Virus record (IMG/VR): IMGVR_UViG_3300046455_000477 | Location: 1-64,000 of that record | Strand: one strand, 5' to 3' | Source: a virus | Length of the DNA: 64,000 nt | Shown here: positions 1 through 64,000 of the stretch, piece by piece | Layout of the letters: the number at the start of each line of letters is the position of its first letter | Position numbering within the stretch: position 1 is the first letter of the stretch | Program-made: the position numbers and the translations under genes | The notes under the pieces: generated by a model | What the model saw: only the letters and a program-made list of their open reading frames with translations | Told to the model about the DNA's origin: nothing | Databases searched by the model: none

Positions 1-6
1 GCGGCC

Positions 7-1602
7 ATGACTGGGCTCGGTAAGGCTATCGGGATAAGAGGTATGGCGAGCGCTGCAGCCGACGCAGCCGACGATGTGAGCGACGAGGACACGGAGCTCC
101 TGCAGAAGTTCATCGAGGAGCTTGCGAAGGCGCTGGAGAACCTGCGGGAGGAGGACGCTCACCGGACGCTCGAGGAGACGAGCGAGGACGAGGACGAGGA
201 CGAGGAGAGCCGCGACGACGCCGACTTCGAGGAAGGGAAGCACCCGCGCGCGAGCGACGGAAAATTCGCCAAGAGCGCGGGCGGCGCGAAGGCGGGCGCG
301 GAGTTTCACAAGGAGCAGGCCAAGACTAACGAGGGGCTGCGGAACGGATCCCTGCACCGTCCGCACAACCGCGCAGCGAAGCGATACGAGGAGGCTCGTA
401 GACACTACGAGGCTGGGAACTCGGAGGAGGGCGACAGGCTCCACGAGGAGGCCGAGCGCCACGGTCAGGAGGGCATCAAGCGGGTCGCCAACTACCACAA
501 GGCACTCGGGAAGGCGGGCGGCAAGCCTCCGGAGCCGTCCAAGCCCGAGGCAAAGGTGGAGCCCGCCAAGCCCACGCCGCCCAGGACCGATCCAGAGCCC
601 CCAGCGCCTCCGGCGAAGCCCACGCCCCCCGGTCGAGTGAGTGGTAGGACGATCGAGGAGGCAAAGAAGGAGTACGACGACCGGAGGGAGAAGTTCCTCA
701 ATGCCAACAATTTAAAGGAGCAAGCGCACGCTGAGACCGAAATGAACGAGGCTCGCAGGGTGTGGATGGACCTGCGGATAGCCCAGAAGGCTCAGCCACC
801 CGCACCTCCGCCACCGCGCCGAAGCCAGGAGCAATTCTCCAAAGAAATCCGCCAAAAGGCAACGGACGAGATCGCTCGCCATCCTCACCTGACGCTGGAG
901 TATCGGCGCGGGGAGGGCCTCCACGTGCAGTCCTGGCACGGTGCGCCCGACGATATTCACCATGCTGTTGCGAGCATGAAACCAGTCCCGACAACGCGCA
1001 CGACAAAGGGTGCCCACTATCAGCGGAAGTTTCTGTGGGACGAACCGTCCTTCATCAACATGCCAGGAACCTATGATCACGACTTTAAGCTGAAGTCGGC
1101 GGTCTGGCGTCACGAGGCGGGTCACGCCATGGATCATCAGCGCGGACGGGCGTTTGGAGGAGGCAGGACCGGAGAGATGGCCTACGCCTCCACGCAGGTG
1201 CGCGCTGATACGCAGGACGACGCGCGGGATCTGTTGCAGACGGCCAGTGGCCACGGCTATTACAACGGAAAGGACACTTTTCACAGACTCATCTCGTCAG
1301 TGGACGAGGGGAAGGGCGAGCGGTATCCGGCAAATTTCAAGATTCCAGCGGCGGCTCACGGTGATACTGAGTTTATGGTGGCAGATTTCGTAGGGGCAAT
1401 GACACGGAACCAGATCGGCTGGGGCCATCCGGACGATTACTACAAAGACGACTCGACTCGGCAGCAGGCGGAGATGTTCGCGGACTATGTGTCCCTGAGC
1501 AGTCACCCTGATCACGGAGAAGAGCTCCGGAACCTCTGTCGCAAGCTCGCCCCCCGGTCGTGCAAGAAATTCGACAAGATCATTGCAGGGGAGGAGCCGT
1601 GA
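7..1602 (+). CDS. Zincin-like metalloprotease domain protein, copy 1, head module
   Basis: A 531-residue protein with an acidic N-terminal third, a DGKFAK motif near residue 84 of the kind seen in phage portal-neighbourhood and head-morphogenesis proteins, a proline-rich linker (about 175-215), and a C-terminal domain with HEAGHAMD at residues 369-376. A glutamate in EMFADYVSL near 489 is placed like the third zinc ligand of gluzincins. This suggests a zinc metallopeptidase fold; activity is inferred. It is paralogous to the protein at 1805-3265. The frame is open to the window edge, so the true start may lie upstream; ATG at 7 is the first visible start. Its stop overlaps the next ATG by one base (TGATG). 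Position before the prohead protease suggests a head-associated, perhaps packaged, protein. Confidence 0.75.
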   Translation: MTGLGKAIGIRGMASAAADAADDVSDEDTELLQKFIEELAKALENLREEDAHRTLEETSEDEDEDEESRDDADFEEGKHPRASDGKFAKSAGGAKAGAEFHKEQAKTNEGLRNGSLHRPHNRAAKRYEEARRHYEAGNSEEGDRLHEEAERHGQEGIKRVANYHKALGKAGGKPPEPSKPEAKVEPAKPTPPRTDPEPPAPPAKPTPPGRVSGRTIEEAKKEYDDRREKFLNANNLKEQAHAETEMNEARRVWMDLRIAQKAQPPAPPPPRRSQEQFSKEIRQKATDEIARHPHLTLEYRRGEGLHVQSWHGAPDDIHHAVASMKPVPTTRTTKGAHYQRKFLWDEPSFINMPGTYDHDFKLKSAVWRHEAGHAMDHQRGRAFGGGRTGEMAYASTQVRADTQDDARDLLQTASGHGYYNGKDTFHRLISSVDEGKGERYPANFKIPAAAHGDTEFMVADFVGAMTRNQIGWGHPDDYYKDDSTRQQAEMFADYVSLSSHPDHGEELRNLCRKLAPRSCKKFDKIIAGEEP

Positions 1603-1808
1603 TGGACCAGGAAGAGATCGACGAGGCCATGCACGACTACATCGAGGAGTTTGGTCACACGATCACGTTCTTCGGGCTTACGCCGGAGCAGATGGAGAAG
1701 GCGGTTCCGGTACTCGCCAAGGCGATGGACGACGGTGTTCCCCTGACGGATGCCGAGTTCTATCCGGCTATTGGACTGGAGCCGCCCCCCGAGGATGCCG
1801 AGGTGTGA
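1602..1808 (+). CDS. Small acidic protein paired with zincin copy 1
   Basis: A 68-residue acidic protein of unknown family. ATG at 1602 overlaps the stop of the zincin gene, which decides the start against the longer open frame. It is homologous to the 66-residue protein at 3265-3465: both are acidic, have a central run resembling KAMDDGVPLTDAEFY / EAVDNDLPLMDEQFY, and end in LGL followed by acidic residues. It follows its zincin partner with the same one-base overlap, which suggests the two products act together, perhaps as partner, chaperone or inhibitor. No enzymatic motif is visible. Confidence 0.75.
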   Translation: MDQEEIDEAMHDYIEEFGHTITFFGLTPEQMEKAVPVLAKAMDDGVPLTDAEFYPAIGLEPPPEDAEV

Positions 1809-3265
1809 GCGAAGCAACCGAAACGGAAGCCACAACGATCCCCAAGCACGTCTTCGAGGGTAGGGAGGACGTGGACTGGAGGACGTACGAGGAGGAGGAT
1901 CCGGACGACGAGGAGCTGGAGGAGACCCCGCCGGACGTCGTGATGATGCTCGGGTTCGATCCGAAGAAGGAGCGTGGGGCGCGGGCGGATGCTGACGGGG
2001 ACTTCGATGAGTCCAAGCACAAGCGCGCCAATGACGGAAAGTTTGCGAAAACAGCCGGGGGGGCGGCGGAGGGGGCGGAGTTTCACAAGGCGGAAGCCGA
2101 GAAGTATCGGGGACAGCACGGAGGAAAGATAACCCGTCCTCACATGCGCGCGGCTGTTCGTTATGAGGAGGCCCGGAAACTTCACGAGAAGGGCGACACG
2201 GAGGGAGCCGAGAAGCTTCACAAGGAAGCCGAGTTTCACGGTCGTCATGGACTGAATAGAACGAAACGACTCACGGGCGGTGAAGAGAAGAAGGCCGAGG
2301 GCGGCGAGGAGAAGACGGAAGAGAAGAAGGCCGAGGGCGGCGAGGAGAAGACGGAAGAGAAGACGGAAGAGAAGACGGAAGAGAAGACGGAAGAGAAGAC
2401 GGAGGAGAAGACGGAAGAGAAGAAGGCCGAGCCGGAACCCGAGGCTGAGGAAGAGAAGAAGGCCGAGCCGGAACCCGAGGCTGAGGAAGAGAAGAAGGCC
2501 GAGCCGAAACCCGAGGCTGAGGAGGAAAAGAAGGCCGCGCCCGAGGCGAAGAAGGAGGATCGCCCGCCACCGATGAACCGGAAGGACTTTCTCGATAAGA
2601 TGACATCGAGAAAAAGCCTCAGAGAAATGAAGTTTCACAAGGAAACGTGGAACAACGCACCAAGGGATATTCAGGAAGCTGTTCTCAGGGCACCAAAGTG
2701 CATCGCTATGGCTCTGGATACCAGGGGTGCCTTCTATCAACCAGGTGAGCACAGCATCAATATGCCGACGTCCTACAAAGCCGACTCACCTAAGACCCAG
2801 GCTATCTGGAGGCATGAGTTCGGTCACGCTATGGACTACCGTGGCCAGGAACGCCCGAGATCCTACAAGGCTATCAGGGATATAGAGGATGAATCCAGTA
2901 ATCTACTGAAGACTCTCGGGATAACCGGGGGGGAGGGGGGAGGTAAGTTCGGCAACGCATCCAACATGAAGAAAGCGAAGAGCTATTTAACGAGTAACGC
3001 TGTGGACATGGATACCCTGCCCAAGGCGGGACAGGACGCGGCTCACTTTGCCGATTTTCTTGGAGCTATGACTGGAAATGTTATCGGCTATGGTCACTCC
3101 AATAATTACTATGAGCAGAGCTACCAGCGGCGCTCCACCGAGATGTTCGCCAACTACGTGTCCCTCGTATCCTCCCAGAAGGGTGAGGACTATCGGGCGG
3201 TGATGCATCACGTGGCACCAAAAACCTGTGCTCACTTCGACAGGATGATTAGAGGAGAGGACTGA
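1805..3265 (+). CDS. Zincin-like metalloprotease domain protein, copy 2
   Basis: A 486-residue paralogue of the first gene in the window. The GTG start at 1805 overlaps the preceding stop as GTGA, and the protein begins MSEATETEA. DGKFAK lies near residue 76, followed by a conserved helical stretch containing AEFHK and AAVRYEEARK. A Lys/Glu/Pro low-complexity linker spans about residues 155-250. HEFGHAMD is at 337-344 and EMFANYVSL near 446, giving the same putative zinc site as copy 1. The two copies share the N-terminal head-type motif and the C-terminal zincin domain but have unrelated linkers, so they diverged mainly by repeat expansion. Role inferred from position: head maturation or a packaged effector. 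Confidence 0.75.
   Translation: MSEATETEATTIPKHVFEGREDVDWRTYEEEDPDDEELEETPPDVVMMLGFDPKKERGARADADGDFDESKHKRANDGKFAKTAGGAAEGAEFHKAEAEKYRGQHGGKITRPHMRAAVRYEEARKLHEKGDTEGAEKLHKEAEFHGRHGLNRTKRLTGGEEKKAEGGEEKTEEKKAEGGEEKTEEKTEEKTEEKTEEKTEEKTEEKKAEPEPEAEEEKKAEPEPEAEEEKKAEPKPEAEEEKKAAPEAKKEDRPPPMNRKDFLDKMTSRKSLREMKFHKETWNNAPRDIQEAVLRAPKCIAMALDTRGAFYQPGEHSINMPTSYKADSPKTQAIWRHEFGHAMDYRGQERPRSYKAIRDIEDESSNLLKTLGITGGEGGGKFGNASNMKKAKSYLTSNAVDMDTLPKAGQDAAHFADFLGAMTGNVIGYGHSNNYYEQSYQRRSTEMFANYVSLVSSQKGEDYRAVMHHVAPKTCAHFDRMIRGED
2281..2560 (+). repeat. In-frame tandem repeats coding a Lys/Glu linker
   Basis: Inside zincin copy 2. A 12-nt unit, roughly GAAGAGAAGACG, is repeated about seven times and codes KTEE units. 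It is followed by three copies of a 36-nt unit coding KAEPEPEAEEEK-like blocks. The unit lengths are multiples of three, so expansion or contraction keeps the frame. It probably forms an extended charged linker between the head-type N-terminus and the zincin domain. Confidence 0.85.
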
Positions 3266-3465
3266 TGGCTACGCTGGAGGAGGCTACCGAGGCCTATCTG
3301 GAGGAATTCGATGAGCTCCCGACGGTAGCGGGAATCCCCCCGGACAAGGAGGAGCTCGCCGCAGCCATCCTGATGGAGGCGGTTGATAACGACCTGCCAC
3401 TGATGGACGAGCAGTTCTACAAGAAGCTGGGGCTTGATATGTATGAAGAAGACGATGTTGTTTAG
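3265..3465 (+). CDS. Small acidic protein paired with zincin copy 2
   Basis: A 66-residue acidic protein, paralogue of the product of 1602-1808. ATG overlaps the upstream stop by one base (TGATG), exactly as in the first pair, and the next gene starts at the base after its TAG stop. It contains the shared central and C-terminal signatures (DEQFYKKLGLD, EEDD). No domain recognised. The repeated gene order indicates duplication of a two-gene unit rather than of the zincin alone. Confidence 0.75.
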   Translation: MATLEEATEAYLEEFDELPTVAGIPPDKEELAAAILMEAVDNDLPLMDEQFYKKLGLDMYEEDDVV

Positions 3466-4989
3466 ATGCTGACGGACATTCACCCCGGCTGCCTGATCGC
3501 TATCAAGCGACTGGGAATGGACGAGCTCGGGGTCGCGCGCTCCATGATAGCCGGGGAGCTCGTCTCTCCGCAGCAGTACCAGAACATGTGGTTGTTCGAC
3601 ATCCGCATTACTGGCACCGGCCGAGCCTACCGGCGCTCCCTGGACGAGCACGTGTGGAGGGATCCAGGCATATACCTGAACGACGAGTTCCTCGCTCGCT
3701 GCAACGGACTCCCGGTTATCTGGGAGCACCCGGAGCAGGCCACGCTGTCGAGCAGGGAGTTCGCTACTCGCATCGTGGGGACAACGTTCGTTCCGTACAT
3801 CAAAAACGACGATGTGTGGGCGATCGTTAAGATTTACGATGACGAAACGGCCGAAGAGATGGCGAAGGGGGAGCTCTCGACCTCCCCCTCCGTTGTGCTG
3901 AAGGATGTCGAGGCCAGCAAGCTGACGATGGACGACGGCTCCGTGCTGCTCGTCGAGGGTAAGCCGACGCTCCTGGATCACATAGCGATATGCAGTCTAG
4001 GGGTATGGGACAAGGGCGAGGAGCCAACCGGAGTTCGCACCGATAACGCAGCACGAGAGGTCGTGCGTTCAGACAGTGAGAGGAAGAAAAGCATGGCCGA
4101 TACTGACAAAGATAACGAAAGCCGCGACGACACGGGCGGGAAGCTCGACAAGCTGCTGTCGCACATCGATGCGATGGGTCGTCGCATGGACGCTATGGAG
4201 GAGCGCGACAAGGAGCGCGACGATGCTCGCAGGGACGCGGCTCGCAGGGACGCCGCCGCTCGCCGCGATGCCGAGCGTGCCCCCTGGATGAAGGCGGACG
4301 CCGAGCAGTGCGCCAGGGACGACGAGGAGGAGGAGAAGGACCGGAAGAAGTACGCGGAGGAGGGTGATCCCGAGGAGGTCGCGGCCGACAAGGCGCGCAA
4401 GGACCGGGTTAGTCGTATGGACGCTCGCAAGGCCGACGAAACGAAGGCCGACGAGGACGGCGACGATGACGACGACAAGAAGAAGGAGGAGGAGCGCGAG
4501 GACGCGGCTCGCAAGGACTCCGTTGAGATGGAGAAGCGCATCGCTGCGGCAGTGGCAGCCTTCAACAAGGAGGACTCCACCGAGGAGCGCGACGTCAAGG
4601 CTGACGCTCAGGCGCGGGCCGACGTTGTCTACAACGAGCTCGGTCTCAAGGGTGCGCCGCCCCCGATGCGTGGGGAGAAGTCCCTGAGCTATCGTCGGCG
4701 GTTGCTGAAGGAGGTTCAGAAGCACAGCGAGGACTGGCGCGACGTGGACCTGGCGGTCCTGGACGCCCGGACGATGGCTGTTGCGGAGAAGCGCATCTAC
4801 GCTGATGCCAGTGTATCAGCGAGAAACCCGAGTCAGTTCCCGGAGCAGGGTCTGGTGACGATCCCGACGAGGGATCCGGTGACAGGGCTGACGCGTTACG
4901 AGTTCCGTGGTCGGCAGACGTTCATCAGCGAGCTGAAGCGTCCCTCCAATCGCGTGACCTCCATGGACACGAGTCGGCGTCCCACCTGA
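3466..4989 (+). CDS. DUF2213-type prohead protease fused to scaffold
   Basis: A 507-residue protein. The first roughly 200 residues resemble the DUF2213 family found beside DUF2184 capsid genes and thought to act as capsid maturation protease; features include RAYRRSLDEHVWRDPG, LPVIWEHP and the STSPSVVL strand. From about residue 205 to 400 it becomes a highly charged Asp/Glu/Lys/Arg coiled coil typical of a scaffold, and the last 100 residues are again mixed composition. Expected to shape the procapsid and then cleave it. ATG directly follows the upstream stop. Family assignment is firm in outline; catalytic residues were not identified. Confidence 0.75.
   Translation: MLTDIHPGCLIAIKRLGMDELGVARSMIAGELVSPQQYQNMWLFDIRITGTGRAYRRSLDEHVWRDPGIYLNDEFLARCNGLPVIWEHPEQATLSSREFATRIVGTTFVPYIKNDDVWAIVKIYDDETAEEMAKGELSTSPSVVLKDVEASKLTMDDGSVLLVEGKPTLLDHIAICSLGVWDKGEEPTGVRTDNAAREVVRSDSERKKSMADTDKDNESRDDTGGKLDKLLSHIDAMGRRMDAMEERDKERDDARRDAARRDAAARRDAERAPWMKADAEQCARDDEEEEKDRKKYAEEGDPEEVAADKARKDRVSRMDARKADETKADEDGDDDDDKKKEEEREDAARKDSVEMEKRIAAAVAAFNKEDSTEERDVKADAQARADVVYNELGLKGAPPPMRGEKSLSYRRRLLKEVQKHSEDWRDVDLAVLDARTMAVAEKRIYADASVSARNPSQFPEQGLVTIPTRDPVTGLTRYEFRGRQTFISELKRPSNRVTSMDTSRRPT
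4093..4989 (+). CDS. Possible nested scaffold from an internal in-frame start
   Basis: ATG at 4093, in the frame of the protease-scaffold, is preceded by AGGAAG about seven bases upstream. It would give a 298-residue protein beginning MADTDKDNESRDD that is exactly the charged scaffold part without the protease domain. Lambda C/Nu3 uses the same logic. Evidence is only the ribosome site and the domain boundary. Confidence 0.4.
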   Translation: MADTDKDNESRDDTGGKLDKLLSHIDAMGRRMDAMEERDKERDDARRDAARRDAAARRDAERAPWMKADAEQCARDDEEEEKDRKKYAEEGDPEEVAADKARKDRVSRMDARKADETKADEDGDDDDDKKKEEEREDAARKDSVEMEKRIAAAVAAFNKEDSTEERDVKADAQARADVVYNELGLKGAPPPMRGEKSLSYRRRLLKEVQKHSEDWRDVDLAVLDARTMAVAEKRIYADASVSARNPSQFPEQGLVTIPTRDPVTGLTRYEFRGRQTFISELKRPSNRVTSMDTSRRPT

Positions 4990-5029
4990 CAAGTATCACC
5001 TGAAACCGACCAGATAAGAGGAACCCACT

Positions 5030-5884
5030 ATGGTCGCGACACTCGCGCTAAATCCCTTTGCCACGACGAACTCTCCGGGTTCGTTCAATATCTCCACCAA
5101 CGGACTGATCCAGGGAACCGCCTACGACTCGCCCAACTCCCGATATAATCTGGCTGGAGGAACTCTCTCCGTTAACGAAACGCTCCCGATGTGGGGAGGC
5201 GTTGGCATCTACGAGGCGACTCCGGGTCTCCCAACCGGTCCCCGACCGGAGCTTGGCGGAGTCATCTCACGAGCCACGTCGGTTACTCCTCGGGCTGTCG
5301 GGGAGCTTCTTGGCTTCAGCGTTTTCGATCAGGCGTATCACGGGATCATTTCCGTTGGCAACCCGGTTCCGCTGATTCCGTCCTACGGCAGCGTTCACTT
5401 CTACCGTATTGGTAGTGGTGCCCGAGTTGCTGTAGCCTGCAGCCCGAATCTTGTGGCGGGCGGTTCGACGAATCAGCAGGTGTCGTGGGACTTTACGAAC
5501 CAGACGCTGGAACCGTTCGCTTCCGGAACGGTTTCGTCGGGGACCTACAGCTCCGGCACCGGAGCGGTTAGCCTTACGACGAGCGCAGCCCACGGGCTGC
5601 TGCCGGGTGACACGTTCGTTCTGTCGGCTATGACCGGAACGGGTGCCTTCGCCACCCTGAACGGAACGCAGACGGCCACGGCGGGCACCACCGGGACAAC
5701 CCTGAACTTTAACGCGCCAACTGGCCAGACGATGACGATCACGGGCGGCACGCTCGGGAGCGGCGGCGCTATCCCGAGTGTCAAGTTGCTGGAGGTTCAG
5801 ATCGGCAACAGCATGACGGTGAACTATGCTGCCGGACTAACGTCGTGGAATCGCGCCGGCAGCTGCGCCGTCATCCTGCTCTAA
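5030..5884 (+). CDS. Putative capsid decoration or head structural protein
   Basis: A 284-residue Gly/Ser/Thr/Ala-rich protein with no membrane segment or signal. It lies between scaffold and major capsid genes, where phages of this type encode a head cement protein. The first half is compact, with many aromatic residues; residues about 165-250 form a separate beta-rich insert (TSAAHGLLPGDTF, TATAGTTGTTL) of the immunoglobulin-like kind often attached to virion surface proteins. A RBS AAGAGGAA precedes ATG 5030. Family not named with certainty; the role is from position and composition. Confidence 0.55.
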   Translation: MVATLALNPFATTNSPGSFNISTNGLIQGTAYDSPNSRYNLAGGTLSVNETLPMWGGVGIYEATPGLPTGPRPELGGVISRATSVTPRAVGELLGFSVFDQAYHGIISVGNPVPLIPSYGSVHFYRIGSGARVAVACSPNLVAGGSTNQQVSWDFTNQTLEPFASGTVSSGTYSSGTGAVSLTTSAAHGLLPGDTFVLSAMTGTGAFATLNGTQTATAGTTGTTLNFNAPTGQTMTITGGTLGSGGAIPSVKLLEVQIGNSMTVNYAAGLTSWNRAGSCAVILL

Positions 5885-5909
5885 TCGCATAACGGGGGAG
5901 TTCCCATAG

Positions 5910-6935
5910 ATGCCTAACATTGCTCCGGCCTATCAGGTCGTGAATCCGTCCTACATGATTCCTGGTCTACTGATTCCCTACACTCAAGCCTCGGGTGCCT
6001 TCGACCTTCTGCCGGGGGGCGAGCCAAAGGTTGCTCTGGGTGAGGGAGATCTCGTGGCCTACATGCGGCGCGTTGATATCCGCACGAAGGTGGCGGCGGG
6101 TCAATCAGCCTATAATCAGCTGCCCTCAGTGAGCACCGACTTCTCGATGATCAGCACGCCGACGTATCTCATGCGCGTTCGTGCTGAGTACGATCACCAC
6201 GACACGGCGGCGGTTGCCCGTTGGGGAACGAGCATCGTGGAGGTCCAGCGCCTCGGGATGCGCCAGGCACACTTCCAGATGGCGCGCACGGCGCTCCTCT
6301 ACGGGTTCAACCCGTCGTCGGGCGAGGGTCTCCTAAACACGGCGGGCGCGACGGCTGTCAACCTGCCAGCGGACTCGTTTTCCAACACGACGCTCGTGAC
6401 CTACGACAACGGTCAGTTCGCGTTCTTCATTCTGCAGCAGATCGCAGCAATCAAGTCACGGACGAACCAGCTCGGGACCGGCCGAAAATTCACGATTCTC
6501 GGGCCGCAGCGGGACCTGGCGTTGTTCGAGTACAATGTCGTGCAGCTCACTCAGGCGCAGCGAGTTGGCGCTGGAACGATGTCGACTGCCGAGCTGGCTA
6601 AGTCCGTTCTGATGTCTAACGGCGACGAGCTGATCTGGGCCTATGACGACACCCTGATCGGAAAGGGCGCGGGCGGTAGCGACGCTATCATCATCGATAT
6701 GCCCGAGGTCGAGAATCCGCGTGCCCAGAACAAGTGGAACACAAACGAGTTCTCCAAGCTCGCCCCCGGTATCGACGCTTGCGTGATGCAGCTCTGCGAC
6801 ATGGTAGCACCCCGCGAGATTCCGTGCCCGATGCCCGGTGGCGCGATCGACGTTCTATCCGAGATCCGCATCACCTCCGGGTGGGGAATTCGTCCGGAGG
6901 CCATCACTATCATTAGTGCCCAGTACTCGGCATAA
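5910..6935 (+). CDS. Major capsid protein, DUF2184 type
   Basis: A 341-residue protein with the layout of DUF2184 capsid proteins (HK97-like fold). Supporting stretches are YMRRVDIRTK, a long helical middle with RLGMRQAHFQMARTALLYG, and the C-terminal AIDVLSEIRITSGWGIRPEA. Length is typical. It forms the icosahedral shell after cleavage and expansion directed by the upstream protease-scaffold. A GGGGGAG ribosome site lies before ATG 5910. A major capsid gene directly after DUF2213 is the usual order in Bcep781-like phages. Confidence 0.8.
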   Translation: MPNIAPAYQVVNPSYMIPGLLIPYTQASGAFDLLPGGEPKVALGEGDLVAYMRRVDIRTKVAAGQSAYNQLPSVSTDFSMISTPTYLMRVRAEYDHHDTAAVARWGTSIVEVQRLGMRQAHFQMARTALLYGFNPSSGEGLLNTAGATAVNLPADSFSNTTLVTYDNGQFAFFILQQIAAIKSRTNQLGTGRKFTILGPQRDLALFEYNVVQLTQAQRVGAGTMSTAELAKSVLMSNGDELIWAYDDTLIGKGAGGSDAIIIDMPEVENPRAQNKWNTNEFSKLAPGIDACVMQLCDMVAPREIPCPMPGGAIDVLSEIRITSGWGIRPEAITIISAQYSA

Positions 6936-6949
6936 GGGAGAAGTGCAGC

Positions 6950-7501
6950 GTGAGGTTATTCGTCGGTAACGCATCGAAACAGCATGTGGATTTTATCTAC
7001 ACTGTTCGGGACTTGTCCGGTCAGCTCCACAGGAGAACGCAGAACATCGGTGTTGGGGAGCAGGTTGCGATCAGCGGAGAACTGGAGCAGAGCCAGGTCG
7101 ACATGATCATTCAGCACCACGCACCGTATGGATTCGTTGCCGTAACGGAGGTGGACTACGTCAGGGACTACATGGCGCTGTGCTACTCGATCGGGAAGCC
7201 CATCCCGTTCGAGAAGCTCCGCGAGCTGATGATCAACAACACGGCAATCCTCCAGCTGCGCGGAAGGGAGATCCGCAAGGAAGCAGCCGTCGCCGGAAAC
7301 GAGCAGCTGGAGGCTAGTCTCGCCGAGGCGGGACGGCCCGAGCGGCTCAACCAACTGGAGACGAGTATCGTGGAGGAGAACCACGACCCTCGGGACGAAA
7401 CGCCTCCGATCGCGGAGGGCTTCCGGGTCATCCGGGGGGACGGCCCACCCGCGTCCCCCCCGGTCACGCGTCGAGCCGCGCGTCGGAGAGCAAGTGGCTA
7501 G
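6950..7501 (+). CDS. Virion protein after capsid gene, unknown
   Basis: A 183-residue protein starting at GTG 6950 after AAGGGAGAAG. The N-terminal 110 residues are a small folded domain beginning RLFVGNASKQHVDF; the C-terminal third is charged and disordered, ending in an Arg/Ala-rich tail RRAARRRASG. Proteins of this length after the capsid gene often take part in head completion. I do not recognise the family. Confidence 0.5.
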   Translation: MRLFVGNASKQHVDFIYTVRDLSGQLHRRTQNIGVGEQVAISGELEQSQVDMIIQHHAPYGFVAVTEVDYVRDYMALCYSIGKPIPFEKLRELMINNTAILQLRGREIRKEAAVAGNEQLEASLAEAGRPERLNQLETSIVEENHDPRDETPPIAEGFRVIRGDGPPASPPVTRRAARRRASG

Positions 7502-7514
7502 GGATCGGTTCGCC

Positions 7515-7612
7515 GCGCCTCCTGCATCGGGACTGCAGCCCGCGTCCGGGGGTCGGCTCCACCCTACTGCCCCAAAATCGCCGGGGTCGTGTAGTCCCGA
7601 TGCAGGAGGCGC
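7515..7612 (+). repeat. Element A: 20-bp perfect inverted repeat before 7619
   Basis: Arms at 7515-7534 and 7593-7612 are perfect inverted copies of GCGCCTCCTGCATCGGGACT around a 58-base loop. The right arm holds AGGAGG, the ribosome site of the gene at 7619. The 117-base gap 7502-7618 contains nothing else I can identify. Related arms occur near 21516, 37505 and 42079. It may be a terminator, an RNA switch on translation, or a short mobile repeat. Confidence 0.75.
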
Positions 7613-7618
7613 GCAGAT

Positions 7619-8110
7619 ATGAGCATAACGATGCATATGCCGGGCTGCACCTGTGGGTGCGCCGGTCCGATCGTCACGAACGTGGAGGGCTTCCTGGTCT
7701 TCGTGCGGGGGGTGATGGGGATCGACCCGATACTTCTACCCGACGACGCCCCCGTCGTCGCCTACGCTCTTGCTGCGGCCCAGGGGGTGGCGAACCCGGC
7801 TCTCCTGGCGGCCGGTCCGGTGTACTCCTACGCGGTCTACAACCTGGCCGGATCCAGCCTCATCACCTATGCCGTGGATCAGCCGGGTCGGACCTACTTC
7901 GCCGACCTGCGGGCGTCCCTCGGCATCCACAAGTTTCAGTCGGGGGTAGTCTCCGGGACGGGGGACGGCGGGACGTCGGTGTCGTTGCTGAACCCCGAGT
8001 TCATGCGGAACCTGACGCTGTCCAATCTCCAGCACCTTCGGGATCCCTGGGGGCGGGCCTACTTGGCCATCGCTCAGGACTATGGGCCGAGCATCTGGGG
8101 GCTGTCGTGA
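7619..8110 (+). CDS. Head-tail connector region protein, unknown
   Basis: A 163-residue protein beginning MSITMHMPGCTCGCAGP, with a Cys cluster (C-x-C-x-C) in its first 15 residues and a predominantly hydrophobic, probably folded remainder. Start is ATG 7619, preceded by AGGAGG inside the right arm of element A. It overlaps the next gene as GTGA. Position between capsid and tail sheath suggests a neck or head-completion protein; no family recognised. Confidence 0.55.
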   Translation: MSITMHMPGCTCGCAGPIVTNVEGFLVFVRGVMGIDPILLPDDAPVVAYALAAAQGVANPALLAAGPVYSYAVYNLAGSSLITYAVDQPGRTYFADLRASLGIHKFQSGVVSGTGDGGTSVSLLNPEFMRNLTLSNLQHLRDPWGRAYLAIAQDYGPSIWGLS

Positions 8111-8595
8111 TACTCCACCTCGGCGTCCTCGAGATGCCCTACGTCAACGCTCCGGCCGCGAAGGCACGGAAGAACCCTGGGAAGCGGAGCAAAGCTCCCC
8201 CCCGGACGGCGCGTGGTGGAACGAAGACAACCGGACAGGTTGCCGGATACCTGGAGAACAACTACGGACTGATGCAGGCATACTTCAGCATGTACTCCAG
8301 GAATATATCCGGACAGATAGAGGAGTCCATGCGGGACGCGCTGGAGAGCATGATGATGGGCGCTCCGGCCACGCTTAACCCGATGGGGGCAGCTACGAGT
8401 GAGATTGAGACTGACTTCAAGCGGGCGCTGTCGCTTAGGGAGTTTGACGGACGGCTGCAGGGAGTTCCGACGAAGGCGGCGCTGGCGGGGGTGAGTCACA
8501 GGTTCAAGCATCCCCGCGCCAAGCGCCCGAGCCGTCCCTCGTTTATCGACACCGGGTTGTATCAGGCCAGCTTCAAGTCGTGGGTTGACGGATGA
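8107..8595 (+). CDS. Basic neck or tail-completion protein, unknown
   Basis: A 162-residue protein. GTG 8107 is chosen because it overlaps the preceding stop (GTGA), the commonest junction type here; the open frame extends upstream only as a shadow of the previous gene. The N-terminus is strongly basic (KARKNPGKRSKAPPR), followed by a helical middle (NYGLMQAYFSMYSR) and another basic stretch HPRAKRPSRPS. Ends with ATGA overlap to 8592. Size and position fit a tail-completion or head-tail joining protein. Function inferred. Confidence 0.5.
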   Translation: MILHLGVLEMPYVNAPAAKARKNPGKRSKAPPRTARGGTKTTGQVAGYLENNYGLMQAYFSMYSRNISGQIEESMRDALESMMMGAPATLNPMGAATSEIETDFKRALSLREFDGRLQGVPTKAALAGVSHRFKHPRAKRPSRPSFIDTGLYQASFKSWVDG

Positions 8596-9524
8596 GCGAG
8601 TCCCCGTATCACCCGACGGATCTCAATCCGGCACTGATCGGGGGGCTGAGGGAGCTCACGCGCGACACCGAGATTGTGTTCTCGCAGCACGTCAGGAAGG
8701 TTCTTCCGCTGGACGGATACGTCTTCTGGCTCAAGGTTCAGCAGACGACGCTTCGGGGTAGTCTCCACACATCAGCGACGCTTCAGCAGTTGGAGGATGA
8801 GACGGTCGCGGTTAACACCGTTGTATTCACGACGAACGAGCAGATTCAGGACTTTGACCTGATCGCGCCGACGATGATGTGGGTTGGTGAGTGGGATAAC
8901 CTGAGGTTCGCGTTTAGTCAACAGGGAAACTTTTTCGAGGCAGCTGGACTGTATCACTACATCGGGCAGGCGCTCGGGTTCTCTATGGATAAGCAGTTGC
9001 TGGATCTGGGGGAGGAGCCCCCGGACGATACTCTGATTGTATCGAACAGTCTTCCGGCTTGGCTTGCTATCAAGGATTACAGGCCGGTCTGGCTGCAACC
9101 CGATAATATTGAATTAGAGATATTTCCGTCGTTTCTGGTTCCGCAGAACTGTGAGCCACCCTTTGGGACAATTCACATAGAGCCCTCCGGAACGCGCCCG
9201 CTCGCGGCGTTCCCGACACTCGGGAAGCGTTTCAAGCACACTCAGTTATCCAGGGACACGGTCAGACTAACGTTCTACGGTTTGACTAACGAGCGGATGA
9301 TGGATTGGTACGAGACCATGATTCGCTACAGCGAGGATCACAGCTACATCGGGATGGGTTCGATGCCCGTCGTGAAGGACGAGAAGAAGATTCAGGTGGA
9401 GTTCGGGATTCTCGGAATGAAGAAGACGATGGATCTGGAGGTGAACTACCTGCAGTCCCAGATGCGCGACTTGGCGCGACAGATGATCCTGTCCGCAAAG
9501 GCAACAGTAACCGCTACTTGGTGA
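8592..9524 (+). CDS. Structural protein of the neck or tail, unknown
   Basis: A 310-residue acidic, aromatic-rich protein with no signal or membrane segment. It is a single mixed alpha/beta domain, including VEFGILGMKKTMDLEVNY near the C-terminus. ATG 8592 overlaps the previous stop (ATGA). It is translationally coupled to the neck genes and precedes the sheath region, so a virion role is likely. I could not place it in a named family. Confidence 0.5.
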   Translation: MSESPYHPTDLNPALIGGLRELTRDTEIVFSQHVRKVLPLDGYVFWLKVQQTTLRGSLHTSATLQQLEDETVAVNTVVFTTNEQIQDFDLIAPTMMWVGEWDNLRFAFSQQGNFFEAAGLYHYIGQALGFSMDKQLLDLGEEPPDDTLIVSNSLPAWLAIKDYRPVWLQPDNIELEIFPSFLVPQNCEPPFGTIHIEPSGTRPLAAFPTLGKRFKHTQLSRDTVRLTFYGLTNERMMDWYETMIRYSEDHSYIGMGSMPVVKDEKKIQVEFGILGMKKTMDLEVNYLQSQMRDLARQMILSAKATVTATW

Positions 9525-9542
9525 ATAGAGGAGACAGGTCAG

Positions 9543-9845
9543 ATGCCGCAGTATCCGAATAATGTTCTCGTTAGCACGATGAACGACAGGACGGTTCCGG
9601 GGGTGACGGGCGCAACGGTCGTAGCGACCGGTGTGGGACGCATTAACCGCGTCAACGTTGTCGTTGCTGGTAGTGCTGCCGGAGCAGTCTACGACGCCGC
9701 CACGGTTCCTGCAGGGACCGCTGCGACTCAGCTTATCTCGCTTCCGAATACTCTGGGTAGCTATCCGATTGACATGCAGTTCACGAACGGTCTTCTCGTT
9801 ACGCCCGGAGCGGGTCAGACGCTGGCGGTTTCCTGGAGGCGGTGA
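9543..9845 (+). CDS. Small beta-rich virion protein
   Basis: A 100-residue protein rich in Val, Ala, Gly and Thr, with alternating hydrophobic strands (TVVATGVGRINRVNVVVAG, AGQTLAVSW) suggesting a compact beta sandwich. RBS AGAGGAG precedes ATG 9543. Small proteins of this kind beside sheath genes are often decoration or neck proteins. No motif gives a firm function. The 41 bases after it contain only the ribosome site of the sheath gene. Confidence 0.5.
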   Translation: MPQYPNNVLVSTMNDRTVPGVTGATVVATGVGRINRVNVVVAGSAAGAVYDAATVPAGTAATQLISLPNTLGSYPIDMQFTNGLLVTPGAGQTLAVSWRR

Positions 9846-9886
9846 GCTTCTGTGGATAACAGCGGCATCGCTAGGAGATAGCGCCA

Positions 9887-11050
9887 ATGACCAATCAAAT
9901 TGTTACAATCAACGTCAGCCAGAATGTCGGCGCGACTCCCAGCACCCTGCAGAGGACGGGCGCGCTGATCAGTATGGGCGGGACGACCAAGACGGCCAGC
10001 AGTCTGACACTGGTGACGGGGATGCCTGATGTAACCGCCATCCTGGCGCCAGCATCAAGCGCAACGGATGAACTGAGCGACATGGCAACGACCTTCTTTA
10101 GTCAGGGGTCGTCCATTGGGGTTTATATCCTGGAGCTCGGGACCGGGACGCCAGCGGCGGCGATTGGCCTGCTGACGACCTGGCTCAACAATAATCCGCA
10201 GCACGTCTACGCTTTTCTGGTTCCGCGGTCCTGGGACAACGATCCGGCGTTTCTGACCCTGATCGCGCAATACGAGTCAACAACGGCGATGACCTACTTC
10301 TGGGTGACGACGACCCAGGCAAACTACACTCACTACTTGCCGACGATGAAGGACGTTGTCGCCTGGCTGGAGGCTCCGTCTGGTTTGTTTGCGACCGAAT
10401 TCAGCGCGGCGGCGGGGTTCTGGATAACGCTGCACTACAAACCTTCATCGACCAACAAGGTGACGCCGTTCTGCTTCAGCTATGTCTCTGGCGTCACGCC
10501 ATACCCGGTTGTCGGGACAGCACCGTTGCGGTCGCAGCTCAAGGACCACGGCGTCAACATTATCAGCACGGGCAGCGAAGGCGGCATAACAAACGACATG
10601 CTGATCTGGGGCAGCAACATGGACGTGCGACCGTTCAACTATTGGTACAGCGTCGATTGGTGCCAGATCAACCTGAAACTCCAGTTGGCGAACTGCATCA
10701 TTAACGGCAGCAACAATCCGATCAATCCCCTCTACCTTAATCAGGACGGGATCAACCGCCTGGAGGCGGTCGCCGCAAAGGTCATGAACTCCGCTGTCAC
10801 CTTCGGCCTGGCGTTGGGAACGGTCATCCAGCTTGAACTGGATGGTCCCGATCTGGCCGACTACTTCGACAGTGGCGCCGGAGCGGGACAGATCGTCATC
10901 AACGCGGTTCCGTTTGTCGCTTACTACACGGCCAATCCAGGCGACTATAAGATTGGGGTCTATGATGGTTTGAGCGTTACCTATACGCCGTTGCGTGGCT
11001 TCGATAATATCACCGTTAACCTGAATGTCAGTGACTTTGTCACCGCATAA
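9887..11050 (+). CDS. Contractile tail sheath protein, DUF3383-like
   Basis: A 387-residue protein resembling the DUF3383 sheath family. It opens with VTINVSQNVGATPSTLQRTGALIS, the strand set that handshakes with neighbours, has a variable central domain, and ends with the C-terminal domain through VTYTPLRGFDNITVNLNVSDF. It polymerises around the tube and contracts during injection. This gene is the main evidence for myovirus morphology. It is followed by the tube gene 14 bases downstream. Confidence 0.75.
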   Translation: MTNQIVTINVSQNVGATPSTLQRTGALISMGGTTKTASSLTLVTGMPDVTAILAPASSATDELSDMATTFFSQGSSIGVYILELGTGTPAAAIGLLTTWLNNNPQHVYAFLVPRSWDNDPAFLTLIAQYESTTAMTYFWVTTTQANYTHYLPTMKDVVAWLEAPSGLFATEFSAAAGFWITLHYKPSSTNKVTPFCFSYVSGVTPYPVVGTAPLRSQLKDHGVNIISTGSEGGITNDMLIWGSNMDVRPFNYWYSVDWCQINLKLQLANCIINGSNNPINPLYLNQDGINRLEAVAAKVMNSAVTFGLALGTVIQLELDGPDLADYFDSGAGAGQIVINAVPFVAYYTANPGDYKIGVYDGLSVTYTPLRGFDNITVNLNVSDFVTA

Positions 11051-11064
11051 TGGGAGAGTAAACC

Positions 11065-11502
11065 ATGCCCAACCCGCTGATCGATCAGGGCGTTGTCAAT
11101 CGCCTTCGCGGTAGCCTTGTCCTGCCTGATAATCCTTCCCTCAACATAACTGCCCCCTATCTTGGCCGTGCCGGGATCAGGTTGGCGCTGCAGGGTCAGG
11201 CGACCGTCTATCTGCCGACACTGACCGGCGCTGTCAGGTCGCCGGAGCCCTACATGATGATCCAGCTATCAGCCAACCTGCTTAAGTCGCAACCGTTGTG
11301 CGATGCTTACAAACGTCGCATGGAGACTGATAGCGCGCTCGGCAACGGCACTGTCCGAACAGACAGTAGCACCCTGTCGGTCTATGAGTTGATCAACCTG
11401 TCGGTTGCCGAGGTGCGAGAGTTAAGCTTCACCGGGGAGGACGCTGACTTTATCATTACGATCATCGGCTACTACTCAACTAATTCCTCTCTGTTTGGGT
11501 GA
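11065..11502 (+). CDS. Tail tube protein
   Basis: A 145-residue protein directly after the sheath, in the size range of contractile tail tube monomers. It reads as a beta-barrel with one helix: NPSLNITAPYLGRAGIRLAL, MMIQLSANLLKSQPL, and a polar end DADFIITIIGYYSTNSSLFG. RBS GGGAGA precedes ATG 11065. Tube hexamers would form the inner channel for DNA passage. Assignment rests on position, length and strand pattern. Confidence 0.65.
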   Translation: MPNPLIDQGVVNRLRGSLVLPDNPSLNITAPYLGRAGIRLALQGQATVYLPTLTGAVRSPEPYMMIQLSANLLKSQPLCDAYKRRMETDSALGNGTVRTDSSTLSVYELINLSVAEVRELSFTGEDADFIITIIGYYSTNSSLFG

Positions 11503-11506
11503 TGGT

Positions 11507-11731
11507 GTGAGCAAACAATTCAACACCCAGATGCCTGAAGACATAGAACCTATTCTGCAATTCTTCGCTTACGACCATCTGCCGCCGCATCTGGCGGCGA
11601 TCAGTCAACAATTCAGTCTTCTGGCCCAGGCGGTGGTTGATGTTTTGCCGCGCAACCCCGAGCGCACGGTGGCGCTGCGCAAGTTACTGGAAGCGAAGGA
11701 CGCCGCCGTTCGCGCGCGGCTCTATCAGTAA
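11507..11731 (+). CDS. Acb2/Tad1 hairpin-like putative cyclic-nucleotide sponge
   Basis: A 74-residue protein with the two-helix signature of the Acb2/Tad1 hairpin family: FFAYDHLPPHL, then LAQAVVDVLPRNPERTVALR, then KLLEAKDAAVRA. Characterised members form small oligomers that bind the cyclic nucleotide signals of CBASS or Thoeris immunity and stop effector activation. Start is GTG 11507, five bases after the tube stop; TTG 11495 is a weaker alternative. The gene is an insertion between tube and chaperones and is translated with late virion genes, an unexpected time for an anti-defence protein. Binding activity is inferred from family resemblance. Confidence 0.7.
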   Translation: MSKQFNTQMPEDIEPILQFFAYDHLPPHLAAISQQFSLLAQAVVDVLPRNPERTVALRKLLEAKDAAVRARLYQ

Positions 11732-11757
11732 ACTCTGGAAGCAAGGGTTGAAGCGTT

Positions 11758-12333
11758 ATGCGACTAAACGAGCGGCTAAACTTTGTCTTGCCGCTGTATC
11801 GCGGGGACGACGATTGCTACGCGTGGGTCCACGCGGCACCGATCAGCCGCGAGGTCTTTGAGTCAAACTACCTGCTGCTATCGAAGACTTTCACGGCTAT
11901 TCACAGCGAGGGCCTGGGCGAGATCGCCGGTCCCAAGATCGCAAAACTCCTGCTTAATGATGTCGCCAAAAGCATGGACTCCAGCAATCCGGATATCGTA
12001 ACGCGACCGTTGCTAAACGAAATACGTCGATTGAGCAACGTCATGCTGAAGACCGCCACAGCGTGGGAGACCATGCCGCTGCAGGACGCGATCCAACACA
12101 AGCAGCTGGACGAGGAGGACATCGGGGAGGTCGAGAATATCCTGACTTTTTTTACTGTCGTCTTGCATCTCTATCCGAAAAACATGCGTCAGGCCTATCT
12201 GGATGGCGCTACGAAAATGTGGGGTGCTCAAATGCTATCATCCAATTCTACGGAGTTTCTCAATTCTTTGCCGACCTCGAGCGAGATCGTCAGCATTGGC
12301 GCGAAGGCGATAGCATCGTCGGTGCCATCCTAG
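11758..12333 (+). CDS. Tail assembly chaperone, zero frame
   Basis: A 191-residue, mostly helical protein between tube and tape measure, the standard place for gpG-type chaperones. The last 30 residues (after about 12222) have unnatural composition, whereas the -1 frame over the same bases reads well; this suggests the coding signal crosses frames, as in programmed frameshifting. It would coat the tape measure during tail assembly. No RNA pseudoknot was modelled. Confidence 0.6.
   Translation: MRLNERLNFVLPLYRGDDDCYAWVHAAPISREVFESNYLLLSKTFTAIHSEGLGEIAGPKIAKLLLNDVAKSMDSSNPDIVTRPLLNEIRRLSNVMLKTATAWETMPLQDAIQHKQLDEEDIGEVENILTFFTVVLHLYPKNMRQAYLDGATKMWGAQMLSSNSTEFLNSLPTSSEIVSIGAKAIASSVPS
12147..12153 (+). 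promoter_or_regulatory. Candidate -1 ribosomal slippery heptamer T TTT TTT
   Basis: Seven T residues are phased T|TTT|TTT relative to the zero frame, a canonical X XXY YYZ form. A -1 slip here keeps an open frame to 12473. A second possible slip, G|AAA|ATG near 12213-12219, fits the change of coding quality better. Which is used, if either, is not settled by sequence. Confidence 0.45.
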
Positions 12334-12473
12334 ACTGGGTCATGAATGACGGCTTCGTTAAATTCTTCGAAGACTACGACCTGGAGTTTGCTTACCAATC
12401 GGCGGCTGAATTTAGACAGCGGCATCTGGTCAACGGTCTGGCTAGGCAGATGTCCAGGATCATGGGAGGCTAG
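12153..12473 (+). CDS. Tail assembly chaperone, -1 frame extension (gpGT-like)
   Basis: This open -1 frame has no good start of its own before ATG 12342. It ends DWVMNDGFVKFFEDYDLEFAY and RHLVNGLARQMSRIMGG, an acidic helical domain of the kind fused to gpG by frameshift. It stops three bases before the tape measure start. The exact fusion point is uncertain; from about 12222 onward the coding is convincing. Confidence 0.5.
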   Translation, partial: YCRLASLSEKHASGLSGWRYENVGCSNAIIQFYGVSQFFADLERDRQHWREGDSIVGAILDWVMNDGFVKFFEDYDLEFAYQSAAEFRQRHLVNGLARQMSRIMGG

Positions 12474-12475
12474 AC

Positions 12476-14668
12476 TTGGCGGTTAAGTCTGTCATTGATA
12501 TTGAAGTCAACGACGCTTCGTTTAAGAAGTTTGTCGAGTCGTTCAAAGACTATCAGGACATGCTTGGCAAGCAGCCGAGGAATTGGCAGGGGTTAAACAG
12601 CGGAATCGATAAAGCCGTCGCATCGCTTGACAAGCTGGTCAGCTCGTTTCAAGAGATGGTCGATCTGACGCGGGAGCGTCAGAAGATCGGTGAAAATGTA
12701 ACAACGCAGACTCGCGGTCAGACAACGCACGTCGAGCGGCAGGCTCAGGTGTGGAAGAACCTGGGACGGACGATCAAGGACGCGGCTGGTCACATCGTTG
12801 GCATGACACGGTCGCTGCTGAGCTGGGGAACGCTGACCGGCGTTCTGTCTGGCCTGCTGGGTGCCGGTGGACTGTTTGGCATATCAAGGCTGGCGCAGGC
12901 GGCGCAGGGCTACAGGCGGTCCTCTCTTGGCCTGGGCGCTACGGTTGGCGAACAGCGCGCCTTCACGCTTAGTTATGGCCGCATGGTCAACGCGGGGAGT
13001 GTCCTGGGAGGCGTCAGCGAGGCGCTGTCTGATCCCAGCAAGCGCGGGACGCTTTATCCGTTCATCAAGGAGCCGGAGCTGAAGGGCAAGGATACCGGCG
13101 AAGTCGCGGTCTTGCTGATGCAGCGGATGAAGGAGATGCTGGACAAGACTGATCCAAGCATGATCGGCGCCGTCCATGGCTCCATGAATATGGGGCAGTT
13201 CATAACGCCCGAAGAAGCTCGGGCAATGCGAGCAACGCCAAAGGCCGAAACAGACGCTTACGCCAAGCAGTACGAGGCGTTGATCAAGACGCTTGATCTG
13301 ACCAAGCAGCAACAGAAGGTTTGGTCAGATCTTGCAACCCAACTCAAGATAAGTGGCGAGCAGATAGAGACGCTGTTTGTTAGGAAGCTGACCGGCTGGG
13401 CACCGCAGCTTTCGTCGATATCGGACTCGCTTAAAAGCATGTTTGAGACAATGCTCAACAGCAAGGTGTTGGAAGGCTGGATAAAGGACGTGGAGGGTGC
13501 GCTCAAGACTCTGGCGCAATACATGAAGACCGACGCTTTCAAGACGGATGTTGAAAATTTCATGAATAAGGTCGGGGAATTCGTTAAGGGTGTGGGAGAA
13601 ATGATATTGGCCATGGGGCGCTTCGTTACCTGGGTAAGGAGTCTTCCCTTCTTTAAGGAGAAGCTTGAGAACAAGGCCAGTCCCGAGGTATGGCCGGAGG
13701 ACAAGAGTGACCTGGACAAGGCCAGGGAGAAGCGCGCAGCCGAGATCCAAGAAGACATGAGAAAGCGGGGGTTGAACCCTGATTCCGACACCCCCATAAA
13801 CGAAAGGGAGCAGGCTCCGTGGAGCCCATTTAACAAAGACGCGACCGGTTTCAAGGAAGGCTTTAAGCAATTTTTCAGGGACCTTTTTCCGCATAATCGA
13901 AAGGAGGGCGAGGAGACACCGGAGGGGGAGCGATCCCTCTTCATGGAGCTTATGCGCCTGTTGCTGAAGAAGTCGCGGGACGATGAGAAGACGCCAGCCG
14001 TCATGGGGCCATCGACGACCGGTTATCACGTCCAGCCTTTTGGTGATCTGATGCATCAGGTCCGCGCCAACATTTCCGGCGGCGCAGGCGGCGGCGTGGG
14101 TGGTTGGCCCGGTGGCGGCGGCGCGCAGGTCACAAACGCCGTCTACCGCCCTCCAGGCGTCAGCAACGGCAGCCTGGCAAACAATGAGGCTGTAACCGAA
14201 CAGTTTTTTAGGGACAACGGTTTCAGTGATGCCGCGGTCGCCGGTCTTATGGCCAATATCAGTGCTGAGTCTGGCTTTGATCCGCAGCGGGTCAATAAAG
14301 TAGGTGGCGATGCCGGTTTGATGCAGTGGCGCGGCGACCGGGCGAAAGAGTTCTTCAGGCAGTATCATCACACAGTTCAGGAAGGAAAGTTGCAGGAGCA
14401 ACTCGACTATGCGCTATGGGAACTGACGCAGGGGCCGGAGCGCGCGCATGGCGATATCCTGCGCCGCATGACTGATCCTGGCCGCGCTGGTCGTTATGTC
14501 TCGACTGACATAGAGCGTCCCCATGATCCCAGTGGCAGGGTGGCTGGCGAACGGGAGGCCGAGGCGGTCAGACGCTATCGGCGCTATAATGTCGGCGGCT
14601 TAAAGGTCGAGATACATAATAACACCGGCGGCGCTGCAGCCGTCAAGACAGCGGCGCTGCCGACGTGA
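12476..14668 (+). CDS. Tape measure protein with tail lysozyme domain
   Basis: A 730-residue protein, short for a tape measure. N-terminal helices lead to a hydrophobic Gly-rich segment (about 115-150, LLSWGTLTGVLSGLLGAGGL) typical of tape measures, then long amphipathic helices to about 500 and a Gly-rich hinge (about 540-565). From about residue 572 a phage tail lysozyme domain follows: VTEQFFRDNGFSDAAVAGL, ANISAESGFDPQ, AGLMQWRGDRAKEF. It would set tail length and cut peptidoglycan at entry. TTG 12476 is the start, with GGGAGG upstream. Confidence 0.8.
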   Translation: MAVKSVIDIEVNDASFKKFVESFKDYQDMLGKQPRNWQGLNSGIDKAVASLDKLVSSFQEMVDLTRERQKIGENVTTQTRGQTTHVERQAQVWKNLGRTIKDAAGHIVGMTRSLLSWGTLTGVLSGLLGAGGLFGISRLAQAAQGYRRSSLGLGATVGEQRAFTLSYGRMVNAGSVLGGVSEALSDPSKRGTLYPFIKEPELKGKDTGEVAVLLMQRMKEMLDKTDPSMIGAVHGSMNMGQFITPEEARAMRATPKAETDAYAKQYEALIKTLDLTKQQQKVWSDLATQLKISGEQIETLFVRKLTGWAPQLSSISDSLKSMFETMLNSKVLEGWIKDVEGALKTLAQYMKTDAFKTDVENFMNKVGEFVKGVGEMILAMGRFVTWVRSLPFFKEKLENKASPEVWPEDKSDLDKAREKRAAEIQEDMRKRGLNPDSDTPINEREQAPWSPFNKDATGFKEGFKQFFRDLFPHNRKEGEETPEGERSLFMELMRLLLKKSRDDEKTPAVMGPSTTGYHVQPFGDLMHQVRANISGGAGGGVGGWPGGGGAQVTNAVYRPPGVSNGSLANNEAVTEQFFRDNGFSDAAVAGLMANISAESGFDPQRVNKVGGDAGLMQWRGDRAKEFFRQYHHTVQEGKLQEQLDYALWELTQGPERAHGDILRRMTDPGRAGRYVSTDIERPHDPSGRVAGEREAEAVRRYRRYNVGGLKVEIHNNTGGAAAVKTAALPT

Positions 14669-15435
14669 GCGGCATCCTTGGTAGCATCGGTAGCAGCGCT
14701 TTTAAGCTGGCGTTTGAAATATCGCCAATCGTTTTGGTAGGCGGGATAATCCCAGGCGGCATTCTGCCAATCGTCGCGATCACGCAATCCGCCAGCTTCC
14801 TGCAAGGCATCCTGTCTGGTCAAAACCCGCTCGACTTAGACGATCACTTCGCGCACTTTCAACCCGTGCCGGGCGCTGAACTGATCAGCAACCAGATCGG
14901 GACTTATCCGTTCGCCAACAGTGCCGTTGCCGCAAACGCGGTCATCAGACAGCCGATTAATTTTTCAATGCTGATGATCGCGCCTGCCAAGGGGGCGTTT
15001 GGCTTTGCCACCAAGCTGGCGACGATGATTGCGATGAAGATGGTGCTCAACCAGCATATCAGCAGTGGTGGGACTTTCACGGTCATAACGCCATCGTTCT
15101 TTCAGACCAATTGTCTGTTGACCAACGTGCGCGACGTGTCGCCTGGTCAGACCAAGCAGACGCAGATCGAATGGCAGTTTGACTTTACTGCACCGTTGCT
15201 GACCATCAACGATGCACAATCGATCATGAGTTCATTGATGAACAAGATATCTGGGGGTTCGCAGATTGACGGCGCGCCAGCCTGGTCCAACGCCAGCAAT
15301 GTGGTTGGCAATGCCGATGTGGCGATTGCCCCCAGCGTTGTCCCGGCTACGACAGGCCTGCCAGCGGCGACCGTCGCGCCTAACATCCCTGGTCCGATTA
15401 ATGCTTTTCCTCCACTCGGACCGGGGCTTGGTTGA
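14665..15435 (+). CDS. Baseplate or tail-tip structural protein
   Basis: A 256-residue protein starting at GTG 14665 (GTGA overlap with tape measure). The N-terminus is hydrophobic and Gly/Ile-rich (residues about 10-55), followed by a folded middle and a Pro/Ala-rich tail (NIPGPINAFPPLGPG). It lies between tape measure and baseplate plug. Placement after the tape measure suggests an adaptor at the tube-baseplate joint. No named domain assigned. Confidence 0.5.
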   Translation: MSGILGSIGSSAFKLAFEISPIVLVGGIIPGGILPIVAITQSASFLQGILSGQNPLDLDDHFAHFQPVPGAELISNQIGTYPFANSAVAANAVIRQPINFSMLMIAPAKGAFGFATKLATMIAMKMVLNQHISSGGTFTVITPSFFQTNCLLTNVRDVSPGQTKQTQIEWQFDFTAPLLTINDAQSIMSSLMNKISGGSQIDGAPAWSNASNVVGNADVAIAPSVVPATTGLPAATVAPNIPGPINAFPPLGPGLG

Positions 15436-15704
15436 TGGCGACCTTGGTCCCCTTCCTGCCGTCGCCAATCAGCGCTTTCCGCTTTAGCGCGACCTTTGAC
15501 GACGCGCTCCACGATTGCATTGTGCATTGGAACGTTGTCGGTCAGCGATGGTATCTGACGGTCGTCCGCCAAGACGGCACGCGCATCGTGACCATAGCGC
15601 GGGTCGCAAGTCCGGATAATTACGACATCGACCTGATAGCTGGTTACTTCGCTTCGACCATGGTCTTTCGTCAGTCAAGTCAAATGTTTGAGATTAATCC
15701 ATGA
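15435..15704 (+). CDS. Baseplate plug protein, Pam3 gp18-like
   Basis: An 89-residue protein whose pattern LVPFLPSPISAFRFSATFDD, HWNVVGQRWYLTVVRQDG fits the small baseplate plug family known from cyanophage Pam3. ATG 15435 overlaps the previous stop (TGATG). The plug closes the tube near the hub before contraction. It is followed by the hub gene with an ATGA overlap. Confidence 0.65.
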   Translation: MATLVPFLPSPISAFRFSATFDDALHDCIVHWNVVGQRWYLTVVRQDGTRIVTIARVASPDNYDIDLIAGYFASTMVFRQSSQMFEINP

Positions 15705-16714
15705 GGTATTACTCAGTAACCATAACCAATCCCAGTACAGGCAAGACTATCCTGCCGTCAAGTCTCAAAGGCAACATCATCTCAAGTTTAGACACCGCAG
15801 GCAAGTTTAATCCGCAAGCGCTCAACATTGAATTTGATCTGGCGATGCCAACGTTCAACGCACCTGATCAGGACGGCTGGTTGCGGATATGGGGACTTTC
15901 TCTGAAGGACCTTGGCTCCGCCTTTGACCTAAACAGGATGGTGGTCGATCTGAGCGTGGGCATGTCCAAGGGCCTGCCGCTTGCCAAACCAGATCAGCAA
16001 GGCCTGATCATGCACGGCATGATCAAGGCGGCATACGGTAACTGGATTGGCGTTGATCAGACGCTGGACATGAATTTTATGGCTGATACCGGCGGGCCGC
16101 AGGTAGCGGATAATAAGAACTATCCCTTCGTCTGGCGCAAGGGGGAGGAGTTGTCAACAGCCATAGGGCGGACGCTGGCGACAGCTCTCAAGGGATTTAA
16201 GCAGGACATCCGTATCAGTAAGAACCTTGTCTTGGCTTACGACGAAAGCGGCTTTTATCAGTCGGCGCAACAATTCAATGATTACCTGAACGACCGCGCC
16301 AAGGCGATCCTAAAGAAAGCCAATTATCAAAGCATAACGATTTCGACGGATGGCTCAACCGTTCACGTCACGGACGGAACGGTTTCGGAGGGGGAGAAGG
16401 AGACGACCGAGATAGCGTTCGAGGATTTGATCGGGCAGCCAACCTGGATCGGGACGCTGGAGATCTCCTTCAAGACGGTTCTGCGCGGTGATCTGCATGT
16501 TGGTAACTATGTCAGGCTACCAAGGGGACCACGCCAGTTGACGATAGCCAGTAACAGCGGCTTTAGTCAGGAACAAAATCCGGCCAACAAATCAACCTTT
16601 GAGGGAAAGTTCTATATAAAGGATGTTCACCACTACGGCAACTTTCGCCAGCCTGACGCCGAAAGTTGGAACACAACAGTCATAGCCGCGCAATCGGAGC
16701 CTAAAAATGTCTGA
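15701..16714 (+). CDS. Baseplate hub protein
   Basis: A 337-residue protein in the position of a gp27-like or gpD-like hub. It begins MRYYSVTITNPSTGK, has a beta-barrel-like first half, a helical middle with NDYLNDRAKAILKKANY, and the hub-type end LHVGNYVRLP, FYIKDVHHYGNFRQPDAESW. The trimeric hub would join tube to spike, which is the next gene (8-base overlap). Family assignment is by order and strand pattern. Confidence 0.6.
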   Translation: MRYYSVTITNPSTGKTILPSSLKGNIISSLDTAGKFNPQALNIEFDLAMPTFNAPDQDGWLRIWGLSLKDLGSAFDLNRMVVDLSVGMSKGLPLAKPDQQGLIMHGMIKAAYGNWIGVDQTLDMNFMADTGGPQVADNKNYPFVWRKGEELSTAIGRTLATALKGFKQDIRISKNLVLAYDESGFYQSAQQFNDYLNDRAKAILKKANYQSITISTDGSTVHVTDGTVSEGEKETTEIAFEDLIGQPTWIGTLEISFKTVLRGDLHVGNYVRLPRGPRQLTIASNSGFSQEQNPANKSTFEGKFYIKDVHHYGNFRQPDAESWNTTVIAAQSEPKNV

Positions 16715-17282
16715 CAATACCCAAAAGACGCCGGTTGGGATCAGCCTGAACCGGTTCGCGTCAGGCAAGGCCAAGGACGCCATCCAGAAGCTTGGTAAGT
16801 CCCTACCCGCGTCGGTCGTCAGTGTCAGGGGTTCTATTGTGCAAGTTAAGTTCGAGATCGCAAGCAATGTCTTTACACTACCAAACGTGACCATCCCGCT
16901 GATTGGAACCGAGTATGTGCGACCTCCTATTCAATCCGGATGCAAGGGTTTTGTCTTGGCCGCTGATGCTTATCTTGGTGGCATGTCGGGTATTGGTGGC
17001 GGTGTTGCCGATCTAACGCCGCCTGCCAACCTGACGGCGCTTGTCTTTGCCCCGATAGGGCATAACGGCTGGTCAACGGTTGACGGCAACGCCGTCGTCA
17101 TCTATGGCCCCAATGGCGTTGTGCTAAGATCGGAGGATGGGCGAACATCCCTGACCCTAACTCCAACCGGCATTCATGTGCAGACCGGTGGTGACTTCAC
17201 GGTTAACACGATCAGCATCCTGCATCACGTTCACAAAGATGTCCAGCCGGGTGGTAGCTTGTCGGGAGAACCCAAGGCGTGA
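16707..17282 (+). CDS. Baseplate spike (gpV/gp5-like)
   Basis: A 191-residue protein with an OB-like N-terminus (VVSVRGSIVQVKFEI), a central Gly-rich region, a beta-helix-like stretch (VVIYGPNGVVLRSEDG, SLTLTPTGIHVQTGG), and a C-terminal HHVHKDVQPGG motif. His-x-His near the tip is typical of membrane-piercing spikes that coordinate a metal ion. It would puncture the outer membrane. Ends with GTGA overlap to the next gene. Confidence 0.7.
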   Translation: MSDNTQKTPVGISLNRFASGKAKDAIQKLGKSLPASVVSVRGSIVQVKFEIASNVFTLPNVTIPLIGTEYVRPPIQSGCKGFVLAADAYLGGMSGIGGGVADLTPPANLTALVFAPIGHNGWSTVDGNAVVIYGPNGVVLRSEDGRTSLTLTPTGIHVQTGGDFTVNTISILHHVHKDVQPGGSLSGEPKA

Positions 17283-17629
17283 GGACCTACGGACGGACCT
17301 ACGACCTGTTCGGCAAGCCGACGTGGCAGGTTGTGCAGACAGACGCCAACGGCGCGGACGACATGGTGTGGGTCACGACGCTCATCCAGACGCTGAAGCT
17401 GAATCTAGGGGAGTCACCGTTCTTCGCCAACTATGGCATTCCGGCGCACAGCAGCGTCATGCAACAGATATTCCCCGATTACTACATTGCTTACACGCAA
17501 CAGCAATACAGTCAATACTTCGCCAGCCTTATCGTCGCGCGGTTGCCGACGGCGACTCCGCAGTATAGTGTCCAGGTCGTCACCCATCAGGGCGTCCAGC
17601 TAAACGTCTCCGTTCCAATTCCGGGATAA
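17279..17629 (+). CDS. Baseplate wedge protein, gp25-like
   Basis: A 116-residue protein beginning with GTG 17279. It carries WVTTLIQTLKLNLGESPFF, a stretch characteristic of gp25/gpW-type wedge components, and ends in short strands (YSVQVVTHQGVQLNVSVPIPG). The gp25 fold starts sheath polymerisation from the baseplate. Gene order spike, gp25-like, J-like is standard. Confidence 0.7.
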   Translation: MRTYGRTYDLFGKPTWQVVQTDANGADDMVWVTTLIQTLKLNLGESPFFANYGIPAHSSVMQQIFPDYYIAYTQQQYSQYFASLIVARLPTATPQYSVQVVTHQGVQLNVSVPIPG

Positions 17630-17635
17630 AACCTT

Positions 17636-18838
17636 ATGGCCCTGCTCCCCGTTGTCCTTGGTCCAGACGGCATGATCCCGGTTCAACCGGCTGACCTGCA
17701 TCAGCGGCTGTTGGCGGCGGTCGCCTTGCTGGCGCCTGGTTACGAGGGACGCTTGCCTGGTTCGCTGGTTGAAGACATAACCAGCACAGACGTTGGTGCG
17801 CTTGTCATCTGCGATCAGGCAAGGGTCGAGGTCATCAACAGCATAACGCCACGCGGCGCCAATGCGTTCCTGCTTAACCAGCTTGGCCACGTCTACGGGG
17901 TCATGCCTGGCATCGCGACAAACACAAGTTGCTATGTCGTTTTCAGTGGGCCCGTCGGCTACGTCGTGAGTCGGGGCTTTGTCGTCAGCGACGGGACCAA
18001 CCAGTTCACTCTGCCGGACGGCGGTATTGTGCAAACCGGGGGGGCGACCCTACCGCTGTTTGCCGTCAGCGCGACCCCCGGTCCCTTTGCCGTCCCGGCG
18101 CACACAGTCGTTAATCTTGTGACCAGCGTCCCGACAGCCGTCGCCCTGACAGTCACGAATCCGTTGGACGGCACGCCCGCGACCGATGCCGAGACTGAGA
18201 CGATCTATCGGGCCAGGGTCCTGACGGCGGGTCTGGCGGCGGCGCAGGGCACACCGCGTTTTCTAAAGACTTTGCTGGGCAACGTGCCTGGAGTTGAGTA
18301 TCGTCTGATCAGCGTCAGGCAGATCGGAACCGAGTGGGGCGTCATCTGCGGCGGATCAGGCGATCCCTATCAGATCGCCTATGCGATCTTTCAGGCCATC
18401 TTTGATACAGCAAACCTTGTCGGTTCAACGATCAATAGCGCGCGCAACGTCATCGTTACGATAAACGACTATCCGGACAGCTACGTGATTCCCTTCATCG
18501 TCCCGGTCCTGCAGAAGACGACGATGGCGGCGACGTGGAACACCAACTTTCCCAACTTCGTCAGTCCGGCCGGAGTCGCACAGTTGGCGATTCCCGAGCT
18601 GGCCGCATACGTGAACAGTATTCAGGTTGGTCAGCCGATCAACGTCCTTGATCTGGAGGAGACGTTTCGCGCGGCCATCGAGAGCATCCTTCCGCGTCAG
18701 TACATCACGCGCCTCGTCTTCAACGTCTTGATAAACGCTATCGCGACGGCGCCACCAACAGGCACGACGATTATAGCCGGGGATCCGGAGGGGTTCTTCT
18801 CGATATCGCAAGCAGACATAACGGTCCTGCAGGGTTAG
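17636..18838 (+). CDS. Baseplate J-like wedge protein
   Basis: A 400-residue protein with the baseplate J layout: N-terminal helices with RLPGSLVEDITSTDVGALV, NQLGHVYGV, a central beta domain (FSGPVGYVVSRGFVVSDGTN), the segment TDAETETIYRARVLTAG, and a C-terminal wedge domain. It forms the wedge ring that opens on contraction. It follows the gp25-like gene by six bases and is followed by a DUF2612-like wedge gene. Confidence 0.75.
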   Translation: MALLPVVLGPDGMIPVQPADLHQRLLAAVALLAPGYEGRLPGSLVEDITSTDVGALVICDQARVEVINSITPRGANAFLLNQLGHVYGVMPGIATNTSCYVVFSGPVGYVVSRGFVVSDGTNQFTLPDGGIVQTGGATLPLFAVSATPGPFAVPAHTVVNLVTSVPTAVALTVTNPLDGTPATDAETETIYRARVLTAGLAAAQGTPRFLKTLLGNVPGVEYRLISVRQIGTEWGVICGGSGDPYQIAYAIFQAIFDTANLVGSTINSARNVIVTINDYPDSYVIPFIVPVLQKTTMAATWNTNFPNFVSPAGVAQLAIPELAAYVNSIQVGQPINVLDLEETFRAAIESILPRQYITRLVFNVLINAIATAPPTGTTIIAGDPEGFFSISQADITVLQG

Positions 18839-18842
18839 GCGG

Positions 18843-19505
18843 ATGCAGGAGCCACCGTTCCCTCCCCCCGGTCAAACGAGCATCTGCTCGATCATTCCGT
18901 CGTACTTGTACGAGCAATACTTTGATGACGAGGACCTCCAGGCGTTCATCACGACCTACAATCAGATGGCCCAGCTGGAGGCCTCCTGGTTCTGCGACAT
19001 AAACCTACCGATCTATACTCAACCCCAGATAGCCGGTGATCTACTTGACTGGGTGGCGGAGGGAATCTATGGTTTTCCCAGACCGACGCTCTCGTCCGGC
19101 GGCATCAACATCGTTGGTCCGCTTAACACCTGGATGCTGAATACCGTCGGCATGACCCTGAACACCTCCATCTTGATCGGCGCTGTCACGTCGTTCGCGA
19201 CGACAGACGACATCTACAAGCGGTTGCTGACCTTCCTGTTCTACAAAGGCGATGGTTTCCAATACACGATCAGTTGGTTGAAGCGCCGCATGATGCGGTT
19301 CCTGACCGGTCCCTTTGGCATCGACCCGCCGATCGCCAACACCGTTCCGATCAGCGTCGTGATAGAGGAGGACGATCACGTCCTGATAACGATCACGGTT
19401 GGTGGTGCGATAGCGCAAGACATCGCGGAGATTCTGCAAGCCGCCATGCAATCGGCCTGGCTTGGCATGCCGTTTCAGTATCACTTTACGATCAACTTAG
19501 CGTAG
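18843..19505 (+). CDS. Baseplate or tail protein, DUF2612-like
   Basis: A 220-residue protein with N-terminal LYEQYFDDEDLQAFITTYNQ, the segment LLDWVAEGIYGFPRP and a helix KRLLTFLFYKGDGFQYTISWLKRR cut short here. This resembles DUF2612/tail protein I proteins that join wedge to fibre. ATG 18843 lies four bases after the J-like stop. The next gene is the first fibre, which supports a fibre-attachment role. Confidence 0.6.
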   Translation: MQEPPFPPPGQTSICSIIPSYLYEQYFDDEDLQAFITTYNQMAQLEASWFCDINLPIYTQPQIAGDLLDWVAEGIYGFPRPTLSSGGINIVGPLNTWMLNTVGMTLNTSILIGAVTSFATTDDIYKRLLTFLFYKGDGFQYTISWLKRRMMRFLTGPFGIDPPIANTVPISVVIEEDDHVLITITVGGAIAQDIAEILQAAMQSAWLGMPFQYHFTINLA

Positions 19506-19517
19506 GAACCCCGGCTC

Positions 19518-20897
19518 GTGGTAGAAATCCTGTTTAGGAACAATGCTGGCACGACTCTGGCGCTGCCGGTCAGCAGTAGTCAGACAACCGTGACGCTCGT
19601 GGCGGGTTCCGGGGCACTGTTTCCGTCGCCAACAGGGGGCGACTTTTTCACGCTAACCCTAAGCATCGCAAGCGGGGCGCAGCGTGAGATAACCTTCTGC
19701 ACCGCCAGATCGGGTGACATCTGCACAGTTCTGCGCGGTCAGGAGGGAACGACGGCGCAGGCATGGAACGCTGGGGATCTGGCGCAGAACCTGGCGACGG
19801 CCCGCGCGTTCCACGAGCTATACACCGAGCAGGTCGGCGGCGTCCTGTCTGGTCGCCTGCCGAACCCAGGCATGTCGGCTGGATCAGCAGCGGCTAATCT
19901 TGGTGCGGCTGGCGGCGACCTGACCGGCACCTATCCAAATCCTTTGTTTAACCTTGGCCTGACGCATGCCTGGACGGTTCGTCAGAGCTTTAATGGCAAT
20001 CTGCTTGTTCCTAACAATGTCGCCATTTATTCAGCGAATGCCGCGGGAGTGGAACAAGTTCTGATTCAGCGAACCATTAGCGACTCGGTGGATATCGCTG
20101 GTGGATCCACAGGTTTTCGTGTTGTTAATCTTGCATATAATCTTGTAAATCTACTTGTTTCTGATGGTGGTGCTCTATATCCTCGTAATGCTATTGTGTT
20201 GAATAATAATACGGCTTTGATGGGTAACGATACTTCTGGCAATGCTCATAATCTGATATTTATGGGTGGTGACAACAGAACAAGAGTCATAGGTGGTGCT
20301 TCCGGATTAACTCTGGTGAATTTTGCACAAAATACGGATAACGTGACGGTTTCGGACGCTGGTGTGATCAACACTCGCAGCAGTATTTCAGCTGGAGCAA
20401 ATATGTATGCGGCGACATATATGGCGTGTGGAACATATATGCAGTCAACAACATATATCACAGCTGGAACAGGGATTGACGCCGGAACATATGTCACAGC
20501 CAATAACGGCAATGTCACGGCCATTAATGGACGTCTGCGCGCCTCACTTGGAGCTAGTGGTGGGGATGCGCAGACGGCGCCTATTATGGCAGAATTTACG
20601 AATTATCTTGGTGGCTTTGGCTATCAGAAGCTACCGACCGGTTGTATTATTCAGTGGGGTAGTGGTGTCACGACCAATGGACAATACGTTGGGTTTCCCA
20701 TTACTTTCCCTAACTCACTTCTGGCTATTACCATTTGCGAGAATGCCGCGCAGGGTGGTTGGGGAGGTGGCGTCGCGACTCTTCACGCGGTTGGGTATCA
20801 GGGTCAGTCCGGTTTCTACCATTACACGCTTTCCTGGAATGGTGTTGGTTGGACCGATGGCGCGACCAGTTACTCGTTCATTGCGGTTGGATACTGA
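19518..20897 (+). CDS. Tail fibre with gp53-like C-terminal domain
   Basis: A 459-residue protein. The N-terminal 120 residues are an attachment domain (QREITFCTARSGDICTVLRG and LATARAFHEL), followed by GDLTGTYPNPLF, a frequent fibre hinge. The middle is repeat-like beta structure (about 150-340), and the end GCIIQWGSGVTTNGQYVGFP through SYSFIAVGY fits gp53-like receptor-binding tips. GTG 19518 follows AGGAACC. The second half of the gene is clearly more AT-rich than the surrounding DNA, suggesting an exchanged receptor-binding part. Confidence 0.75.
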   Translation: MVEILFRNNAGTTLALPVSSSQTTVTLVAGSGALFPSPTGGDFFTLTLSIASGAQREITFCTARSGDICTVLRGQEGTTAQAWNAGDLAQNLATARAFHELYTEQVGGVLSGRLPNPGMSAGSAAANLGAAGGDLTGTYPNPLFNLGLTHAWTVRQSFNGNLLVPNNVAIYSANAAGVEQVLIQRTISDSVDIAGGSTGFRVVNLAYNLVNLLVSDGGALYPRNAIVLNNNTALMGNDTSGNAHNLIFMGGDNRTRVIGGASGLTLVNFAQNTDNVTVSDAGVINTRSSISAGANMYAATYMACGTYMQSTTYITAGTGIDAGTYVTANNGNVTAINGRLRASLGASGGDAQTAPIMAEFTNYLGGFGYQKLPTGCIIQWGSGVTTNGQYVGFPITFPNSLLAITICENAAQGGWGGGVATLHAVGYQGQSGFYHYTLSWNGVGWTDGATSYSFIAVGY

Positions 20898-20898
20898 C

Positions 20899-21507
20899 AT
20901 GCCAAAGTATGCGCTCTACGATCCGACGGTTAGTCCGCCAGCTCCGGTGATGGGCTGGTATGATACCGACGAGCTGACTTATCCCAATCTTCCATCATCT
21001 GATCAATTGCTTGAGCTGACTGACGAGGAGTGGGACGCGCACATGGATGGTAGTCTCTGGGCAGTCGAGGCCGATGCGCTGGTTCCATACGATCCGCCGA
21101 TACCTCCGGCTTTGCAGGCGTCCATGGAATACACGACGCGTGTCAACAATGGAATGACAATTGTCTGCACTTTTAATCCATTGCTTGATGCTGTCTACAG
21201 CATGCTGAGCCCTGATTTTATCAAGGCCGGAGCTATTGCGCGCGACGTCGCCGCTGGTCTTGGTTTCCCAGGTGCGCCAATGATCTTTGTGCGGACCATA
21301 CCAGACGCGCCTGAGCAAGCGGCGGCACCGCCAGTCCCGACCTTTGATTATCCGGATATCGACGGCAATATGCATACTTTCACGACGACTCAGTTCACCG
21401 ACTTCTACCGCGCGATGCGCGACCTACTGCATGAAATGCAGATACAGACCGACGTCATGGCGGCGGGCGGGACGCCGGTCTGGCCCAGCCAGACCATGGC
21501 TATCTAG
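20899..21507 (+). CDS. Tail fibre assembly chaperone-like protein
   Basis: A 202-residue acidic protein. ATG 20899 overlaps nothing and lies one base after the fibre stop; the open frame runs upstream only as a shadow. The start MPKYALYDPTVSPPAPVMGW and ELTDEEWDAHMDGSLW resemble fibre assembly proteins (Tfa/DUF4376 type) that cap the fibre tip during folding. Position immediately after a fibre supports this. Confidence 0.6.
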   Translation: MPKYALYDPTVSPPAPVMGWYDTDELTYPNLPSSDQLLELTDEEWDAHMDGSLWAVEADALVPYDPPIPPALQASMEYTTRVNNGMTIVCTFNPLLDAVYSMLSPDFIKAGAIARDVAAGLGFPGAPMIFVRTIPDAPEQAAAPPVPTFDYPDIDGNMHTFTTTQFTDFYRAMRDLLHEMQIQTDVMAAGGTPVWPSQTMAI

Positions 21508-21510
21508 CCA

Positions 21511-21600
21511 CCTCCTGCATCGGGGCTACGCGACCCCAGGTATGCGAACCGATAGTAGCGTGGAGCCCCCCGGTCGGGCGTCGTGTAGCCCCGACGCAAG
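21511..21600 (+). repeat. Element B: imperfect inverted repeat in 21508-21625
   Basis: Arms 21516-21529 (TGCATCGGGGCTAC) and 21585-21598 (GTAGCCCCGACGCA) pair at 13 of 14 positions. The left arm matches element A (CTCCTGCATCGGG) and the loop carries CCGATAGTAGC, also present in the 37.4 kb element. The gap sits between a fibre chaperone and a new fibre gene, and only the ribosome site of 21626 is otherwise visible. Confidence 0.65.
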
Positions 21601-21625
21601 GGGCTGCGGTCACAAGGAGAGTATC

Positions 21626-22099
21626 GTGTCAGCGACAGTGGACCCCTATGACATCGCACCCGGCGAGCTCATCACGTCGGAGGACATTTCCACCATAGAC
21701 GTGATCGCGCGGGCGGCGCTCCCCCGAGCGGGGGGTGAGGTCTACGGACCCATCTACGGAACCGGCGATGATCCGGTCAGGCTTAACGAGCTGGTTGATA
21801 AGCACTACGTTGATCAGAACACGGTCAATTCGTTTAACGGCAGGACCGGGGACGTTGTCCTGGAGGAGGGCGATGTCAGCGAGGTCCTGGTCCTGCCCAT
21901 CGCGACCACGACCATTCTGGGCGCCATCAAGCCAGATGGCGTGTCGGTATCAGTCACGCCGACGGGCGTTCTCAGCATGAATCCCGCCATCCAGATTCCA
22001 GACGCACCAATCGACGTTCACACCTATGGTCGCAAGGACGCGGCCTGGCATCAGGTCATCGCCGCCAGCGGTGATGTTGTAGACGGAGGCAATTTCTGA
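21626..22099 (+). CDS. Fibre-region structural protein
   Basis: A 157-residue protein starting at GTG 21626 after AAGGAGAG. It carries KHYVDQNTVNSFNGRTGDVV, the common fibre segment preceding a collagen-like or helical part, and TTILGAIKPDGVSVSVTPTG, also fibre-typical. It probably connects a further fibre to the baseplate. Its stop overlaps the next ATG by one base. Confidence 0.55.
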   Translation: MSATVDPYDIAPGELITSEDISTIDVIARAALPRAGGEVYGPIYGTGDDPVRLNELVDKHYVDQNTVNSFNGRTGDVVLEEGDVSEVLVLPIATTTILGAIKPDGVSVSVTPTGVLSMNPAIQIPDAPIDVHTYGRKDAAWHQVIAASGDVVDGGNF

Positions 22100-23658
22100 T
22101 GGCCGATATCCTTCGGATCAAGCGGCGCGTCAGCGGGGCGATCGGTGCTCCGGCATCGTTGGCGAACGCCGAGCTCTCCTATAACGAGGTCGATCACATT
22201 CTCTACTATGGGGAAGGAACTGGTGGCGCCGGGGGGACGGCCTCGGTCATCTCCGCCATCGCTGGTCAGGGGCTTGCCTATACGTCCAATCCAGCCATGA
22301 ACGGTCCGCCTAACCCCGGCACGCAGGGGTTATGGTCCAAGGGCGATCATGTTCATCCAAGGGACACGAGCAAGGCAGATCTAAACAATCCATCGTTCAC
22401 AGGGACTGTAACGATCAATGGCCCGATAACCGGCGCGGGGATGGTGGCCTGGTCAGCCTCGCCTGGCCCGATCGGCAGCACCTCCGCGTCGTCTGGGGCG
22501 TTCACGACCCTGTCGGCTTCCGGCGCTGTCTCCGGAACAGGCTTCACGAACTATCTTGCCTCTCCTCCACCTATCGGTAGTACTCTGGCATCAACCGGGG
22601 CGTTTACCAACTTGTCGGTCACTGGCACGCTGGCTGGTCCCGGGGTCACAGCCGCCCTGGCCGGTTATGCCTTGATCAACAGTCAGGTCTTTACCGGCAC
22701 GCCGTCCCTACCCACCGGGACGATTGGCGTTACACAGGCAAACACCGTTAATAACACGACGTTGGCGACAACCGCTTACGTCAGATCGGTTCGCCTTGAT
22801 CAGTTATCGCAGCCAACCGCTGCCGTTACGTTCAACAGTCAGTTTATCACCAATCTTCAGGATCCCCTGAACGACCAGGACGCGGCGACGAAGAAGTATG
22901 TTGACCAGAACGCCGCGGGTCTGAAGACCAAGGTCGCCGTCGCGGTCGCGACGACCGCCAACCTGTCCACCTTCACCTATCCAACGACTCAGCCCGTGAT
23001 CGACGGCTATCAGGTCGCGGTCAATGATCGCATTTTGATAAAGGACCAGGCATCACAGCAGAACAACGGCATCTACGTCGCGGTTGCTGGCACGTGGGCG
23101 CGCTCGCTTGATATGGACACCTGGGCGGAGGTCCCGCAGGCCTACGTCTTTGTCGTTAATGGCGCGGTCAATTCCTCGAGCGCGTGGGTCTGTAACTCCG
23201 CTGTCGGTGGAACGCTTGGTTCGACCGCCATCACTTGGGTGCAGTTTAGTCAGCAGGCCTCGGTGACCGCTGGCGCCGGTCTGACCAGAACCGGCAATCA
23301 GTTTGACGTGATCGGAACGACGGCGCGCATTGCTGTGTTTGCCGACAGCATCGATATCGACAGCAACTACGTCGGCCAGGCGTCTATCACGACGCTAGGC
23401 GCCATCACGACGGGGACGTGGAACGGTAGCACGATCGCCATTGCCCGAGGCGGGACGGGGTCAACAGCCATCGCCAGCGGCTACGTGCTTTCCAACGGGG
23501 CGGCGCTCGTTTCGCAGACAACCATCCCCAACACGGTGATCACCGGCCTCGGCACGATGTCAACGCAGAACGCCAGCAATGTTGTGATAACTGGGGGGAC
23601 CATAGGGACGGGCGGCATCAGCACTCCCGGCATAACGATAGACCTTGGGACATTCTGA
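22099..23658 (+). CDS. Tail fibre protein with shared adaptor N-terminus
   Basis: A 519-residue Gly/Thr/Ala/Ser-rich fibre. The first 55 residues (MADILRIKRRVSGAIGAPAS, ELSYNEVDHILYYGEG) are paralogous to the N-terminus of the tailspike at 23659. DAATKKYVDQNAAGLKTKV and NDRILIKDQASQQNNGIYV are typical fibre segments around residues 260-320; the C-terminus is Gly-rich repeat. It probably trimerises and attaches through the same site as the tailspike. Confidence 0.7.
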   Translation: MADILRIKRRVSGAIGAPASLANAELSYNEVDHILYYGEGTGGAGGTASVISAIAGQGLAYTSNPAMNGPPNPGTQGLWSKGDHVHPRDTSKADLNNPSFTGTVTINGPITGAGMVAWSASPGPIGSTSASSGAFTTLSASGAVSGTGFTNYLASPPPIGSTLASTGAFTNLSVTGTLAGPGVTAALAGYALINSQVFTGTPSLPTGTIGVTQANTVNNTTLATTAYVRSVRLDQLSQPTAAVTFNSQFITNLQDPLNDQDAATKKYVDQNAAGLKTKVAVAVATTANLSTFTYPTTQPVIDGYQVAVNDRILIKDQASQQNNGIYVAVAGTWARSLDMDTWAEVPQAYVFVVNGAVNSSSAWVCNSAVGGTLGSTAITWVQFSQQASVTAGAGLTRTGNQFDVIGTTARIAVFADSIDIDSNYVGQASITTLGAITTGTWNGSTIAIARGGTGSTAIASGYVLSNGAALVSQTTIPNTVITGLGTMSTQNASNVVITGGTIGTGGISTPGITIDLGTF

Positions 23659-26600
23659 ATGGTTGACGTCCTACGAGTCAGGAGAAGAGCCGCCGGAGGT
23701 GCGGCCGGGTCGCCGACATCGTTGGCGGCGTCCGAGATCGCGTTCAACGAGGCAGACAATACGCTCTACTACGGACGCGGCAACAACGGTGCCAATCAGG
23801 CGCAGACCATAATCCCGATCGCTGGTCCAGGCTCCTTTTTGCCTTTATCAGGTGGACAACTGAGCAACGGTCTGGGCTTCGGTGCCGCGACAGCGGCCAG
23901 CAACGTCGATCTCACGCGGCACGTCAACCTGTTCGATGGTGGCGGGGCCAATCGCTTTGGCTTCAACGTCTCCTATGACGGCGTCAACGCGCACCTTAAC
24001 TATGTCGTGACAGAGACAAGTCACAGTTATCACACCTTCGTTGTCGGTGCCGCTAACATCACGACGATAGGTCCGGCCGGTTTGGCCATGGTTGGCGCGA
24101 CTGACATCACGCTTACGCGTGATCCGCAGACGGCGCTGCACGCTGTCTGGCGGCAGTATCTCGACAACAACTACAGCAACAACACGCAGGGCGATGTGCG
24201 CTGGGTGAACGTCGGCGGCGACGAGATGACCGGACAACTCGTTGTCAGCAACACGCTGTTTGCCAATGGCAACTTTTTATTCAACTTCCGCAACAGCGGC
24301 AACCCGTGGCCTGTCGGCGGGTATGGCGCTTTGGGATGGAACGTCAACGGCGCGTGGGGTGAGGTTGATTTTGTCAACGCTTGTTCATGGGCACCCGCTG
24401 GTTTTGATTGGCTACAGGTTACCGGCGACGGAACCTGGAAATCGTTGATGAGCATTCGCAACGACGCCATCTTGCGTCTTTACGGAACTGGCATTGGCTA
24501 CAATGGTCTACCAAGCGGCGGTAATGCCGTGGGTTACACATGGGACGGAGGTTGGGTCACCGCCTATGTCGATGGCAGCTTGATTGGCAAGCTGACTACA
24601 TCGGATTTTATATCAAGCAACTACGCGCCAATCGTGAGTGGCGGCTACCTCGCGCTCTCCGGCGGCTATATGACCGGCGTTATCAACTTCAACAACAGCG
24701 GAAACAATAACTACATAGGTCAGGGTAACGATGGTGTCGGCGCGGTCAACAACAACATCAAGATATCGTCGTGGTGGGGTGTTGGCTTTTACAATAACGT
24801 CGGCGCTGGTAGCGTGCCCGCCGGTCAGGCTGGTATCTATTTCGATTGCCGAAATGGTGTTGGATACTTCACCGGGCTTAATGTTACCGGCGACGCCGTC
24901 ACGCATAATATCTATCACGATGGCAGCGTCGGGATTATGTATCGCGGCGTTGGCGGTGCCAACTGGTACGGGTTTAAGTATGATAACGCCGATGGTACGC
25001 ATGTCATTATCGATGCGACGGATCACGGGGCGCTCGCTTTTCGAAGCTGGGTAAGCGCGAATTATGCGCCGATAACCAGTGGAAGTTATGTCGCCAAGGG
25101 CGGCGATGTCATGACCGGTCGGCTTACGATCAATGCTGCTACACCGCCATGGGGCGCGTTTAATTTCGGATCACAGTTGGTCATCACCGGACCTCAGAAC
25201 AATTCCATTGCGATCTTTGATAATTCAAATGCCAACGGTATCGGGATAACCAATGCAGCGGGGACTTTGGTGATTGCTGGAATGCCAGCGTTAACTGACA
25301 GTGCTACGGCTCCGGTTGATCGTTTTAGATTGACGGCATCGCTGGCAACGTTCAGCACGCCAGTTCAGATAAACTACACACCAACCGATACGACCGCGCA
25401 ACTCTGGCTGCGTCCTACAGGCGGCTTTCTCGGTAAAAGCATCATCCGTTTTGGCGGAACATTCGCCCCTGAGACAGGCGATGGTGGTCCACGATATGTC
25501 GCTTCAATTCGTGCCGGGTTTGCCAGCAACGCATGGGGTTATGAGAACCTAGATATTTGGCTGAGCAACACAGCCAACGATGCGAACTCAGACGCCGGTC
25601 AGGCTCGCGCCGTGCGCTTCACGCTGGGCCAGACAACGATAGACACGCCGGTCACCATCAACCGAAATCTGGCGGTTTTGGCTACGTCTGGCAACGACCC
25701 GATGTATATCCGTGTCCCAAACGGACAATGGGCGCGCTATTTTAGTGAAGTTCAGGGAACGCGAACCTGGGCGGCTGGCACACGCAACGATGGCGTCTAT
25801 GTAATCAGCGATGAGAACGCGCCAGCGATCCGTTTTCATATCGACCTGTCCGGCAACGCGGCTTTCTATCAAGGTTTGTCTGTAACAAACAGTCTGAACG
25901 TGACCGGCGGCATAAATCTCGTCAATGCTGCGTCGACCAACCCGCAGGATATGTCGCGCGGCATCACGTTCTGGGGGGCACCTACCAGCGGCTATGGACT
26001 TGTCGTTACCGACAGCACGATGAACTACAACGTGTTTTTATCCAATAATAAACATGATTTCTATGCTGCTGGCAACTTGTTGTTTCGCATACAAGGTGGC
26101 GACTGGGTCACCTCCAATTTGCCAATGAGAACCACCAGCAGCATGGAGGTGCAAGGCAACGCAGACGTATGGGGCTATTTTCGCGCGGGCGGCAATCACA
26201 CAGCCGCTCTCGCCGCCGCCGCGAATAACTGGGGCGGTCTGATCACGAATAACATCACGCAGGGTCAGGGAGAAACGGACTTCGTCAATTTTTGGTACCC
26301 CTACGGCGGGTTCCGCTGGTATCAGAAAGACACCGCTGGCGCCACGACGCTCAGAACCCTCATGCAATTGCAACCGAACGGTAATCTGGGACTTGGGGGC
26401 GCTGGAATTTACTACACTGTCGCGACCGGCGGCAACGCGATTGGTTTTGGTTTCGCATCTGACGGAACGGCCAATCGCGTCAAGCTGTACGTGGACAACA
26501 CCGACCAGGGTTTCCTGGCCACGACCGCGTTCACGGATGGCGCTTATCTTAAACTCACGGGTGGTTCCGTAACCGGTCACACTGACTTCTCACCTGACGT

Positions 26601-29052
26601 TAACTTCATAAACGGCAGTTCGGTTCTCAATATCAATGCCAGTTTCGCGGGCGGTTGGAACGGAATTGTTACAACTGGCGATGCCACCATCTTTGAACGG
26701 CGAGATGCACCAGATACAGGCGCGCTCACGCTCATGACGTGGAGCAGTTCACCGTTAGGCATTCGCATCGATGGCGCGGCGCATACCATCCGCATGGATG
26801 CGGTCAGTGGCGTCAATGTCAATGCGCCAGTGAAGATCGTGAAGGCCGGGGATGGGTTCCCGCTGATCGTCAGTGGAAACACACGGGGCGTGCGCTTTCT
26901 GGTTGACGCGACTCAGATGAACATAGAGGGGGTGGATCAAACCGGGATCACGACATATCAGCCGCTGGGCCTGGGAGGGTCGAGGATCAATCTTAACGCG
27001 GTCGTCTACGGGTTGAACGCGGGCGACCGTGCGACATTCCAGACCGGCATCTATATGAACAACAACGTGGCGTCGGGGCCAACCGATCTGTCACACGGCA
27101 TCGACATGTATGGCGGCGGCTACGGTTTCTCCATCACGGGCGGCACGCTGAACATCGTCGCGGGCGGCGCGACGAACTTTTATCCGAATGGTGCCTTTGT
27201 CTCTTGGATCAACAACGCTGGCATGGGCTTCGTAACTGGAAAAGTCCTTACGCTGGGTCGCGATCCGATCGACCCGATGGAAGCCGTGACGAGACAGTTC
27301 TTCGATTATCGTCAGTTATATTACAACGTTAAACACTATGGAGCCGTCGACCGGGTCGAGACCGGCAACGCGACAAACGACAATGCGACCGCGGTCCAGA
27401 ATACAGATGCGATCAATAGTACCGTTACCGCTGTGCGAAACGCGGGCGGCGGCACGGTGTTCTTTCCCGCTGGCACGTATCTCACAAGCGGCACGATTGC
27501 TCTTTATCCTGGCGTGTCGGTCATGGGTGTCGGGACAGCATCGATCATCAAACCGCGCACGTCCATGTGGACGTTTGCGTATTTGTTCGGGGCAGACACC
27601 GATGTGAGTGCCAGCGTAAGCAATCTCAAAATTGCTCCGGCTGCTGGGATGTGCGTTGGCGTTATTGGTCAGTTTGCCAACCTTCTGAAAATTCACGACG
27701 TTACGTTCGAGGGCACGAATAGTTACTCGATCTATTTGGATCGTTGCGGCAACTACGTCATCGAGGATTGCTTCGTTACATCGAGCCTGAGTTTTCCTGG
27801 TGGAAGCGTGACGTGCTGGGACTCTACCGGCGGTAATCACGGTGGAGGCGGCACGATCACGCGCGTCAGGTTCGTCCCGATGTCTGGTGCTCCGCATGGT
27901 GATTCTCCCTTTGGTCACAATGGTGCCTGCATCTATTTAGATGGGCAAGCCACCACCAATATAACTGAATGTTTTCTTATGTGGGGTGCTTATGGCGCTG
28001 GACCGATCACGTTTATCCTCCTGCAGGGAAACTGTCAGGGAAACATACTTCGGGATAATCTGTGTCTCGGTGTTTATTTCGGGATTCTCATTCAGCCGGG
28101 TGGTCCCAGCGGTATGATGCCGTCCTACATTTCAATGATCGATAATACGATAGACTCTTACGGTGGCATTGGGATTTTTATCGCTGCGAGCACAACTCAG
28201 AGTGGCAGAGACATGGTCATTCGCGGAGGCGCGATCACTCAGCCTGGAAGGCTGTGCACCTCGGTATCTCTTGGCAATCAGGGTTCTGGCTATTGGGTTG
28301 GTGATCTTCTGACCGGGCCAAATCCGCCATTCGAGGAGGAGGGGTCGGCGGTCATCATTCAGGTAACGACGATAGGAGGTAGCGGCAACGTCACGGGCAC
28401 CTCCATATATAACCAGGGTCTGTGTCAGACTTTCCCGACAACGGTGCCGGTCGCTTATACCGGTGGACACGGATCAGGCGCGACGTTCTATCCGAACTAC
28501 TCGGATGCTGGTGTCGGCGTCTGGATGAGAAATACGAACCGCTTTAATATCAGTGATGTCTATATGGAGACTTACGCTGGTCACCAACTTGGCTACGGAT
28601 TTTTTCTGCAGAACTCCACCAACGGCAACATGAGTCGTAATCAGGTCTATGACCATTATGACGCGATATGGATGTATGACAACAACGTCTATAATATCAT
28701 ATTTTCGCAGAACATACTGGTCGGTAATGCTCACGTTGATTTCGGCGGGTCAGTTCCGCAGTACTCCGTTGTTCAGGATAACATCGGTGTTCCGTGGCTT
28801 TCCGGCACACCTGCGCTACCCGCGACCGGCGCTTTCGCCGTCAACACCATGCCATACTCGCAACAGGTTTTCATCACGGGCGGCGTTATGTTTGGGATAG
28901 CCATCAGGTTCGGGGCACCTCCCGGCATCGGCATCCAACCGGCGGTCGGCGGTCAGTGGAACGAACCGATCATACTCACGCTGAGACCTGGTAACAGCAT
29001 AGCGGTGTCTTACACGACGGCTCCAACGTGGACCTGGATACCGATGCTGTGA
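23659..29052 (+). CDS. Giant tailspike with pectate-lyase-like domain
   Basis: A 1797-residue protein. Residues 1-60 are the adaptor shared with the preceding fibre. Residues about 60-1200 hold many diverged blocks with motifs such as YLALSGGYMTGVINF and YVAKGGDVMTGRLTI, alternating with long beta-rich inserts. From about 1217 (YNVKHYGAVDRVETGNATND, GGTVFFPAGTYL) to the end is a pectate lyase superfamily right-handed beta-helix, the fold of capsule or O-antigen depolymerases. It likely cuts a host surface polysaccharide; substrate unknown. ATG 23659 follows the upstream stop immediately. Confidence 0.8.
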   Translation: MVDVLRVRRRAAGGAAGSPTSLAASEIAFNEADNTLYYGRGNNGANQAQTIIPIAGPGSFLPLSGGQLSNGLGFGAATAASNVDLTRHVNLFDGGGANRFGFNVSYDGVNAHLNYVVTETSHSYHTFVVGAANITTIGPAGLAMVGATDITLTRDPQTALHAVWRQYLDNNYSNNTQGDVRWVNVGGDEMTGQLVVSNTLFANGNFLFNFRNSGNPWPVGGYGALGWNVNGAWGEVDFVNACSWAPAGFDWLQVTGDGTWKSLMSIRNDAILRLYGTGIGYNGLPSGGNAVGYTWDGGWVTAYVDGSLIGKLTTSDFISSNYAPIVSGGYLALSGGYMTGVINFNNSGNNNYIGQGNDGVGAVNNNIKISSWWGVGFYNNVGAGSVPAGQAGIYFDCRNGVGYFTGLNVTGDAVTHNIYHDGSVGIMYRGVGGANWYGFKYDNADGTHVIIDATDHGALAFRSWVSANYAPITSGSYVAKGGDVMTGRLTINAATPPWGAFNFGSQLVITGPQNNSIAIFDNSNANGIGITNAAGTLVIAGMPALTDSATAPVDRFRLTASLATFSTPVQINYTPTDTTAQLWLRPTGGFLGKSIIRFGGTFAPETGDGGPRYVASIRAGFASNAWGYENLDIWLSNTANDANSDAGQARAVRFTLGQTTIDTPVTINRNLAVLATSGNDPMYIRVPNGQWARYFSEVQGTRTWAAGTRNDGVYVISDENAPAIRFHIDLSGNAAFYQGLSVTNSLNVTGGINLVNAASTNPQDMSRGITFWGAPTSGYGLVVTDSTMNYNVFLSNNKHDFYAAGNLLFRIQGGDWVTSNLPMRTTSSMEVQGNADVWGYFRAGGNHTAALAAAANNWGGLITNNITQGQGETDFVNFWYPYGGFRWYQKDTAGATTLRTLMQLQPNGNLGLGGAGIYYTVATGGNAIGFGFASDGTANRVKLYVDNTDQGFLATTAFTDGAYLKLTGGSVTGHTDFSPDVNFINGSSVLNINASFAGGWNGIVTTGDATIFERRDAPDTGALTLMTWSSSPLGIRIDGAAHTIRMDAVSGVNVNAPVKIVKAGDGFPLIVSGNTRGVRFLVDATQMNIEGVDQTGITTYQPLGLGGSRINLNAVVYGLNAGDRATFQTGIYMNNNVASGPTDLSHGIDMYGGGYGFSITGGTLNIVAGGATNFYPNGAFVSWINNAGMGFVTGKVLTLGRDPIDPMEAVTRQFFDYRQLYYNVKHYGAVDRVETGNATNDNATAVQNTDAINSTVTAVRNAGGGTVFFPAGTYLTSGTIALYPGVSVMGVGTASIIKPRTSMWTFAYLFGADTDVSASVSNLKIAPAAGMCVGVIGQFANLLKIHDVTFEGTNSYSIYLDRCGNYVIEDCFVTSSLSFPGGSVTCWDSTGGNHGGGGTITRVRFVPMSGAPHGDSPFGHNGACIYLDGQATTNITECFLMWGAYGAGPITFILLQGNCQGNILRDNLCLGVYFGILIQPGGPSGMMPSYISMIDNTIDSYGGIGIFIAASTTQSGRDMVIRGGAITQPGRLCTSVSLGNQGSGYWVGDLLTGPNPPFEEEGSAVIIQVTTIGGSGNVTGTSIYNQGLCQTFPTTVPVAYTGGHGSGATFYPNYSDAGVGVWMRNTNRFNISDVYMETYAGHQLGYGFFLQNSTNGNMSRNQVYDHYDAIWMYDNNVYNIIFSQNILVGNAHVDFGGSVPQYSVVQDNIGVPWLSGTPALPATGAFAVNTMPYSQQVFITGGVMFGIAIRFGAPPGIGIQPAVGGQWNEPIILTLRPGNSIAVSYTTAPTWTWIPML

Positions 29053-29072
29053 GTAACGCGAGAGGACATACG

Positions 29073-29264
29073 ATGAATAATGAAGAGATCGTCAGGCGAC
29101 CGCGACCGGCGCGTCCGCCGCATCCCGTGGCTCCGATACCGATAAATCTGCCGCTGCCATCGACGCAATTGCCATCGTCGTCAGGCACGGCATCCATCGT
29201 GCATCCGACGTGGACACCACCGCCGATCCCAGACAGACCCCCGATAACAAGTGAAAAGGAGTAA
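29073..29264 (+). CDS. Small proline-rich protein, unknown
   Basis: A 63-residue protein, about one third proline, with repeated Pro-Arg and Pro-Pro pairs and no hydrophobic core. ATG 29073 has AGAGGA seven bases upstream, which decides against the longer frame. It lies between tailspike and a run of small virion genes, and may be an extended linker or accessory peptide of the tail tip. Confidence 0.5.
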   Translation: MNNEEIVRRPRPARPPHPVAPIPINLPLPSTQLPSSSGTASIVHPTWTPPPIPDRPPITSEKE

Positions 29265-29269
29265 CCCGC

Positions 29270-29623
29270 ATGGCCGCGCTCATCATCCCGAACAGCACGA
29301 CCTTTGGTCAGATGACCAACAGCGTTGTAAGCCGCCTGGCTGGCCTTAACACGACTGTGCTGCGGCTCAGCGAGGCGGTGTCAACCGCGTCCGCCGGTTT
29401 CACTGGAACAGCTGGAACCGAGTTCGAGAGTCCGTCCGGCAGTATGGGAATGCCGTATCCGTCTGGTAATAATTTCGGCGTGCAACCTGACAGCACAACG
29501 CCCGGTGCGAACGGCACGGCATATGCCGATGCGGTCACCGCGCTTGCCGCGCAGTGGGCGACCTTCTGGGCGGCGGCGGCACCACTGATCAAGTCACTTG
29601 ATAACGGTCAGGCAGCAATGTAA
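29270..29623 (+). CDS. Hypothetical protein in fibre region
   Basis: A 117-residue protein with an N-terminal helix (FGQMTNSVVSRLAGLNTTVL), a Gly/Ser-rich centre and a C-terminal helix rich in Ala and Trp (QWATFWAAAAPLIKSL). RBS AAAAGGAG precedes ATG 29270. No family recognised; co-directional packing suggests a virion component. Confidence 0.5.
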   Translation: MAALIIPNSTTFGQMTNSVVSRLAGLNTTVLRLSEAVSTASAGFTGTAGTEFESPSGSMGMPYPSGNNFGVQPDSTTPGANGTAYADAVTALAAQWATFWAAAAPLIKSLDNGQAAM

Positions 29624-29628
29624 TCAGG

Positions 29629-30084
29629 GTGGTCGTCATGACGGTTCCCTACATCGCGAAGGCGACTCCTCTAACACCCATGTGGTGGCCAGCCAAGGAA
29701 GCGGGGGAGTCGCGGCAGTACGCGCTGGACGTCTCCGAGGTAGTGACAGAGCAGATCTACTCGGTGGGGGTTGGATCAGCGCCGTCCGGACCGGGGGAGC
29801 TTGATCTGTCCAACTTCGACGGCTACGGCGCGGTGTTTTATCTGCGAACAAGCGGTGGTCAGCCGACGCGCATCTACCAGATAAGGTTCACCGTTCAGCT
29901 CGTGGACGGCCAGATCCTACGGTTCATCGTACATCAGGCCATACCCCCCGGACTGCCCGGCTACCCGATTCCGGAACCGCCCAGCACTAGCTTCGAGGAG
30001 CTTCCGCTGCCCAACTTTGGTCGATACGACTTGTCGAACTACGACAGCGGCTATGTGTATGCCGGAAGGATCATCAGTCCATGA
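29629..30084 (+). CDS. Fibre-tail adaptor-like protein
   Basis: A 151-residue protein; GTG 29629 or ATG 29638 could be the start. Its pattern (MTVPYIAKATPLTPMWWPAK, YALDVSEVV, VGVGSAPSGPGEL) fits small adaptor proteins that lie with BppU-like genes in fibre loci. It ends with an ATGA overlap to such a gene. A structural link between fibre and tail is inferred. Confidence 0.5.
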   Translation: MVVMTVPYIAKATPLTPMWWPAKEAGESRQYALDVSEVVTEQIYSVGVGSAPSGPGELDLSNFDGYGAVFYLRTSGGQPTRIYQIRFTVQLVDGQILRFIVHQAIPPGLPGYPIPEPPSTSFEELPLPNFGRYDLSNYDSGYVYAGRIISP

Positions 30085-30473
30085 CACCCGGAAGCTTTAA
30101 TCTAAAGCTCTATCGTGGGGACAGTTACACCTGGCGCTTCGTGATGTGGTCGGACACGGCCAAGACGATACCGGCCGACCTGGTGGGTGTCGTTCCGAGG
30201 GCCGAGATCAGGGACAAGCCGGGGGGCGCGCTGGTGGTTCCATTGGTGTGCACCGTGGAACCGCCTAATACGGTGCTCGCGATACTTTCGGCCGCAGCGA
30301 GCTCTACGCTCCCCTTGCAGGGCTCCTGGGATCTGCAACTGACATACCCCGACGGGGAGGTCGCGACGGTCGTAGCGGGGTCCGTGGGCGTCACTGCGGA
30401 CGTGACGAACAGTAGTCAGCATATCAGCTCCGTCACTCGAAGCGGTCCGACGCCGCTTCGTGCGCGAGGATAG
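30081..30473 (+). CDS. BppU-N-like fibre base protein
   Basis: A 130-residue protein: FNLKLYRGDSYTWRFVMW, ARAEIRDKPGG replaced here by PRAEIRDKPGG, and SWDLQLTYPDGEVATVVAG. This is the beta-sandwich pattern of the N-terminal domain of baseplate upper proteins that anchor receptor-binding proteins. ATG 30081 overlaps the preceding stop. The C-terminus is basic and Ser-rich. Confidence 0.55.
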   Translation: MTPGSFNLKLYRGDSYTWRFVMWSDTAKTIPADLVGVVPRAEIRDKPGGALVVPLVCTVEPPNTVLAILSAAASSTLPLQGSWDLQLTYPDGEVATVVAGSVGVTADVTNSSQHISSVTRSGPTPLRARG

Positions 30474-30477
30474 GGCC

Positions 30478-31035
30478 GTGGACGACGTCGTTCTGGTTGA
30501 AATATCGTCCACGGCCGACGTGACGAGTATCGACGCCGTCTCGACCGGCGGAACGGTTTTCGTGGATATTGCTCAGTTGCGGATTGGCGTTGTGGACGTC
30601 GTTGTGCCGGAGTCAGGCGTTGTTATCGTCGACGTCGTCGAGTTCGGTGGTCCGCCAATCGGCTATCCCCAGCTTCCCGTCGAGCTTAGGCAATTGCCGA
30701 TCAGCTTTCCCTTTGGCGGTCAGGTTGCGGCTGGTCAGATGGTCAATGTCCCGATGGGTTTTGCCGTGACAATTCCGGACGGTTTGCAGGGTGTCAGGAC
30801 GTTTGCGGGGACGCCGCCCACGGCTGACGCGGTCTTTGCCTTGAACCGCCTGACGGGTCCCGCAAGCGTCCCGCTGGGCATGATAACGCTGACCGCAGCC
30901 AGTCAGACAGACAACCGGTTGGCAGGCGGCGGGCTGGCGTTGGCGGCTGGCGATGTCTTGCAGATCGTTGGCCCCGCTCCGCCCGACTCGACGCTATCCG
31001 ATGTCGGAATCACAATCATGGCAAATCGCGTGTAG
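30478..31035 (+). CDS. Beta-rich fibre-region protein
   Basis: A 185-residue protein. GTG 30478 is preferred because GAGGA lies seven bases before it; GTG 30460 would add six residues. The first half is Val/Asp-rich strands (VDVVVPESGVVIVDVVEF), the second half a jelly-roll-like pattern (FALNRLTGPASVPLGMITL). It is probably a trimeric virion surface protein; family not recognised. Confidence 0.5.
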   Translation: MDDVVLVEISSTADVTSIDAVSTGGTVFVDIAQLRIGVVDVVVPESGVVIVDVVEFGGPPIGYPQLPVELRQLPISFPFGGQVAAGQMVNVPMGFAVTIPDGLQGVRTFAGTPPTADAVFALNRLTGPASVPLGMITLTAASQTDNRLAGGGLALAAGDVLQIVGPAPPDSTLSDVGITIMANRV

Positions 31036-31048
31036 AGGAGAACAGACA

Positions 31049-31456
31049 ATGGCGATTCAGTACAGTGGTCTGCTGCAAGGCGGACAGTTGGGGGTGATCA
31101 ACACGCAAATGGGAGCGTCCGCTGGCACCATAATCATCTATAACACCGGGGCAGTGGCGCATGCTGATACCGTGACCGGTCCGACTGGACCGCTGGTCAC
31201 GATCACGGTGCCTGGAACGCCGATGACGATCACCAACGGCACAACGACCGCGGCAGCGGTCGCCAATCAGACAACGACTCCCTGGACCGGCGTTGCCTCC
31301 GGCACCGGCGTCGCATTGTCTTGGCGCATGTTCAACAACGGCGGGACCTGCGTCATTCAGGGTAACATGAGTGATCTTGTGCTAAACAACACCAGCATCA
31401 ATTCAGGTCAGACAGTGACCGTTACGCAGTTCCAGATCACCGCCGGGAACTGGTAG
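31049..31456 (+). CDS. Small fibre-region protein, unknown
   Basis: A 135-residue Thr/Gly/Asn-rich protein with beta propensity throughout (GTIIIYNTGAVAHADTV, TVTVTQFQITAGNW). AGAGGAG precedes ATG 31049. It overlaps the cupin gene (TAGTG junction). Composition resembles head or tail decoration proteins. Confidence 0.5.
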   Translation: MAIQYSGLLQGGQLGVINTQMGASAGTIIIYNTGAVAHADTVTGPTGPLVTITVPGTPMTITNGTTTAAAVANQTTTPWTGVASGTGVALSWRMFNNGGTCVIQGNMSDLVLNNTSINSGQTVTVTQFQITAGNW

Positions 31457-31782
31457 TGACCGAGTTCGTCTCCGGCAACATCTTTATTCGCAAGATGTTT
31501 GAGTTCGTCGATGCCGGGACGGTCAATCCACCGCACGCGCATAACTTTGACCACACGACGTTCGTGTTCACGGGAGCCGTGCATGTCAAAGCAGAGACAC
31601 CTGATGGTCGAAAAATAGAGCACGATTTTCATGCGCCAACCAGCTTCCTTGTGAAGGCCAATGTCTTACATGAAATAACGGCGTTGGAGAACGGTACGAC
31701 GGTTTGGTGCGTCTATAGTCATCGAACGCCACAAGGCGACATTACGCAGGAATGGACAGGTTGGGAACAAGGGACCTGGTGA
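31456..31782 (+). CDS. Cupin-fold protein
   Basis: A 108-residue protein with the cupin double-strand pattern: PPHAHNFDHTTFVFTGAVHV, then ADFHAPTSF-like second motif (HDFHAPTSFLVKANVLHEI). Three to four histidines sit where a metal could bind. In cells such proteins act as isomerases, dioxygenases or sugar-binding modules; here, inside a fibre operon, a structural or sugar-binding role is as likely. GTG 31456 overlaps the previous stop. Confidence 0.6.
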   Translation: MTEFVSGNIFIRKMFEFVDAGTVNPPHAHNFDHTTFVFTGAVHVKAETPDGRKIEHDFHAPTSFLVKANVLHEITALENGTTVWCVYSHRTPQGDITQEWTGWEQGTW

Positions 31783-32207
31783 TGGCGGAACTCCTTGTAT
31801 TCGCGACCGACACGACCGGCGATGATGTTTATAAAAACGCCAAGCTGCCCAAGATCGGTCATGTGATTCATGTCGCCGAGGACGGTTGGAACTGGGGGCT
31901 GGAGGAACTGTCCAACGTGGCGTTCCGGATCGTCAAGGTGCCCGGTGCGACAGTTGAGACGTTTCAGCATCTGTTGTCGTGGGAGCAACCGACCGTGCCG
32001 CTGCCGCCGAACGAGAGTGCGGCGTCACTGACAAACACACTGCAACACCGGGGCTTTCGCATCGATCCCGCGCTCCTCCCACCGGTCGCGCGAACCTCCT
32101 TTACCGAGGGTGAAAGGCCGAGTGAGTTTGTTGAACTGGAGGAGACAATCGTGCTCGATGCCGTGGCGGTCAATCCGCCAATAGACGATCCCGCCGTGAT
32201 CGGCTGA
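31782..32207 (+). CDS. Hypothetical fibre-region protein
   Basis: A 141-residue acidic protein; ATG 31782 overlaps the cupin stop (TGATG). The first half contains KNAKLPKIGHVIHVAEDGW, the second a Pro-rich region with RGFRIDPALLPP. Proteins like this accompany neck or fibre genes in some phages, but I cannot assign a family. Ends one base before the repeat fibre. Confidence 0.5.
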   Translation: MAELLVFATDTTGDDVYKNAKLPKIGHVIHVAEDGWNWGLEELSNVAFRIVKVPGATVETFQHLLSWEQPTVPLPPNESAASLTNTLQHRGFRIDPALLPPVARTSFTEGERPSEFVELEETIVLDAVAVNPPIDDPAVIG

Positions 32208-32208
32208 C

Positions 32209-35200
32209 ATGCCAACCGCCGTCGTTAAAACAATCGGAAGCGCAGGAGGGCGTGATTACAGCACGATCTCCGCGTGGATAGCGGGGCTCTCGACGTTCGC
32301 GCCGACCGGGAGTCTGGTCACCGCCGACATCACTTACGAAGGACAGTGCTACAACGACGGTCAGTTCTACGAGACAAATTGCACACTTGCCGGACATACG
32401 ACTGACGCTACGCACACGATCACGCTGACGGCGGCGTCGGGAGAATCGTTCCAGGACAATGCTGGTGCTCAGACCAACGCTCTGCGATCCGACCGGACCA
32501 ATGGTGTCGAGGTTATCAACAGCGGCGGATACACAAGCTGGTATATTTTCAATTGGTCTGACACGAACGTAACGATTTCCAGACTGCAAATTCGCAGCGT
32601 GGGTCCGACACGAGGAGTTAACCTCGGCTCCAACGGAGTATCCTGTCGGAATTGCATCATCGAGGCGCCTACGTTCCCGGCGGTAAACGGCAACTACTAT
32701 AATTGTTCGCTTGTTGTGTATACGAACTTTCCCGCGCTGGCGGGATCGTCCCCCAGCACGGTTGTCAATTGCACCCTGGTAAAGTCTACTGACTCGGTCT
32801 CGTCGACCACCGCGCTGACGACCGGATACGGCGCGGCCTACGTCATGAAAAATTGCGCGGTCTTCGGTTTCGCCAGCATTGTCGGCGGTGCGTCGGTAAC
32901 CGCCGCCAACTGCATGACCGACTGCGCCAGCGCGCCAACCGGCTTCGCGACGAGCAAGACCTACGCCAGCCAGTTCGTCGATACCGGCACGACGCTGGCC
33001 AATCGCGACTATCGCGCGAAGACCGGCGCCGATCTGCTCGACGCGGGCGCGACCTATACGACGGATATTCCAGCCGCTGACGACATCGTGAAGACCGCGC
33101 GTCCGCAAGGCGCGGCCTGGGACATCGGTTGCTGGGAGCTCGCACCGACTGGCCCGCCGCCGACGTATCCGACGCTCACCAGCACGCTTGCAAGCATTGC
33201 GCAACCTGATGCGTTAACAACCGGTCGTGGAATCGTTGCTAATCCAGCGACAGCACAGACATTTTACGTGTTGGCAACGAATGCCGTTACACCGAATTTC
33301 TTTGGCAACATGCAACAAGGCGGGTCAGCGCCAACCGCCGCTAACAGTGCCTTCGGTTGGGTGCCTTCGACAGCGAATCTATCTAGTCCATACTATCGTG
33401 GTCGTCTTGGCGCTGTTGGCACAACAGCAACCGGTCAATCGGCAAGCTATAATGCATCAACCAGTGGACCGACGGCGGGCACAGGGACGGCGGCGACGAC
33501 GGCGGGCGACAGTTTCGTTGCTGGTCCACTTACCGGCACGTTCTCGTCGGGGGTTTGGAACTATACTCTCAACCTGCGCGCCTCCATCGCTGGTGCGGTC
33601 GGACACGTCAACGTACGCACCTGGAGATCAGTCAACGCCAATGGCGCCAGCGCCACGCAAATCATAGCAAACACAGCTGGCGCGATTGTCACGCTGAGCA
33701 CGACGGCAGACGTCAACAGCGGCATAACATACAATCCTGGCGCGCTCACGTTTAATAACGAATATTTGTTTTTCCAAACCGAGTGGCAGGAAACCACCAA
33801 GGGCACGACGACAAATAACAATGTGTTGTTCCGCGCTGGAACAACATCGATCACAACGGCACCATTCGCAGCCGCTGTTGGCATCGGTCCCTCCGCTGGC
33901 GCGCTGGCGTCGATTGAACGGCCGGACACACAGGTCGCAACTGGCACGGTCGCTGATCCCTTGCCGCTGCTCACGGCAACGCTGGCGGTCACGGAACTGC
34001 CTGATGCGCTCGCTGGTTTTGGAACTGTCGGAACCGCGCTGCCGACGATCACCGGCACACTGGCGGTTACGCAAGCCGATCAGGGACTGGTGGCGACCGG
34101 TCGGGTCGGTAGTTACCTCGTCTCGTCGTTCACCATCACCTCTTCACAGAATGACTTCGACGGTCTTGTCGGATGCATGTTCCAACTGACAGCCAACCAG
34201 ACGTTTGATAATGTTGGGTTGCTGTGGCGATCCTGGAATTTTGGCACCATTAATTTCGCGTATGGCACATGGGGCGGCGGCAGTCTTACGATCCTGAATG
34301 AAACCGCCGTTGATATGAGCAGCGGCGTCAATGGTAGATTCAATTATAAACCGGTCGCTCCATTCACGCTGACGGCGGGCGTGCAGTACTTCATCGCCAG
34401 ACGCGTTGTGAATGGCGATGGCAATTCATCAAACCATGGTCCCGTCACGCTGAACAACGCGACCGGAGTCAACGGTGTCTACAGCGTAGGGACTTCGCTC
34501 GCCGGAACGATTTTCGCCGCGGACACGATGTTTGGTGCCGAGGACCTGGCGCTCTTCGGCGCGGCCCCAACAACGATAACCGGCACGCTCAACGTAACTC
34601 AGGCGAGCCAGACCATATCGGCGCAGGGGCGCGTCCTTGTCACCGGCACGCTGGCGGTCGCGCAACAGGCGCAGACGATCAGCGCGCAGGCAGCGGTCAG
34701 GGTTGATGCAATCCTCTCGCAGGCGCAGGCAGCGCAGGCGTTGGCTGGTCAGGGTCGCGTCGCAATCGCGGCCACGCTCAGCCAGGCGCAAGCACCGCAG
34801 ACCATCAGCGCCATTGGCCAGATCTCGCTGGCTGCCGCGTTGGCGACTACGCAGCAACCGCAGACGATCAGCGCGCAGGCCGCTGTCAGGATAACCGCGA
34901 CTCTTGCCCAGACCCAGCAACCGCAGACACTGGCGGCAACTGGTCTGGTTCCGGCGTTCGGGACGCTCGTCCAGACCCAGCAACCGCAGACGCTGCTCGG
35001 GGCTGGCTCGGTCGTCAGTCCAGGCGCGGCGACAGGCACACTCGCCGTCACGCAAGCCCCGCAGACACTGCTTGCGACGGGTCAGACGACCATCGCGGGC
35101 GCGCTGACGTCCACAGGGGCCGCACAGACCCTGGCAGGTCTGGGTGGGGTATCCGTATCGGCGGGTCTGGTCACGACGCAAGCGGGGCACGCAAGCGCCG

Positions 35201-35763
35201 CGCAGGGCCGAGTCTCCATTGGCGCGACGCTGGCGCAGACGCAGGCCGATCAGACCATCATCGCCAGCGCGGCGGTCAGGATATCCGCGACGCTGGCGCA
35301 GGCGCAGCAACCCCAGACACTGCTCGCGCGCGGCACGGTCCCTGGCGTGGCCACGCTTCGCGTCACGCAAGACCCACAGACGCTATCCGGCTTCGCAATC
35401 GTCGCGACCGGCATAGCCGCCAGCCTGACCGTCACGCAAGCGCCGCAAACGTTGAACGCACAAGGTGCGGTGCGTATTGGTGCGATTCTAAACGTTTCAC
35501 AATCAAATCAGGCATTCCTTGGGTCCGGCGGTTCGATCGTTACCGGCGCGGCGGCGCAGACGCAGCAGCCGCAGACGATCAGCGCGCAGGGTCGCGTCCG
35601 CTTGTCGGCTCTGCTTGCGGTTGTGCAAGATTCTCAGATCGTGCTGGCAAGAGGGGATGTCCGCATAGATGGTGGACTGGCAGCGACACAGGCCGGTCAA
35701 TCATTGGTTTCGCGCGCGCACGTAGGATCATCCTATGCCGCTCGCGTTATGGTAATGGCTTAA
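32209..35763 (+). CDS. Long repeat fibre or adhesin
   Basis: An 1184-residue protein. Residues 1-320 form a beta-helix-like head (GGRDYSTISAWIAGL, DDIVKTARPQGAAWDIGCWE); about 330-800 holds beta-sandwich domains with a carbohydrate-binding look (FTLTAGVQYFIARRVV). Residues about 800-1180 are roughly 15 degenerate units of 20-25 residues with the core TLxxTQxPQTLxAxGxV. Such regular Gln/Thr/Ala units suggest an extended stalk. It is probably a second long tail fibre. ATG 32209 comes one base after the upstream stop. No depolymerase active site was found. Confidence 0.65.
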   Translation: MPTAVVKTIGSAGGRDYSTISAWIAGLSTFAPTGSLVTADITYEGQCYNDGQFYETNCTLAGHTTDATHTITLTAASGESFQDNAGAQTNALRSDRTNGVEVINSGGYTSWYIFNWSDTNVTISRLQIRSVGPTRGVNLGSNGVSCRNCIIEAPTFPAVNGNYYNCSLVVYTNFPALAGSSPSTVVNCTLVKSTDSVSSTTALTTGYGAAYVMKNCAVFGFASIVGGASVTAANCMTDCASAPTGFATSKTYASQFVDTGTTLANRDYRAKTGADLLDAGATYTTDIPAADDIVKTARPQGAAWDIGCWELAPTGPPPTYPTLTSTLASIAQPDALTTGRGIVANPATAQTFYVLATNAVTPNFFGNMQQGGSAPTAANSAFGWVPSTANLSSPYYRGRLGAVGTTATGQSASYNASTSGPTAGTGTAATTAGDSFVAGPLTGTFSSGVWNYTLNLRASIAGAVGHVNVRTWRSVNANGASATQIIANTAGAIVTLSTTADVNSGITYNPGALTFNNEYLFFQTEWQETTKGTTTNNNVLFRAGTTSITTAPFAAAVGIGPSAGALASIERPDTQVATGTVADPLPLLTATLAVTELPDALAGFGTVGTALPTITGTLAVTQADQGLVATGRVGSYLVSSFTITSSQNDFDGLVGCMFQLTANQTFDNVGLLWRSWNFGTINFAYGTWGGGSLTILNETAVDMSSGVNGRFNYKPVAPFTLTAGVQYFIARRVVNGDGNSSNHGPVTLNNATGVNGVYSVGTSLAGTIFAADTMFGAEDLALFGAAPTTITGTLNVTQASQTISAQGRVLVTGTLAVAQQAQTISAQAAVRVDAILSQAQAAQALAGQGRVAIAATLSQAQAPQTISAIGQISLAAALATTQQPQTISAQAAVRITATLAQTQQPQTLAATGLVPAFGTLVQTQQPQTLLGAGSVVSPGAATGTLAVTQAPQTLLATGQTTIAGALTSTGAAQTLAGLGGVSVSAGLVTTQAGHASAAQGRVSIGATLAQTQADQTIIASAAVRISATLAQAQQPQTLLARGTVPGVATLRVTQDPQTLSGFAIVATGIAASLTVTQAPQTLNAQGAVRIGAILNVSQSNQAFLGSGGSIVTGAAAQTQQPQTISAQGRVRLSALLAVVQDSQIVLARGDVRIDGGLAATQAGQSLVSRAHVGSSYAARVMVMA
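34570..35740 (+). repeat. Degenerate coding repeats of a fibre stalk
   Basis: About 15 units of roughly 60-75 bp coding variants of QAPQTISAQGRVxIxATL. Recurrent words are CAGACGATCAGCGCGCAGG and GCGACGCTGGCGCAG. Units keep frame and differ by synonymous and conservative changes, indicating old duplications with continued exchange. Confidence 0.75.
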
Positions 35764-35777
35764 CAAGGAGAATGACA

Positions 35778-36002
35778 ATGCTACAGGCACAGGACAAAGT
35801 CTCGATCACTCTCGAAGTGCAGTACTGGAACGCGGTGCTGGAGGCTCTGAATAGCGCACCATATCGCGTCGCCGCACCGATCATTGGTGAGCTCGTGAGG
35901 CAGTACAACGAAGCCAATGCCGCCAGCGAGCAGCCGCCGGGATCAGTTCCGCAGTTAAGGAACGGCAACGGCAAGGATGCGCCGATCGTGCTGGATAACT
36001 GA
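35778..36002 (+). CDS. Small hypothetical protein before endolysin
   Basis: A 74-residue protein. ATG 35778 is favoured because AAGGAG ends seven bases before it; ATG 35772 is closer than usual. One amphipathic helix (VQYWNAVLEALNSAPYRVAA, IIGELVRQYNEA) is followed by a disordered tail. Similar small helical proteins sit near lysis genes or fibres; function unknown. Confidence 0.5.
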   Translation: MLQAQDKVSITLEVQYWNAVLEALNSAPYRVAAPIIGELVRQYNEANAASEQPPGSVPQLRNGNGKDAPIVLDN

Positions 36003-36006
36003 GCCG

Positions 36007-36750
36007 ATGCCAAACAGCATGGTGATCGATCTGTCGCATTGGAACGAGGTGACGGACTGGCACGCCGTCGCGCGGAGCGGCGTCCTAGGTGTTGTTCACA
36101 AATTCAGCGAGGGGACGAGCTACCGGGATCCGATGTACGAGAAGGCGCGGGCGGGCGCGAAGTCGGCGGGTCTCCTGTTCGGACGCTACCACTTCGCCAA
36201 CGGCAACGATGTCAAGGCACAGGTCAAGAACTTTATGGTCGGAGCGGCACCAGACGAGTTGCTGGCGCTCGATTGGGAGGACACCTCGCCAAGGATGTCC
36301 CTGTCGCAAGCCGTCGCGTTTGTGCAAGAGGTGCAGCAACTGACCGGTAGCTGGCCCGTCGTCTACAGCGGCAACACCGCCAAGGAGGCGCTTGGCAGCA
36401 CACCAAACCCGGTCCTGGCCAAGTGCCGCCTATGGCTGGCGCAGTACAGCAGCAAGCCGGTCACGCCCCCCGGCTGGGCCATCCCCTGGCTGTGGCAGTG
36501 GACCGACGCGGGGACGATCGCGGGCATCGTCGGCGGCGTTGATCTTGACGCCTACGGCGCGACGGCTGACCGGCTGGCTGACGAATGGGCTGATGGCAGG
36601 GCGCAACCTGAAATCGAGCCTGAGCCGCCTGACCCAGGCCGCGATCCGTCCGACGTTGTGACGCTGACAGTGACCATTCCGGCAGGCAGCAGAGTCGTTG
36701 TAAGGACGACAGGCGACAACGACAACATCGTCATGAACGACAGTTGCTGA
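36007..36750 (+). CDS. Endolysin, GH25 muramidase
   Basis: A 247-residue protein with the glycoside hydrolase 25 TIM-barrel signature: VIDLSHWNEVTDWHAV near the N-terminus, KFSEGTSYRDP, YHFA and LALDWED with the catalytic acids at about residues 87-89. It cleaves the MurNAc-GlcNAc bond at lysis. The last 50 residues are Pro/Glu-rich then beta-like and may bind the wall. No signal peptide is seen, so a holin must release it. ATG 36007 is used. Confidence 0.85.
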   Translation: MPNSMVIDLSHWNEVTDWHAVARSGVLGVVHKFSEGTSYRDPMYEKARAGAKSAGLLFGRYHFANGNDVKAQVKNFMVGAAPDELLALDWEDTSPRMSLSQAVAFVQEVQQLTGSWPVVYSGNTAKEALGSTPNPVLAKCRLWLAQYSSKPVTPPGWAIPWLWQWTDAGTIAGIVGGVDLDAYGATADRLADEWADGRAQPEIEPEPPDPGRDPSDVVTLTVTIPAGSRVVVRTTGDNDNIVMNDSC

Positions 36751-36751
36751 A

Positions 36752-37363
36752 ATGCCTGATCCAGCTGCCGCGGCGGGAATCCTGGATCGGGTCCTGAAGT
36801 TCATCGACGCGCCGTGGAAAGCGCTGGTCGTCTTTGGCCTGATCCTGACGCTTGGCGGTGGCTGGGTGCTTTACGAGAAACGCAACGAATTATTCGAGGC
36901 GTGGCTGACGCCTGATCAGCCGCAACTGAAAACCGGCGACGTGCCGGAGGCGCTGACTAAACTCGCCAGCGAAACGAATGCCGACATGGTGCAGATATGG
37001 GCGGTTGATCTTGCGTCGAACTCGCAGTGGTTCCTTGGCGCCAGACGCCACGACGGCGAGCGGCCAGTGGTGCCGTCACCCAGGCGTCTGCCGATCATCG
37101 ACCAGACATCGGATGTGAAACGGCTTGTCGATGTGCTGGAAGGCCATCCGATCTGTGTTGACCTGCATCGGGACGGCACGCCGGTCGCGCGACGATTGGC
37201 GGAACGGGGAATGAAGCGCGGCTGTGCCGTCCCGATACCGCCTAACCCTGAAAGTTTTGTCGGCGTGATCTACCTCGTCTGGTCGGAGGCGACCGATGCC
37301 AGCAATGAAAATGTCGCCGTCGGGGCAGCCAGGGAGATCGCGAAGCGGTTGGCGACGCATTAG
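36752..37363 (+). CDS. Membrane-anchored GAF-like protein, possible lysis role
   Basis: A 203-residue protein with one membrane segment at about 24-43 (ALVVFGLILTLGGGWVLY) and a soluble domain (75-200) with a GAF-like outline (NADMVQIWAVDLASNSQWFL, KRGCAVPIPPNPESFVGVIY). It directly follows the endolysin and is the last gene of the + arm, so a holin-like or lysis-timing role is possible. It is longer than usual holins. Confidence 0.5.
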   Translation: MPDPAAAAGILDRVLKFIDAPWKALVVFGLILTLGGGWVLYEKRNELFEAWLTPDQPQLKTGDVPEALTKLASETNADMVQIWAVDLASNSQWFLGARRHDGERPVVPSPRRLPIIDQTSDVKRLVDVLEGHPICVDLHRDGTPVARRLAERGMKRGCAVPIPPNPESFVGVIYLVWSEATDASNENVAVGAAREIAKRLATH

Positions 37364-37365
37364 CA

Positions 37366-37528
37366 AACCGGTCGGACCGGTTCGCAGGGCCCAGGACGGC
37401 GTCGTGCCCGGACAACCCCCGTAGAGACCGCCCTGGGGATGCTGTGCGACCGGGGGAACCCGCCCCGATAGTAGCCCCGACCCCGGTTCCGGGGGTCGTG
37501 TGGACCCGATGCAGGAGGCGCGGCGGGG
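37366..37528. terminator. Element C: convergent hairpin-rich segment
   Basis: The gap between the converging arms holds a 17-base palindrome AACCGGTCGGACCGGTT (37366-37382), a strong hairpin GACCCC-GG...CC-GGGGGTC (37479-37497), GATAGTAGCCCCGA shared with element B, and CCCGATGCAGGAGGCGC (37505-37521) shared with element A. It probably terminates transcription from both sides. No ORF of interest. Confidence 0.6.
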
Positions 37529-39022
37529 TCACTTGAGGTACCGCAGCCAGTCCCTGACACCATCGCCGTTCACGGCATCCGCGATCGTCTTCTTGCCTCG
37601 CAGGTTCTCCACGATGCGCTCCTCCACGGTCCGGGGGGTGATCATGTCGACGTAGAGGACCGGGCGGGTCTGTCCGTCGCGGTGGGCGCGGTCCTCCGAC
37701 TGCAGCCGATGCTCCAGATTAAAGTCGTTGCTGTAGTAGACGACGTTGGCGGAGGCGGTCAGGGTGATCCCCATCCCCCCGGTCGCAGCGGTTCCAACGA
37801 AGCAGTGAGCATCGCCTTCCTGGAAGTCCACCTTCGCTGCGGCTCTCTGATCGGCACTACAGAGGCCGTCGTAGCGGACCGACCTACGGGTGGGGAACCG
37901 CCGCTCCAGCTCCTGCAGCACGAGCGTGACGTCTCTGCGGAAGGCGCACCAGACGATCACCTTGTCCCCCATCTCTTCAACGAGGTCCCCGAGCACCCTC
38001 GGACGGTTGGTCGGGATACCGTGGACGTCTCCGTTCTCGTCCACGAGGTGCCCGAGTATTATCTGGTGAAGCTTTAGCAGCCGATCCATGGCGTTCTTGG
38101 AGGAGCTCCACAGGCCGTTCTCAAGCTCCGCCGAGGCTAGCCTCGCCATTTCTCCGTAGAGCCGCGCCTGCTCGGGCGTGAGCTCCACCTCCTGCTGACG
38201 ATACGTCTTCGGGGGAAGGTCCAGGCACTCCTCCTTCAGGACGCGGTAGGAGTGCCGCGCCAGCCGCCGCTCGAGAACGTCCAGGTTCCGAGCACCAACG
38301 ACCTTGAACACGTACTTGGATCGGGCGGGCGCTCCGTTGGCCGTCGGTTTCCCCATGCCGATTCGGACCTGCTCCAGCTCGCAGAACCGTGCCCGGAATC
38401 CGTAGTAGTTCTCGGCAAACTCCTCGTGCACGCCGAGGAACTTCATCTGCGACCAGAGGTCCAGCGGGCTCTTCGTGACCGGTGAACCGGTCATTATCCG
38501 GCGCACGACGCAGAGCTTCCCGAGCCGTATCGCTGCCTTGGTCCGGATGGAGCCCTCGTCCTTGATCTTGGTGGACTCGTCGACGACGAAGACGGTCCGG
38601 CCACCCCTCACGAAGTTCTCCGCCACCGTCATGGCGTCCCTCGACATGCTGAGCGCTTCGATGTTCATCGTCAGTATGCGGAGCGCGGGCGGATCGTCCA
38701 GCAGGTACCGCAGGGCATCCGTCTCCGCCTTTCTCCTTCCACCCCTCCACATGTGCGACTTGACGGGTAGGTCCGGGGGGAGGTTCTCGGGGAGGTGCTT
38801 CTCCGTCCAGTCTCCGTATGATCCTGCTCCAGAAACCACTAGGACACGGTCAATCTTCTTTTCGAGGTAGAGCTGGACGAACTCGTCACATGCTATCTTA
38901 CTCTTTCCACCCCCCATGTCAATCAAGAAGGCAAATGCAACTCTATTGCGAGCAAGCCTGAGGGCTTCCCACTGATGGTTTCGTGGTTCTCGGGTTGGTG
39001 TAAATAGAAGAGGAACCTTCAT
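37529..39022 (-). CDS. SNF2-family helicase
   Basis: A 497-residue superfamily 2 ATPase. Motif I is DMGGGKSK (about 36-43), motif II VVDESTKIKD with DES in place of DEAH, motif III MTGSPVTKSPLDLW, and the second RecA lobe has VGTAATGGMGITLTAS and a QSEDRAHRDGQ arginine-finger motif. SNF2-type phage helicases remodel protein-DNA complexes or assist replication. ATG overlaps the HNH stop (ATGA). It is the last gene of the - arm. Confidence 0.85.
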   Translation of the reverse strand: MKVPLLFTPTREPRNHQWEALRLARNRVAFAFLIDMGGGKSKIACDEFVQLYLEKKIDRVLVVSGAGSYGDWTEKHLPENLPPDLPVKSHMWRGGRRKAETDALRYLLDDPPALRILTMNIEALSMSRDAMTVAENFVRGGRTVFVVDESTKIKDEGSIRTKAAIRLGKLCVVRRIMTGSPVTKSPLDLWSQMKFLGVHEEFAENYYGFRARFCELEQVRIGMGKPTANGAPARSKYVFKVVGARNLDVLERRLARHSYRVLKEECLDLPPKTYRQQEVELTPEQARLYGEMARLASAELENGLWSSSKNAMDRLLKLHQIILGHLVDENGDVHGIPTNRPRVLGDLVEEMGDKVIVWCAFRRDVTLVLQELERRFPTRRSVRYDGLCSADQRAAAKVDFQEGDAHCFVGTAATGGMGITLTASANVVYYSNDFNLEHRLQSEDRAHRDGQTRPVLYVDMITPRTVEERIVENLRGKKTIADAVNGDGVRDWLRYLK

Positions 39023-39531
39023 TTCGTCCTTCCGAATTCACCATGATATTTCCTGGAGGCCTCGGCGTAGACGGCAGCAGCCTCCTCCACTGTCTTGTGT
39101 CTTCCTAGATACGTCATCTTTCCCTTCCCGCCTTCGGGTCGCGGAACTCTTATCTGAGCGGTGTAGGATCCGTCCTCGTTTACGTGGACTCCCTTTACCC
39201 CGAGCTTGTTATTTATCTGGGCTCCTTTGTTCATGCCGTTTTGGCTTCTCGTAGCCGCCCTGAGATTATCTATCCTCATGTTATTTCTGTCCCCGTCGAT
39301 GTGATCCACCTCCGGCGGCTCCTCGTTATGCACCAGCTTATAGATGACTCTGCAGATCCTGTAGAACTTTCCCCTCCAGCGTATGTGCTGCTTTCTCTTC
39401 GTTCCAGCCCGATATCCGGCCTGAGCCCTTGCGTTAACCGATATCCTCCACGTCAATAATCCGGTGTCTGGCTCGTAAACAAAGAACTCCAGGAGTTCCT
39501 CCTGCGACGGCAGTGGCTTCGTCGGGTTCAC
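39019..39531 (-). CDS. HNH endonuclease with AP2 domain
   Basis: A 170-residue protein. The HNH core is EVDHIDGDRNNMRIDNLR (about 75-92), followed by TRSQNGMN and a C-terminal AP2 DNA-binding domain (GVKGVHVNEDGSYTAQI, RHKTVEEAAAVYAEASRKYH). This architecture is that of free-standing homing endonucleases. It sits in the operon coupled by ATGA to the SNF2 helicase, so it may have inserted with minimal disruption. Its product could cut related phages. Confidence 0.85.
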   Translation of the reverse strand: MNPTKPLPSQEELLEFFVYEPDTGLLTWRISVNARAQAGYRAGTKRKQHIRWRGKFYRICRVIYKLVHNEEPPEVDHIDGDRNNMRIDNLRAATRSQNGMNKGAQINNKLGVKGVHVNEDGSYTAQIRVPRPEGGKGKMTYLGRHKTVEEAAAVYAEASRKYHGEFGRTK

Positions 39532-39728
39532 AGCCCTCCATCCTCCGGCACGACAGTGACCTGATCCACACCATTATTGTTAAAGCAACGGAGGAACGAC
39601 TGCCACTCTAGTTCAGTAAACACGAGTGTCCCGTTCAATGCATACGTGTTCATCACGAATTTAGCCGAGAATAATCGCGCGTAAATGTGTTCGCCGCGCC
39701 GCTCCCAGCGCACCCTGAAGTGTGTCAC
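39528..39728 (-). CDS. Small hypothetical protein
   Basis: A 66-residue protein. GTG 39728 overlaps the upstream stop (GTGA), which is why the longer frame is not used. Sequence MTHFRVRWERRGEHIYARLF, then FTELEWQSFLRCF, indicates a small alpha/beta domain. It resembles the next gene in ending with a helix of Trp/Leu/Arg. No family recognised. Confidence 0.5.
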   Translation of the reverse strand: MTHFRVRWERRGEHIYARLFSAKFVMNTYALNGTLVFTELEWQSFLRCFNNNGVDQVTVVPEDGGL

Positions 39729-39949
39729 GGCTTTCGCACTCCGTCCATGTGATTCGCCATGTCCTGATAGTGGTGGAGCCAGAACCGGAGCGTCTGCCAC
39801 ACCTCGGGCTCCATGCAGATAAAGTGATCGGTGCCTTCGCGCGGCGCTCGCAGTCGTATCTGGTATCCGTCGAACGACGCGTAGAGGCCGTCCCCTAGAT
39901 ACGTCTCGTCACCGGGGGGTGGAACGCGCTGTGCCTGTTCCTCGCTCAT
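39725..39949 (-). CDS. Small hypothetical protein
   Basis: A 74-residue acidic protein beginning MSEEQAQRVPPPGD. A beta hairpin (GLYASFDGYQIRLRAP) is followed by a helix EVWQTLRFWLHHYQDM. ATG 39949 overlaps the preceding stop and its own stop overlaps the next start, so it is part of one tightly coupled cluster. Function unknown. Confidence 0.5.
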   Translation of the reverse strand: MSEEQAQRVPPPGDETYLGDGLYASFDGYQIRLRAPREGTDHFICMEPEVWQTLRFWLHHYQDMANHMDGVRKP

Positions 39950-40533
39950 GGCTTCACTCCCTCCAGGCGAACGTGACCGTGCCGAACGTCCCGACGCACG
40001 TTCCGCGCCGATACCCCCCGGTCCCGGCACTGCTGAACGGTTTCGCCCACGCGCCACTTATCGAAGGAAATCGCCATCTCGCAACCGGCTCGGTGCGGGT
40101 TTGCGTCCCGGATCCACACCACGATCCGGGTGTCCGACCGTTTCGCGGGTCCTGTGGTCGGGCTACGCGTCGCCGGGGGGGAACCGGGTGGGGTAGGCCG
40201 ACCGGAGGCGCGGGCCGCTGCAGCCTCCGCCTGAGCCGCCTCCACGGTTGGTCCCCAGGGAACGATCGGGCGGCCGATGAGTTTTTCGATGATCGGGCGA
40301 GCCGCTCCGCCCTCTCCAGCGAAGCTGAGGACGACGCGGGCGTGGTCCAGGCCGACGCTCCGGCAGGTTTCGAACAGTTGATCGGGGGTCTCGACGACTA
40401 CCTCGTGTCCGTTGCTGTATTCTTCAACGTCAGCGCGCCACTTGTTCGTGACCTGGTCCCAGACGTACTCCACCTCCGACGGCGTTAGAGTGGCGAAGAG
40501 AGGGCGGTGCCGCTCCTGTAAGCGAGTTATCAC
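39946..40533 (-). CDS. Hypothetical protein, downstream part of a long frame
   Basis: A 195-residue protein from GTG 40533, which has AAGAGGA about seven bases upstream. Its N-terminal half is a plausible folded domain (LTPSEVEYVWDQVTNKWRAD, GLDHARVVLSFAGEGG), then an Ala/Pro-rich linker and a C-terminal small domain (TRIVVWIRDANPHRAG, FDKWRVGETVQQCRDRG). No stop separates it in frame from the reading frame starting at 41028, so it could also be made as the end of that long product. Confidence 0.5.
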   Translation of the reverse strand: MITRLQERHRPLFATLTPSEVEYVWDQVTNKWRADVEEYSNGHEVVVETPDQLFETCRSVGLDHARVVLSFAGEGGAARPIIEKLIGRPIVPWGPTVEAAQAEAAAARASGRPTPPGSPPATRSPTTGPAKRSDTRIVVWIRDANPHRAGCEMAISFDKWRVGETVQQCRDRGVSARNVRRDVRHGHVRLEGVKP

Positions 40534-41028
40534 TGGTGGGTCCTCTTGGCTCAGCGCTCCGTGAAGTCGATCGGGAGCTGGTTGTTGATGCAGAAGTCGA
40601 TCAGTCGCTGACGCGCCCGAACCATCTCCTTCGCCCAGGTTCCCGGCGAGCGAATGTGCTCCGCCGTGATCTGAGCCGCGTCCCTGTTGTAGTCCTGGAA
40701 CGCTCTCCAGACCTCCTCGATGTGAACCGGCATCCGTTCTCTCCTCTAATTGCAGTGACAGGCGGGCGCGCTCCGTGGCGGCCCGATACTCGTCGTCGCG
40801 TCGGCGGGCTTCAGCGACAGTGCACAGGTATGGTCGGGTGTATCGGGACTCCTCGGACCCGACCTGGAACCGGCTGTTGCGCGAGAAGCGCTCGGCGCGA
40901 CCGTCCTCGAAAACAACAACGACGACGGTGCGCGTGACGCGGTCGATCACGCCATACCAGCTCTTGTATCCTGAGCGGGCCGCGATACGCAGCCCAGGCT
41001 CAAAGGTGAGGTAGCTCGTTTCGATCAT
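39946..41028 (-). CDS. Read-through open frame; N-terminal 95 residues look genuine
   Basis: ATG 41028 overlaps the preceding stop (ATGA) and gives a convincing first 95 residues: MIETSYLTFEPGLRIAA, YGVIDRVTRTVVVVVFEDGR, a small SH3-like beta pattern. No stop follows until 39946, so the frame runs through the nested 60-residue gene and into the 195-residue protein. Either a stop was lost and a fused 360-residue protein is made, or there is an error or programmed event near 40735. Function unknown. Confidence 0.35.
   Translation of the reverse strand: MIETSYLTFEPGLRIAARSGYKSWYGVIDRVTRTVVVVVFEDGRAERFSRNSRFQVGSEESRYTRPYLCTVAEARRRDDEYRAATERARLSLQLEERTDAGSHRGGLESVPGLQQGRGSDHGGAHSLAGNLGEGDGSGASATDRLLHQQPAPDRLHGALSQEDPPVITRLQERHRPLFATLTPSEVEYVWDQVTNKWRADVEEYSNGHEVVVETPDQLFETCRSVGLDHARVVLSFAGEGGAARPIIEKLIGRPIVPWGPTVEAAQAEAAAARASGRPTPPGSPPATRSPTTGPAKRSDTRIVVWIRDANPHRAGCEMAISFDKWRVGETVQQCRDRGVSARNVRRDVRHGHVRLEGVKP
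40551..40733 (-). CDS. Small hypothetical protein nested in a longer frame
   Basis: A 60-residue protein, MPVHIEEVWRAFQDYNRDAA to NNQLPIDFTER, with natural composition and AGGAGAG before ATG 40733. It is read in a different frame from the 365-codon ORF that covers the same bases on the same strand; that ORF looks like out-of-frame translation here. I take this gene as real. Confidence 0.5.
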   Translation of the reverse strand: MPVHIEEVWRAFQDYNRDAAQITAEHIRSPGTWAKEMVRARQRLIDFCINNQLPIDFTER

Positions 41029-41237
41029 CGCTCGGCAAGCCACTTCGGCATCGTCACGCGAACGTGCTGGACTGCGACGAGGTGCCTCGCGCCGTAGTGC
41101 GGCTTGCGGTCCTCGTCCCAGAGGTGCTCGATGGTCACGAGCTTCTTCGGCAGGTAGTTGCCAGTGAGGATCTTGTAGGCTCGCGGGGTCTCGCGCTTGG
41201 TGTCGAGAACGGTCTGGAAGGTCACGGTAGCGGTCAC
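41025..41237 (-). CDS. Small basic hypothetical protein
   Basis: A 70-residue basic protein. GTG 41237 follows the conserved CCGCCAGGAGA leader, which fixes the start. Sequence TFQTVLDTKRETPRAYKILT, LPKKLVTIEHLWDED and HVRVTMPKWLAER suggests a small beta domain. It lies after the 64-residue gene and shares its promoter. Unknown function; size and leader place it with the accessory genes. Confidence 0.55.
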   Translation of the reverse strand: MTATVTFQTVLDTKRETPRAYKILTGNYLPKKLVTIEHLWDEDRKPHYGARHLVAVQHVRVTMPKWLAER

Positions 41238-41259
41238 GGCGGGTTCTCCTGGCGGAAGA

Positions 41260-41454
41260 TCAGATCGGCTTGACGACGACGAAGCTGGAGCCGTTGCGGA
41301 CGATGAGGCCAGCGGCGGCAAGCTCCTCGATCCGGGCGGCGGGGATGATCGTGCAGCGCTTACGGCTGACGCCCCAGAAGTTTCCGGCAAAGTTGCTGAT
41401 TGGCTTTCCCCGGGAGTAGGTCCAGAGCCAAGCGGCGAATTTTTCGGTTGACAT
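41260..41454 (-). CDS. Small hypothetical protein with own promoter element
   Basis: A 64-residue basic, Trp-rich protein starting at ATG 41454 (MSTEKFAAWLWTYSRGKPIS), ending in a beta hairpin IVRNGSSFVVVKPI preceded by a helix ARIEELAAAGL, which resembles a small winged-helix. A promoter-like element lies 39-69 bases upstream. No family recognised. Confidence 0.55.
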   Translation of the reverse strand: MSTEKFAAWLWTYSRGKPISNFAGNFWGVSRKRCTIIPAARIEELAAAGLIVRNGSSFVVVKPI

Positions 41455-41492
41455 CGTGATTTTTCCTAGCGGGGGGAATCCCCGACACCAGC

Positions 41493-41523
41493 TTTGTAGG
41501 CCGATGTCGGGTGTGGATGAAAG
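41493..41523 (-). promoter_or_regulatory. Phage promoter-like element upstream of 41454
   Basis: On the - strand: CTTTCA, 19 bases, TACAAAG, followed by a GTGTCGGGGATTCCCCCCGC hairpin leader. It is the same pattern as eight other sites upstream of accessory genes. Confidence 0.6.
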
Positions 41524-41530
41524 AGAAATT

Positions 41531-41965
41531 CTACTCCAGGCCCAGTTTTCCGGCGCACTCTGGCCCAATTCCGCGATCGATGCTCTCGGGAACCGTCAGG
41601 GCACGACCGCAGCGACCGCAGCGGCCTTCATGCCTGACCTCCAGGCTGACGGTCTCGGGAACCTTCTCGCCAGCGAGGACCTGGTCCGCGAAGAAGCGGA
41701 CGGCCCGAACCGGCAGCGCATCGTCGCTCATCTTGGACTTCTTGGTGGTCCGGAACCCGAAGGAGTCCATCGTCCCGATGTAGGTGAAGTCGCGGGTGTT
41801 GTCCGGACCGGTCAGGGTCGAGACGAAGAAGCGGTCGTTGCGGTTCTCGCAGGACGATACGCGATAGGTGTAGCGGGCTCCCGTCTTCATCGACGAGAGA
41901 GTGAAGACCGCCCGACCGGCGGTGACGAAACGGCGGATGTCGGCGGGGTCGCAGAGTAGGCACAT
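41531..41965 (-). CDS. DUF6011-like zinc-ribbon protein
   Basis: A 144-residue protein. The C-terminal GRCGRCGRALTVPESIDRGI then GPECAGKLG has the C-x2-C...C pattern of DUF6011 zinc ribbons found widely in phage accessory regions. The N-terminal 100 residues are a separate beta-rich domain (ARYTYRVSSCENRNDRFFVS). ATG 41965 follows CCGCCAGGAGA. Role unknown, possibly nucleic-acid binding. Confidence 0.7.
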   Translation of the reverse strand: MCLLCDPADIRRFVTAGRAVFTLSSMKTGARYTYRVSSCENRNDRFFVSTLTGPDNTRDFTYIGTMDSFGFRTTKKSKMSDDALPVRAVRFFADQVLAGEKVPETVSLEVRHEGRCGRCGRALTVPESIDRGIGPECAGKLGLE

Positions 41966-42018
41966 AGCGAAGTCTCCTGGCGGGAGTGAAACCGGGGGAA
42001 CGCCCCCCGGACCCAGTC

Positions 42019-42048
42019 TTTGTAGGCTGACACGGACTGGCGCGAAAG
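42019..42048 (-). promoter_or_regulatory. Phage promoter-like element upstream of 41965
   Basis: CTTTCG, 18 bases, TACAAAG on the - strand, preceded by GGAAAAGGT. Downstream is a perfect CCGGGGGGCGTTCCCCCGG leader hairpin and the CCGCCAGGAGA ribosome site. Confidence 0.65.
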
Positions 42049-42078
42049 ACCTTTTCCTAAAAATTCCTCAGGGGCGCA

Positions 42079-42140
42079 GCGCCTCCTGCAGTCGGGCTAG
42101 GCGACCGGGGGGCGGGTTCGGTAGGCTAGCCTCGGTGTCG
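42079..42140. repeat. Element D: partial copy of the module-border repeat
   Basis: GCGCCTCCTGCAGTCGGGCT (42079-42098) matches the left arm of element A with one change, and GGCTAGGCGACC resembles element B. A matching right arm is not seen. It lies in the 175-base gap 41966-42140, just before the end of a small gene. Confidence 0.5.
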
Positions 42141-42419
42141 TCACTGAAGCGTCCTGTGCGGTCGGTGCATCTCCCCTTCGCCCAGGTCCAGGAGCCGCTC
42201 CGGTATCTCCCAGTCGACGAGCCACGACCGAATGTGGGGGACGAGCGTCCCGGGATCCTCTCCGTGCAGTGGAGCGAACTCCGACACGAGCTTCCGCGCT
42301 GCCAGACACATGTCCTCGGCCACGAGGGATATGAAGATCATCATCCTGTCGACCGACACCTCGCGACAGGTTTGGGCAGCCTCGTCCAGCAGCTTGTGGA
42401 CCATTTCCTCGGTCGTCAT
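42141..42419 (-). CDS. Small helical hypothetical protein
   Basis: A 92-residue acidic helical protein, MTTEEMVHKLLDEAAQTC to the His/Arg-rich tail. ATG 42419 overlaps the preceding stop (ATGA), so the longer open frame is not used. Two long helices (EEMVHKLLDEAAQTCREV, RMMIFISLVAEDMCLAARKL) are seen. No family recognised. Confidence 0.5.
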   Translation of the reverse strand: MTTEEMVHKLLDEAAQTCREVSVDRMMIFISLVAEDMCLAARKLVSEFAPLHGEDPGTLVPHIRSWLVDWEIPERLLDLGEGEMHRPHRTLQ

Positions 42420-42622
42420 CGCACACCTCCCCTCGATCTGCTGACGATGATCTGCCAGAGTCGAGCGGCGTCGGTGCTGCTCGCCTTGATGAACCAATCG
42501 TAGGGATCATGGCTGAAGCGGAGCCACTCGCTGTGGCTCAGGTATATCCCGACGAATTCCAGCTCGCCGCGATCGATGCTCCGCATGATCAGCAGGACGT
42601 TGTGCAACTCGGCTATGTCCAT
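42416..42622 (-). CDS. Small hypothetical protein
   Basis: A 68-residue protein, MDIAELHNVLLIMRSIDRGE, EFVGIYLSHSEWLRFS, ending in basic RSRGG. ATG 42622 has GGAGG upstream. Coupled by ATGA to the 92-residue gene, and follows the DUF932 gene's terminator. Unknown function. Confidence 0.5.
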   Translation of the reverse strand: MDIAELHNVLLIMRSIDRGELEFVGIYLSHSEWLRFSHDPYDWFIKASSTDAARLWQIIVSRSRGGVR

Positions 42623-42638
42623 GGTTCAGTCCTCCACT

Positions 42639-42664
42639 GGAGGGGAGCCGCGTGGCCCCCCTCC
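42639..42664 (-). terminator. Hairpin after DUF932 gene
   Basis: GGAGGGG and CCCCTCC arms flank a GC-rich loop just beyond the DUF932 stop. No strong T-run follows, so it may act as an attenuator or RNA-stability element. Confidence 0.45.
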
Positions 42665-42670
42665 GATTGA

Positions 42671-43615
42671 TCAGCCAACCTCGGCCATCACCAGCTTCAG
42701 GGCGGCGCTCTTGTTCTTGTCGGCGCGGCCGAACAGGCTGGAGTTGAGCCGGTGGCTGTCGCTCATCGCGCGTCGCTCGTGATCGGAGAACTGCGTGACA
42801 GCGTTCAGCCAGGCCCAGGCGGTCCCGTGGCGACCCTCCAGGTCGACGCCGATGAGGCCCTCTCCGCGGAAGAGGTTCATCACCCGGTCCACGGTCGGCC
42901 CGTCCTGGGTAGTGAACACCTTGTTCGTGAGCTCCAGCGCCCGGTCCTCGGACAACGGAGCGTTGGCGAGCCGCCGCATGTTGTCCATGAACGTGTCGAA
43001 CGACCGGGGGGCGACCCCGAGGGTTTTCTTAGCTTCGTCGGCATTGAACTTCGCGCTGTGAATGACGCGCACGGGAGCCTCCCCCCGGTTAGCCATCATC
43101 AGCGTGTTGTTGCACACGACGCACACGGTCGTGTAGCGAGCCGTGGTGGCCATGCTGCCGTCGAGAGCCGTGGAGAGGAGCAGGTAGCTCCGGACGCGGT
43201 CCCGATCGTCGATCATCGACTGCTCACCAACGTAAGCGCTGGCGAAGAGCTTCCGGCCACCGAAGAGCGTTCCGGCTGTCGTTATCTGCAGCCCGATGCT
43301 CTCGACGAGGTCCCGAAAGAACTCGATGACGTCACCCGGCTGAACGGTCTGGAAGCCGGAGCTGACAGCCCCGAGCGCTGCTCCGGTGTCGGAGCGAGCC
43401 TGGATGACGCGGTCGGTGACCGTGAAGCGCTCGCCATTGTGCTCGTAGAACGTGGTCTTCGGGATGCACTCCCAGTCCATACCCGCCTTCTGGCGGATCT
43501 CTTCCAGGCTAGCCGATGCGTTGAAGGAGTTTCCCATGCCGTGCCAGACATAGGTGCCTTCGAGATAGGCGAACTCCGCGAACCCGTTGCGGCGGATGGT
43601 TGTCTCGGCGGTCAT
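42671..43615 (-). CDS. DUF932 protein (phage/plasmid-like, TIGR03299 type)
   Basis: A 314-residue protein with the DUF932 pattern: TYVWHGMGNSFNASASLEEI, an aromatic-rich middle (GFQTVQPGDVIEFFRDLVE), RYTTVCVVCNNTLMMA with the conserved Cys-Asn-Asn, and HSAKFNADEAKKTLG. The family is common on phages and plasmids, function unsettled. ATG 43615 has AAAAGGAG upstream. It is one of the largest genes of the accessory block. Confidence 0.85.
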   Translation of the reverse strand: MTAETTIRRNGFAEFAYLEGTYVWHGMGNSFNASASLEEIRQKAGMDWECIPKTTFYEHNGERFTVTDRVIQARSDTGAALGAVSSGFQTVQPGDVIEFFRDLVESIGLQITTAGTLFGGRKLFASAYVGEQSMIDDRDRVRSYLLLSTALDGSMATTARYTTVCVVCNNTLMMANRGEAPVRVIHSAKFNADEAKKTLGVAPRSFDTFMDNMRRLANAPLSEDRALELTNKVFTTQDGPTVDRVMNLFRGEGLIGVDLEGRHGTAWAWLNAVTQFSDHERRAMSDSHRLNSSLFGRADKNKSAALKLVMAEVG

Positions 43616-43617
43616 CG

Positions 43618-43860
43618 TTAAATCTCCTTTTCATAAGTAATCTTGGTGACACCAAGAAGCTCCGCCTTGAGACGGAGCGCTGTCAGGCTTTGAGCCTTTG
43701 TCGGACCAAGGCGCAAGCTGCCGGCCTTGCCGACATAGTAGTAGTCAGATGCGCCAAAGCGGGTGAACACCCGCGTCCTGTTAGTGCGCTTGTTGGTCAG
43801 CTCAATGCTGCCACGAGCTAGCAGACCTTCGATGATGATATCTCGTTGAGTTTTAGCCAC
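43618..43860 (-). CDS. Small basic hypothetical protein with own promoter element
   Basis: An 80-residue basic protein from GTG 43860 after ACCGCCAGGAGA: AKTQRDIIIEGLLARGSIEL, NRTRVFTRFGASDYYYVGKA, LRLGPTKAQSLTALRLKAEL. The middle reads as a three-strand sheet and the end as a helix, a fold seen in small DNA-associated phage proteins. No family named. Confidence 0.55.
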   Translation of the reverse strand: MAKTQRDIIIEGLLARGSIELTNKRTNRTRVFTRFGASDYYYVGKAGSLRLGPTKAQSLTALRLKAELLGVTKITYEKEI

Positions 43861-43909
43861 GGCGGGGTCTCCTGGCGGTAGCCTCGGGCGGGGTGCCCTC
43901 GGTAGCACC

Positions 43910-43940
43910 TTTCTAGGCGTTCCCTCGGGCTGAACGAAAG
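43910..43940 (-). promoter_or_regulatory. Phage promoter-like element upstream of 43860
   Basis: CTTTCG, 19 bases, TAGAAAG on the - strand, with GGAAAACAT before it. The second hexamer differs from the TACAAA form at one base. Confidence 0.55.
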
Positions 43941-43955
43941 ATGTTTTCCGCGAAA

Positions 43956-44069
43956 CTATCTTTCGTTCCGCCGCTCCAGCCACTGACCAAGGAAAACCCC
44001 GATCAGCACGCCGAGGGCGACAAGTATGGCGGCGTCGAAGAGGTCGAAGGAGGCCCGAAGCGCGCTCAT
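43956..44069 (-). CDS. 37-residue single-span membrane protein
   Basis: Too short for usual gene callers. ATG 44069 overlaps the preceding stop (ATGA). The product begins MSALRASFDLFDAAILVALG, continues with a hydrophobic stretch VLIGVFLGQWL and ends ERRNER*, giving one membrane helix (about residues 12-30) and a basic tail. Its TAG at 43956 lies just before the next promoter element. Small membrane proteins of this kind can affect host envelope or superinfection; function is not shown. Confidence 0.55.
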   Translation of the reverse strand: MSALRASFDLFDAAILVALGVLIGVFLGQWLERRNER

Positions 44070-44272
44070 GGCTCGTCCTCATTGAGCATGTCGTCCCACT
44101 CCTCGACGGTCATACCGGTCATGTAGAACTCTCGCTCGCTGGCGGAGAGCTGCGGAAAAGCGTCCTGAATCAGGATACCACCTCGGGTGTAGGCGGCGAC
44201 CTGTTCGACTGTGATGTTCAGCTCCATCGTGCGGACGAAGCCGGAGAAGGCGGAGCGGCGGGTGACGAGCAT
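44066..44272 (-). CDS. Small acidic hypothetical protein
   Basis: A 68-residue protein, MLVTRRSAFSGFVRTMELNI, then acidic helices ASEREFYMTGMTVEEWDDML. ATG 44272 has GGAGAG upstream; MELN at an internal Met is a weaker alternative. Coupled to the 37-residue membrane protein. Function unknown. Confidence 0.5.
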   Translation of the reverse strand: MLVTRRSAFSGFVRTMELNITVEQVAAYTRGGILIQDAFPQLSASEREFYMTGMTVEEWDDMLNEDEP

Positions 44273-44296
44273 CGGTACTCTCCTTGCAGCAGCGGG

Positions 44297-44316
44297 ACCG
44301 GGGGACGCCCCCCGGT
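44297..44316 (-). terminator. Hairpin ACCGGGGG-ACG-CCCCCCGGT
   Basis: A strong GC hairpin immediately after the stop of the 224-residue gene at 44325, on the transcript of that gene. There is no T-run. Confidence 0.5.
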
Positions 44317-44324
44317 CGGGTCGG

Positions 44325-44999
44325 TCACAGGCTCCAGTCGCACTCCAGGCGGACGCGGTTCTCGTGGAACGCGGCCCACGCGACGCGGACGCTATTCTCC
44401 ATCAGGTTGGTGCACTGGCTGGTAGACGCCGACAGCCAGCGGCTCTTGGCCATCAGCTCGGTGACGACCATCTCGTAGAGGTTGTCGAACCGCTCGCGGG
44501 TCGTGAGTGGCTGGCCGTTCTCGTTGGTCTTCTCGCCGAGGATCCCGACCCAGTGGGCGACGGCGTCGTAGACGTCGGCCTTGGCGGCGTTCTCGAAGTG
44601 CTTGTCGGCCCAGCCCATCACGGAGCACAGGCTGTTTCCGCGTGCCACTGCCTTCACAAGGTCGGCGTGGAGGCGCTGCAGATCGTCCTTGGCGACCGCG
44701 GACGCGGCGCTCAGGCGGCTCGGGAGCGTCGCCCAGGCGCGGTCCAGAGTCTCTGCGGCGATGAGCGGCCGGAGGTTGTCGATGGCCGACTGGAGAGTCT
44801 CGAGCGAATAGGTGGCGTTCTTCTCCATTGCTTCCTGGTAGTATCCGTCGGTCGTCGCCTTCGTCAGGATGCGGTGGAGGAGGGACAGTCGCTGGCGGGC
44901 GTCGCCCTTCACGGAGACGTCTCTCAGGACGCTGAGGTCGGCGCGAAGGTCTGCGAGGGCGTTGGAGCGGCGCTCGGCACGGGGGATGCGATTGGACAC
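44325..44999 (-). CDS. Helical hypothetical protein
   Basis: A 224-residue, almost entirely helical protein from GTG 44999 after CCGCCAGGAGA. It contains LADLRADLSVLRDVSVKGDA, a long middle helix and RFDNLYEMVVTELMAKSRWL. No catalytic motif. It shares its transcript with the 93-residue gene upstream. A structural or regulatory partner role is possible. Confidence 0.5.
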   Translation of the reverse strand: MSNRIPRAERRSNALADLRADLSVLRDVSVKGDARQRLSLLHRILTKATTDGYYQEAMEKNATYSLETLQSAIDNLRPLIAAETLDRAWATLPSRLSAASAVAKDDLQRLHADLVKAVARGNSLCSVMGWADKHFENAAKADVYDAVAHWVGILGEKTNENGQPLTTRERFDNLYEMVVTELMAKSRWLSASTSQCTNLMENSVRVAWAAFHENRVRLECDWSL

Positions 45000-45023
45000 G
45001 GGGATTCTCCTGGCGGGTGGGGA

Positions 45024-45305
45024 TTAGAGGGTGACGAACTGGCAGGGTTGGCAGTACTGATACCCGCCTTTCGTCCATTTTCCGGCGAAACCGTCCTTGA
45101 GGCAAAAGCCGAGGGGAGCAAGGTTGTAGGCGAAGCCGCTCGGGATGTTCTTCCAGCCACGGTCGCGAAGCTCGCTCGCGATACGGGAGACCGCGATGCC
45201 CTGGGTCATGGAACCGTCCGCGAGCTTGAAGCTGTGGACGAGGCAGTCGAGGATGGCGTTCTGAAGACGGAGAGCGGCGGCAGACATCTTTTGGTCACGG
45301 GTCAC
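45024..45305 (-). CDS. Small winged-helix-like hypothetical protein
   Basis: A 93-residue protein from GTG 45305, fixed by the CCGCCAGGAG leader. ALRLQNAILDCLVHSFKLAD, IAVSRIASELRDRGW looks like a winged helix, followed by a Cys-bearing end GYQYCQPCQ. It is driven by the promoter element at 45361. DNA binding is plausible but not shown. Confidence 0.5.
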   Translation of the reverse strand: MTRDQKMSAAALRLQNAILDCLVHSFKLADGSMTQGIAVSRIASELRDRGWKNIPSGFAYNLAPLGFCLKDGFAGKWTKGGYQYCQPCQFVTL

Positions 45306-45360
45306 GAGGGTAGCTCCTGGCGGGAGGGTTGGAGGCTCGGGCCACCGGCCCGACCCCAGC

Positions 45361-45390
45361 TTTGTAGGCCGATCACTCCTGCGGCGAAAG
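45361..45390 (-). promoter_or_regulatory. Phage promoter-like element upstream of 45305
   Basis: CTTTCG, 18 bases, TACAAAG on the - strand, preceded by GGGAAAGAT and followed by GGGTCGGGCCGGTGGCCCGA, a leader hairpin. It overlaps the 3-prime end of the upstream gene. Confidence 0.65.
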
Positions 45391-45615
45391 ATCTTTCCCG
45401 AGAAATATTCTTTCGTCCTCGGCAGCTCGCGCCTCTCCGATCCACAGCGCCTGGAGCTGCGCATCACTGCGCCGCAGGCCATGGGATCCCGACGTCCCTG
45501 CGTCGGCATAGCAGATCGGGTTCCCCATCACCCGGCATACCGGGCACTCCGGACAGATGCAGGCCTCTGTAGCACGACCGCAGACGTCGCACGGACCCGA
45601 TCTCCAGTGTAGCAT
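45373..45615 (-). CDS. Cys-rich zinc-binding-like protein
   Basis: An 80-residue protein from ATG 45615, nine bases after AGGAG. It has CDVCGRATEACICPECPVC, several C-x2-C pairs suggesting one or two zinc knuckles, then a helical tail. Similar small zinc proteins occur in phage accessory regions and may bind nucleic acid or host RNA polymerase. GTG 45624 is too close to the ribosome site. Confidence 0.55.
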   Translation of the reverse strand: MLHWRSGPCDVCGRATEACICPECPVCRVMGNPICYADAGTSGSHGLRRSDAQLQALWIGEARAAEDERIFLGKDLSPQE

Positions 45616-45639
45616 ATCACTCACTCCTAGAAAAGGCCA

Positions 45640-45662
45640 GCCCCCCGGTTTGTCCGGGGGGC
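45640..45662 (-). terminator. Hairpin GCCCCCCGG-TTTGT-CCGGGGGGC
   Basis: A nine-base-pair perfect stem with a five-base loop just after the DUF2786 stop, on that transcript, then TGGCCTTTTC with a short T-run. A likely intrinsic terminator. Confidence 0.65.
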
Positions 45663-45672
45663 GTGACCGGGT

Positions 45673-46599
45673 TCAGCCGATGGACTTGCGGGCGGCTCCG
45701 CCCCCGACCTGACGGTCCAGGCCGATGTCCCGGCCGGACTGTGATCCGGAGTTGTAGGCGTTCCAGTCGACGCGAGCGGCCTCCTTCGCCTGGCGGCGCT
45801 GATAACCCTCGTACCAGCGGCGATCCCGGGCCTCGCGCTTCGCGCGCTCGGCGGGGGTCTCCTGCTTTACCGGCTCCACCGCCTTGCGGGCGTCGTACTC
45901 GGCGCGCCACTGAGCGGCCCGAGCGGCGGACTCGGCCCGAGCGCGGGTCGTGGTTCCCGGAGCGTATCCGTAGCGGAGGTCGTTATTCAGGTCCTCCTCG
46001 TTCAGGTAGACGTCGGAGAGGACCAGCTCCGTTCCGTTGCCCCTGGGAACGTCGCCACGGCGAGCACGAGCCTCGGCGTCGGCCTTGGCCCGGAGGTCGG
46101 ACAGGCGGCTCTGCAGCCGATCGCTGCATCCGTTGAACCACGACTTCGTGGAGCGGTCCCGCTTGTCCTCGTAGGGGCAGAGGCGCTCCATTGTGGCCAT
46201 CAGGTAGGAGTACATCTCCCGGACCACGAGGATGTTGACGCTGCGGCCGACCAGGCAGTGACGGCGACGCATCCGGAGCTTGCCGGTGCCGTTCGTGCGG
46301 CGGGCGAGGGTCTCGACCGTCCAGTGAGCGCAGAAGTTGGCCTCGGCGACCGCCTTCATCAGCGTGACCTGCCAGTCGGCGGTGGCGGCGATACTGCCGA
46401 CATCCTTCTCGCGGGTGGCGTCGACCGACGCGGGCTCGCTGTCGTCGATGGAGGACATCTCCAGGTTGTACTCGGCGAGGATCGCCTGCGCCTTCAGGGC
46501 GGCGGCGTTGGCCTCGTTTTCGTTGGAGTTATTGCCGGCGAGCGCGAGCAGCTTGCGGACGCGGGCGATGACGGACTCGGGGACGGCTGTCTGGGACAC
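45673..46599 (-). CDS. DUF2786 domain protein
   Basis: A 308-residue protein. GTG 46599 after CCGCCAGGAGA is chosen over the longer frame. Residues 1-55 fit DUF2786 (VPESVIARVRKLLALAGN, NEANAAALKAQAILAEYNL), and the middle to about 200 is the usual partner domain with MRRRHCLVGRSVNILVVREMY. The C-terminus is Arg/Ala-rich and probably disordered. The family is common in phages; role unknown, possibly nucleic-acid related. Confidence 0.8.
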   Translation of the reverse strand: MSQTAVPESVIARVRKLLALAGNNSNENEANAAALKAQAILAEYNLEMSSIDDSEPASVDATREKDVGSIAATADWQVTLMKAVAEANFCAHWTVETLARRTNGTGKLRMRRRHCLVGRSVNILVVREMYSYLMATMERLCPYEDKRDRSTKSWFNGCSDRLQSRLSDLRAKADAEARARRGDVPRGNGTELVLSDVYLNEEDLNNDLRYGYAPGTTTRARAESAARAAQWRAEYDARKAVEPVKQETPAERAKREARDRRWYEGYQRRQAKEAARVDWNAYNSGSQSGRDIGLDRQVGGGAARKSIG

Positions 46600-46655
46600 G
46601 GCGGGTTCTCCTGGCGGGAGGTGGTGGGCTCCGGAGGCTCCCCCCGGACCCCAGC

Positions 46656-46686
46656 TTTGTAGCCGGAGAGTCCGGGGGAGGGAAAG
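46656..46686 (-). promoter_or_regulatory. Phage promoter-like element upstream of 46599
   Basis: CTTTCC, 19 bases, TACAAAG on the - strand, preceded by AGGAAAAGT. Leader GGGGTCCGGGGGGAGCCTCC follows, then CCGCCAGGAGA. Confidence 0.65.
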
Positions 46687-46717
46687 ACTTTTCCTGGGGT
46701 GAAGCAAGAATAATCCG

Positions 46718-47212
46718 TTAGCCAAACATTCCGGGAAACTCGGCGCTCTCGACCTCGTCGGCGGCCTCGTCCAGCGCATCGGCGGCCTCCTCCAGCTCCT
46801 GGAGCTCGTCCCCGAGCTTCTCGGCCTCCGCCTCGTCCTCGCGGAGCTTCTCGACGACCCCCCGCATCTCCTCAGCAGCTGCGCGGCCAAAGTTGGCGAT
46901 GTTGCTGGCGCGAGTGGCCCGCGACTCCGCCCCCCGCTTCCGGCCGCCACGCATCATCACGCCGACGGTGGCGACGACGTCCCGCAGCAGCTCCTCGGCC
47001 TCCATGGACAGTTCGGGCTTACACCCGTCGATGCCCTCCAGGATGTCGGCGGTCTCGCCCAGGGTCTGGATGCGCGGGGTCTCGGCGAGTCCTCCCTCGG
47101 CGTTGTCGACGATCTCACGGAGCTCCTCGGCGAGGGACTCGGTGTCGGCGTAGAAGATGTCAATGGCGTTCGGCACGGACGTCTTGATGGTCTCGAGTTT
47201 GTAGCGTGACAC
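46718..47212 (-). CDS. Acidic coiled-coil protein
   Basis: A 164-residue acidic protein from GTG 47212, preceded by AAGGAGAG. The last 60 residues are heptad-like Glu/Ala/Leu (EKLREDEAEAEKLGDELQEL). The middle contains a basic patch GGRKRGAESRATR. No domain recognised. It is the second gene of the transcript from the 47452 promoter element. Confidence 0.5.
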   Translation of the reverse strand: MSRYKLETIKTSVPNAIDIFYADTESLAEELREIVDNAEGGLAETPRIQTLGETADILEGIDGCKPELSMEAEELLRDVVATVGVMMRGGRKRGAESRATRASNIANFGRAAAEEMRGVVEKLREDEAEAEKLGDELQELEEAADALDEAADEVESAEFPGMFG

Positions 47213-47224
47213 GGTGGGCTCTCC

Positions 47225-47413
47225 TTAGGAAATTTGACCGGCGGCGCGAGCCTTGGCGACAGCGGCGGCGCTCGGGGCGCGACCGAAGAGCGCGGTCCAG
47301 TCGGCGACGTACTTGGCTTCGGTTTTCACGGTATAGGTCTTGGCGGGCTTGGCGACAATGCCGAGGCGGGCGAGGCGGCGAGTGACGCGGTCGGGCTTGG
47401 AATCGTGGCTCAC
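47225..47413 (-). CDS. Small basic hypothetical protein with own promoter element
   Basis: A 62-residue Lys/Arg/Ala-rich protein from GTG 47413 (ribosome site CAAGGAG): DRVTRRLARLGIVAKPAKTY, then ADWTALFGRAPSAAAVAKAR. The helix-turn-helix spacing of the C-terminal part suggests DNA contact, without proof. Confidence 0.5.
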   Translation of the reverse strand: MSHDSKPDRVTRRLARLGIVAKPAKTYTVKTEAKYVADWTALFGRAPSAAAVAKARAAGQIS

Positions 47414-47451
47414 GGCGGGCTCCTTGACCGGGGGGAATCCCCGACCCCCTC

Positions 47452-47481
47452 TTTGTAGGCTGACGTCGGGGATCCTGAAAG
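47452..47481 (-). promoter_or_regulatory. Phage promoter-like element upstream of 47413
   Basis: CTTTCA, 18 bases, TACAAAG on the - strand, preceded by GAAAAGT; GGTCGGGGATTCCCCCCGG leader hairpin downstream. Confidence 0.65.
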
Positions 47482-47508
47482 ACTTTTCTTCGGGGTGAGG
47501 TAGGAATC

Positions 47509-48528
47509 TTAGACTGCCACCTCGCTCACGCCGCCCTGCGGCCGGTCGATCGAGGATCGCCACCACCGCTTCCCCCCGCACTCGGCGCAGCGAAACCGCT
47601 GAGGGTTTGAGGTAGCTCTGCTTCCGTAGTCGCTGGCCTCCAACCACGCATGGGAACAGCCCGCAGCCGAGCCGTGGGATCGGGCCACCGCGTCGTGTAC
47701 CCAGTGGCCTCGGCGGTGATCCACCGGTCCCCTGCGGTCGCCCTGCGCCCCTTGCGGGGGTGACGGGTGCGGCGGGTAGACGCGGGGGACGAGGTGAGTG
47801 ACCGAGTGGTGGGGGGTCGTCCGGACGGAGCGACCGCCGCTGAACGTTCGCTTGGCGCTTATCTCCACCATGGTTGGACTGAACAGATCGCCCGTCAGCG
47901 CCCCGAGCAGAGCGATGATGTTCCGGAGGTCGGCCGAGCCCTCCTTCAGGATCGGGATGTTCAGGTCCGCGAGGTCGAACCCACCCTGAATCTTCAGGAG
48001 CCGCGCCGAGTGGTGATCCGCCAGGGAGCCCAGCAGCTCCGGCGGGAGTCGGTTAGCGGCCGAACCCCAGAGGTACTCGTCCGGATTCATTCGGATGATC
48101 TCTGCCATTCGGGCGCGATCCTCGGTTGCCCACGGAACGTGAAGCTTGTAGGCGACCGGCCAGATAACGGCTCCGGTCACCGTCGGCCCATCGGCAAAGC
48201 AGTAGACGTCGTCGCCGACGACCAGGTAGCCGACACGGGCGTCCATCGTTGGGCTTCCCGGATACCCGTTCGCTTTATTCCAGAACGCTCGGTTGTCGAC
48301 CTCCATCCACGTCGCCTGATGAGGTGAGCGGACGGTTGGGGCGATGGCGGCGATCAGCTCCGGGTGATCGTGGATCACCTGCCCGATCAGCTCGGAGGCG
48401 CGACTGTCGAAGACGTACTTCTCGGCTCTGTGGACGGCTTTGATGCCGTCCGGATATCTGGTTCCGTACTTTCCACCAAAGAATATCGGACGGGTCGTGA
48501 CCATGTCCGCGAGCGTCAGATTTGTCAT
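47509..48528 (-). CDS. Hypothetical protein with C-terminal zinc ribbon
   Basis: A 339-residue protein. Residues 1-220 are a folded domain (RPIFFGGKYGTRYPDGIKAV, VGDDVYCFADGPTVTG, YLWGSAANRLPPELLGSLAD). A Pro/His-rich linker follows, then a C-terminal ribbon with GCSHAW ... FRCAECGGKRWW (C-x-H and C-x2-C). ATG 48528 has GGAGG upstream. The N-terminal family is not recognised. Confidence 0.55.
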   Translation of the reverse strand: MTNLTLADMVTTRPIFFGGKYGTRYPDGIKAVHRAEKYVFDSRASELIGQVIHDHPELIAAIAPTVRSPHQATWMEVDNRAFWNKANGYPGSPTMDARVGYLVVGDDVYCFADGPTVTGAVIWPVAYKLHVPWATEDRARMAEIIRMNPDEYLWGSAANRLPPELLGSLADHHSARLLKIQGGFDLADLNIPILKEGSADLRNIIALLGALTGDLFSPTMVEISAKRTFSGGRSVRTTPHHSVTHLVPRVYPPHPSPPQGAQGDRRGPVDHRRGHWVHDAVARSHGSAAGCSHAWLEASDYGSRATSNPQRFRCAECGGKRWWRSSIDRPQGGVSEVAV

Positions 48529-48547
48529 GCAAGGCCTCCATGCGGAA

Positions 48548-48569
48548 ACCGGGGGGCAAGCCCCCCGGT
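48548..48569 (-). terminator. Hairpin ACCGGGGGGC-AA-GCCCCCCGGT
   Basis: A ten-base-pair perfect stem just after the stop of the gene at 48577 (read leftward), followed by TTTCC. It probably ends that transcript before the next gene. Confidence 0.6.
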
Positions 48570-48576
48570 CGTTTCC

Positions 48577-49155
48577 TCAGCCAGCCGGAGTGATCTCGAT
48601 CCAGCCCTTGCGAACCGCCTTGCGGAGGGTGCGGCGAGCCTTGGAGCCGACGAGCTCGATGAACTCCCCGACGGTCATGCCAGACTTCAGGAGCGAGCGG
48701 CGGCGGAGGCTGTCGGAGCCGTCCCGACCGCTCCACGAGGTGGCGAGAACCGTGATGACGTCGTCGTGATCGGCGGTCTTGGCGCGGCTCGCGCCCTCCT
48801 CGTCGTCGTCGGCGTCGGCGTTCTCCATCTCGGCCTCGATTGCCTTCATCTCGTCCTCGAGGGTATTCACGTCGGCCTCGATGACGTCCAGCTCGGCCTT
48901 GATGGCGTCCAGCTCGGTTTCGTCGGCCTCGGCCTCGTCGTCACTGAGGTCTTCACAAGCGCAGAGGTTGCCCGACTCGTCGATGAAGAACTCGTCGGCG
49001 TGCTTGGAGAGGAAAGCCTCGATGAAGTCGCGAAGCTGTTCGGCCTTTTGGCGAGAGAGGGTCGACGCGGCGGGCGTCCGGTCCTCGTTGTGCTCGCAGA
49101 TCGTCTGAACGAGGGACACGAGAACGGGCTTGGAAGCGGTGCTGAGGTCGTACAC
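48577..49155 (-). CDS. Acidic coiled-coil protein with basic C-terminal domain
   Basis: A 192-residue protein from GTG 49155 after CCGCCAGGAGA. A very acidic coiled coil spans about 70-125 (ELDAIKAELDVIEADVNTLE); the C-terminal 60 residues are basic (DSLRRRSLLKSGMTVGEFIE, RRTLRKAVRKGWIEI) and could bind DNA. The split resembles histone-like or regulator proteins. No family recognised. Confidence 0.5.
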   Translation of the reverse strand: MYDLSTASKPVLVSLVQTICEHNEDRTPAASTLSRQKAEQLRDFIEAFLSKHADEFFIDESGNLCACEDLSDDEAEADETELDAIKAELDVIEADVNTLEDEMKAIEAEMENADADDDEEGASRAKTADHDDVITVLATSWSGRDGSDSLRRRSLLKSGMTVGEFIELVGSKARRTLRKAVRKGWIEITPAG

Positions 49156-49205
49156 GGCGAAGTCTCCTGGCGGAGGGTTAGGGGCCAAACCGGCCCGGTA
49201 GATGA

Positions 49206-49235
49206 GTTCTAACCGTCCTCGGGAGACCGCGAAAG
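49206..49235 (-). promoter_or_regulatory. Phage promoter-like element upstream of 49155
   Basis: CTTTCG, 18 bases, TAGAAC on the - strand, preceded by AGAATTTG. It overlaps the end of the nuclease gene. The second hexamer is the most diverged of the set. Confidence 0.45.
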
Positions 49236-49700
49236 CAAATTCTGCGAAAGAATATTTCGTTCCTGGGGGTTGGTTAGGACGGCGGATATCTCCCGCCAGC
49301 TCCAGTTTGCCGGACCACCCTTCCAAACTCGGCCGCTGGCGGGAACATTATTCAGACCCCCGAGGGCGAGCGCCGCCGCGTGAGCTCCGCTCACTATGTA
49401 TAGTTGGTCGACGGGGTCGCCGCGCCGAGGTCCTCCGTCGTGTCGGCGGCGCACAGCGATCCATACGATCCCTCCGTGGCGGACGCGGCGGCTGATCCAG
49501 GCGACCTGGAGCGGGCGGAGGTCCACGGTGAAGCTGCTCGTCTCCTTGAACTCAATCCAGAACTCCGTTCCTGCGCTGCAGGAGTTCGAGTCCGGGATGC
49601 CGGGGGTTACTCCGCCGCTCTCCACAGCCACCCAGTCGAAATCGCGAAGCTGTTGGCGAAACAGTCCTCGCAGTCCTCCGTCGCGCTTGGTGGCCGTCAG
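49209..49700 (-). CDS. PD-(D/E)XK nuclease, VRR-NUC-like
   Basis: A 163-residue protein whose core GVTPGIPDSN ... GTEFWIEFKETSSF shows the acidic PD and ExK residues of PD-(D/E)XK nucleases, followed by LRPLQVAWISRRVRHGG. This is the layout of phage VRR-NUC-like or Holliday-junction-type nucleases. The start is unusual: the only candidate near the end of the previous gene is CTG 49700 (CTGA overlap, AAGGAG five bases upstream); no ATG, GTG or TTG is well placed. It follows the polymerase and probably acts in replication or repair. Confidence 0.65.
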   Translation of the reverse strand: MTATKRDGGLRGLFRQQLRDFDWVAVESGGVTPGIPDSNSCSAGTEFWIEFKETSSFTVDLRPLQVAWISRRVRHGGIVWIAVRRRHDGGPRRGDPVDQLYIVSGAHAAALALGGLNNVPASGRVWKGGPANWSWREISAVLTNPQERNILSQNLLSRSPEDG

Positions 49701-49879
49701 ATCAGCTCCTTCTCCTTGGCGAGCCAAACGGGTATCACCATGACACCCTGTTCCTTGTCCCACTCGCACTGAGACTTGGGGAGCCACACGAGCCGGAGGC
49801 CGTCCGAGAACCTCCAGGCTTTCTCGGTCTCGACCGTTATCTCTCCGGCTATGTCGACGAGAACCTTTTCCTTGGCCAT
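49697..49879 (-). CDS. Small hypothetical protein between polymerase and nuclease
   Basis: A 60-residue protein, MAKEKVLVDIAGEITVETEK, RLVWLPKSQCEWDKEQGVMV. ATG 49879 overlaps the polymerase stop. Similar short beta-rich proteins lie near polymerase genes in other phages. Function unknown. Confidence 0.5.
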   Translation of the reverse strand: MAKEKVLVDIAGEITVETEKAWRFSDGLRLVWLPKSQCEWDKEQGVMVIPVWLAKEKELI

Positions 49880-51825
49880 CACGCGAGAACCTTTCTGTAG
49901 TCTGTCTTAGCCTTGCCCCAGGTGCTGCCAACTTCTAGGTCCACGGTCACGGGCATCACGAGCTTGACCGCGTCGATCATCAGCTCGCCTATCGTCTCCA
50001 CCTCTCGGGCAGTACCCACCGACGCCCCGATCTCGTCGTGTAGGGTGACCAGGGGGACGATACCGGCCCGATGGATAGCGACCATGGCCCGCTTCACCTG
50101 TCGCGCGGCGGAACCCTGAATAACGCTGTTGCCTGCCTGATAGGCGAAGGCGCGCTCCAGCGGCTGATCGGGCCACCGCCGCTCAGCCTCCTCCCGGTAG
50201 GCAAATCCCCCGGGAACGCGGTGCTTCTTCGGTTGCCAGAGCGGATAGTGCCGACGAGCGCCGTCTATCATCCGAACGAACCCGTTCACCTTGGCCTGAT
50301 GCTCGGCGCACTTGGATATTCCGGAGATGTACGGGATACGGGCGTGATACAGATTCCACAGCTCCGCCGCCTCCTCCTCGGGTTTGTTAAGGTGAACGGC
50401 GAGCAGCTTTGCCGACATTCGGTAGGTCAGTCCCTGGTTCAGGTCCTTGGCCTCCCTTCGGGTCAGGCCGAGGACCTTTGCCCCGAGGGAGTGGAAGTCC
50501 GGGTCCGGGTCCGTTCGGTAGTAGCGGACGACGCCCTCGATGTCCCCCATCTCTATCCCGAGGCGCTTGGCGAGGTTCCTGCACTTGTAGGCATAGTGGA
50601 CGTTGAGGCGCGGCTCCTGACTCTTGAAGTCGGCGCTCAGCCAGTGCTGGCCATTCTCCGGTAGAAAGGCGTTGCGGACCAGCGGAGCGAGGACCTCGTC
50701 CCGGCTCGGCATCTGCTGGAGCGGGGGATTGGAGTACGAGAAGCGGTGCGTCACTGCCCTGAGCTGACGTATCTCGGCGTGGACGCGGCCCATCGTCTGG
50801 TAGTCCCGGATGTAGAACCCTAGGAACTTCTCGTGAAGATCGTGGAGCTGCCTGACGCGCCGGACCTTCCTGCCGAGCGGGTGAGTGAGCCTGTCCAGCC
50901 ACTGAGCCTGAAACGATGGAGCGTTCGTCTTTGCGGTGCGGGGATACGCGATACCCTCCTCGTCGAACAGCTTGGACAGCCGCTCGGCGGAGCGCAGGTC
51001 CTCGATCGTGCAGCCACCGCGCCAGGGGACCGTGATGGTGGACATAACCTCCTCCTCCATCCGCCGAACCTGATCCATTGCCGCGTTCACGCCATCCATG
51101 GAAACCCTGATGCCGCGCCGACGCATGGCGTTCGTTACTGGGTAGAGATCCATCTCGGTGCGGTAGGCTTCGACCGTGTCCTCCTCCACAATCGTCGGCC
51201 AGAGAACCCTGCAGAGCCGTAGTGTGGAGGCCGCGTCCTGCTCGGCGTAGGGACCGACGTAGCGCGCCGGTAGACGGTGAATACCCGCCTTGACGTTCTT
51301 GTGGATTCCTGCGGACGCGGCTGCCTCGCGCAGAAGCGTCTCGTCCTTCCCGAGGATACCGGCGCGGGCGCAGCATGCGTCCAGGCTGTAGGACTGGTGG
51401 TTCTCGTCGGCGATGAAGGCCATCGTACCGCCATCCTCGGCCCGCTCCGGCCAGACGCTGCATCCGTGAGTCTGGAGCCATCCCATGTCGTACGATATGT
51501 TGAAAAAGTGGACGCGACAGTGCCGAAGAAGGTGCTCAACCCAGGCGATAACCTCCTCCATGGGGCGGTTCTCCGTTTCCGGGTGCCTCACCGGAACGTA
51601 GATGGCCTGATCACCCCAGGCCACCGACACGCCGCAGAGGTGTCCGTTACGGTCCACCCAGCCCGGACCCCGCTCCTGGGCGAGACCCCGGTCGTAGGTC
51701 TCCGTGTCCAGGCCGATGTCTATGCCCGACAGCATGGGAAGCGGACCCTGGGGCGGCTTCCAGCTCGACTCAGGGACGAACAGGGACCGCTGCCCCTCCG
51801 CCCACAGGGTTCGGGTGGACGTCAC
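49879..51825 (-). CDS. DNA polymerase, family A, with 3-5 exonuclease
   Basis: A 648-residue family A polymerase. Exonuclease motifs: GLDTET, FFNISYDMGWL and YAEQDAAST. Polymerase motif A is LSADFKSQEPRL (about 395), with the metal Asp and sugar-checking Glu kept. Motif B is RREAKDLNQGLTYRMSA (about 455): Arg, Lys and Tyr are kept but the position of E. coli Phe762 is Gln. Motif C is TLHDEIG (about 595). No 5-3 exonuclease domain. GTG 51825 overlaps the synthase stop (GTGA). It would replicate the genome, using modified dUTP if the neighbouring genes make it. Confidence 0.85.
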   Translation of the reverse strand: MTSTRTLWAEGQRSLFVPESSWKPPQGPLPMLSGIDIGLDTETYDRGLAQERGPGWVDRNGHLCGVSVAWGDQAIYVPVRHPETENRPMEEVIAWVEHLLRHCRVHFFNISYDMGWLQTHGCSVWPERAEDGGTMAFIADENHQSYSLDACCARAGILGKDETLLREAAASAGIHKNVKAGIHRLPARYVGPYAEQDAASTLRLCRVLWPTIVEEDTVEAYRTEMDLYPVTNAMRRRGIRVSMDGVNAAMDQVRRMEEEVMSTITVPWRGGCTIEDLRSAERLSKLFDEEGIAYPRTAKTNAPSFQAQWLDRLTHPLGRKVRRVRQLHDLHEKFLGFYIRDYQTMGRVHAEIRQLRAVTHRFSYSNPPLQQMPSRDEVLAPLVRNAFLPENGQHWLSADFKSQEPRLNVHYAYKCRNLAKRLGIEMGDIEGVVRYYRTDPDPDFHSLGAKVLGLTRREAKDLNQGLTYRMSAKLLAVHLNKPEEEAAELWNLYHARIPYISGISKCAEHQAKVNGFVRMIDGARRHYPLWQPKKHRVPGGFAYREEAERRWPDQPLERAFAYQAGNSVIQGSAARQVKRAMVAIHRAGIVPLVTLHDEIGASVGTAREVETIGELMIDAVKLVMPVTVDLEVGSTWGKAKTDYRKVLA

Positions 51826-52838
51826 TTCGTTTCTCCACCCGTCCGCGTCTTTATCCACTGGATCGCCGCCTCCCTCCAGTCCGTGTGAACGACGTCCCCG
51901 CAGAGCATCAGTGCTGTGTTCCACTTCTTCTCGCGTATCGCATCGTGCACGAGGGACACGGGAACTAGCAGGTTCCTGAAGAGGGCCGACCGTCCGGGGG
52001 GCTCCCCGCTGGGCTTCTCCAGCCAGGCGTCCAGCTCCTGCGCAAACGTGACCGGATAGCAGTCAGCAAACAGCGGTGATGCAGCCACCCGCCCGTCCGC
52101 GTAGAGATCCCCCCGGTCATCGTGCCGGTCGTAGAGGTGGAGCGTGTTCTCGTAGGCGTGGAGGTTGTGACTGAACTGATTGAAGCACCCGACAACGGTC
52201 CCGAGCCGCCAGGCCAGATACTCCTGCAGCACCGTGAAGTGAACCGCGTTCGCGCCGTAGGCTCCCCATATAGCGTCGTTGGATCGGCAGCAGACGGTGA
52301 GATCCAGAGCGGAAACGCCGCCCTTCTCCATTATCCTCAGGTAGATCGTCGTGTTGCAGGGGATATCCGGGGGGGCGGAAACGCCGGATGCAGTGGAGTC
52401 CAGGCTCGGATCGTACATCTGTATCACTGCGCGGCGGGAGCCAGGATCGTTTCGCAGGTGATCGACGACCCACTCTATCTGGTCGAAGTCCTCGCAGCCG
52501 CGCCCGACCCAGTTTCGCCAGCGGTGACCGTAGGCTCCGTGCAGAACTCCGTTGTCCGCGAACCGTTGGCCGAAGTCGCTGACGTATCGGTCCAGGAACG
52601 CCGCGTCACGCCTTCCGGCCAGCATCCACATCGCCTCGAAGAGGTGGAAGAATGGGTTGGCTCGCCGCTTGCGATTGAACAGAACCCGCTCCGTGGGCCT
52701 CCGGTATATCGTTAACACCGGCTTCGGATAGACGATGGCCCGACCGTTTCGGGTGTTCTCCCACTTCCCCGAAACGAGAAGCTCCTCCATCATTACGGAG
52801 AAAACGTCGTTGACGTTTCGTTGAGTAAACGTACTCAT
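51822..52838 (-). CDS. Thymidylate-synthase homologue, putative dUMP hydroxymethylase
   Basis: A 338-residue protein with the thymidylate synthase fold: AGRRDAAFLDRYVSDFG, HGAYGHRWRNWVG, the catalytic PCNTTIYLRI cysteine, CRSNDAIWGAYGANAVHF and FSHNLHAYENT. It is longer and more diverged than cellular ThyA, and lies with a hydroxymethyl-dU kinase, so hydroxymethyl-dUMP formation is more likely than dTMP formation. ATG 52838 (MSTFTQRNVND) follows AGAGGAATGG; a 48-bp duplication creates a second in-frame start at 52886. The reaction is inferred from context. Confidence 0.7.
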   Translation of the reverse strand: MSTFTQRNVNDVFSVMMEELLVSGKWENTRNGRAIVYPKPVLTIYRRPTERVLFNRKRRANPFFHLFEAMWMLAGRRDAAFLDRYVSDFGQRFADNGVLHGAYGHRWRNWVGRGCEDFDQIEWVVDHLRNDPGSRRAVIQMYDPSLDSTASGVSAPPDIPCNTTIYLRIMEKGGVSALDLTVCCRSNDAIWGAYGANAVHFTVLQEYLAWRLGTVVGCFNQFSHNLHAYENTLHLYDRHDDRGDLYADGRVAASPLFADCYPVTFAQELDAWLEKPSGEPPGRSALFRNLLVPVSLVHDAIREKKWNTALMLCGDVVHTDWREAAIQWIKTRTGGETK

Positions 52839-52929
52839 GACTCCATTCCTCTTCAACCCGGTTACTCTACGCCTCCACGGTCTCATGACTCCATTCCTCT
52901 CCAACCCGGTTACTCTACGCCTCCACGGT
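52834..52929 (-). repeat. 48-bp tandem duplication at the synthase start
   Basis: Two copies (52834-52881 and 52882-52929) differ at one base. Each contains a ribosome site, an ATG in the same frame and CTACGCCTCCACGG, the end of the UDG-like gene. The unit is a multiple of three, so both ATGs open the synthase frame. Confidence 0.85.
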
Positions 52930-53616
52930 CTCCTGCGCTAGGACTGATCCGTAGAGGCGGACAACCTGAGAGGCGTGACTGCTCCTGCCTATCGTCGACC
53001 ATATGTGGACACACGCCCGGTGCTCGATATCACTGCAGCGTCGGACAACGCTACAGGAGCTCATTGGTATGGTTTCCGCGAGCCTGTCCGCAATACCAAC
53101 AACGTCTTGTTCGTACCAAGCAACGGTCAGTGTTTCACCGGAGGCAACCTCCACGACGTCCCCGCAGCGCGGCGGCTCCTTCTCCTCGCAGTATCGGAGG
53201 ACGTCGCTCAGGAATACTCCAACGGCTAGCCGAACCAGCGGATCGTTGTACTCGTGGTTCCGGCCGCTCGGGTGCGGTATCGTTGCCCAGGTTCCCTTCC
53301 ACACGAGCGGGGGGTTCCTAAATCCAAAGGCGTTGGTGGCGTCGGTTCCAACGAGTATCACGATACGGTTCCGTATCATCGTCTCAAGCCACTCCGCACG
53401 CTCGCGTGCTCCGGCCCGGTAGTCGCGGGGGAGCACCCTGTCCGTCAGAAGGTTGTTCCGCTGCGTGCGCTGCAGCCAGTTCTCCATGCTGATGCCGGAG
53501 ACGGTGTTCACCATGCTCCACAGACGATACCCGGCCGACTTCCGATCGTGAGGATGGAAGGCCATCCTAGGGTCGCTGCTCTGGGGATTATTGATGCCAA
53601 GCAGGTATGGTCTCAC
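52915..53616 (-). CDS. Uracil-DNA-glycosylase-superfamily-like protein
   Basis: A 233-residue protein. LLGINNPQSSDPRMAF near the N-terminus, a middle strand RIVILVGTDATNAFG and IPHPSGRNHEYNDP match the two-motif layout of UDG-fold proteins (a Gly-Asn-Pro type first motif and a HPS second motif). In this locus it probably acts on a modified thymine rather than repairing uracil. GTG 53616 overlaps the kinase stop (GTGA). Its last residues lie in the 48-bp duplication. Confidence 0.6.
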   Translation of the reverse strand: MRPYLLGINNPQSSDPRMAFHPHDRKSAGYRLWSMVNTVSGISMENWLQRTQRNNLLTDRVLPRDYRAGARERAEWLETMIRNRIVILVGTDATNAFGFRNPPLVWKGTWATIPHPSGRNHEYNDPLVRLAVGVFLSDVLRYCEEKEPPRCGDVVEVASGETLTVAWYEQDVVGIADRLAETIPMSSCSVVRRCSDIEHRACVHIWSTIGRSSHASQVVRLYGSVLAQETVEA

Positions 53617-54182
53617 AGTATGACTCCCTGTTCTCGCAGCCAGACGACGGCGGTCTCCCTGCAGCCCTCGGTTACGTGAACGCCCATCCGACGGAACCGA
53701 GGTGGATGAAGCCGAAGCGTCCGGTGGCGGTCGGCCGTTGTCTTAGGGTTTAGTGGTGACGTGTTGCCCTTGGCCGAGCGGCGAGCGACGACGCCGTCCA
53801 AGCACTCCTGCAGCGTTAGATTGAAGTAGAACAGACGAACATCGAAGCCCTCCCTGTGAAGGTCCGCTGTTCTGTTCTGCTCACAGCTCAGTATCAGACC
53901 CTCGAAGAACACGTCGTAGAGTCCGTGCAGCTCTCTGGCAAGCTCGAACCACTTGTCGACGCCGCTGATAGTGTCGCACCCCCCGGTCGCGCTCTCGTAG
54001 TGCCCAAGTAGAGCGATGCCACGCTGACCAATACTCAGTGGCTCCCTCGTGTAATACAGGGGCTGCTTTCGCCCTTTAGTGTGAAATGGCTCGGCTGGAG
54101 CGTAGACTCCCTCGGAGTGGAGGACACGCTTCGCGACCGTAGTCTTTCCGGAACCCGATGTGCCACGAACTGATAGTATCAC
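53613..54182 (-). CDS. 5-hydroxymethyl-dU DNA kinase-like P-loop kinase
   Basis: A 189-residue P-loop protein: Walker A GTSGSGKTT at 7-15, then IALLGHYESATGGCDTISGV, a stretch typical of phage 5-hmdU DNA kinases, and DVFFEGLILS. Known members phosphorylate hydroxymethyl-dU in DNA, activating it for replacement by another group. GTG 54182 has AGGAGA upstream. Linked by overlaps to the UDG-like and synthase genes. Confidence 0.8.
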   Translation of the reverse strand: MILSVRGTSGSGKTTVAKRVLHSEGVYAPAEPFHTKGRKQPLYYTREPLSIGQRGIALLGHYESATGGCDTISGVDKWFELARELHGLYDVFFEGLILSCEQNRTADLHREGFDVRLFYFNLTLQECLDGVVARRSAKGNTSPLNPKTTADRHRTLRLHPPRFRRMGVHVTEGCRETAVVWLREQGVIL

Positions 54183-54240
54183 CGGCTGTCTCCTAGTTTG
54201 AGCCGGAGCTATAGTAGCGCGTCCATTCCTCCTGGGCTAG

Positions 54241-55173
54241 TCAAACCCTGGAGGTGAACCTTCGGCGGGTTCCCTGGCCCGTTACCCGAACCCTGATGTA
54301 CTTGAAGTACTCGCAGAGCGTGTGCTCGATGTCCCGCATCTCCAGAGCCAGGTGGCTGCTGGGCCAGTGCCTCGTGAGCCTGGAGAGCTCCAGCAGCTCC
54401 CTCATCTCGGCCACGGTTTGCTCACTTTTCAGCTTTACGTTGTACTGGTACTTCATCGTCGGTTTGCGAGGGTTTCTCACCTGTCTGTCTGACAGGTAAT
54501 TCAGTCCTCGCTGAGCGCCGGGACCGGGGTTCGCCCACGTCATGATGTCCGGCGCATTCTCCAGCAGAGCCGTGTGACGAAGGTCGGTCGTAATCTCGTA
54601 AGCCAGAAACCCGCCCAGGAAGGGAATCTCCGCCAGGAGGTTCGTGAAACTCTCCAGATTGTAAAGTCCATCCCTCACCCTATCCGCTGTATCCCGCCAC
54701 TTGCCCGCGTTGTGGAAGTCGGCGCACAGCCGGGATACTCCGTTCAGCTTGTCCATGCCATCCGGGCTGCGTATCATGTAGGAGCCTGTCACCCACGGAC
54801 CATCCGGATAAACGCGACGTATCGGGGCCGACAGGTCGTGGGCCCGACCACCCTCCAGGAAGTGCTCCCACGGCACCCGGTTCGTCATAAGATCGGGCTG
54901 CTGGAAGACGATCTGGCCGATCTCCGTTTTGTTAAACCACCGAAACACTACCGTTGCCAGAAGCACCTCCGGTGTGTCCCGAAGCCTGTTCCGGACGTTC
55001 TCCCGGAACCAGACGGTGGTCGCGTCCAGTTCCCGATAAACGTTGGTGAAGCGGTTCTCCAGAAGGATGGGATCCTCCGTCCACGGCGGCGGGAGACCGC
55101 TCCGGCGGCGCAGGTACACGTCGTGGCGCTCTCTCGCGAACGCGAAGAAGTCGTTGACCCGCTCCGGCTTCAT
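54241..55173 (-). CDS. Alpha-glutamyl/putrescinyl-thymine pyrophosphorylase-like protein
   Basis: A 310-residue protein. KPERVNDFFAFARERHDVYL, GLPPPWTEDPILLENRFTNV and TTVWFRENVRNR fit the pyrophosphorylase family found in phages with hypermodified thymidine; these proteins displace pyrophosphate from activated hydroxymethyl-dU and attach an amine or amino acid. ATG 55173 is preferred; GTG 55218 would add 15 residues overlapping a hairpin. The final base modification cannot be told from this gene. Confidence 0.7.
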   Translation of the reverse strand: MKPERVNDFFAFARERHDVYLRRRSGLPPPWTEDPILLENRFTNVYRELDATTVWFRENVRNRLRDTPEVLLATVVFRWFNKTEIGQIVFQQPDLMTNRVPWEHFLEGGRAHDLSAPIRRVYPDGPWVTGSYMIRSPDGMDKLNGVSRLCADFHNAGKWRDTADRVRDGLYNLESFTNLLAEIPFLGGFLAYEITTDLRHTALLENAPDIMTWANPGPGAQRGLNYLSDRQVRNPRKPTMKYQYNVKLKSEQTVAEMRELLELSRLTRHWPSSHLALEMRDIEHTLCEYFKYIRVRVTGQGTRRRFTSRV

Positions 55174-55194
55174 GGAGTACCCCCAGAATAGGTG

Positions 55195-55236
55195 CCCCCC
55201 GGCTGTCTCGTCTGGCACGAGGACCGGGGGGCGTGC
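55195..55236 (-). terminator. Hairpin CCCCCCGG ... CCGGGGGG
   Basis: Eight-base arms around a 25-base loop that itself can pair, between the 233-residue gene and the pyrophosphorylase gene. It may attenuate transcription into the modification cassette. The gap 55174-55281 holds nothing else apparent. Confidence 0.45.
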
Positions 55237-55281
55237 GGGCGAGCCGTGCTGCCAAGGCCAAAGCTCGCCTACGCTGCGGAG

Positions 55282-55983
55282 CTAGGCGGTTGCCGTCTCC
55301 TCTTCGTCAGCCTCAGCAGCCTCCGGACGAGGCGGCGGAGGCGGGTTCAGAACGATGAAGCCCTTGTCGTGCATAGCCTCCAGGTAGCGTGCTGCGACAC
55401 CAGCCTTGACCGCTTCGGTCGCCGTCATGCCCTGCTTCAGCTTCAGGAAGCGACCGGCTCGGTTGGAGTCCGCCCGATACGGGAGGTTCTCGGCACCGTA
55501 GGGCCTGCCCTCCTTGTCCGCGCCGAAGTTTATGCTCGCCGTCGGGTCGACGTTGCCGGTTCTCGGCGTGGACGTGGTTTCGTTGGTTGTGCCTGCTTCG
55601 CTCATGCTCCTAGTCTCCTTTCTGCCGTTATTCAATGCGGTCCTGTCTGCCTTCACGATATCCAGGATCTCACCGAGCGTGTCCGGTGGATCCGTTGCCC
55701 GCTCGCACAGTAGCCTCCATATATCCGGAGCCGACTTGTCGCGAGCCAGTCTTGCCTCCGTTACGCCGAGGTGGACCATCGCTTCCTGCAGTATCTGGTT
55801 CTGATAACCGGCGGCACGCATCAGCTTCGTCCACTCCAATCGGTTGTACAGTCTCAGCAGATCATCCGGACTCTCGATGATCGCGTCTCCGTACTGAACG
55901 ACCGGGTGAAGGAACGCATCCCTTTCGCTCTGGAACTTAAGGATGGCGCCGAACCCGCCGCGTGTCACTGCTATACAGACCAT
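55282..55983 (-). CDS. Hypothetical two-part protein with internal start
   Basis: A 233-residue frame from ATG 55983. Residues 1-120 are helical (AIIESPDDLLRLYNRLEWTK, DIWRLLCERATDPPDTLG). At 55605 an in-frame ATG (MSEAGTTNE) has AAGGAG nine bases upstream and would give a 107-residue protein with a folded C-terminal part (RFLKLKQGMTATEAVKAG). Either one protein is made or two genes have lost the stop between them. Function unknown. Confidence 0.5.
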   Translation of the reverse strand: MVCIAVTRGGFGAILKFQSERDAFLHPVVQYGDAIIESPDDLLRLYNRLEWTKLMRAAGYQNQILQEAMVHLGVTEARLARDKSAPDIWRLLCERATDPPDTLGEILDIVKADRTALNNGRKETRSMSEAGTTNETTSTPRTGNVDPTASINFGADKEGRPYGAENLPYRADSNRAGRFLKLKQGMTATEAVKAGVAARYLEAMHDKGFIVLNPPPPPRPEAAEADEEETATA

Positions 55984-55992
55984 AACTCGCTC

Positions 55993-56022
55993 ACTCTAGC
56001 CTCATCGTAATTAAAAGCAAAG
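55993..56022 (-). promoter_or_regulatory. Phage promoter-like element upstream of 55983
   Basis: CTTTGC, 18 bases, TAGAGT on the - strand, preceded by GGGAAAACC. It has no GC leader hairpin, unlike the others. Confidence 0.5.
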
Positions 56023-56059
56023 AGGTTTTCCCGATATCGTGGAAATAAAAATCGGTAAT

Positions 56060-57592
56060 CTATATCTTGTAGTGGAGCGCCGTCTGGGGGGAAACCACGA
56101 TGAGCTCCTCCTTTGCTCGTGTAACCCCGACGTAGAAGACGCGGTGCTCCGCATCCGGGTTGGTCGCGGCCTCCCTGTGAGTGCGGAAAGCCCGATCCCT
56201 CACCAGAACGACGCGATCGGCCTCTCCGCCCTTGGAGCCATGGATCGTGGACAGCCGTATGCGCGGCTCCCTCGTCAGTCGCTCACCGTTGGCGCGGCAC
56301 GCTCTGATGTAGGTCACGTCCTGCTCCGGAATACGGTTGAGGGAGTCGAACCACTCCCTGTCGGTCCGGAGCCCGCCGTCCCTCCGCAGATCATCCATGC
56401 TCACCATCTCATCGGGATGGAACCGGGGAAGCTTCTTGAAGCCTCGGTCCAGTCCTCGCCCGCTGACGATAAGGTCGTACGGACCACTGATGATGTCCGA
56501 AACCCGCTGCGAAACACCATTGCGAAGCCTCTCCCAGCACACGATAGCGTCCAGGGTGGACCGCTTCACCGACGGGCTCCCGTCCCGACTGTAGAGTCTC
56601 CCTGCGGCCCGCAGCTGATTGGCTACGTTGTCCAGGTAGGGACGCCGGTTCCGCGTCAGCACCATCGTCGTCCCGTCCTCCCCCCGGTCCCCGTTCTTGC
56701 TGAAGTCAATGGCAGCGAGGGACGGAGCGCGGCGGGCGATACCCTCCCCCTCGCGAGCGTTCCATACTTTTGGTCGGCGGTGGCTGACCTGCCCGATGAT
56801 CCGGTTCGCAACCGATTGAACCCGGCGCGGGACGCGGTAGGACTGCCCGAGAACGACGACGCTACCAAGCATATCGATCATGGTGTCGGTATCCGCTCCA
56901 GCCCACTGATAGATGGACTGGTCGTCGTCCCCCGCTATGGTGACCGGTATGTCGTCCACAGCCATCGCCCGGATGACGTCCCACTGGATGAGGCTGAGGT
57001 CCTGAGCCTCGTCCACGAGCAGTGCCTCCAGCTTCGGGTATCGCTTCTGCTTCACGAACTGCTCCAGCAGGTCGGTAAAGTCCAGCATCCTGTGGGCATC
57101 CTTGTACTCCCTCATCCCCCGGCTGAACCGCTCCACGCGGCTCCAGTCCAAACCGTCGCTGTCCTCGTTGTAGAGCTGCCGCAGGGGGATGCGGCGGACG
57201 CGGGCCAGGTTATCCATGAAGAGCATGCGGTCCCCCGGCTCGTAACCGCTCCAGGTTCCCTCGTCCATCCGGAAGTGCCCAGTGATCCGCTCGCCTATCC
57301 AGTCCCCAAACTCAGCCATCTTACGGCCCTCGAGAATACTTCCCGCCGAGGCACCGATCTGGCGCATGCACAGCGAGTGGATGGTCCGGAAGTAGGGCAG
57401 GGCGTCCTTCTCCAGCCGAAAGTCCACCGCGACGCGGCCCGCAGCCTCCTCGGCCGCTCGGCGCGTGAAGGTGAGAAACCCGATGCGATCCGGGGGGACG
57501 CCCGCGTCCAGGTGGCCCCGGAGGGTGTCCAGCAGGGTCGTTGTCTTGCCCGTTCCGGGCGGGCCGAGGAGTATCGTCCAGGGGCGGGTCAT
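56060..57592 (-). CDS. UvrD/Rep-like SF1 helicase
   Basis: A 510-residue superfamily 1A helicase: LLGPPGTGKTTTLLDT (Walker A), FLTFTRRAAEEA (Ia), FRTIHSLC, LLVDEAQDLS (II), GDDDQSIYQWAGA (III), and C-terminal LSTIHGSKGGEADRVVLV with FYVGVTRAKEELIVV. It probably unwinds DNA during replication or recombination. ATG 57592 overlaps the previous stop (ATGA); the upstream extension is not needed. Confidence 0.85.
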   Translation of the reverse strand: MTRPWTILLGPPGTGKTTTLLDTLRGHLDAGVPPDRIGFLTFTRRAAEEAAGRVAVDFRLEKDALPYFRTIHSLCMRQIGASAGSILEGRKMAEFGDWIGERITGHFRMDEGTWSGYEPGDRMLFMDNLARVRRIPLRQLYNEDSDGLDWSRVERFSRGMREYKDAHRMLDFTDLLEQFVKQKRYPKLEALLVDEAQDLSLIQWDVIRAMAVDDIPVTIAGDDDQSIYQWAGADTDTMIDMLGSVVVLGQSYRVPRRVQSVANRIIGQVSHRRPKVWNAREGEGIARRAPSLAAIDFSKNGDRGEDGTTMVLTRNRRPYLDNVANQLRAAGRLYSRDGSPSVKRSTLDAIVCWERLRNGVSQRVSDIISGPYDLIVSGRGLDRGFKKLPRFHPDEMVSMDDLRRDGGLRTDREWFDSLNRIPEQDVTYIRACRANGERLTREPRIRLSTIHGSKGGEADRVVLVRDRAFRTHREAATNPDAEHRVFYVGVTRAKEELIVVSPQTALHYKI

Positions 57593-57783
57593 CTCCACAT
57601 ACTCATTCTCTTTACTCTCTCGCAACCTTCCGGACAAGGGTCTTCCTCCACTCTGCTCTCCTCATCGTTCTTTGTGGATTGGACGTGCGGTTTGGACCTA
57701 TCGTAGGACAAGTATGGATTATACTCGTGCGGATTTCCCCTGAAGGGGCGGCGTCTCTCCTTCAGCGTATAATTCTTAGCCAT
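57589..57783 (-). CDS. Small basic hypothetical protein
   Basis: A 64-residue basic, polar protein from ATG 57783: MAKNYTLKERRRPFRGNPHE, acidic middle, and ECPEGCERVKR-like end (DPCPEGCERVKR). It overlaps the 130-residue gene by eight bases and the helicase by four. No domain recognised. Confidence 0.5.
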   Translation of the reverse strand: MAKNYTLKERRRPFRGNPHEYNPYLSYDRSKPHVQSTKNDEESRVEEDPCPEGCERVKRMSMWR

Positions 57784-58168
57784 CAGAGATCTCCGCCGCA
57801 CGAGCCGATGCCTTGGCTGCCTGATTGGCGACGTAGCGACCCTTGGGTGTCAGAGCGTGCCTGACGGGATCCTCCATTCTGCGGACGAGCCCGTGGATCC
57901 TAGCGGACTTCAGTCTGGCACTGACCTGACGCCGATCGCTTCCCTCCGTCTTCTCGATTATCTCGCTGGTGCGCAGCCACGTCCACTGCCGAGGTGTTCG
58001 CCGTCGCTCCACTTCTATGACGTGCATGGCGTAGATCACTGCGCCGCGCTGGTTCGTGCAGCTCTCCTCCACTCCATCGTACGTGTAGTGAAACGAACCC
58101 GGCTTCCGCCGCATCACTCGTTTGTAGGGCTTGCGCTTGCGATCGGTTGGTTCCTGCGTGACATCCAT
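57776..58168 (-). CDS. Winged-helix-like hypothetical protein
   Basis: A 130-residue very basic protein. RTSEIIEKTEGSDRRQVSAR, LKSARIHGLVRRMEDPVRH, ALTPKGRYVANQ reads as a winged helix-turn-helix with wing. It may regulate the downstream genes, which lie in its own transcript from the promoter element at 58197. Confidence 0.55.
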   Translation of the reverse strand: MDVTQEPTDRKRKPYKRVMRRKPGSFHYTYDGVEESCTNQRGAVIYAMHVIEVERRRTPRQWTWLRTSEIIEKTEGSDRRQVSARLKSARIHGLVRRMEDPVRHALTPKGRYVANQAAKASARAAEISDG

Positions 58169-58196
58169 GCTCGCTTTCCCTTTGTTACACCGGAGT

Positions 58197-58227
58197 AACC
58201 TAAACCCTCCGCACGGGCGGGCGAAAG
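58197..58227 (-). promoter_or_regulatory. Phage promoter-like element upstream of 58168
   Basis: CTTTCG, 19 bases, TAGGTT on the - strand, preceded by a run of six A residues. A GTTAC-TCCGGT-GTAAC hairpin follows within the leader. This is in the 123-base gap 58169-58291. Confidence 0.5.
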
Positions 58228-58291
58228 CCTCTTTTTTAGCACGGGTCCTGTGAACCCAGGGCGGATGCTAGGCGGCGCGGCGGCGGCGCGG

Positions 58292-58981
58292 CTAGGCTAC
58301 TATCGGTTCCGGGGGCGTGGCGCCTGTAGCCTCCGTCTGGGGCGTCGCAACGGGGTGATCAGGGGGCGTGACCGGGGGGCTAGCGGCGGCGCGGTGCCGT
58401 AGGATGCTGCGATGAACGTATCGACAAGAGTAGGCATCGGCGAGGGCGTCGTGGGCGTTCGTTATTTCCTTCCGGGCGAAGTGGCGGTATGCCTCACTCA
58501 GCTTGGGTGCCTTGAAACCGTCGATCGAGTAACCGCCTCGCGACGGTATCCCGACGATCGCCGCCGACTCCCGCATCGTGCAGAACAGCTCGGGCCACTC
58601 CAGCCTGGGAACGCGCTGCACGCCGCACACGTGGTCCATAACGGTGAGATCAAACTGAATGTTATGCGCGACGACGACGCGCGCGATACTCAGCATCTGA
58701 CGGAACCGGCCGATGATGAAATCTGGTGGCCAGCCGTAGGCGTCGCACACCTCCGGCGTTATGCCGTGCAGGTCGATCACTCGCTGAGCGATGGGGTTCT
58801 GCCTGATTCCCTGCCAGTGCCGCTGGCTGATGATGCAGGACAGCGTTGTGACGACGCGGTTCTCCGTTGCAAGGATCGCCGCGACCTGCACCGGCAGGGC
58901 GGGGGAGCCTCGCTCGTGATAGTCCGCCGTCTCGGTGTCGAAGTAGAGCGCGGGCCAGCCCCCCGGTTGAGCTCCACTCAT
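58292..58981 (-). CDS. DnaQ-like DEDDh 3-5 exonuclease
   Basis: A 229-residue protein. ALYFDTETADYHERGSPAL is motif I, VVAHNIQFDLTVMD motif II, and NAHDALADAYSC motif III with the DEDDh histidine. It would proofread or trim DNA or RNA ends. ATG 58981 overlaps the reductase stop (ATGA). The C-terminal 30 residues are Pro/Thr-rich, and the last codons (PEPIVA) come from CCGATAGTAGCC, a word also found in the border repeats. Confidence 0.8.
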   Translation of the reverse strand: MSGAQPGGWPALYFDTETADYHERGSPALPVQVAAILATENRVVTTLSCIISQRHWQGIRQNPIAQRVIDLHGITPEVCDAYGWPPDFIIGRFRQMLSIARVVVAHNIQFDLTVMDHVCGVQRVPRLEWPELFCTMRESAAIVGIPSRGGYSIDGFKAPKLSEAYRHFARKEITNAHDALADAYSCRYVHRSILRHRAAASPPVTPPDHPVATPQTEATGATPPEPIVA

Positions 58982-61215
58982 CGCACGTCCTCCTCTATCG
59001 GGCACACGCCGGACGCGCACGCCAGCGCGGCGTCGTCGTAGGCCTCCCGCTCCACCGGAGCGAGGATACGGTTCATCAGGTCGGCGTACTCCGTTGCCGT
59101 GATGGGCTGCTCCGGGACGTATCCGTAGAGCTTCTCGGTGGCGCGCCAGTCCGACGAGGGCATCACTGCACAGCAGCGAATGCGTGGCTGCCACTCCAGA
59201 ATCATCTGCATGAACTCCGGATAACTCACCCGATCAGGCTGATACTTGAGCGTGTAGCTGACCTGATTGTTTCGGCCGCGCTCCTCGCCAAGCCAGTACT
59301 TCTCGAGCAGCATGAGCCAGCGAAAGTTCTCCTCCATCGTCGTGTCGTCGGCCGACGTGACGTTGTCACCCATCAGCTCGGCGATCGGCTGTCGGGTCGG
59401 GAATCCAACGACGACCTGACCGTGGTAGCGCTCCCCGATGTCCTTCACCGGATACCCGCGCGCAACCAGATCCGGAAGGTCGGCGGCGGTCTTGTTGTAC
59501 TGGACCCACCTGAGATAGTAGGGACTGGCTGGCAGGTGACCACCCTCGGTGCAGTTCATCACCTTGGAGACGGTTCCGCTAGGCTTGATGGTCGTGACCG
59601 TGTGAGGGGTGACCATACCCACGACGGCGGAGTACTCGGCCGCAGCGGTCTCCGCAGCGCTGCGCAGCTCCCCGACGAAGTTCCAGAACTCGGTGGACCG
59701 GGGGGTTGGATCCCGTATCAGGTCCTGGAACGTGAGGCCGAAGAGGTTCCAGGCAAACTCGTGGATTCCGGTCAGACTGACCCCGATGCGGTTCGTTCGC
59801 TGAACCTCGCTGGCGTAGTCGGATTTCATCAGGTTGCAGCGCACGAGGAACCGCGCCATCAGGTCGGCGGCGTCCAGCGCCTCCAGCTTGCTGTGGACCT
59901 GGGCGAGGCAGAGGTCTCCTATAACGCAGTAGCCTCCGTAGAGGGCTAGGACGATCTCTCCGCAGGGGTTCGTTATGAACTGATAGGGAACGCGCCGGAC
60001 GTGGGTCAGGACGTTGTCGACCATCTCCCGCGTTCGCCGATGCAGCGACGGATACGTGTCCAGGCTGATGTAGTTGCTGCCGTCGATGGCGTCCATTCCA
60101 TCCCGGTTGTCGTTGAGCATGTCGACGTTGATGAACCCCGGCTCCCCGGTCCGGTCCCAGTAGGCGGCGTTCACGGCGGCTTCGAACACCCGGCGAGCAT
60201 GCGTGTGCTGGGGCTCCGCCGCCTCCCGCCAGAACTTCTCGTCTACCAGCACCGAGTTATTGGCTGACCACAGGAACCCGCCGCGCTTCAGGTCGATGAA
60301 CTCGATCACGTCACGGTCCCGCCAGTACTTCGTCGCCATGCGGGCGCTGCGTCGGGCACCGCCGACGTGGACGCACGCCGCGAGGTAGTGGTCAATGAAC
60401 ATGGCCTGCTTCCAGGGGGCCATCCCGGAGCCCTTCACGGAGGCCACCCGCTGAAGTGCCCACATTGTGGGGATCGGGCCTGACGACGGGCGGTTCTGCA
60501 TACCCCGGATGGGCATCCCCTTCCCGCGCACCTCCGAGAAGTCGAAGATGAAGAGCTTGTCGGCGTGCTTCTCCTGCCAGGCGGCGGTCTCGAGGATCTC
60601 CACGACCTTCGTCCAGCCGTCCCGACTGTCCTCCACAACGAACCACCGGACGTCCTCGCTGTCCGACGGATACTTGTGCCGGGCCTCGCGCAGCGGCTCC
60701 ATGGATCCCTGGAAGAGGTCGGGGTGGAAGTCCGGGTGAGAGTCCGACATAACGAGGCGCACGTCCGGCATGCGATCCCAGTTCACGCGGCAGGTGGCCG
60801 ACGAGTAGTCCCGCCCCACCCCCGCACCGCACAGAAGGAGCTTGAACGACATGAAGCTGAACAGAGCGGTCGCGCAGTTGGAGTGCAGCTCCATGATGCG
60901 ATTCACCTGACCAGCGTCGCCGTGCTGAAGATGTCGGCCAGAGGTGGAGAACACCCCCGCCCTGGCCAGCTCCAGCGTTCTGTGGAGCTCGTTGCGGGCG
61001 CGGGCGGCGTCCAGTGCCGCGTAGCGCTGCGTTGCGAGGCTTCGGTCGAGCCGAGGGTCCAGCGCGAAGTTCCCCCGGACAACGTCCTCGATGCGCTCCG
61101 CCCAGGTCTGCAGCCGCCCGGAGGGCGTCGGCCTGGAGTACTTGTTCTCGAACACGGCCCGAGGCATACCCGCCGGAACCACGAACTCTCTTGCTGAGTC
61201 TACTGCGTCATTCAT
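58978..61215 (-). CDS. nrdJ: Class II ribonucleoside-triphosphate reductase
   Basis: A 745-residue monomeric-type reductase. The active-site loop NPCGEIVLALYG (about 413) carries the radical Cys and Glu; the N-terminal MELHSNCATALFSFM provides a redox Cys; the C-terminal CASGVCP is the thioredoxin-exchangeable pair. The lack of an R2 or activase gene and the similarity to monomeric RTPR fit adenosylcobalamin dependence. It makes dNTPs for phage DNA. ATG 61215; no intein or intron seen. Confidence 0.85.
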   Translation of the reverse strand: MNDAVDSAREFVVPAGMPRAVFENKYSRPTPSGRLQTWAERIEDVVRGNFALDPRLDRSLATQRYAALDAARARNELHRTLELARAGVFSTSGRHLQHGDAGQVNRIMELHSNCATALFSFMSFKLLLCGAGVGRDYSSATCRVNWDRMPDVRLVMSDSHPDFHPDLFQGSMEPLREARHKYPSDSEDVRWFVVEDSRDGWTKVVEILETAAWQEKHADKLFIFDFSEVRGKGMPIRGMQNRPSSGPIPTMWALQRVASVKGSGMAPWKQAMFIDHYLAACVHVGGARRSARMATKYWRDRDVIEFIDLKRGGFLWSANNSVLVDEKFWREAAEPQHTHARRVFEAAVNAAYWDRTGEPGFINVDMLNDNRDGMDAIDGSNYISLDTYPSLHRRTREMVDNVLTHVRRVPYQFITNPCGEIVLALYGGYCVIGDLCLAQVHSKLEALDAADLMARFLVRCNLMKSDYASEVQRTNRIGVSLTGIHEFAWNLFGLTFQDLIRDPTPRSTEFWNFVGELRSAAETAAAEYSAVVGMVTPHTVTTIKPSGTVSKVMNCTEGGHLPASPYYLRWVQYNKTAADLPDLVARGYPVKDIGERYHGQVVVGFPTRQPIAELMGDNVTSADDTTMEENFRWLMLLEKYWLGEERGRNNQVSYTLKYQPDRVSYPEFMQMILEWQPRIRCCAVMPSSDWRATEKLYGYVPEQPITATEYADLMNRILAPVEREAYDDAALACASGVCPIEEDVR

Positions 61216-61231
61216 ACTACCCGACCCCTTG

Positions 61232-62788
61232 CTATAGTGGACTGTCCGCTGTGTCCGGCGTATCCAGTGGCTCCGTTTGCCACGAGAATTGATCCTCTCG
61301 CAGTCGCCACGTTCGCACGTTCTTTCCCTTTACCTTGAATTGATCACTCGTACCACCCATCTCGCGTAGCCTCGCTGTTAGCCAACTGCGTAACGATATG
61401 TCGCGAGTAGGCGACGCGAACTTCTCCAGCTCCAGGGAGCGCTCCAGATCCTGGATACGGAAGTGGACGATACCGTGCTCGGTATCCAGCCACGGCACCC
61501 CCTGCACGATGCTGTCGCGCGTCTCCGCCGCGCTCCGGCTTGTCACGAACTGATCCAGGAGCTCCATGAACCTTCCTCCGGAACTAGATTCCTTCGGCAC
61601 CTCTATGTGGATAGCGTTCTCCATTATCTTCTGGGTCCAGGACGTCCAGTCCGTCTGCTTGTACAAAGGCATTATTATGTGGTGCTGTGTTGTAGCGGCC
61701 AACCGAAATCCATAAACATTAAGCAGCTGATGAGAAGTGATCTCCACGGTTTGGCCCGTCTTTAGGACGACAAAATAGACGGGCGTTTCGGTCTTAAGGA
61801 CACTGGCGCTCTCCAGTATCGACACCGAACCAGCATGGCCGTTAACTCCGTGCTCGCGCGTGCGACACAGGGCAACGTTGCAGCGCATGGACAACGGCTT
61901 CTCGGTGCACTTGTAGTTGTAGTCCTTCTTCCTCAGGCTCCGTATGATACTGTCCAGTTCCTGAGGGGGGAACGGCGGATCCCCACCGTGCTCCCTCACC
62001 CAGTCCCTCAGCAGCGCCTCCCAATTCTCCGGAGACATCTTCTTAGCCAGAATACCCAGCCCGAGCACACCGCTGTTCCGTGTTCCGGGGGGGAACCCGG
62101 TTGCCACGAGGCTCTCGAGGCAGGGCGGGCCTGACCCGAACCCTTCAACCGGCTGACTGAGCCTCAGGTCGTGCAGCCCACGCCTGGAGAGCCGCACGGA
62201 CTCGGCTAGGTCGAGGAAGGCGGCGGCGGTCACGCCTCTTCCGTCTGGACGAACCGCGTGGCGCGTCGTCGCGTCACCACCATAGTAGGGCATGTTCAGC
62301 CAGGAGCCCAGGTCGCCACGCTCCGCGAGCACCGTCATCTGCTTGGGAAATATCTCGCTGTCGCCGTGCCCCAGAGCTGCGGCTAGCTCACGAAGGCGCG
62401 GGACGACCTCCGCCGCCGATATCGGCTCCGAAAAGAACAGATACACGTGAGCACCGCCGCTCTTTGTTCGGCAGACGATGGCCGGGATACCCGCCTTCAC
62501 GACAGCGGCAGCGAGGTCCGCGACAACGATTGTGTAGTCGTCAACATCGACCGCGCCCCACAGGCAGGCGTCGTCCTCCCGTATGGGAACGATCCCTAGT
62601 GGCTTCGCACCAGCGAGGTGCTGCTTCCATAACGCTACAGTCGCGGGGGATCGAACGGTCGTGGCCGTCCGCTTTATCGTCCGCTTCCCCCCCGGCTCCG
62701 CGTCCTCCTCCGCATAGGTTCCGTGGGATCTCTCGGCCCCAGCGAATATACGCATGAACCTCTCGGCTAGTGATGCGTCGTCGCTCAC
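61232..62788 (-). CDS. Archaeo-eukaryotic primase, TOTE type
   Basis: A 518-residue protein. AVDVDDYTIVVADL gives the catalytic Asp pair (about 80), TKSGGAHVYLFFSEP the sGGxH motif (about 110), and WLNMPYYGGD a further conserved block: the AEP primase of the TOTE clade. A zinc-type stretch (MRCNVALCRTREHG) follows at about 305, and the last 200 residues resemble a DNA-binding domain. It would start DNA synthesis. GTG 62788. Confidence 0.8.
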   Translation of the reverse strand: MSDDASLAERFMRIFAGAERSHGTYAEEDAEPGGKRTIKRTATTVRSPATVALWKQHLAGAKPLGIVPIREDDACLWGAVDVDDYTIVVADLAAAVVKAGIPAIVCRTKSGGAHVYLFFSEPISAAEVVPRLRELAAALGHGDSEIFPKQMTVLAERGDLGSWLNMPYYGGDATTRHAVRPDGRGVTAAAFLDLAESVRLSRRGLHDLRLSQPVEGFGSGPPCLESLVATGFPPGTRNSGVLGLGILAKKMSPENWEALLRDWVREHGGDPPFPPQELDSIIRSLRKKDYNYKCTEKPLSMRCNVALCRTREHGVNGHAGSVSILESASVLKTETPVYFVVLKTGQTVEITSHQLLNVYGFRLAATTQHHIIMPLYKQTDWTSWTQKIMENAIHIEVPKESSSGGRFMELLDQFVTSRSAAETRDSIVQGVPWLDTEHGIVHFRIQDLERSLELEKFASPTRDISLRSWLTARLREMGGTSDQFKVKGKNVRTWRLREDQFSWQTEPLDTPDTADSPL

Positions 62789-62822
62789 AGTTGATGTGGT
62801 GTGCGTCGCACGGACACCCCTC

Positions 62823-62850
62823 CCCTCCGACGGATTCCGGTGCCGGAGGG
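62823..62850 (-). terminator. Possible hairpin between DNA-binding gene and primase
   Basis: Seven-base arms CCCTCCG / CGGAGGG with a 14-base loop in the 95-base gap 62789-62883. No T-run; weak. Confidence 0.35.
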
Positions 62851-62883
62851 CTCCCCTGCCCCCGGCGACCGGTCGGCGCTAGC

Positions 62884-63861
62884 TCAGAGGGGGCTTTCGT
62901 CAGCCAGATCAGCGTCTATCACGACGCCGTTGCTGGATTCTTCCTCGTGGACCATTCGGGCCTTCACGCCACCCGCCCTAGTAGCTTCCACGAAGTGCTT
63001 GTAGGCTTCCAGGAAGGCGGCTGGGCACAGCGTTCTGGCATCGCCCGCATCCCGCAGTTCCTTGCAGGGCTGACCATTCTTGTCCAGGAACTCGAACTTA
63101 TAGTTGTACCAGTCTCCGGATTCGTTATTACGCCAAACCGTTTTCATCCGGACAATCGTCTGGAAGGAGGGCCGGATCGCGCCGTTCGGCAGCTTGATCT
63201 TACCCAGGGAGCCATTGAGCTCCTGGTGGGACCTCCAGTTCGTACTCGCCATCGACACGGCAACGGGCCGAAGCTCCTCCACCAGCAGGAGGTGATGAAC
63301 GGCGGTCTTGACCAGCTGATGGCCATTGGGAAGCATGCGAACCTCGCCGCGTCCCTGGTCCTTGGGGACCAAACGGACCTGATTGACCAGGGGCGTGTCG
63401 AACGGATGGGTGGCCTTCAGACCCTTGTCGGCGGAGCCGCGCAGCCCCCACTCAAGCTCCAGGGACTCCGAGTAGAACTGTATGAACAGGAGCCCGTCGC
63501 CAGCCTCGGTGTCCCAGTACTGTTTCGTGGAGGAATCGAAGACGCTACCCGGCTCCAGTCCCTCGATGTAGGCTGGATCGCGCTTGTTGACCTCCGGAGA
63601 GCCCTTCTGAGCTATCTTCAGGAAGGACGTGAGCGTGTCCTCGGGGCGCAGGGATACTCCGGCCCCAGCGAACTCGCTGAGGTCCCCCATCAAGTTATCG
63701 GGGATGGCTACCGACTGGTTCCGGAGATGGGCAAGCACCTGACCGGGGGGAGGGTTGGTTGTGGGTGGATCCGTGGCTTCTGACACTGTGGGCTGTCCCT
63801 TGTTGGTTGTTGTTGCCTGTTTGGTCGGCTTCTGCTTCGTGGTGCTCACTTGCGTACTCAT
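62884..63861 (-). CDS. Putative DNA-binding replication protein, unknown family
   Basis: A 325-residue protein. The first 45 residues are Lys/Thr/Pro-rich and disordered; the rest is one folded domain with LLFIQFYSESLELEWGLRGS, LVNQVRLVPKDQGRGEVRML and ESGDWYNYKFEFLDKN. Its place before the primase in a replication operon suggests a single-strand-binding or annealing role. The C-terminus is acidic, as in SSB proteins. ATG 63861 overlaps the upstream stop (ATGA). Confidence 0.5.
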   Translation of the reverse strand: MSTQVSTTKQKPTKQATTTNKGQPTVSEATDPPTTNPPPGQVLAHLRNQSVAIPDNLMGDLSEFAGAGVSLRPEDTLTSFLKIAQKGSPEVNKRDPAYIEGLEPGSVFDSSTKQYWDTEAGDGLLFIQFYSESLELEWGLRGSADKGLKATHPFDTPLVNQVRLVPKDQGRGEVRMLPNGHQLVKTAVHHLLLVEELRPVAVSMASTNWRSHQELNGSLGKIKLPNGAIRPSFQTIVRMKTVWRNNESGDWYNYKFEFLDKNGQPCKELRDAGDARTLCPAAFLEAYKHFVEATRAGGVKARMVHEEESSNGVVIDADLADESPL

Positions 63862-64000
63862 CTCCGTGCTTTCCGCTTTGTGATGGAGGAGATGCGCCGC
63901 TTTGTGATCTCGCAGACGCGCCCGACCGACGCTCCGAGAAGCTCCAGATCGATCGGCGGTCGGCCGCGTCGCATTTCCTCGTCGAAGAGGAAGCTCTTGA
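63858..64000 (-). CDS. Partial gene at window edge
   Basis: The last 46 codons of a gene that begins beyond the window: FLFDEEMRRGRPPIDLELLG, then basic VCEITKRRISSITKRKARR. The stop overlaps the next ATG. Too little is visible for a family. Confidence 0.5.
   Translation of the reverse strand, partial: KSFLFDEEMRRGRPPIDLELLGASVGRVCEITKRRISSITKRKARR

What the first reader, a model, noticed from the sequence alone, without database searches (positions are those of the whole stretch)
51822..55173. Probable thymidine hypermodification cassette
Seen: synthase homologue, UDG-fold protein, P-loop kinase with GHYESATGGCDTI, and a pyrophosphorylase-like protein, joined by overlaps next to a family A polymerase. 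Known: phages with hypermodified thymidine use a dUMP hydroxymethylase, 5-hmdU DNA kinase and alpha-glutamyl/putrescinyl-thymine pyrophosphorylase-type proteins. Inference: this phage replaces part of its thymine, and no aminotransferase, radical SAM or acetyltransferase partner is visible here, so the end product may be simple or new, with the UDG-like protein replacing a missing step.
Basis: partly seen in the sequence, partly recalled or inferred. Interest (0 to 1): 0.8.

Follow-up and report, generated by a model that had tools for sequence, protein, structure and literature searches.

The report
Kinase-only thymidine hypermodification cassette
This phage carries a real set of genes for chemically altering the thymine in its DNA, but its complete genome shows no recognisable homologue of the enzyme that every chemically studied relative tested uses to attach an amino acid, so its altered base may simply carry a phosphate or be something not yet described.

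Summary
The four genes are real and form a thymidine-hypermodification module. They are a dUMP-hydroxymethylase-type synthase, a 5-hmdU DNA kinase, a PF18723 ('aGPT-PPlase1') protein and a TDG/SMUG1-like UDG-fold protein, next to a family A polymerase. Nearest studied relatives are Pseudomonas phages PaMx11 and M6. The window belongs to a 75.3-kb record with an exact 127-bp terminal overlap and an ORF reading through the join, so the genome is complete. In it I find no PF18724 amino acid:DNA transferase, radical SAM, PLP, FAD-lyase, GNAT or glycosyltransferase homologue. PF18724 is present in all four chemically characterised phages tested (M6, PaMx11, ViI, phiW-14). Among relatives PF18723 stays while the neighbouring slot holds a kinase or a glycosyltransferase, so PF18723 is not merely a kinase domain. 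The UDG-like gene also occurs in M6, which has the full pathway, and beside glycosyltransferases, so it does not replace the missing step. The likely product is 5-phosphomethyl-dU or an unidentified derivative. New variant of a known kind.

The parts
54241..55173 (-). PF18723 (HMUDK_hel / aGPT-PPlase clade 1) protein, 310 aa; all-helical, HhH-DNA-glycosylase-like predicted fold; distant paralogue of the glycinyltransferase family
   Evidence: PF18723 E 2.5e-44; 45% to PaMx11 gp50; model pLDDT 94.8; Foldseek to OGG2/EndoIII and to 8z2n, all weak
53613..54182 (-). 5-hmdU DNA kinase family P-loop protein, 189 aa
   Evidence: 40% to PaMx11 gp49; 61% to kinase of IMGVR_UViG_3300044608_002771; invariant RGxxGSGK, GxY, GxD, EG
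52915..53616 (-). UDG-superfamily protein of TDG/SMUG1/MUG type, 233 aa, motifs GINNPQSSDP and PHPSGRN; C-terminal ~80 aa without counterpart in relatives and poorly modelled
   Evidence: PF03167 E 1e-4; phrog_12275; Foldseek TDG 1e-3, SMUG1 1e-3; family alignment
51822..52838 (-). thymidylate-synthase homologue, predicted dUMP hydroxymethylase, 338 aa
   Evidence: phrog_5131 E 1.6e-85; below every NCBIfam TS cut-off; PCN and GANAVHF (Asn) motifs shared with M6/PaMx11; Asp in CMP hydroxymethylase MilA
52834..52932 (-). 48-bp tandem duplication (2.1 copies, 98%) repeating the 3' end of the UDG-like gene, the ribosome-binding site and the synthase start, giving a second in-frame ATG 16 codons upstream
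49879..51924 (-). family A DNA polymerase with 3'-5' exonuclease region, downstream neighbour
   Evidence: PF00476 E 1.7e-39; 29% to PaMx11 gp55

Best explanation
This is a kinase-type thymidine hypermodification module without the amino acid:DNA transferase. The synthase homologue makes 5-hydroxymethyl-dUMP, which is incorporated into DNA as 5-hmdU (inferred by homology). The P-loop kinase phosphorylates a subset of 5-hmdU in DNA to 5-phosphomethyl-dU (5-PmdU; inferred by homology). PF18723, a probably base-flipping HhH-DNA-glycosylase-like protein distantly related to the 5-PmdU glycinyltransferase, acts on or presents the hydroxymethyl or phosphomethyl base (inferred from fold and co-occurrence). 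No glycine or other amino acid is added by the known route, because PF18724 is absent from the complete genome (shown to profile sensitivity). The end state is therefore 5-PmdU itself or an unidentified PF18723-dependent derivative. The UDG-like protein is an accessory TDG/SMUG1-type glycosylase, perhaps removing uracil or unmodified 5-hmdU from unprotected DNA; it is not a biosynthetic step.
For: Homology and motifs. Complete genome: exact 127-bp end overlap and an ORF through the join. No PF18724, rSAM (116), TAGT (67), clade glycosyltransferase A11 (122) or other tailoring enzyme. Positive controls: PF18724 found in M6, PaMx11, ViI, phiW-14, Sonora, Pam3, Epa5, Simon. SPO1 (5-hmU, negative control) has neither PF18723, PF18724 nor the kinase, so PF18723 tracks hypermodification rather than hmU synthesis. 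The same kinase-without-transferase set occurs in the nearest relative G007/G012, whose kinase is 61% identical, the best conserved gene compared; window and L022 PF18723 form a supported pair (95/89).
Against: No chemistry has been measured. 5-PmdU is known only as an intermediate, and phosphorylated hmU templates transcribe poorly with E. coli RNA polymerase (PMC6457204), which would be costly as a stable end state. Most other kinase-bearing, PF18724-less records of the clade carry a glycosyltransferase or glycosyltransferase-like protein, so a partner may be expected here. ORFs without any family match (e.g. 39946-41043, 44325-44999, 47509-48528) could hide a transferase. A host enzyme could complete the pathway.
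Confidence: 0.68

Rival explanations
1. PF18723 itself is a transferase that replaces the missing PF18724 enzyme: it displaces the phosphate of 5-PmdU with an unidentified nucleophile, giving a new thymidine adduct.
For: The PF18723 fold resembles HhH DNA glycosylases and, weakly, the PaMx11 5-PmdU glycinyltransferase 8z2n (TM 0.43-0.47); BFVD lists ADDT proteins as next neighbours; profile-profile alignment joins GPFMAYEVVTDLRHT with FGPWIGFK and EMRDIEHTLCE with NIQEVETVLCK. It is retained here without PF18724.
Against: M6, PaMx11, ViI and phiW-14 carry both proteins. PF18723 also occurs in records with no kinase and therefore presumably no 5-PmdU. The relation to PF18724 is weak (hhalign probability 3%, E 0.013; Foldseek E 1.7-2.0).
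Confidence: 0.3
2. The pathway is completed by an unrecognised phage ORF or by a host enzyme, and the product is an ordinary amino-acid-derived hypermodified thymidine.
For: Several ORFs have no family match; p365 (39946-41043) is shared with G007 and absent from the phage collection.
Against: In all reference phages the transferase is encoded by the phage and recognised by profile; nearly every ORF of about 100 aa or more was scanned with Pfam without a transferase.
Confidence: 0.2
3. Decayed remnant: the phage has lost hypermodification and contains 5-hmdU or plain thymidine.
For: No transferase, no HD nucleotidase and no dCMP deaminase homologue.
Against: All four ORFs are intact with conserved motifs; the kinase is 61% identical in a relative where the other genes compared are 28-56%; the same reduced set is found in both contigs of that relative.
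Confidence: 0.1
4. The synthase is an ordinary thymidylate synthase and the kinase a nucleotide kinase; the set serves nucleotide supply only.
For: The single-protein Pfam match of the kinase is best to generic AAA_33.
Against: The synthase is below every NCBIfam TS cut-off and groups with M6/PaMx11 hydroxymethylases; the AAA_33 match covers only the P-loop; PF18723 was found with the synthase and other modification genes in nearly all records examined.
Confidence: 0.04

Closest known systems
Pseudomonas phage PaMx11 cassette (gp46 5-PmdU glycinyltransferase, gp47 FAD, gp48 acetyltransferase, gp49 kinase, gp50 PF18723, gp51 synthase)
   Same: Kinase (40%), PF18723 (45%) and synthase (37%) adjacent to a family A polymerase
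   Different: The window phage lacks gp46, gp47, gp48, HD and dCMP deaminase homologues; it adds a UDG-like gene; gene order is PF18723-kinase-UDG-synthase rather than kinase-PF18723-synthase
Pseudomonas phage M6 (5-NedU) cassette gp48-gp58
   Same: UDG-like gp48, kinase gp54, PF18723 gp55 and synthase gp58 are homologous
   Different: M6 also has ADDT gp51, PLP gp52 and radical SAM gp53; all are absent here
IMG/VR phages G007/G012 (3300044608_002771, 3300044631_003039)
   Same: Same replication-arm genes; PF18723, UDG-like, synthase and kinase (61%), with no PF18724, TAGT, rSAM or A11 glycosyltransferase found
   Different: The kinase lies about 14 kb from PF18723; neither contig is shown to be complete, and the two are near-identical copies of one phage
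IMG/VR glycosyltransferase-type sisters (L013, L014, L028, L036 and others)
   Same: UvrD-PF18723-(UDG)-synthase-PolA order
   Different: Kinase replaced by a TET-associated glycosyltransferase (with an NDP-sugar epimerase in L013 and L028) or by a GT/FkbM pair

Membership tests
5-hmdU-based thymidine hypermodification (M6/PaMx11/ViI/phiW-14 kind) | dUMP hydroxymethylase-type synthase | tested here: met
   phrog_5131 E 1.6e-85; PCN and GANAVHF motifs as in M6/PaMx11; activity not tested
5-hmdU-based thymidine hypermodification (M6/PaMx11/ViI/phiW-14 kind) | 5-hmdU DNA kinase | tested here: met
   40% to PaMx11 gp49, catalytic motifs conserved; Pfam HMUDK itself only E 0.037
5-hmdU-based thymidine hypermodification (M6/PaMx11/ViI/phiW-14 kind) | PF18724 amino acid:DNA transferase | tested here: not met
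   absent from the complete genome while all characterised controls are positive
5-hmdU-based thymidine hypermodification (M6/PaMx11/ViI/phiW-14 kind) | tailoring enzymes (radical SAM, PLP, FAD lyase, acetyltransferase) | tested here: not met
5-hmdU-based thymidine hypermodification (M6/PaMx11/ViI/phiW-14 kind) | modified thymidine in virion DNA | not testable with these tools
   needs LC-MS
PF18723 (HMUDK_hel / aGPT-PPlase1) | profile match above curated cut-off | tested here: met
   152 bits against cut-off 25
PF18723 (HMUDK_hel / aGPT-PPlase1) | helical domain or partner of a 5-hmdU DNA kinase (as named) | tested here: inconclusive
   kinase present here, but 10 of 23 PF18723-bearing records searched have no kinase match
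UDG superfamily, TDG/SMUG1/MUG type | fold and the two active-site motifs | tested here: met
   Foldseek TDG/SMUG1/MUG; GMNNP- and PHPSGxN-type motifs across the family, degenerate in a few members
UDG superfamily, TDG/SMUG1/MUG type | excision of U or 5-hmU | not tested
   assay needed

The most novel reading that the evidence does not exclude
The stable virion modification is a phosphorylated base, 5-phosphomethyl-2'-deoxyuridine, so that a species known only as a biosynthetic intermediate is the end product.
Probability: 0.3. Interest if true: 0.78.

Novelty: new variant of a known kind. Interest (0 to 1): 0.57.

Why it matters
It separates three things that are usually bundled: making 5-hmdU, phosphorylating it in DNA, and adding an amino acid. 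A complete genome that keeps the kinase without the transferase makes it directly testable whether phospho-thymine can be a final DNA modification. The survey also shows that PF18723, named after the kinase, persists where the kinase is replaced by a glycosyltransferase, so its role should be rethought. And it supplies a clade of phages in which a TDG/SMUG1-like glycosylase, a family known to attack 5-hmU, is carried beside the 5-hmU pathway.

Tried and rejected
Nucleotide search of the phage collection with window 48000-60000: no match. Sequence search of the PDB for kinase, PF18723 and UDG-like protein: nothing significant. Searches of viral contigs with the UDG-like protein and the kinase as single queries: none; alignment queries worked. 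Key papers could not be read: look-ups of Lee 2022, Iyer 2013 and Wen 2024 failed and Lee 2018 was not looked up; statements on M6/PaMx11 chemistry rest on the PDB 8z2n title, held secondary papers and general knowledge. Rejected: the UDG-like protein as replacement of a step; PF18723 as an hmdUMP kinase for the nucleotide pool (SPO1, which has 5-hmU, lacks it); PF18723 as an obligate kinase subunit. SP10 and phiRSL1 were not in the collection. ORF 47509-48528 has homologues only in three cyanophages, so it is an unlikely partner.
Full report
WHAT IS THERE. On the minus strand, in transcription order: PF18723 protein (55173-54241), P-loop kinase (54182-53613), UDG-like protein (53616-52915), thymidylate-synthase homologue (start most likely ATG 52838, to 51822), then a family A DNA polymerase. 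Upstream lie a UvrD helicase, a cobalamin-dependent ribonucleotide reductase and an AEP-type primase. The closest chemically studied relatives are PaMx11 (kinase 40%, PF18723 45%, synthase 37%) and M6 (UDG-like 31%, PF18723 35%, synthase 37%).

EACH PROTEIN. The synthase groups with phage hydroxymethylases (phrog_5131 E 1.6e-85), scores below every NCBIfam thymidylate synthase cut-off and shares PCN and GANAVHF motifs with M6 and PaMx11. The Asn in GANAVHF lies where the CMP hydroxymethylase MilA has Asp (alignment), which fits uridylate rather than cytidylate specificity; that reading of the position is my knowledge of the family. The UDG-like protein has a TDG/SMUG1/MUG fold with GINNP and PHPSGRN motifs conserved in most of a family of 26. 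TDG and SMUG1 excise 5-hmU in other organisms (PMC6449724).

PF18723 IS NOT THE KNOWN TRANSFERASE. Phage genes called aGPT-PPlase fall here in two Pfam families: PF18723 (clade 1; M6 gp55, PaMx11 gp50, this phage) and PF18724 'amino acid:DNA transferase' (clade 2; M6 gp51, PaMx11 gp46) (naming in PMC9476957). PaMx11 gp46 is the 5-PmdU glycinyltransferase by the title of PDB 8z2n. The model of the window's PF18723 protein (pLDDT 94.8) has its best, weak, Foldseek matches to HhH DNA glycosylases and a weak match to 8z2n (TM 0.43-0.47, E 1.7-2.0); hhalign aligns the two families with E 0.013 but 3% probability. I read this as distant paralogy on a glycosylase-like fold; it is suggestive, not proven.

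THE MISSING STEP. PF18724 is found in every reference phage with the kinase that was tested (M6, PaMx11, ViI, phiW-14, Sonora, Pam3, RHph_I65, Simon, Epa5) and not in this record. The record is complete: its first 127 bases equal its last 127, and a long ORF reads through the join, so the absence is genome-wide. Profiles of M6/PaMx11-type radical SAM, PLP, FAD, GNAT, HD and dCMP deaminase also find nothing, nor do PF04055 and PF20691, and Pfam scans of nearly all larger ORFs show no transferase or tailoring enzyme. Limits: small ORFs were not all scanned, and several ORFs have no family.

THE SURVEY. PF18723 relatives in IMG/VR and kinase relatives were typed for gene content and checked over whole records. 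In a supported clade of 30 PF18723 proteins that includes the window (100/95), the common order is UvrD - PF18723 - [slot] - UDG-like - synthase - PolA. The slot holds either the kinase or a TET-associated glycosyltransferase, with an epimerase in L013 and L028; an outlying group has another glycosyltransferase with an FkbM methyltransferase. Among 22 whole records, kinase and TAGT tend to exclude each other (2 with both; Fisher p 0.007, 0.015 after removing near-duplicates; relatedness is not corrected for). Ten of 23 records carry PF18723 with no kinase match. UDG-like genes are in 21 of 29 clade loci against 2 of 60 outside. In the clade, six other kinase-bearing records without PF18724 have a glycosyltransferase-like protein (alignment A11; the glycosyltransferase label is my reading, no Pfam family matched it), some with a SPASM radical SAM protein, and two have TAGT. 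One short contig (G011) was not tested for A11 by whole record, but its near-identical relatives carry it. Only the window phage and its sister G007/G012 show the kinase with none of these. Of the genes compared with that sister the kinase is the most conserved (61% against 28-56%), which argues against decay, although horizontal transfer could also give this.

CONTROLS ON PF18723. SPO1, whose DNA contains 5-hmU (PMC5977210), has neither PF18723, PF18724 nor the kinase. So PF18723 belongs to hypermodification rather than to making hmdUTP, and since it stays without the kinase it is not simply a kinase domain. The Microbacterium phage Pikmin also has PF18723 without PF18724 or kinase.

HOW IT LIKELY WORKS. 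Shown: gene content, motifs, folds to the stated confidence, absence of PF18724. Inferred: hmdUMP synthesis, incorporation as 5-hmdU, phosphorylation in DNA to 5-PmdU. Open: whether 5-PmdU is the end, or PF18723 or an unrecognised ORF converts it. Against a stable phosphate end state: phosphorylating hmU in a template lowered E. coli RNA polymerase transcription to 37% of unmodified DNA (PMC6457204). For its plausibility: a phage could apply it late, before packaging, or only at some sites; this is speculation. The UDG-like protein probably polices uracil or unmodified 5-hmU, which capping would protect; also inference.

VERDICT. New variant of a known kind. The literature on combinatorial hypermodification cassettes (Lee 2022) could not be read here, so part of the survey may already be described there.

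Noticed in passing
window 52834-52932: 48-bp tandem duplication (98%) copies the UDG-like 3' end, ribosome-binding site and synthase start, creating two in-frame start codons 16 codons apart; looks recent.
   Followed up: partly
record ends (window 1-127 = genome 75203-75329): Exact 127-bp terminal overlap: the 75-kb record is a closed genome, with a long ORF next to the portal region reading through the join.
   Followed up: yes
window 52915-53160: C-terminal ~80 residues of the UDG-like protein have no counterpart in relatives and are modelled with low confidence (mostly pLDDT under 60).
   Followed up: no
genome 68062-68823 (L003 8062-8823, just beyond the window): Likely the source of a PEP-CTERM sorting-signal match (E 1.4e-7 among 50 scanned ORFs), just before the large terminase; unusual in a phage.
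   Followed up: no
L005 2833-3339 (Pseudomonas phage M6 gp48): Hypothetical protein of the well-studied phage M6 is a member of the same UDG-like family; also phiM9 gp41 and other Rhizobium T4-like phages.
   Followed up: partly
L129 6775-7884; L013 12099-12596: Relatives carry a myo-inositol-1-phosphate synthase (L129) and a pyrimidine dimer DNA glycosylase (L013, PF03013) inside the modification slot.
   Followed up: no
L030 15054-15887 and L129 4438-5370: A second, very divergent PF18723 copy in the same phage as a normal one; the two second copies group together in the tree.
   Followed up: no
L133, L135, L137, L140, L146: Loci with two adjacent kinase-family hits and no PF18723 nearby.
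   Followed up: no
window 58978-61215: Class II (cobalamin-dependent) ribonucleotide reductase in place of the NrdA/NrdB pair of PaMx11.
   Followed up: no
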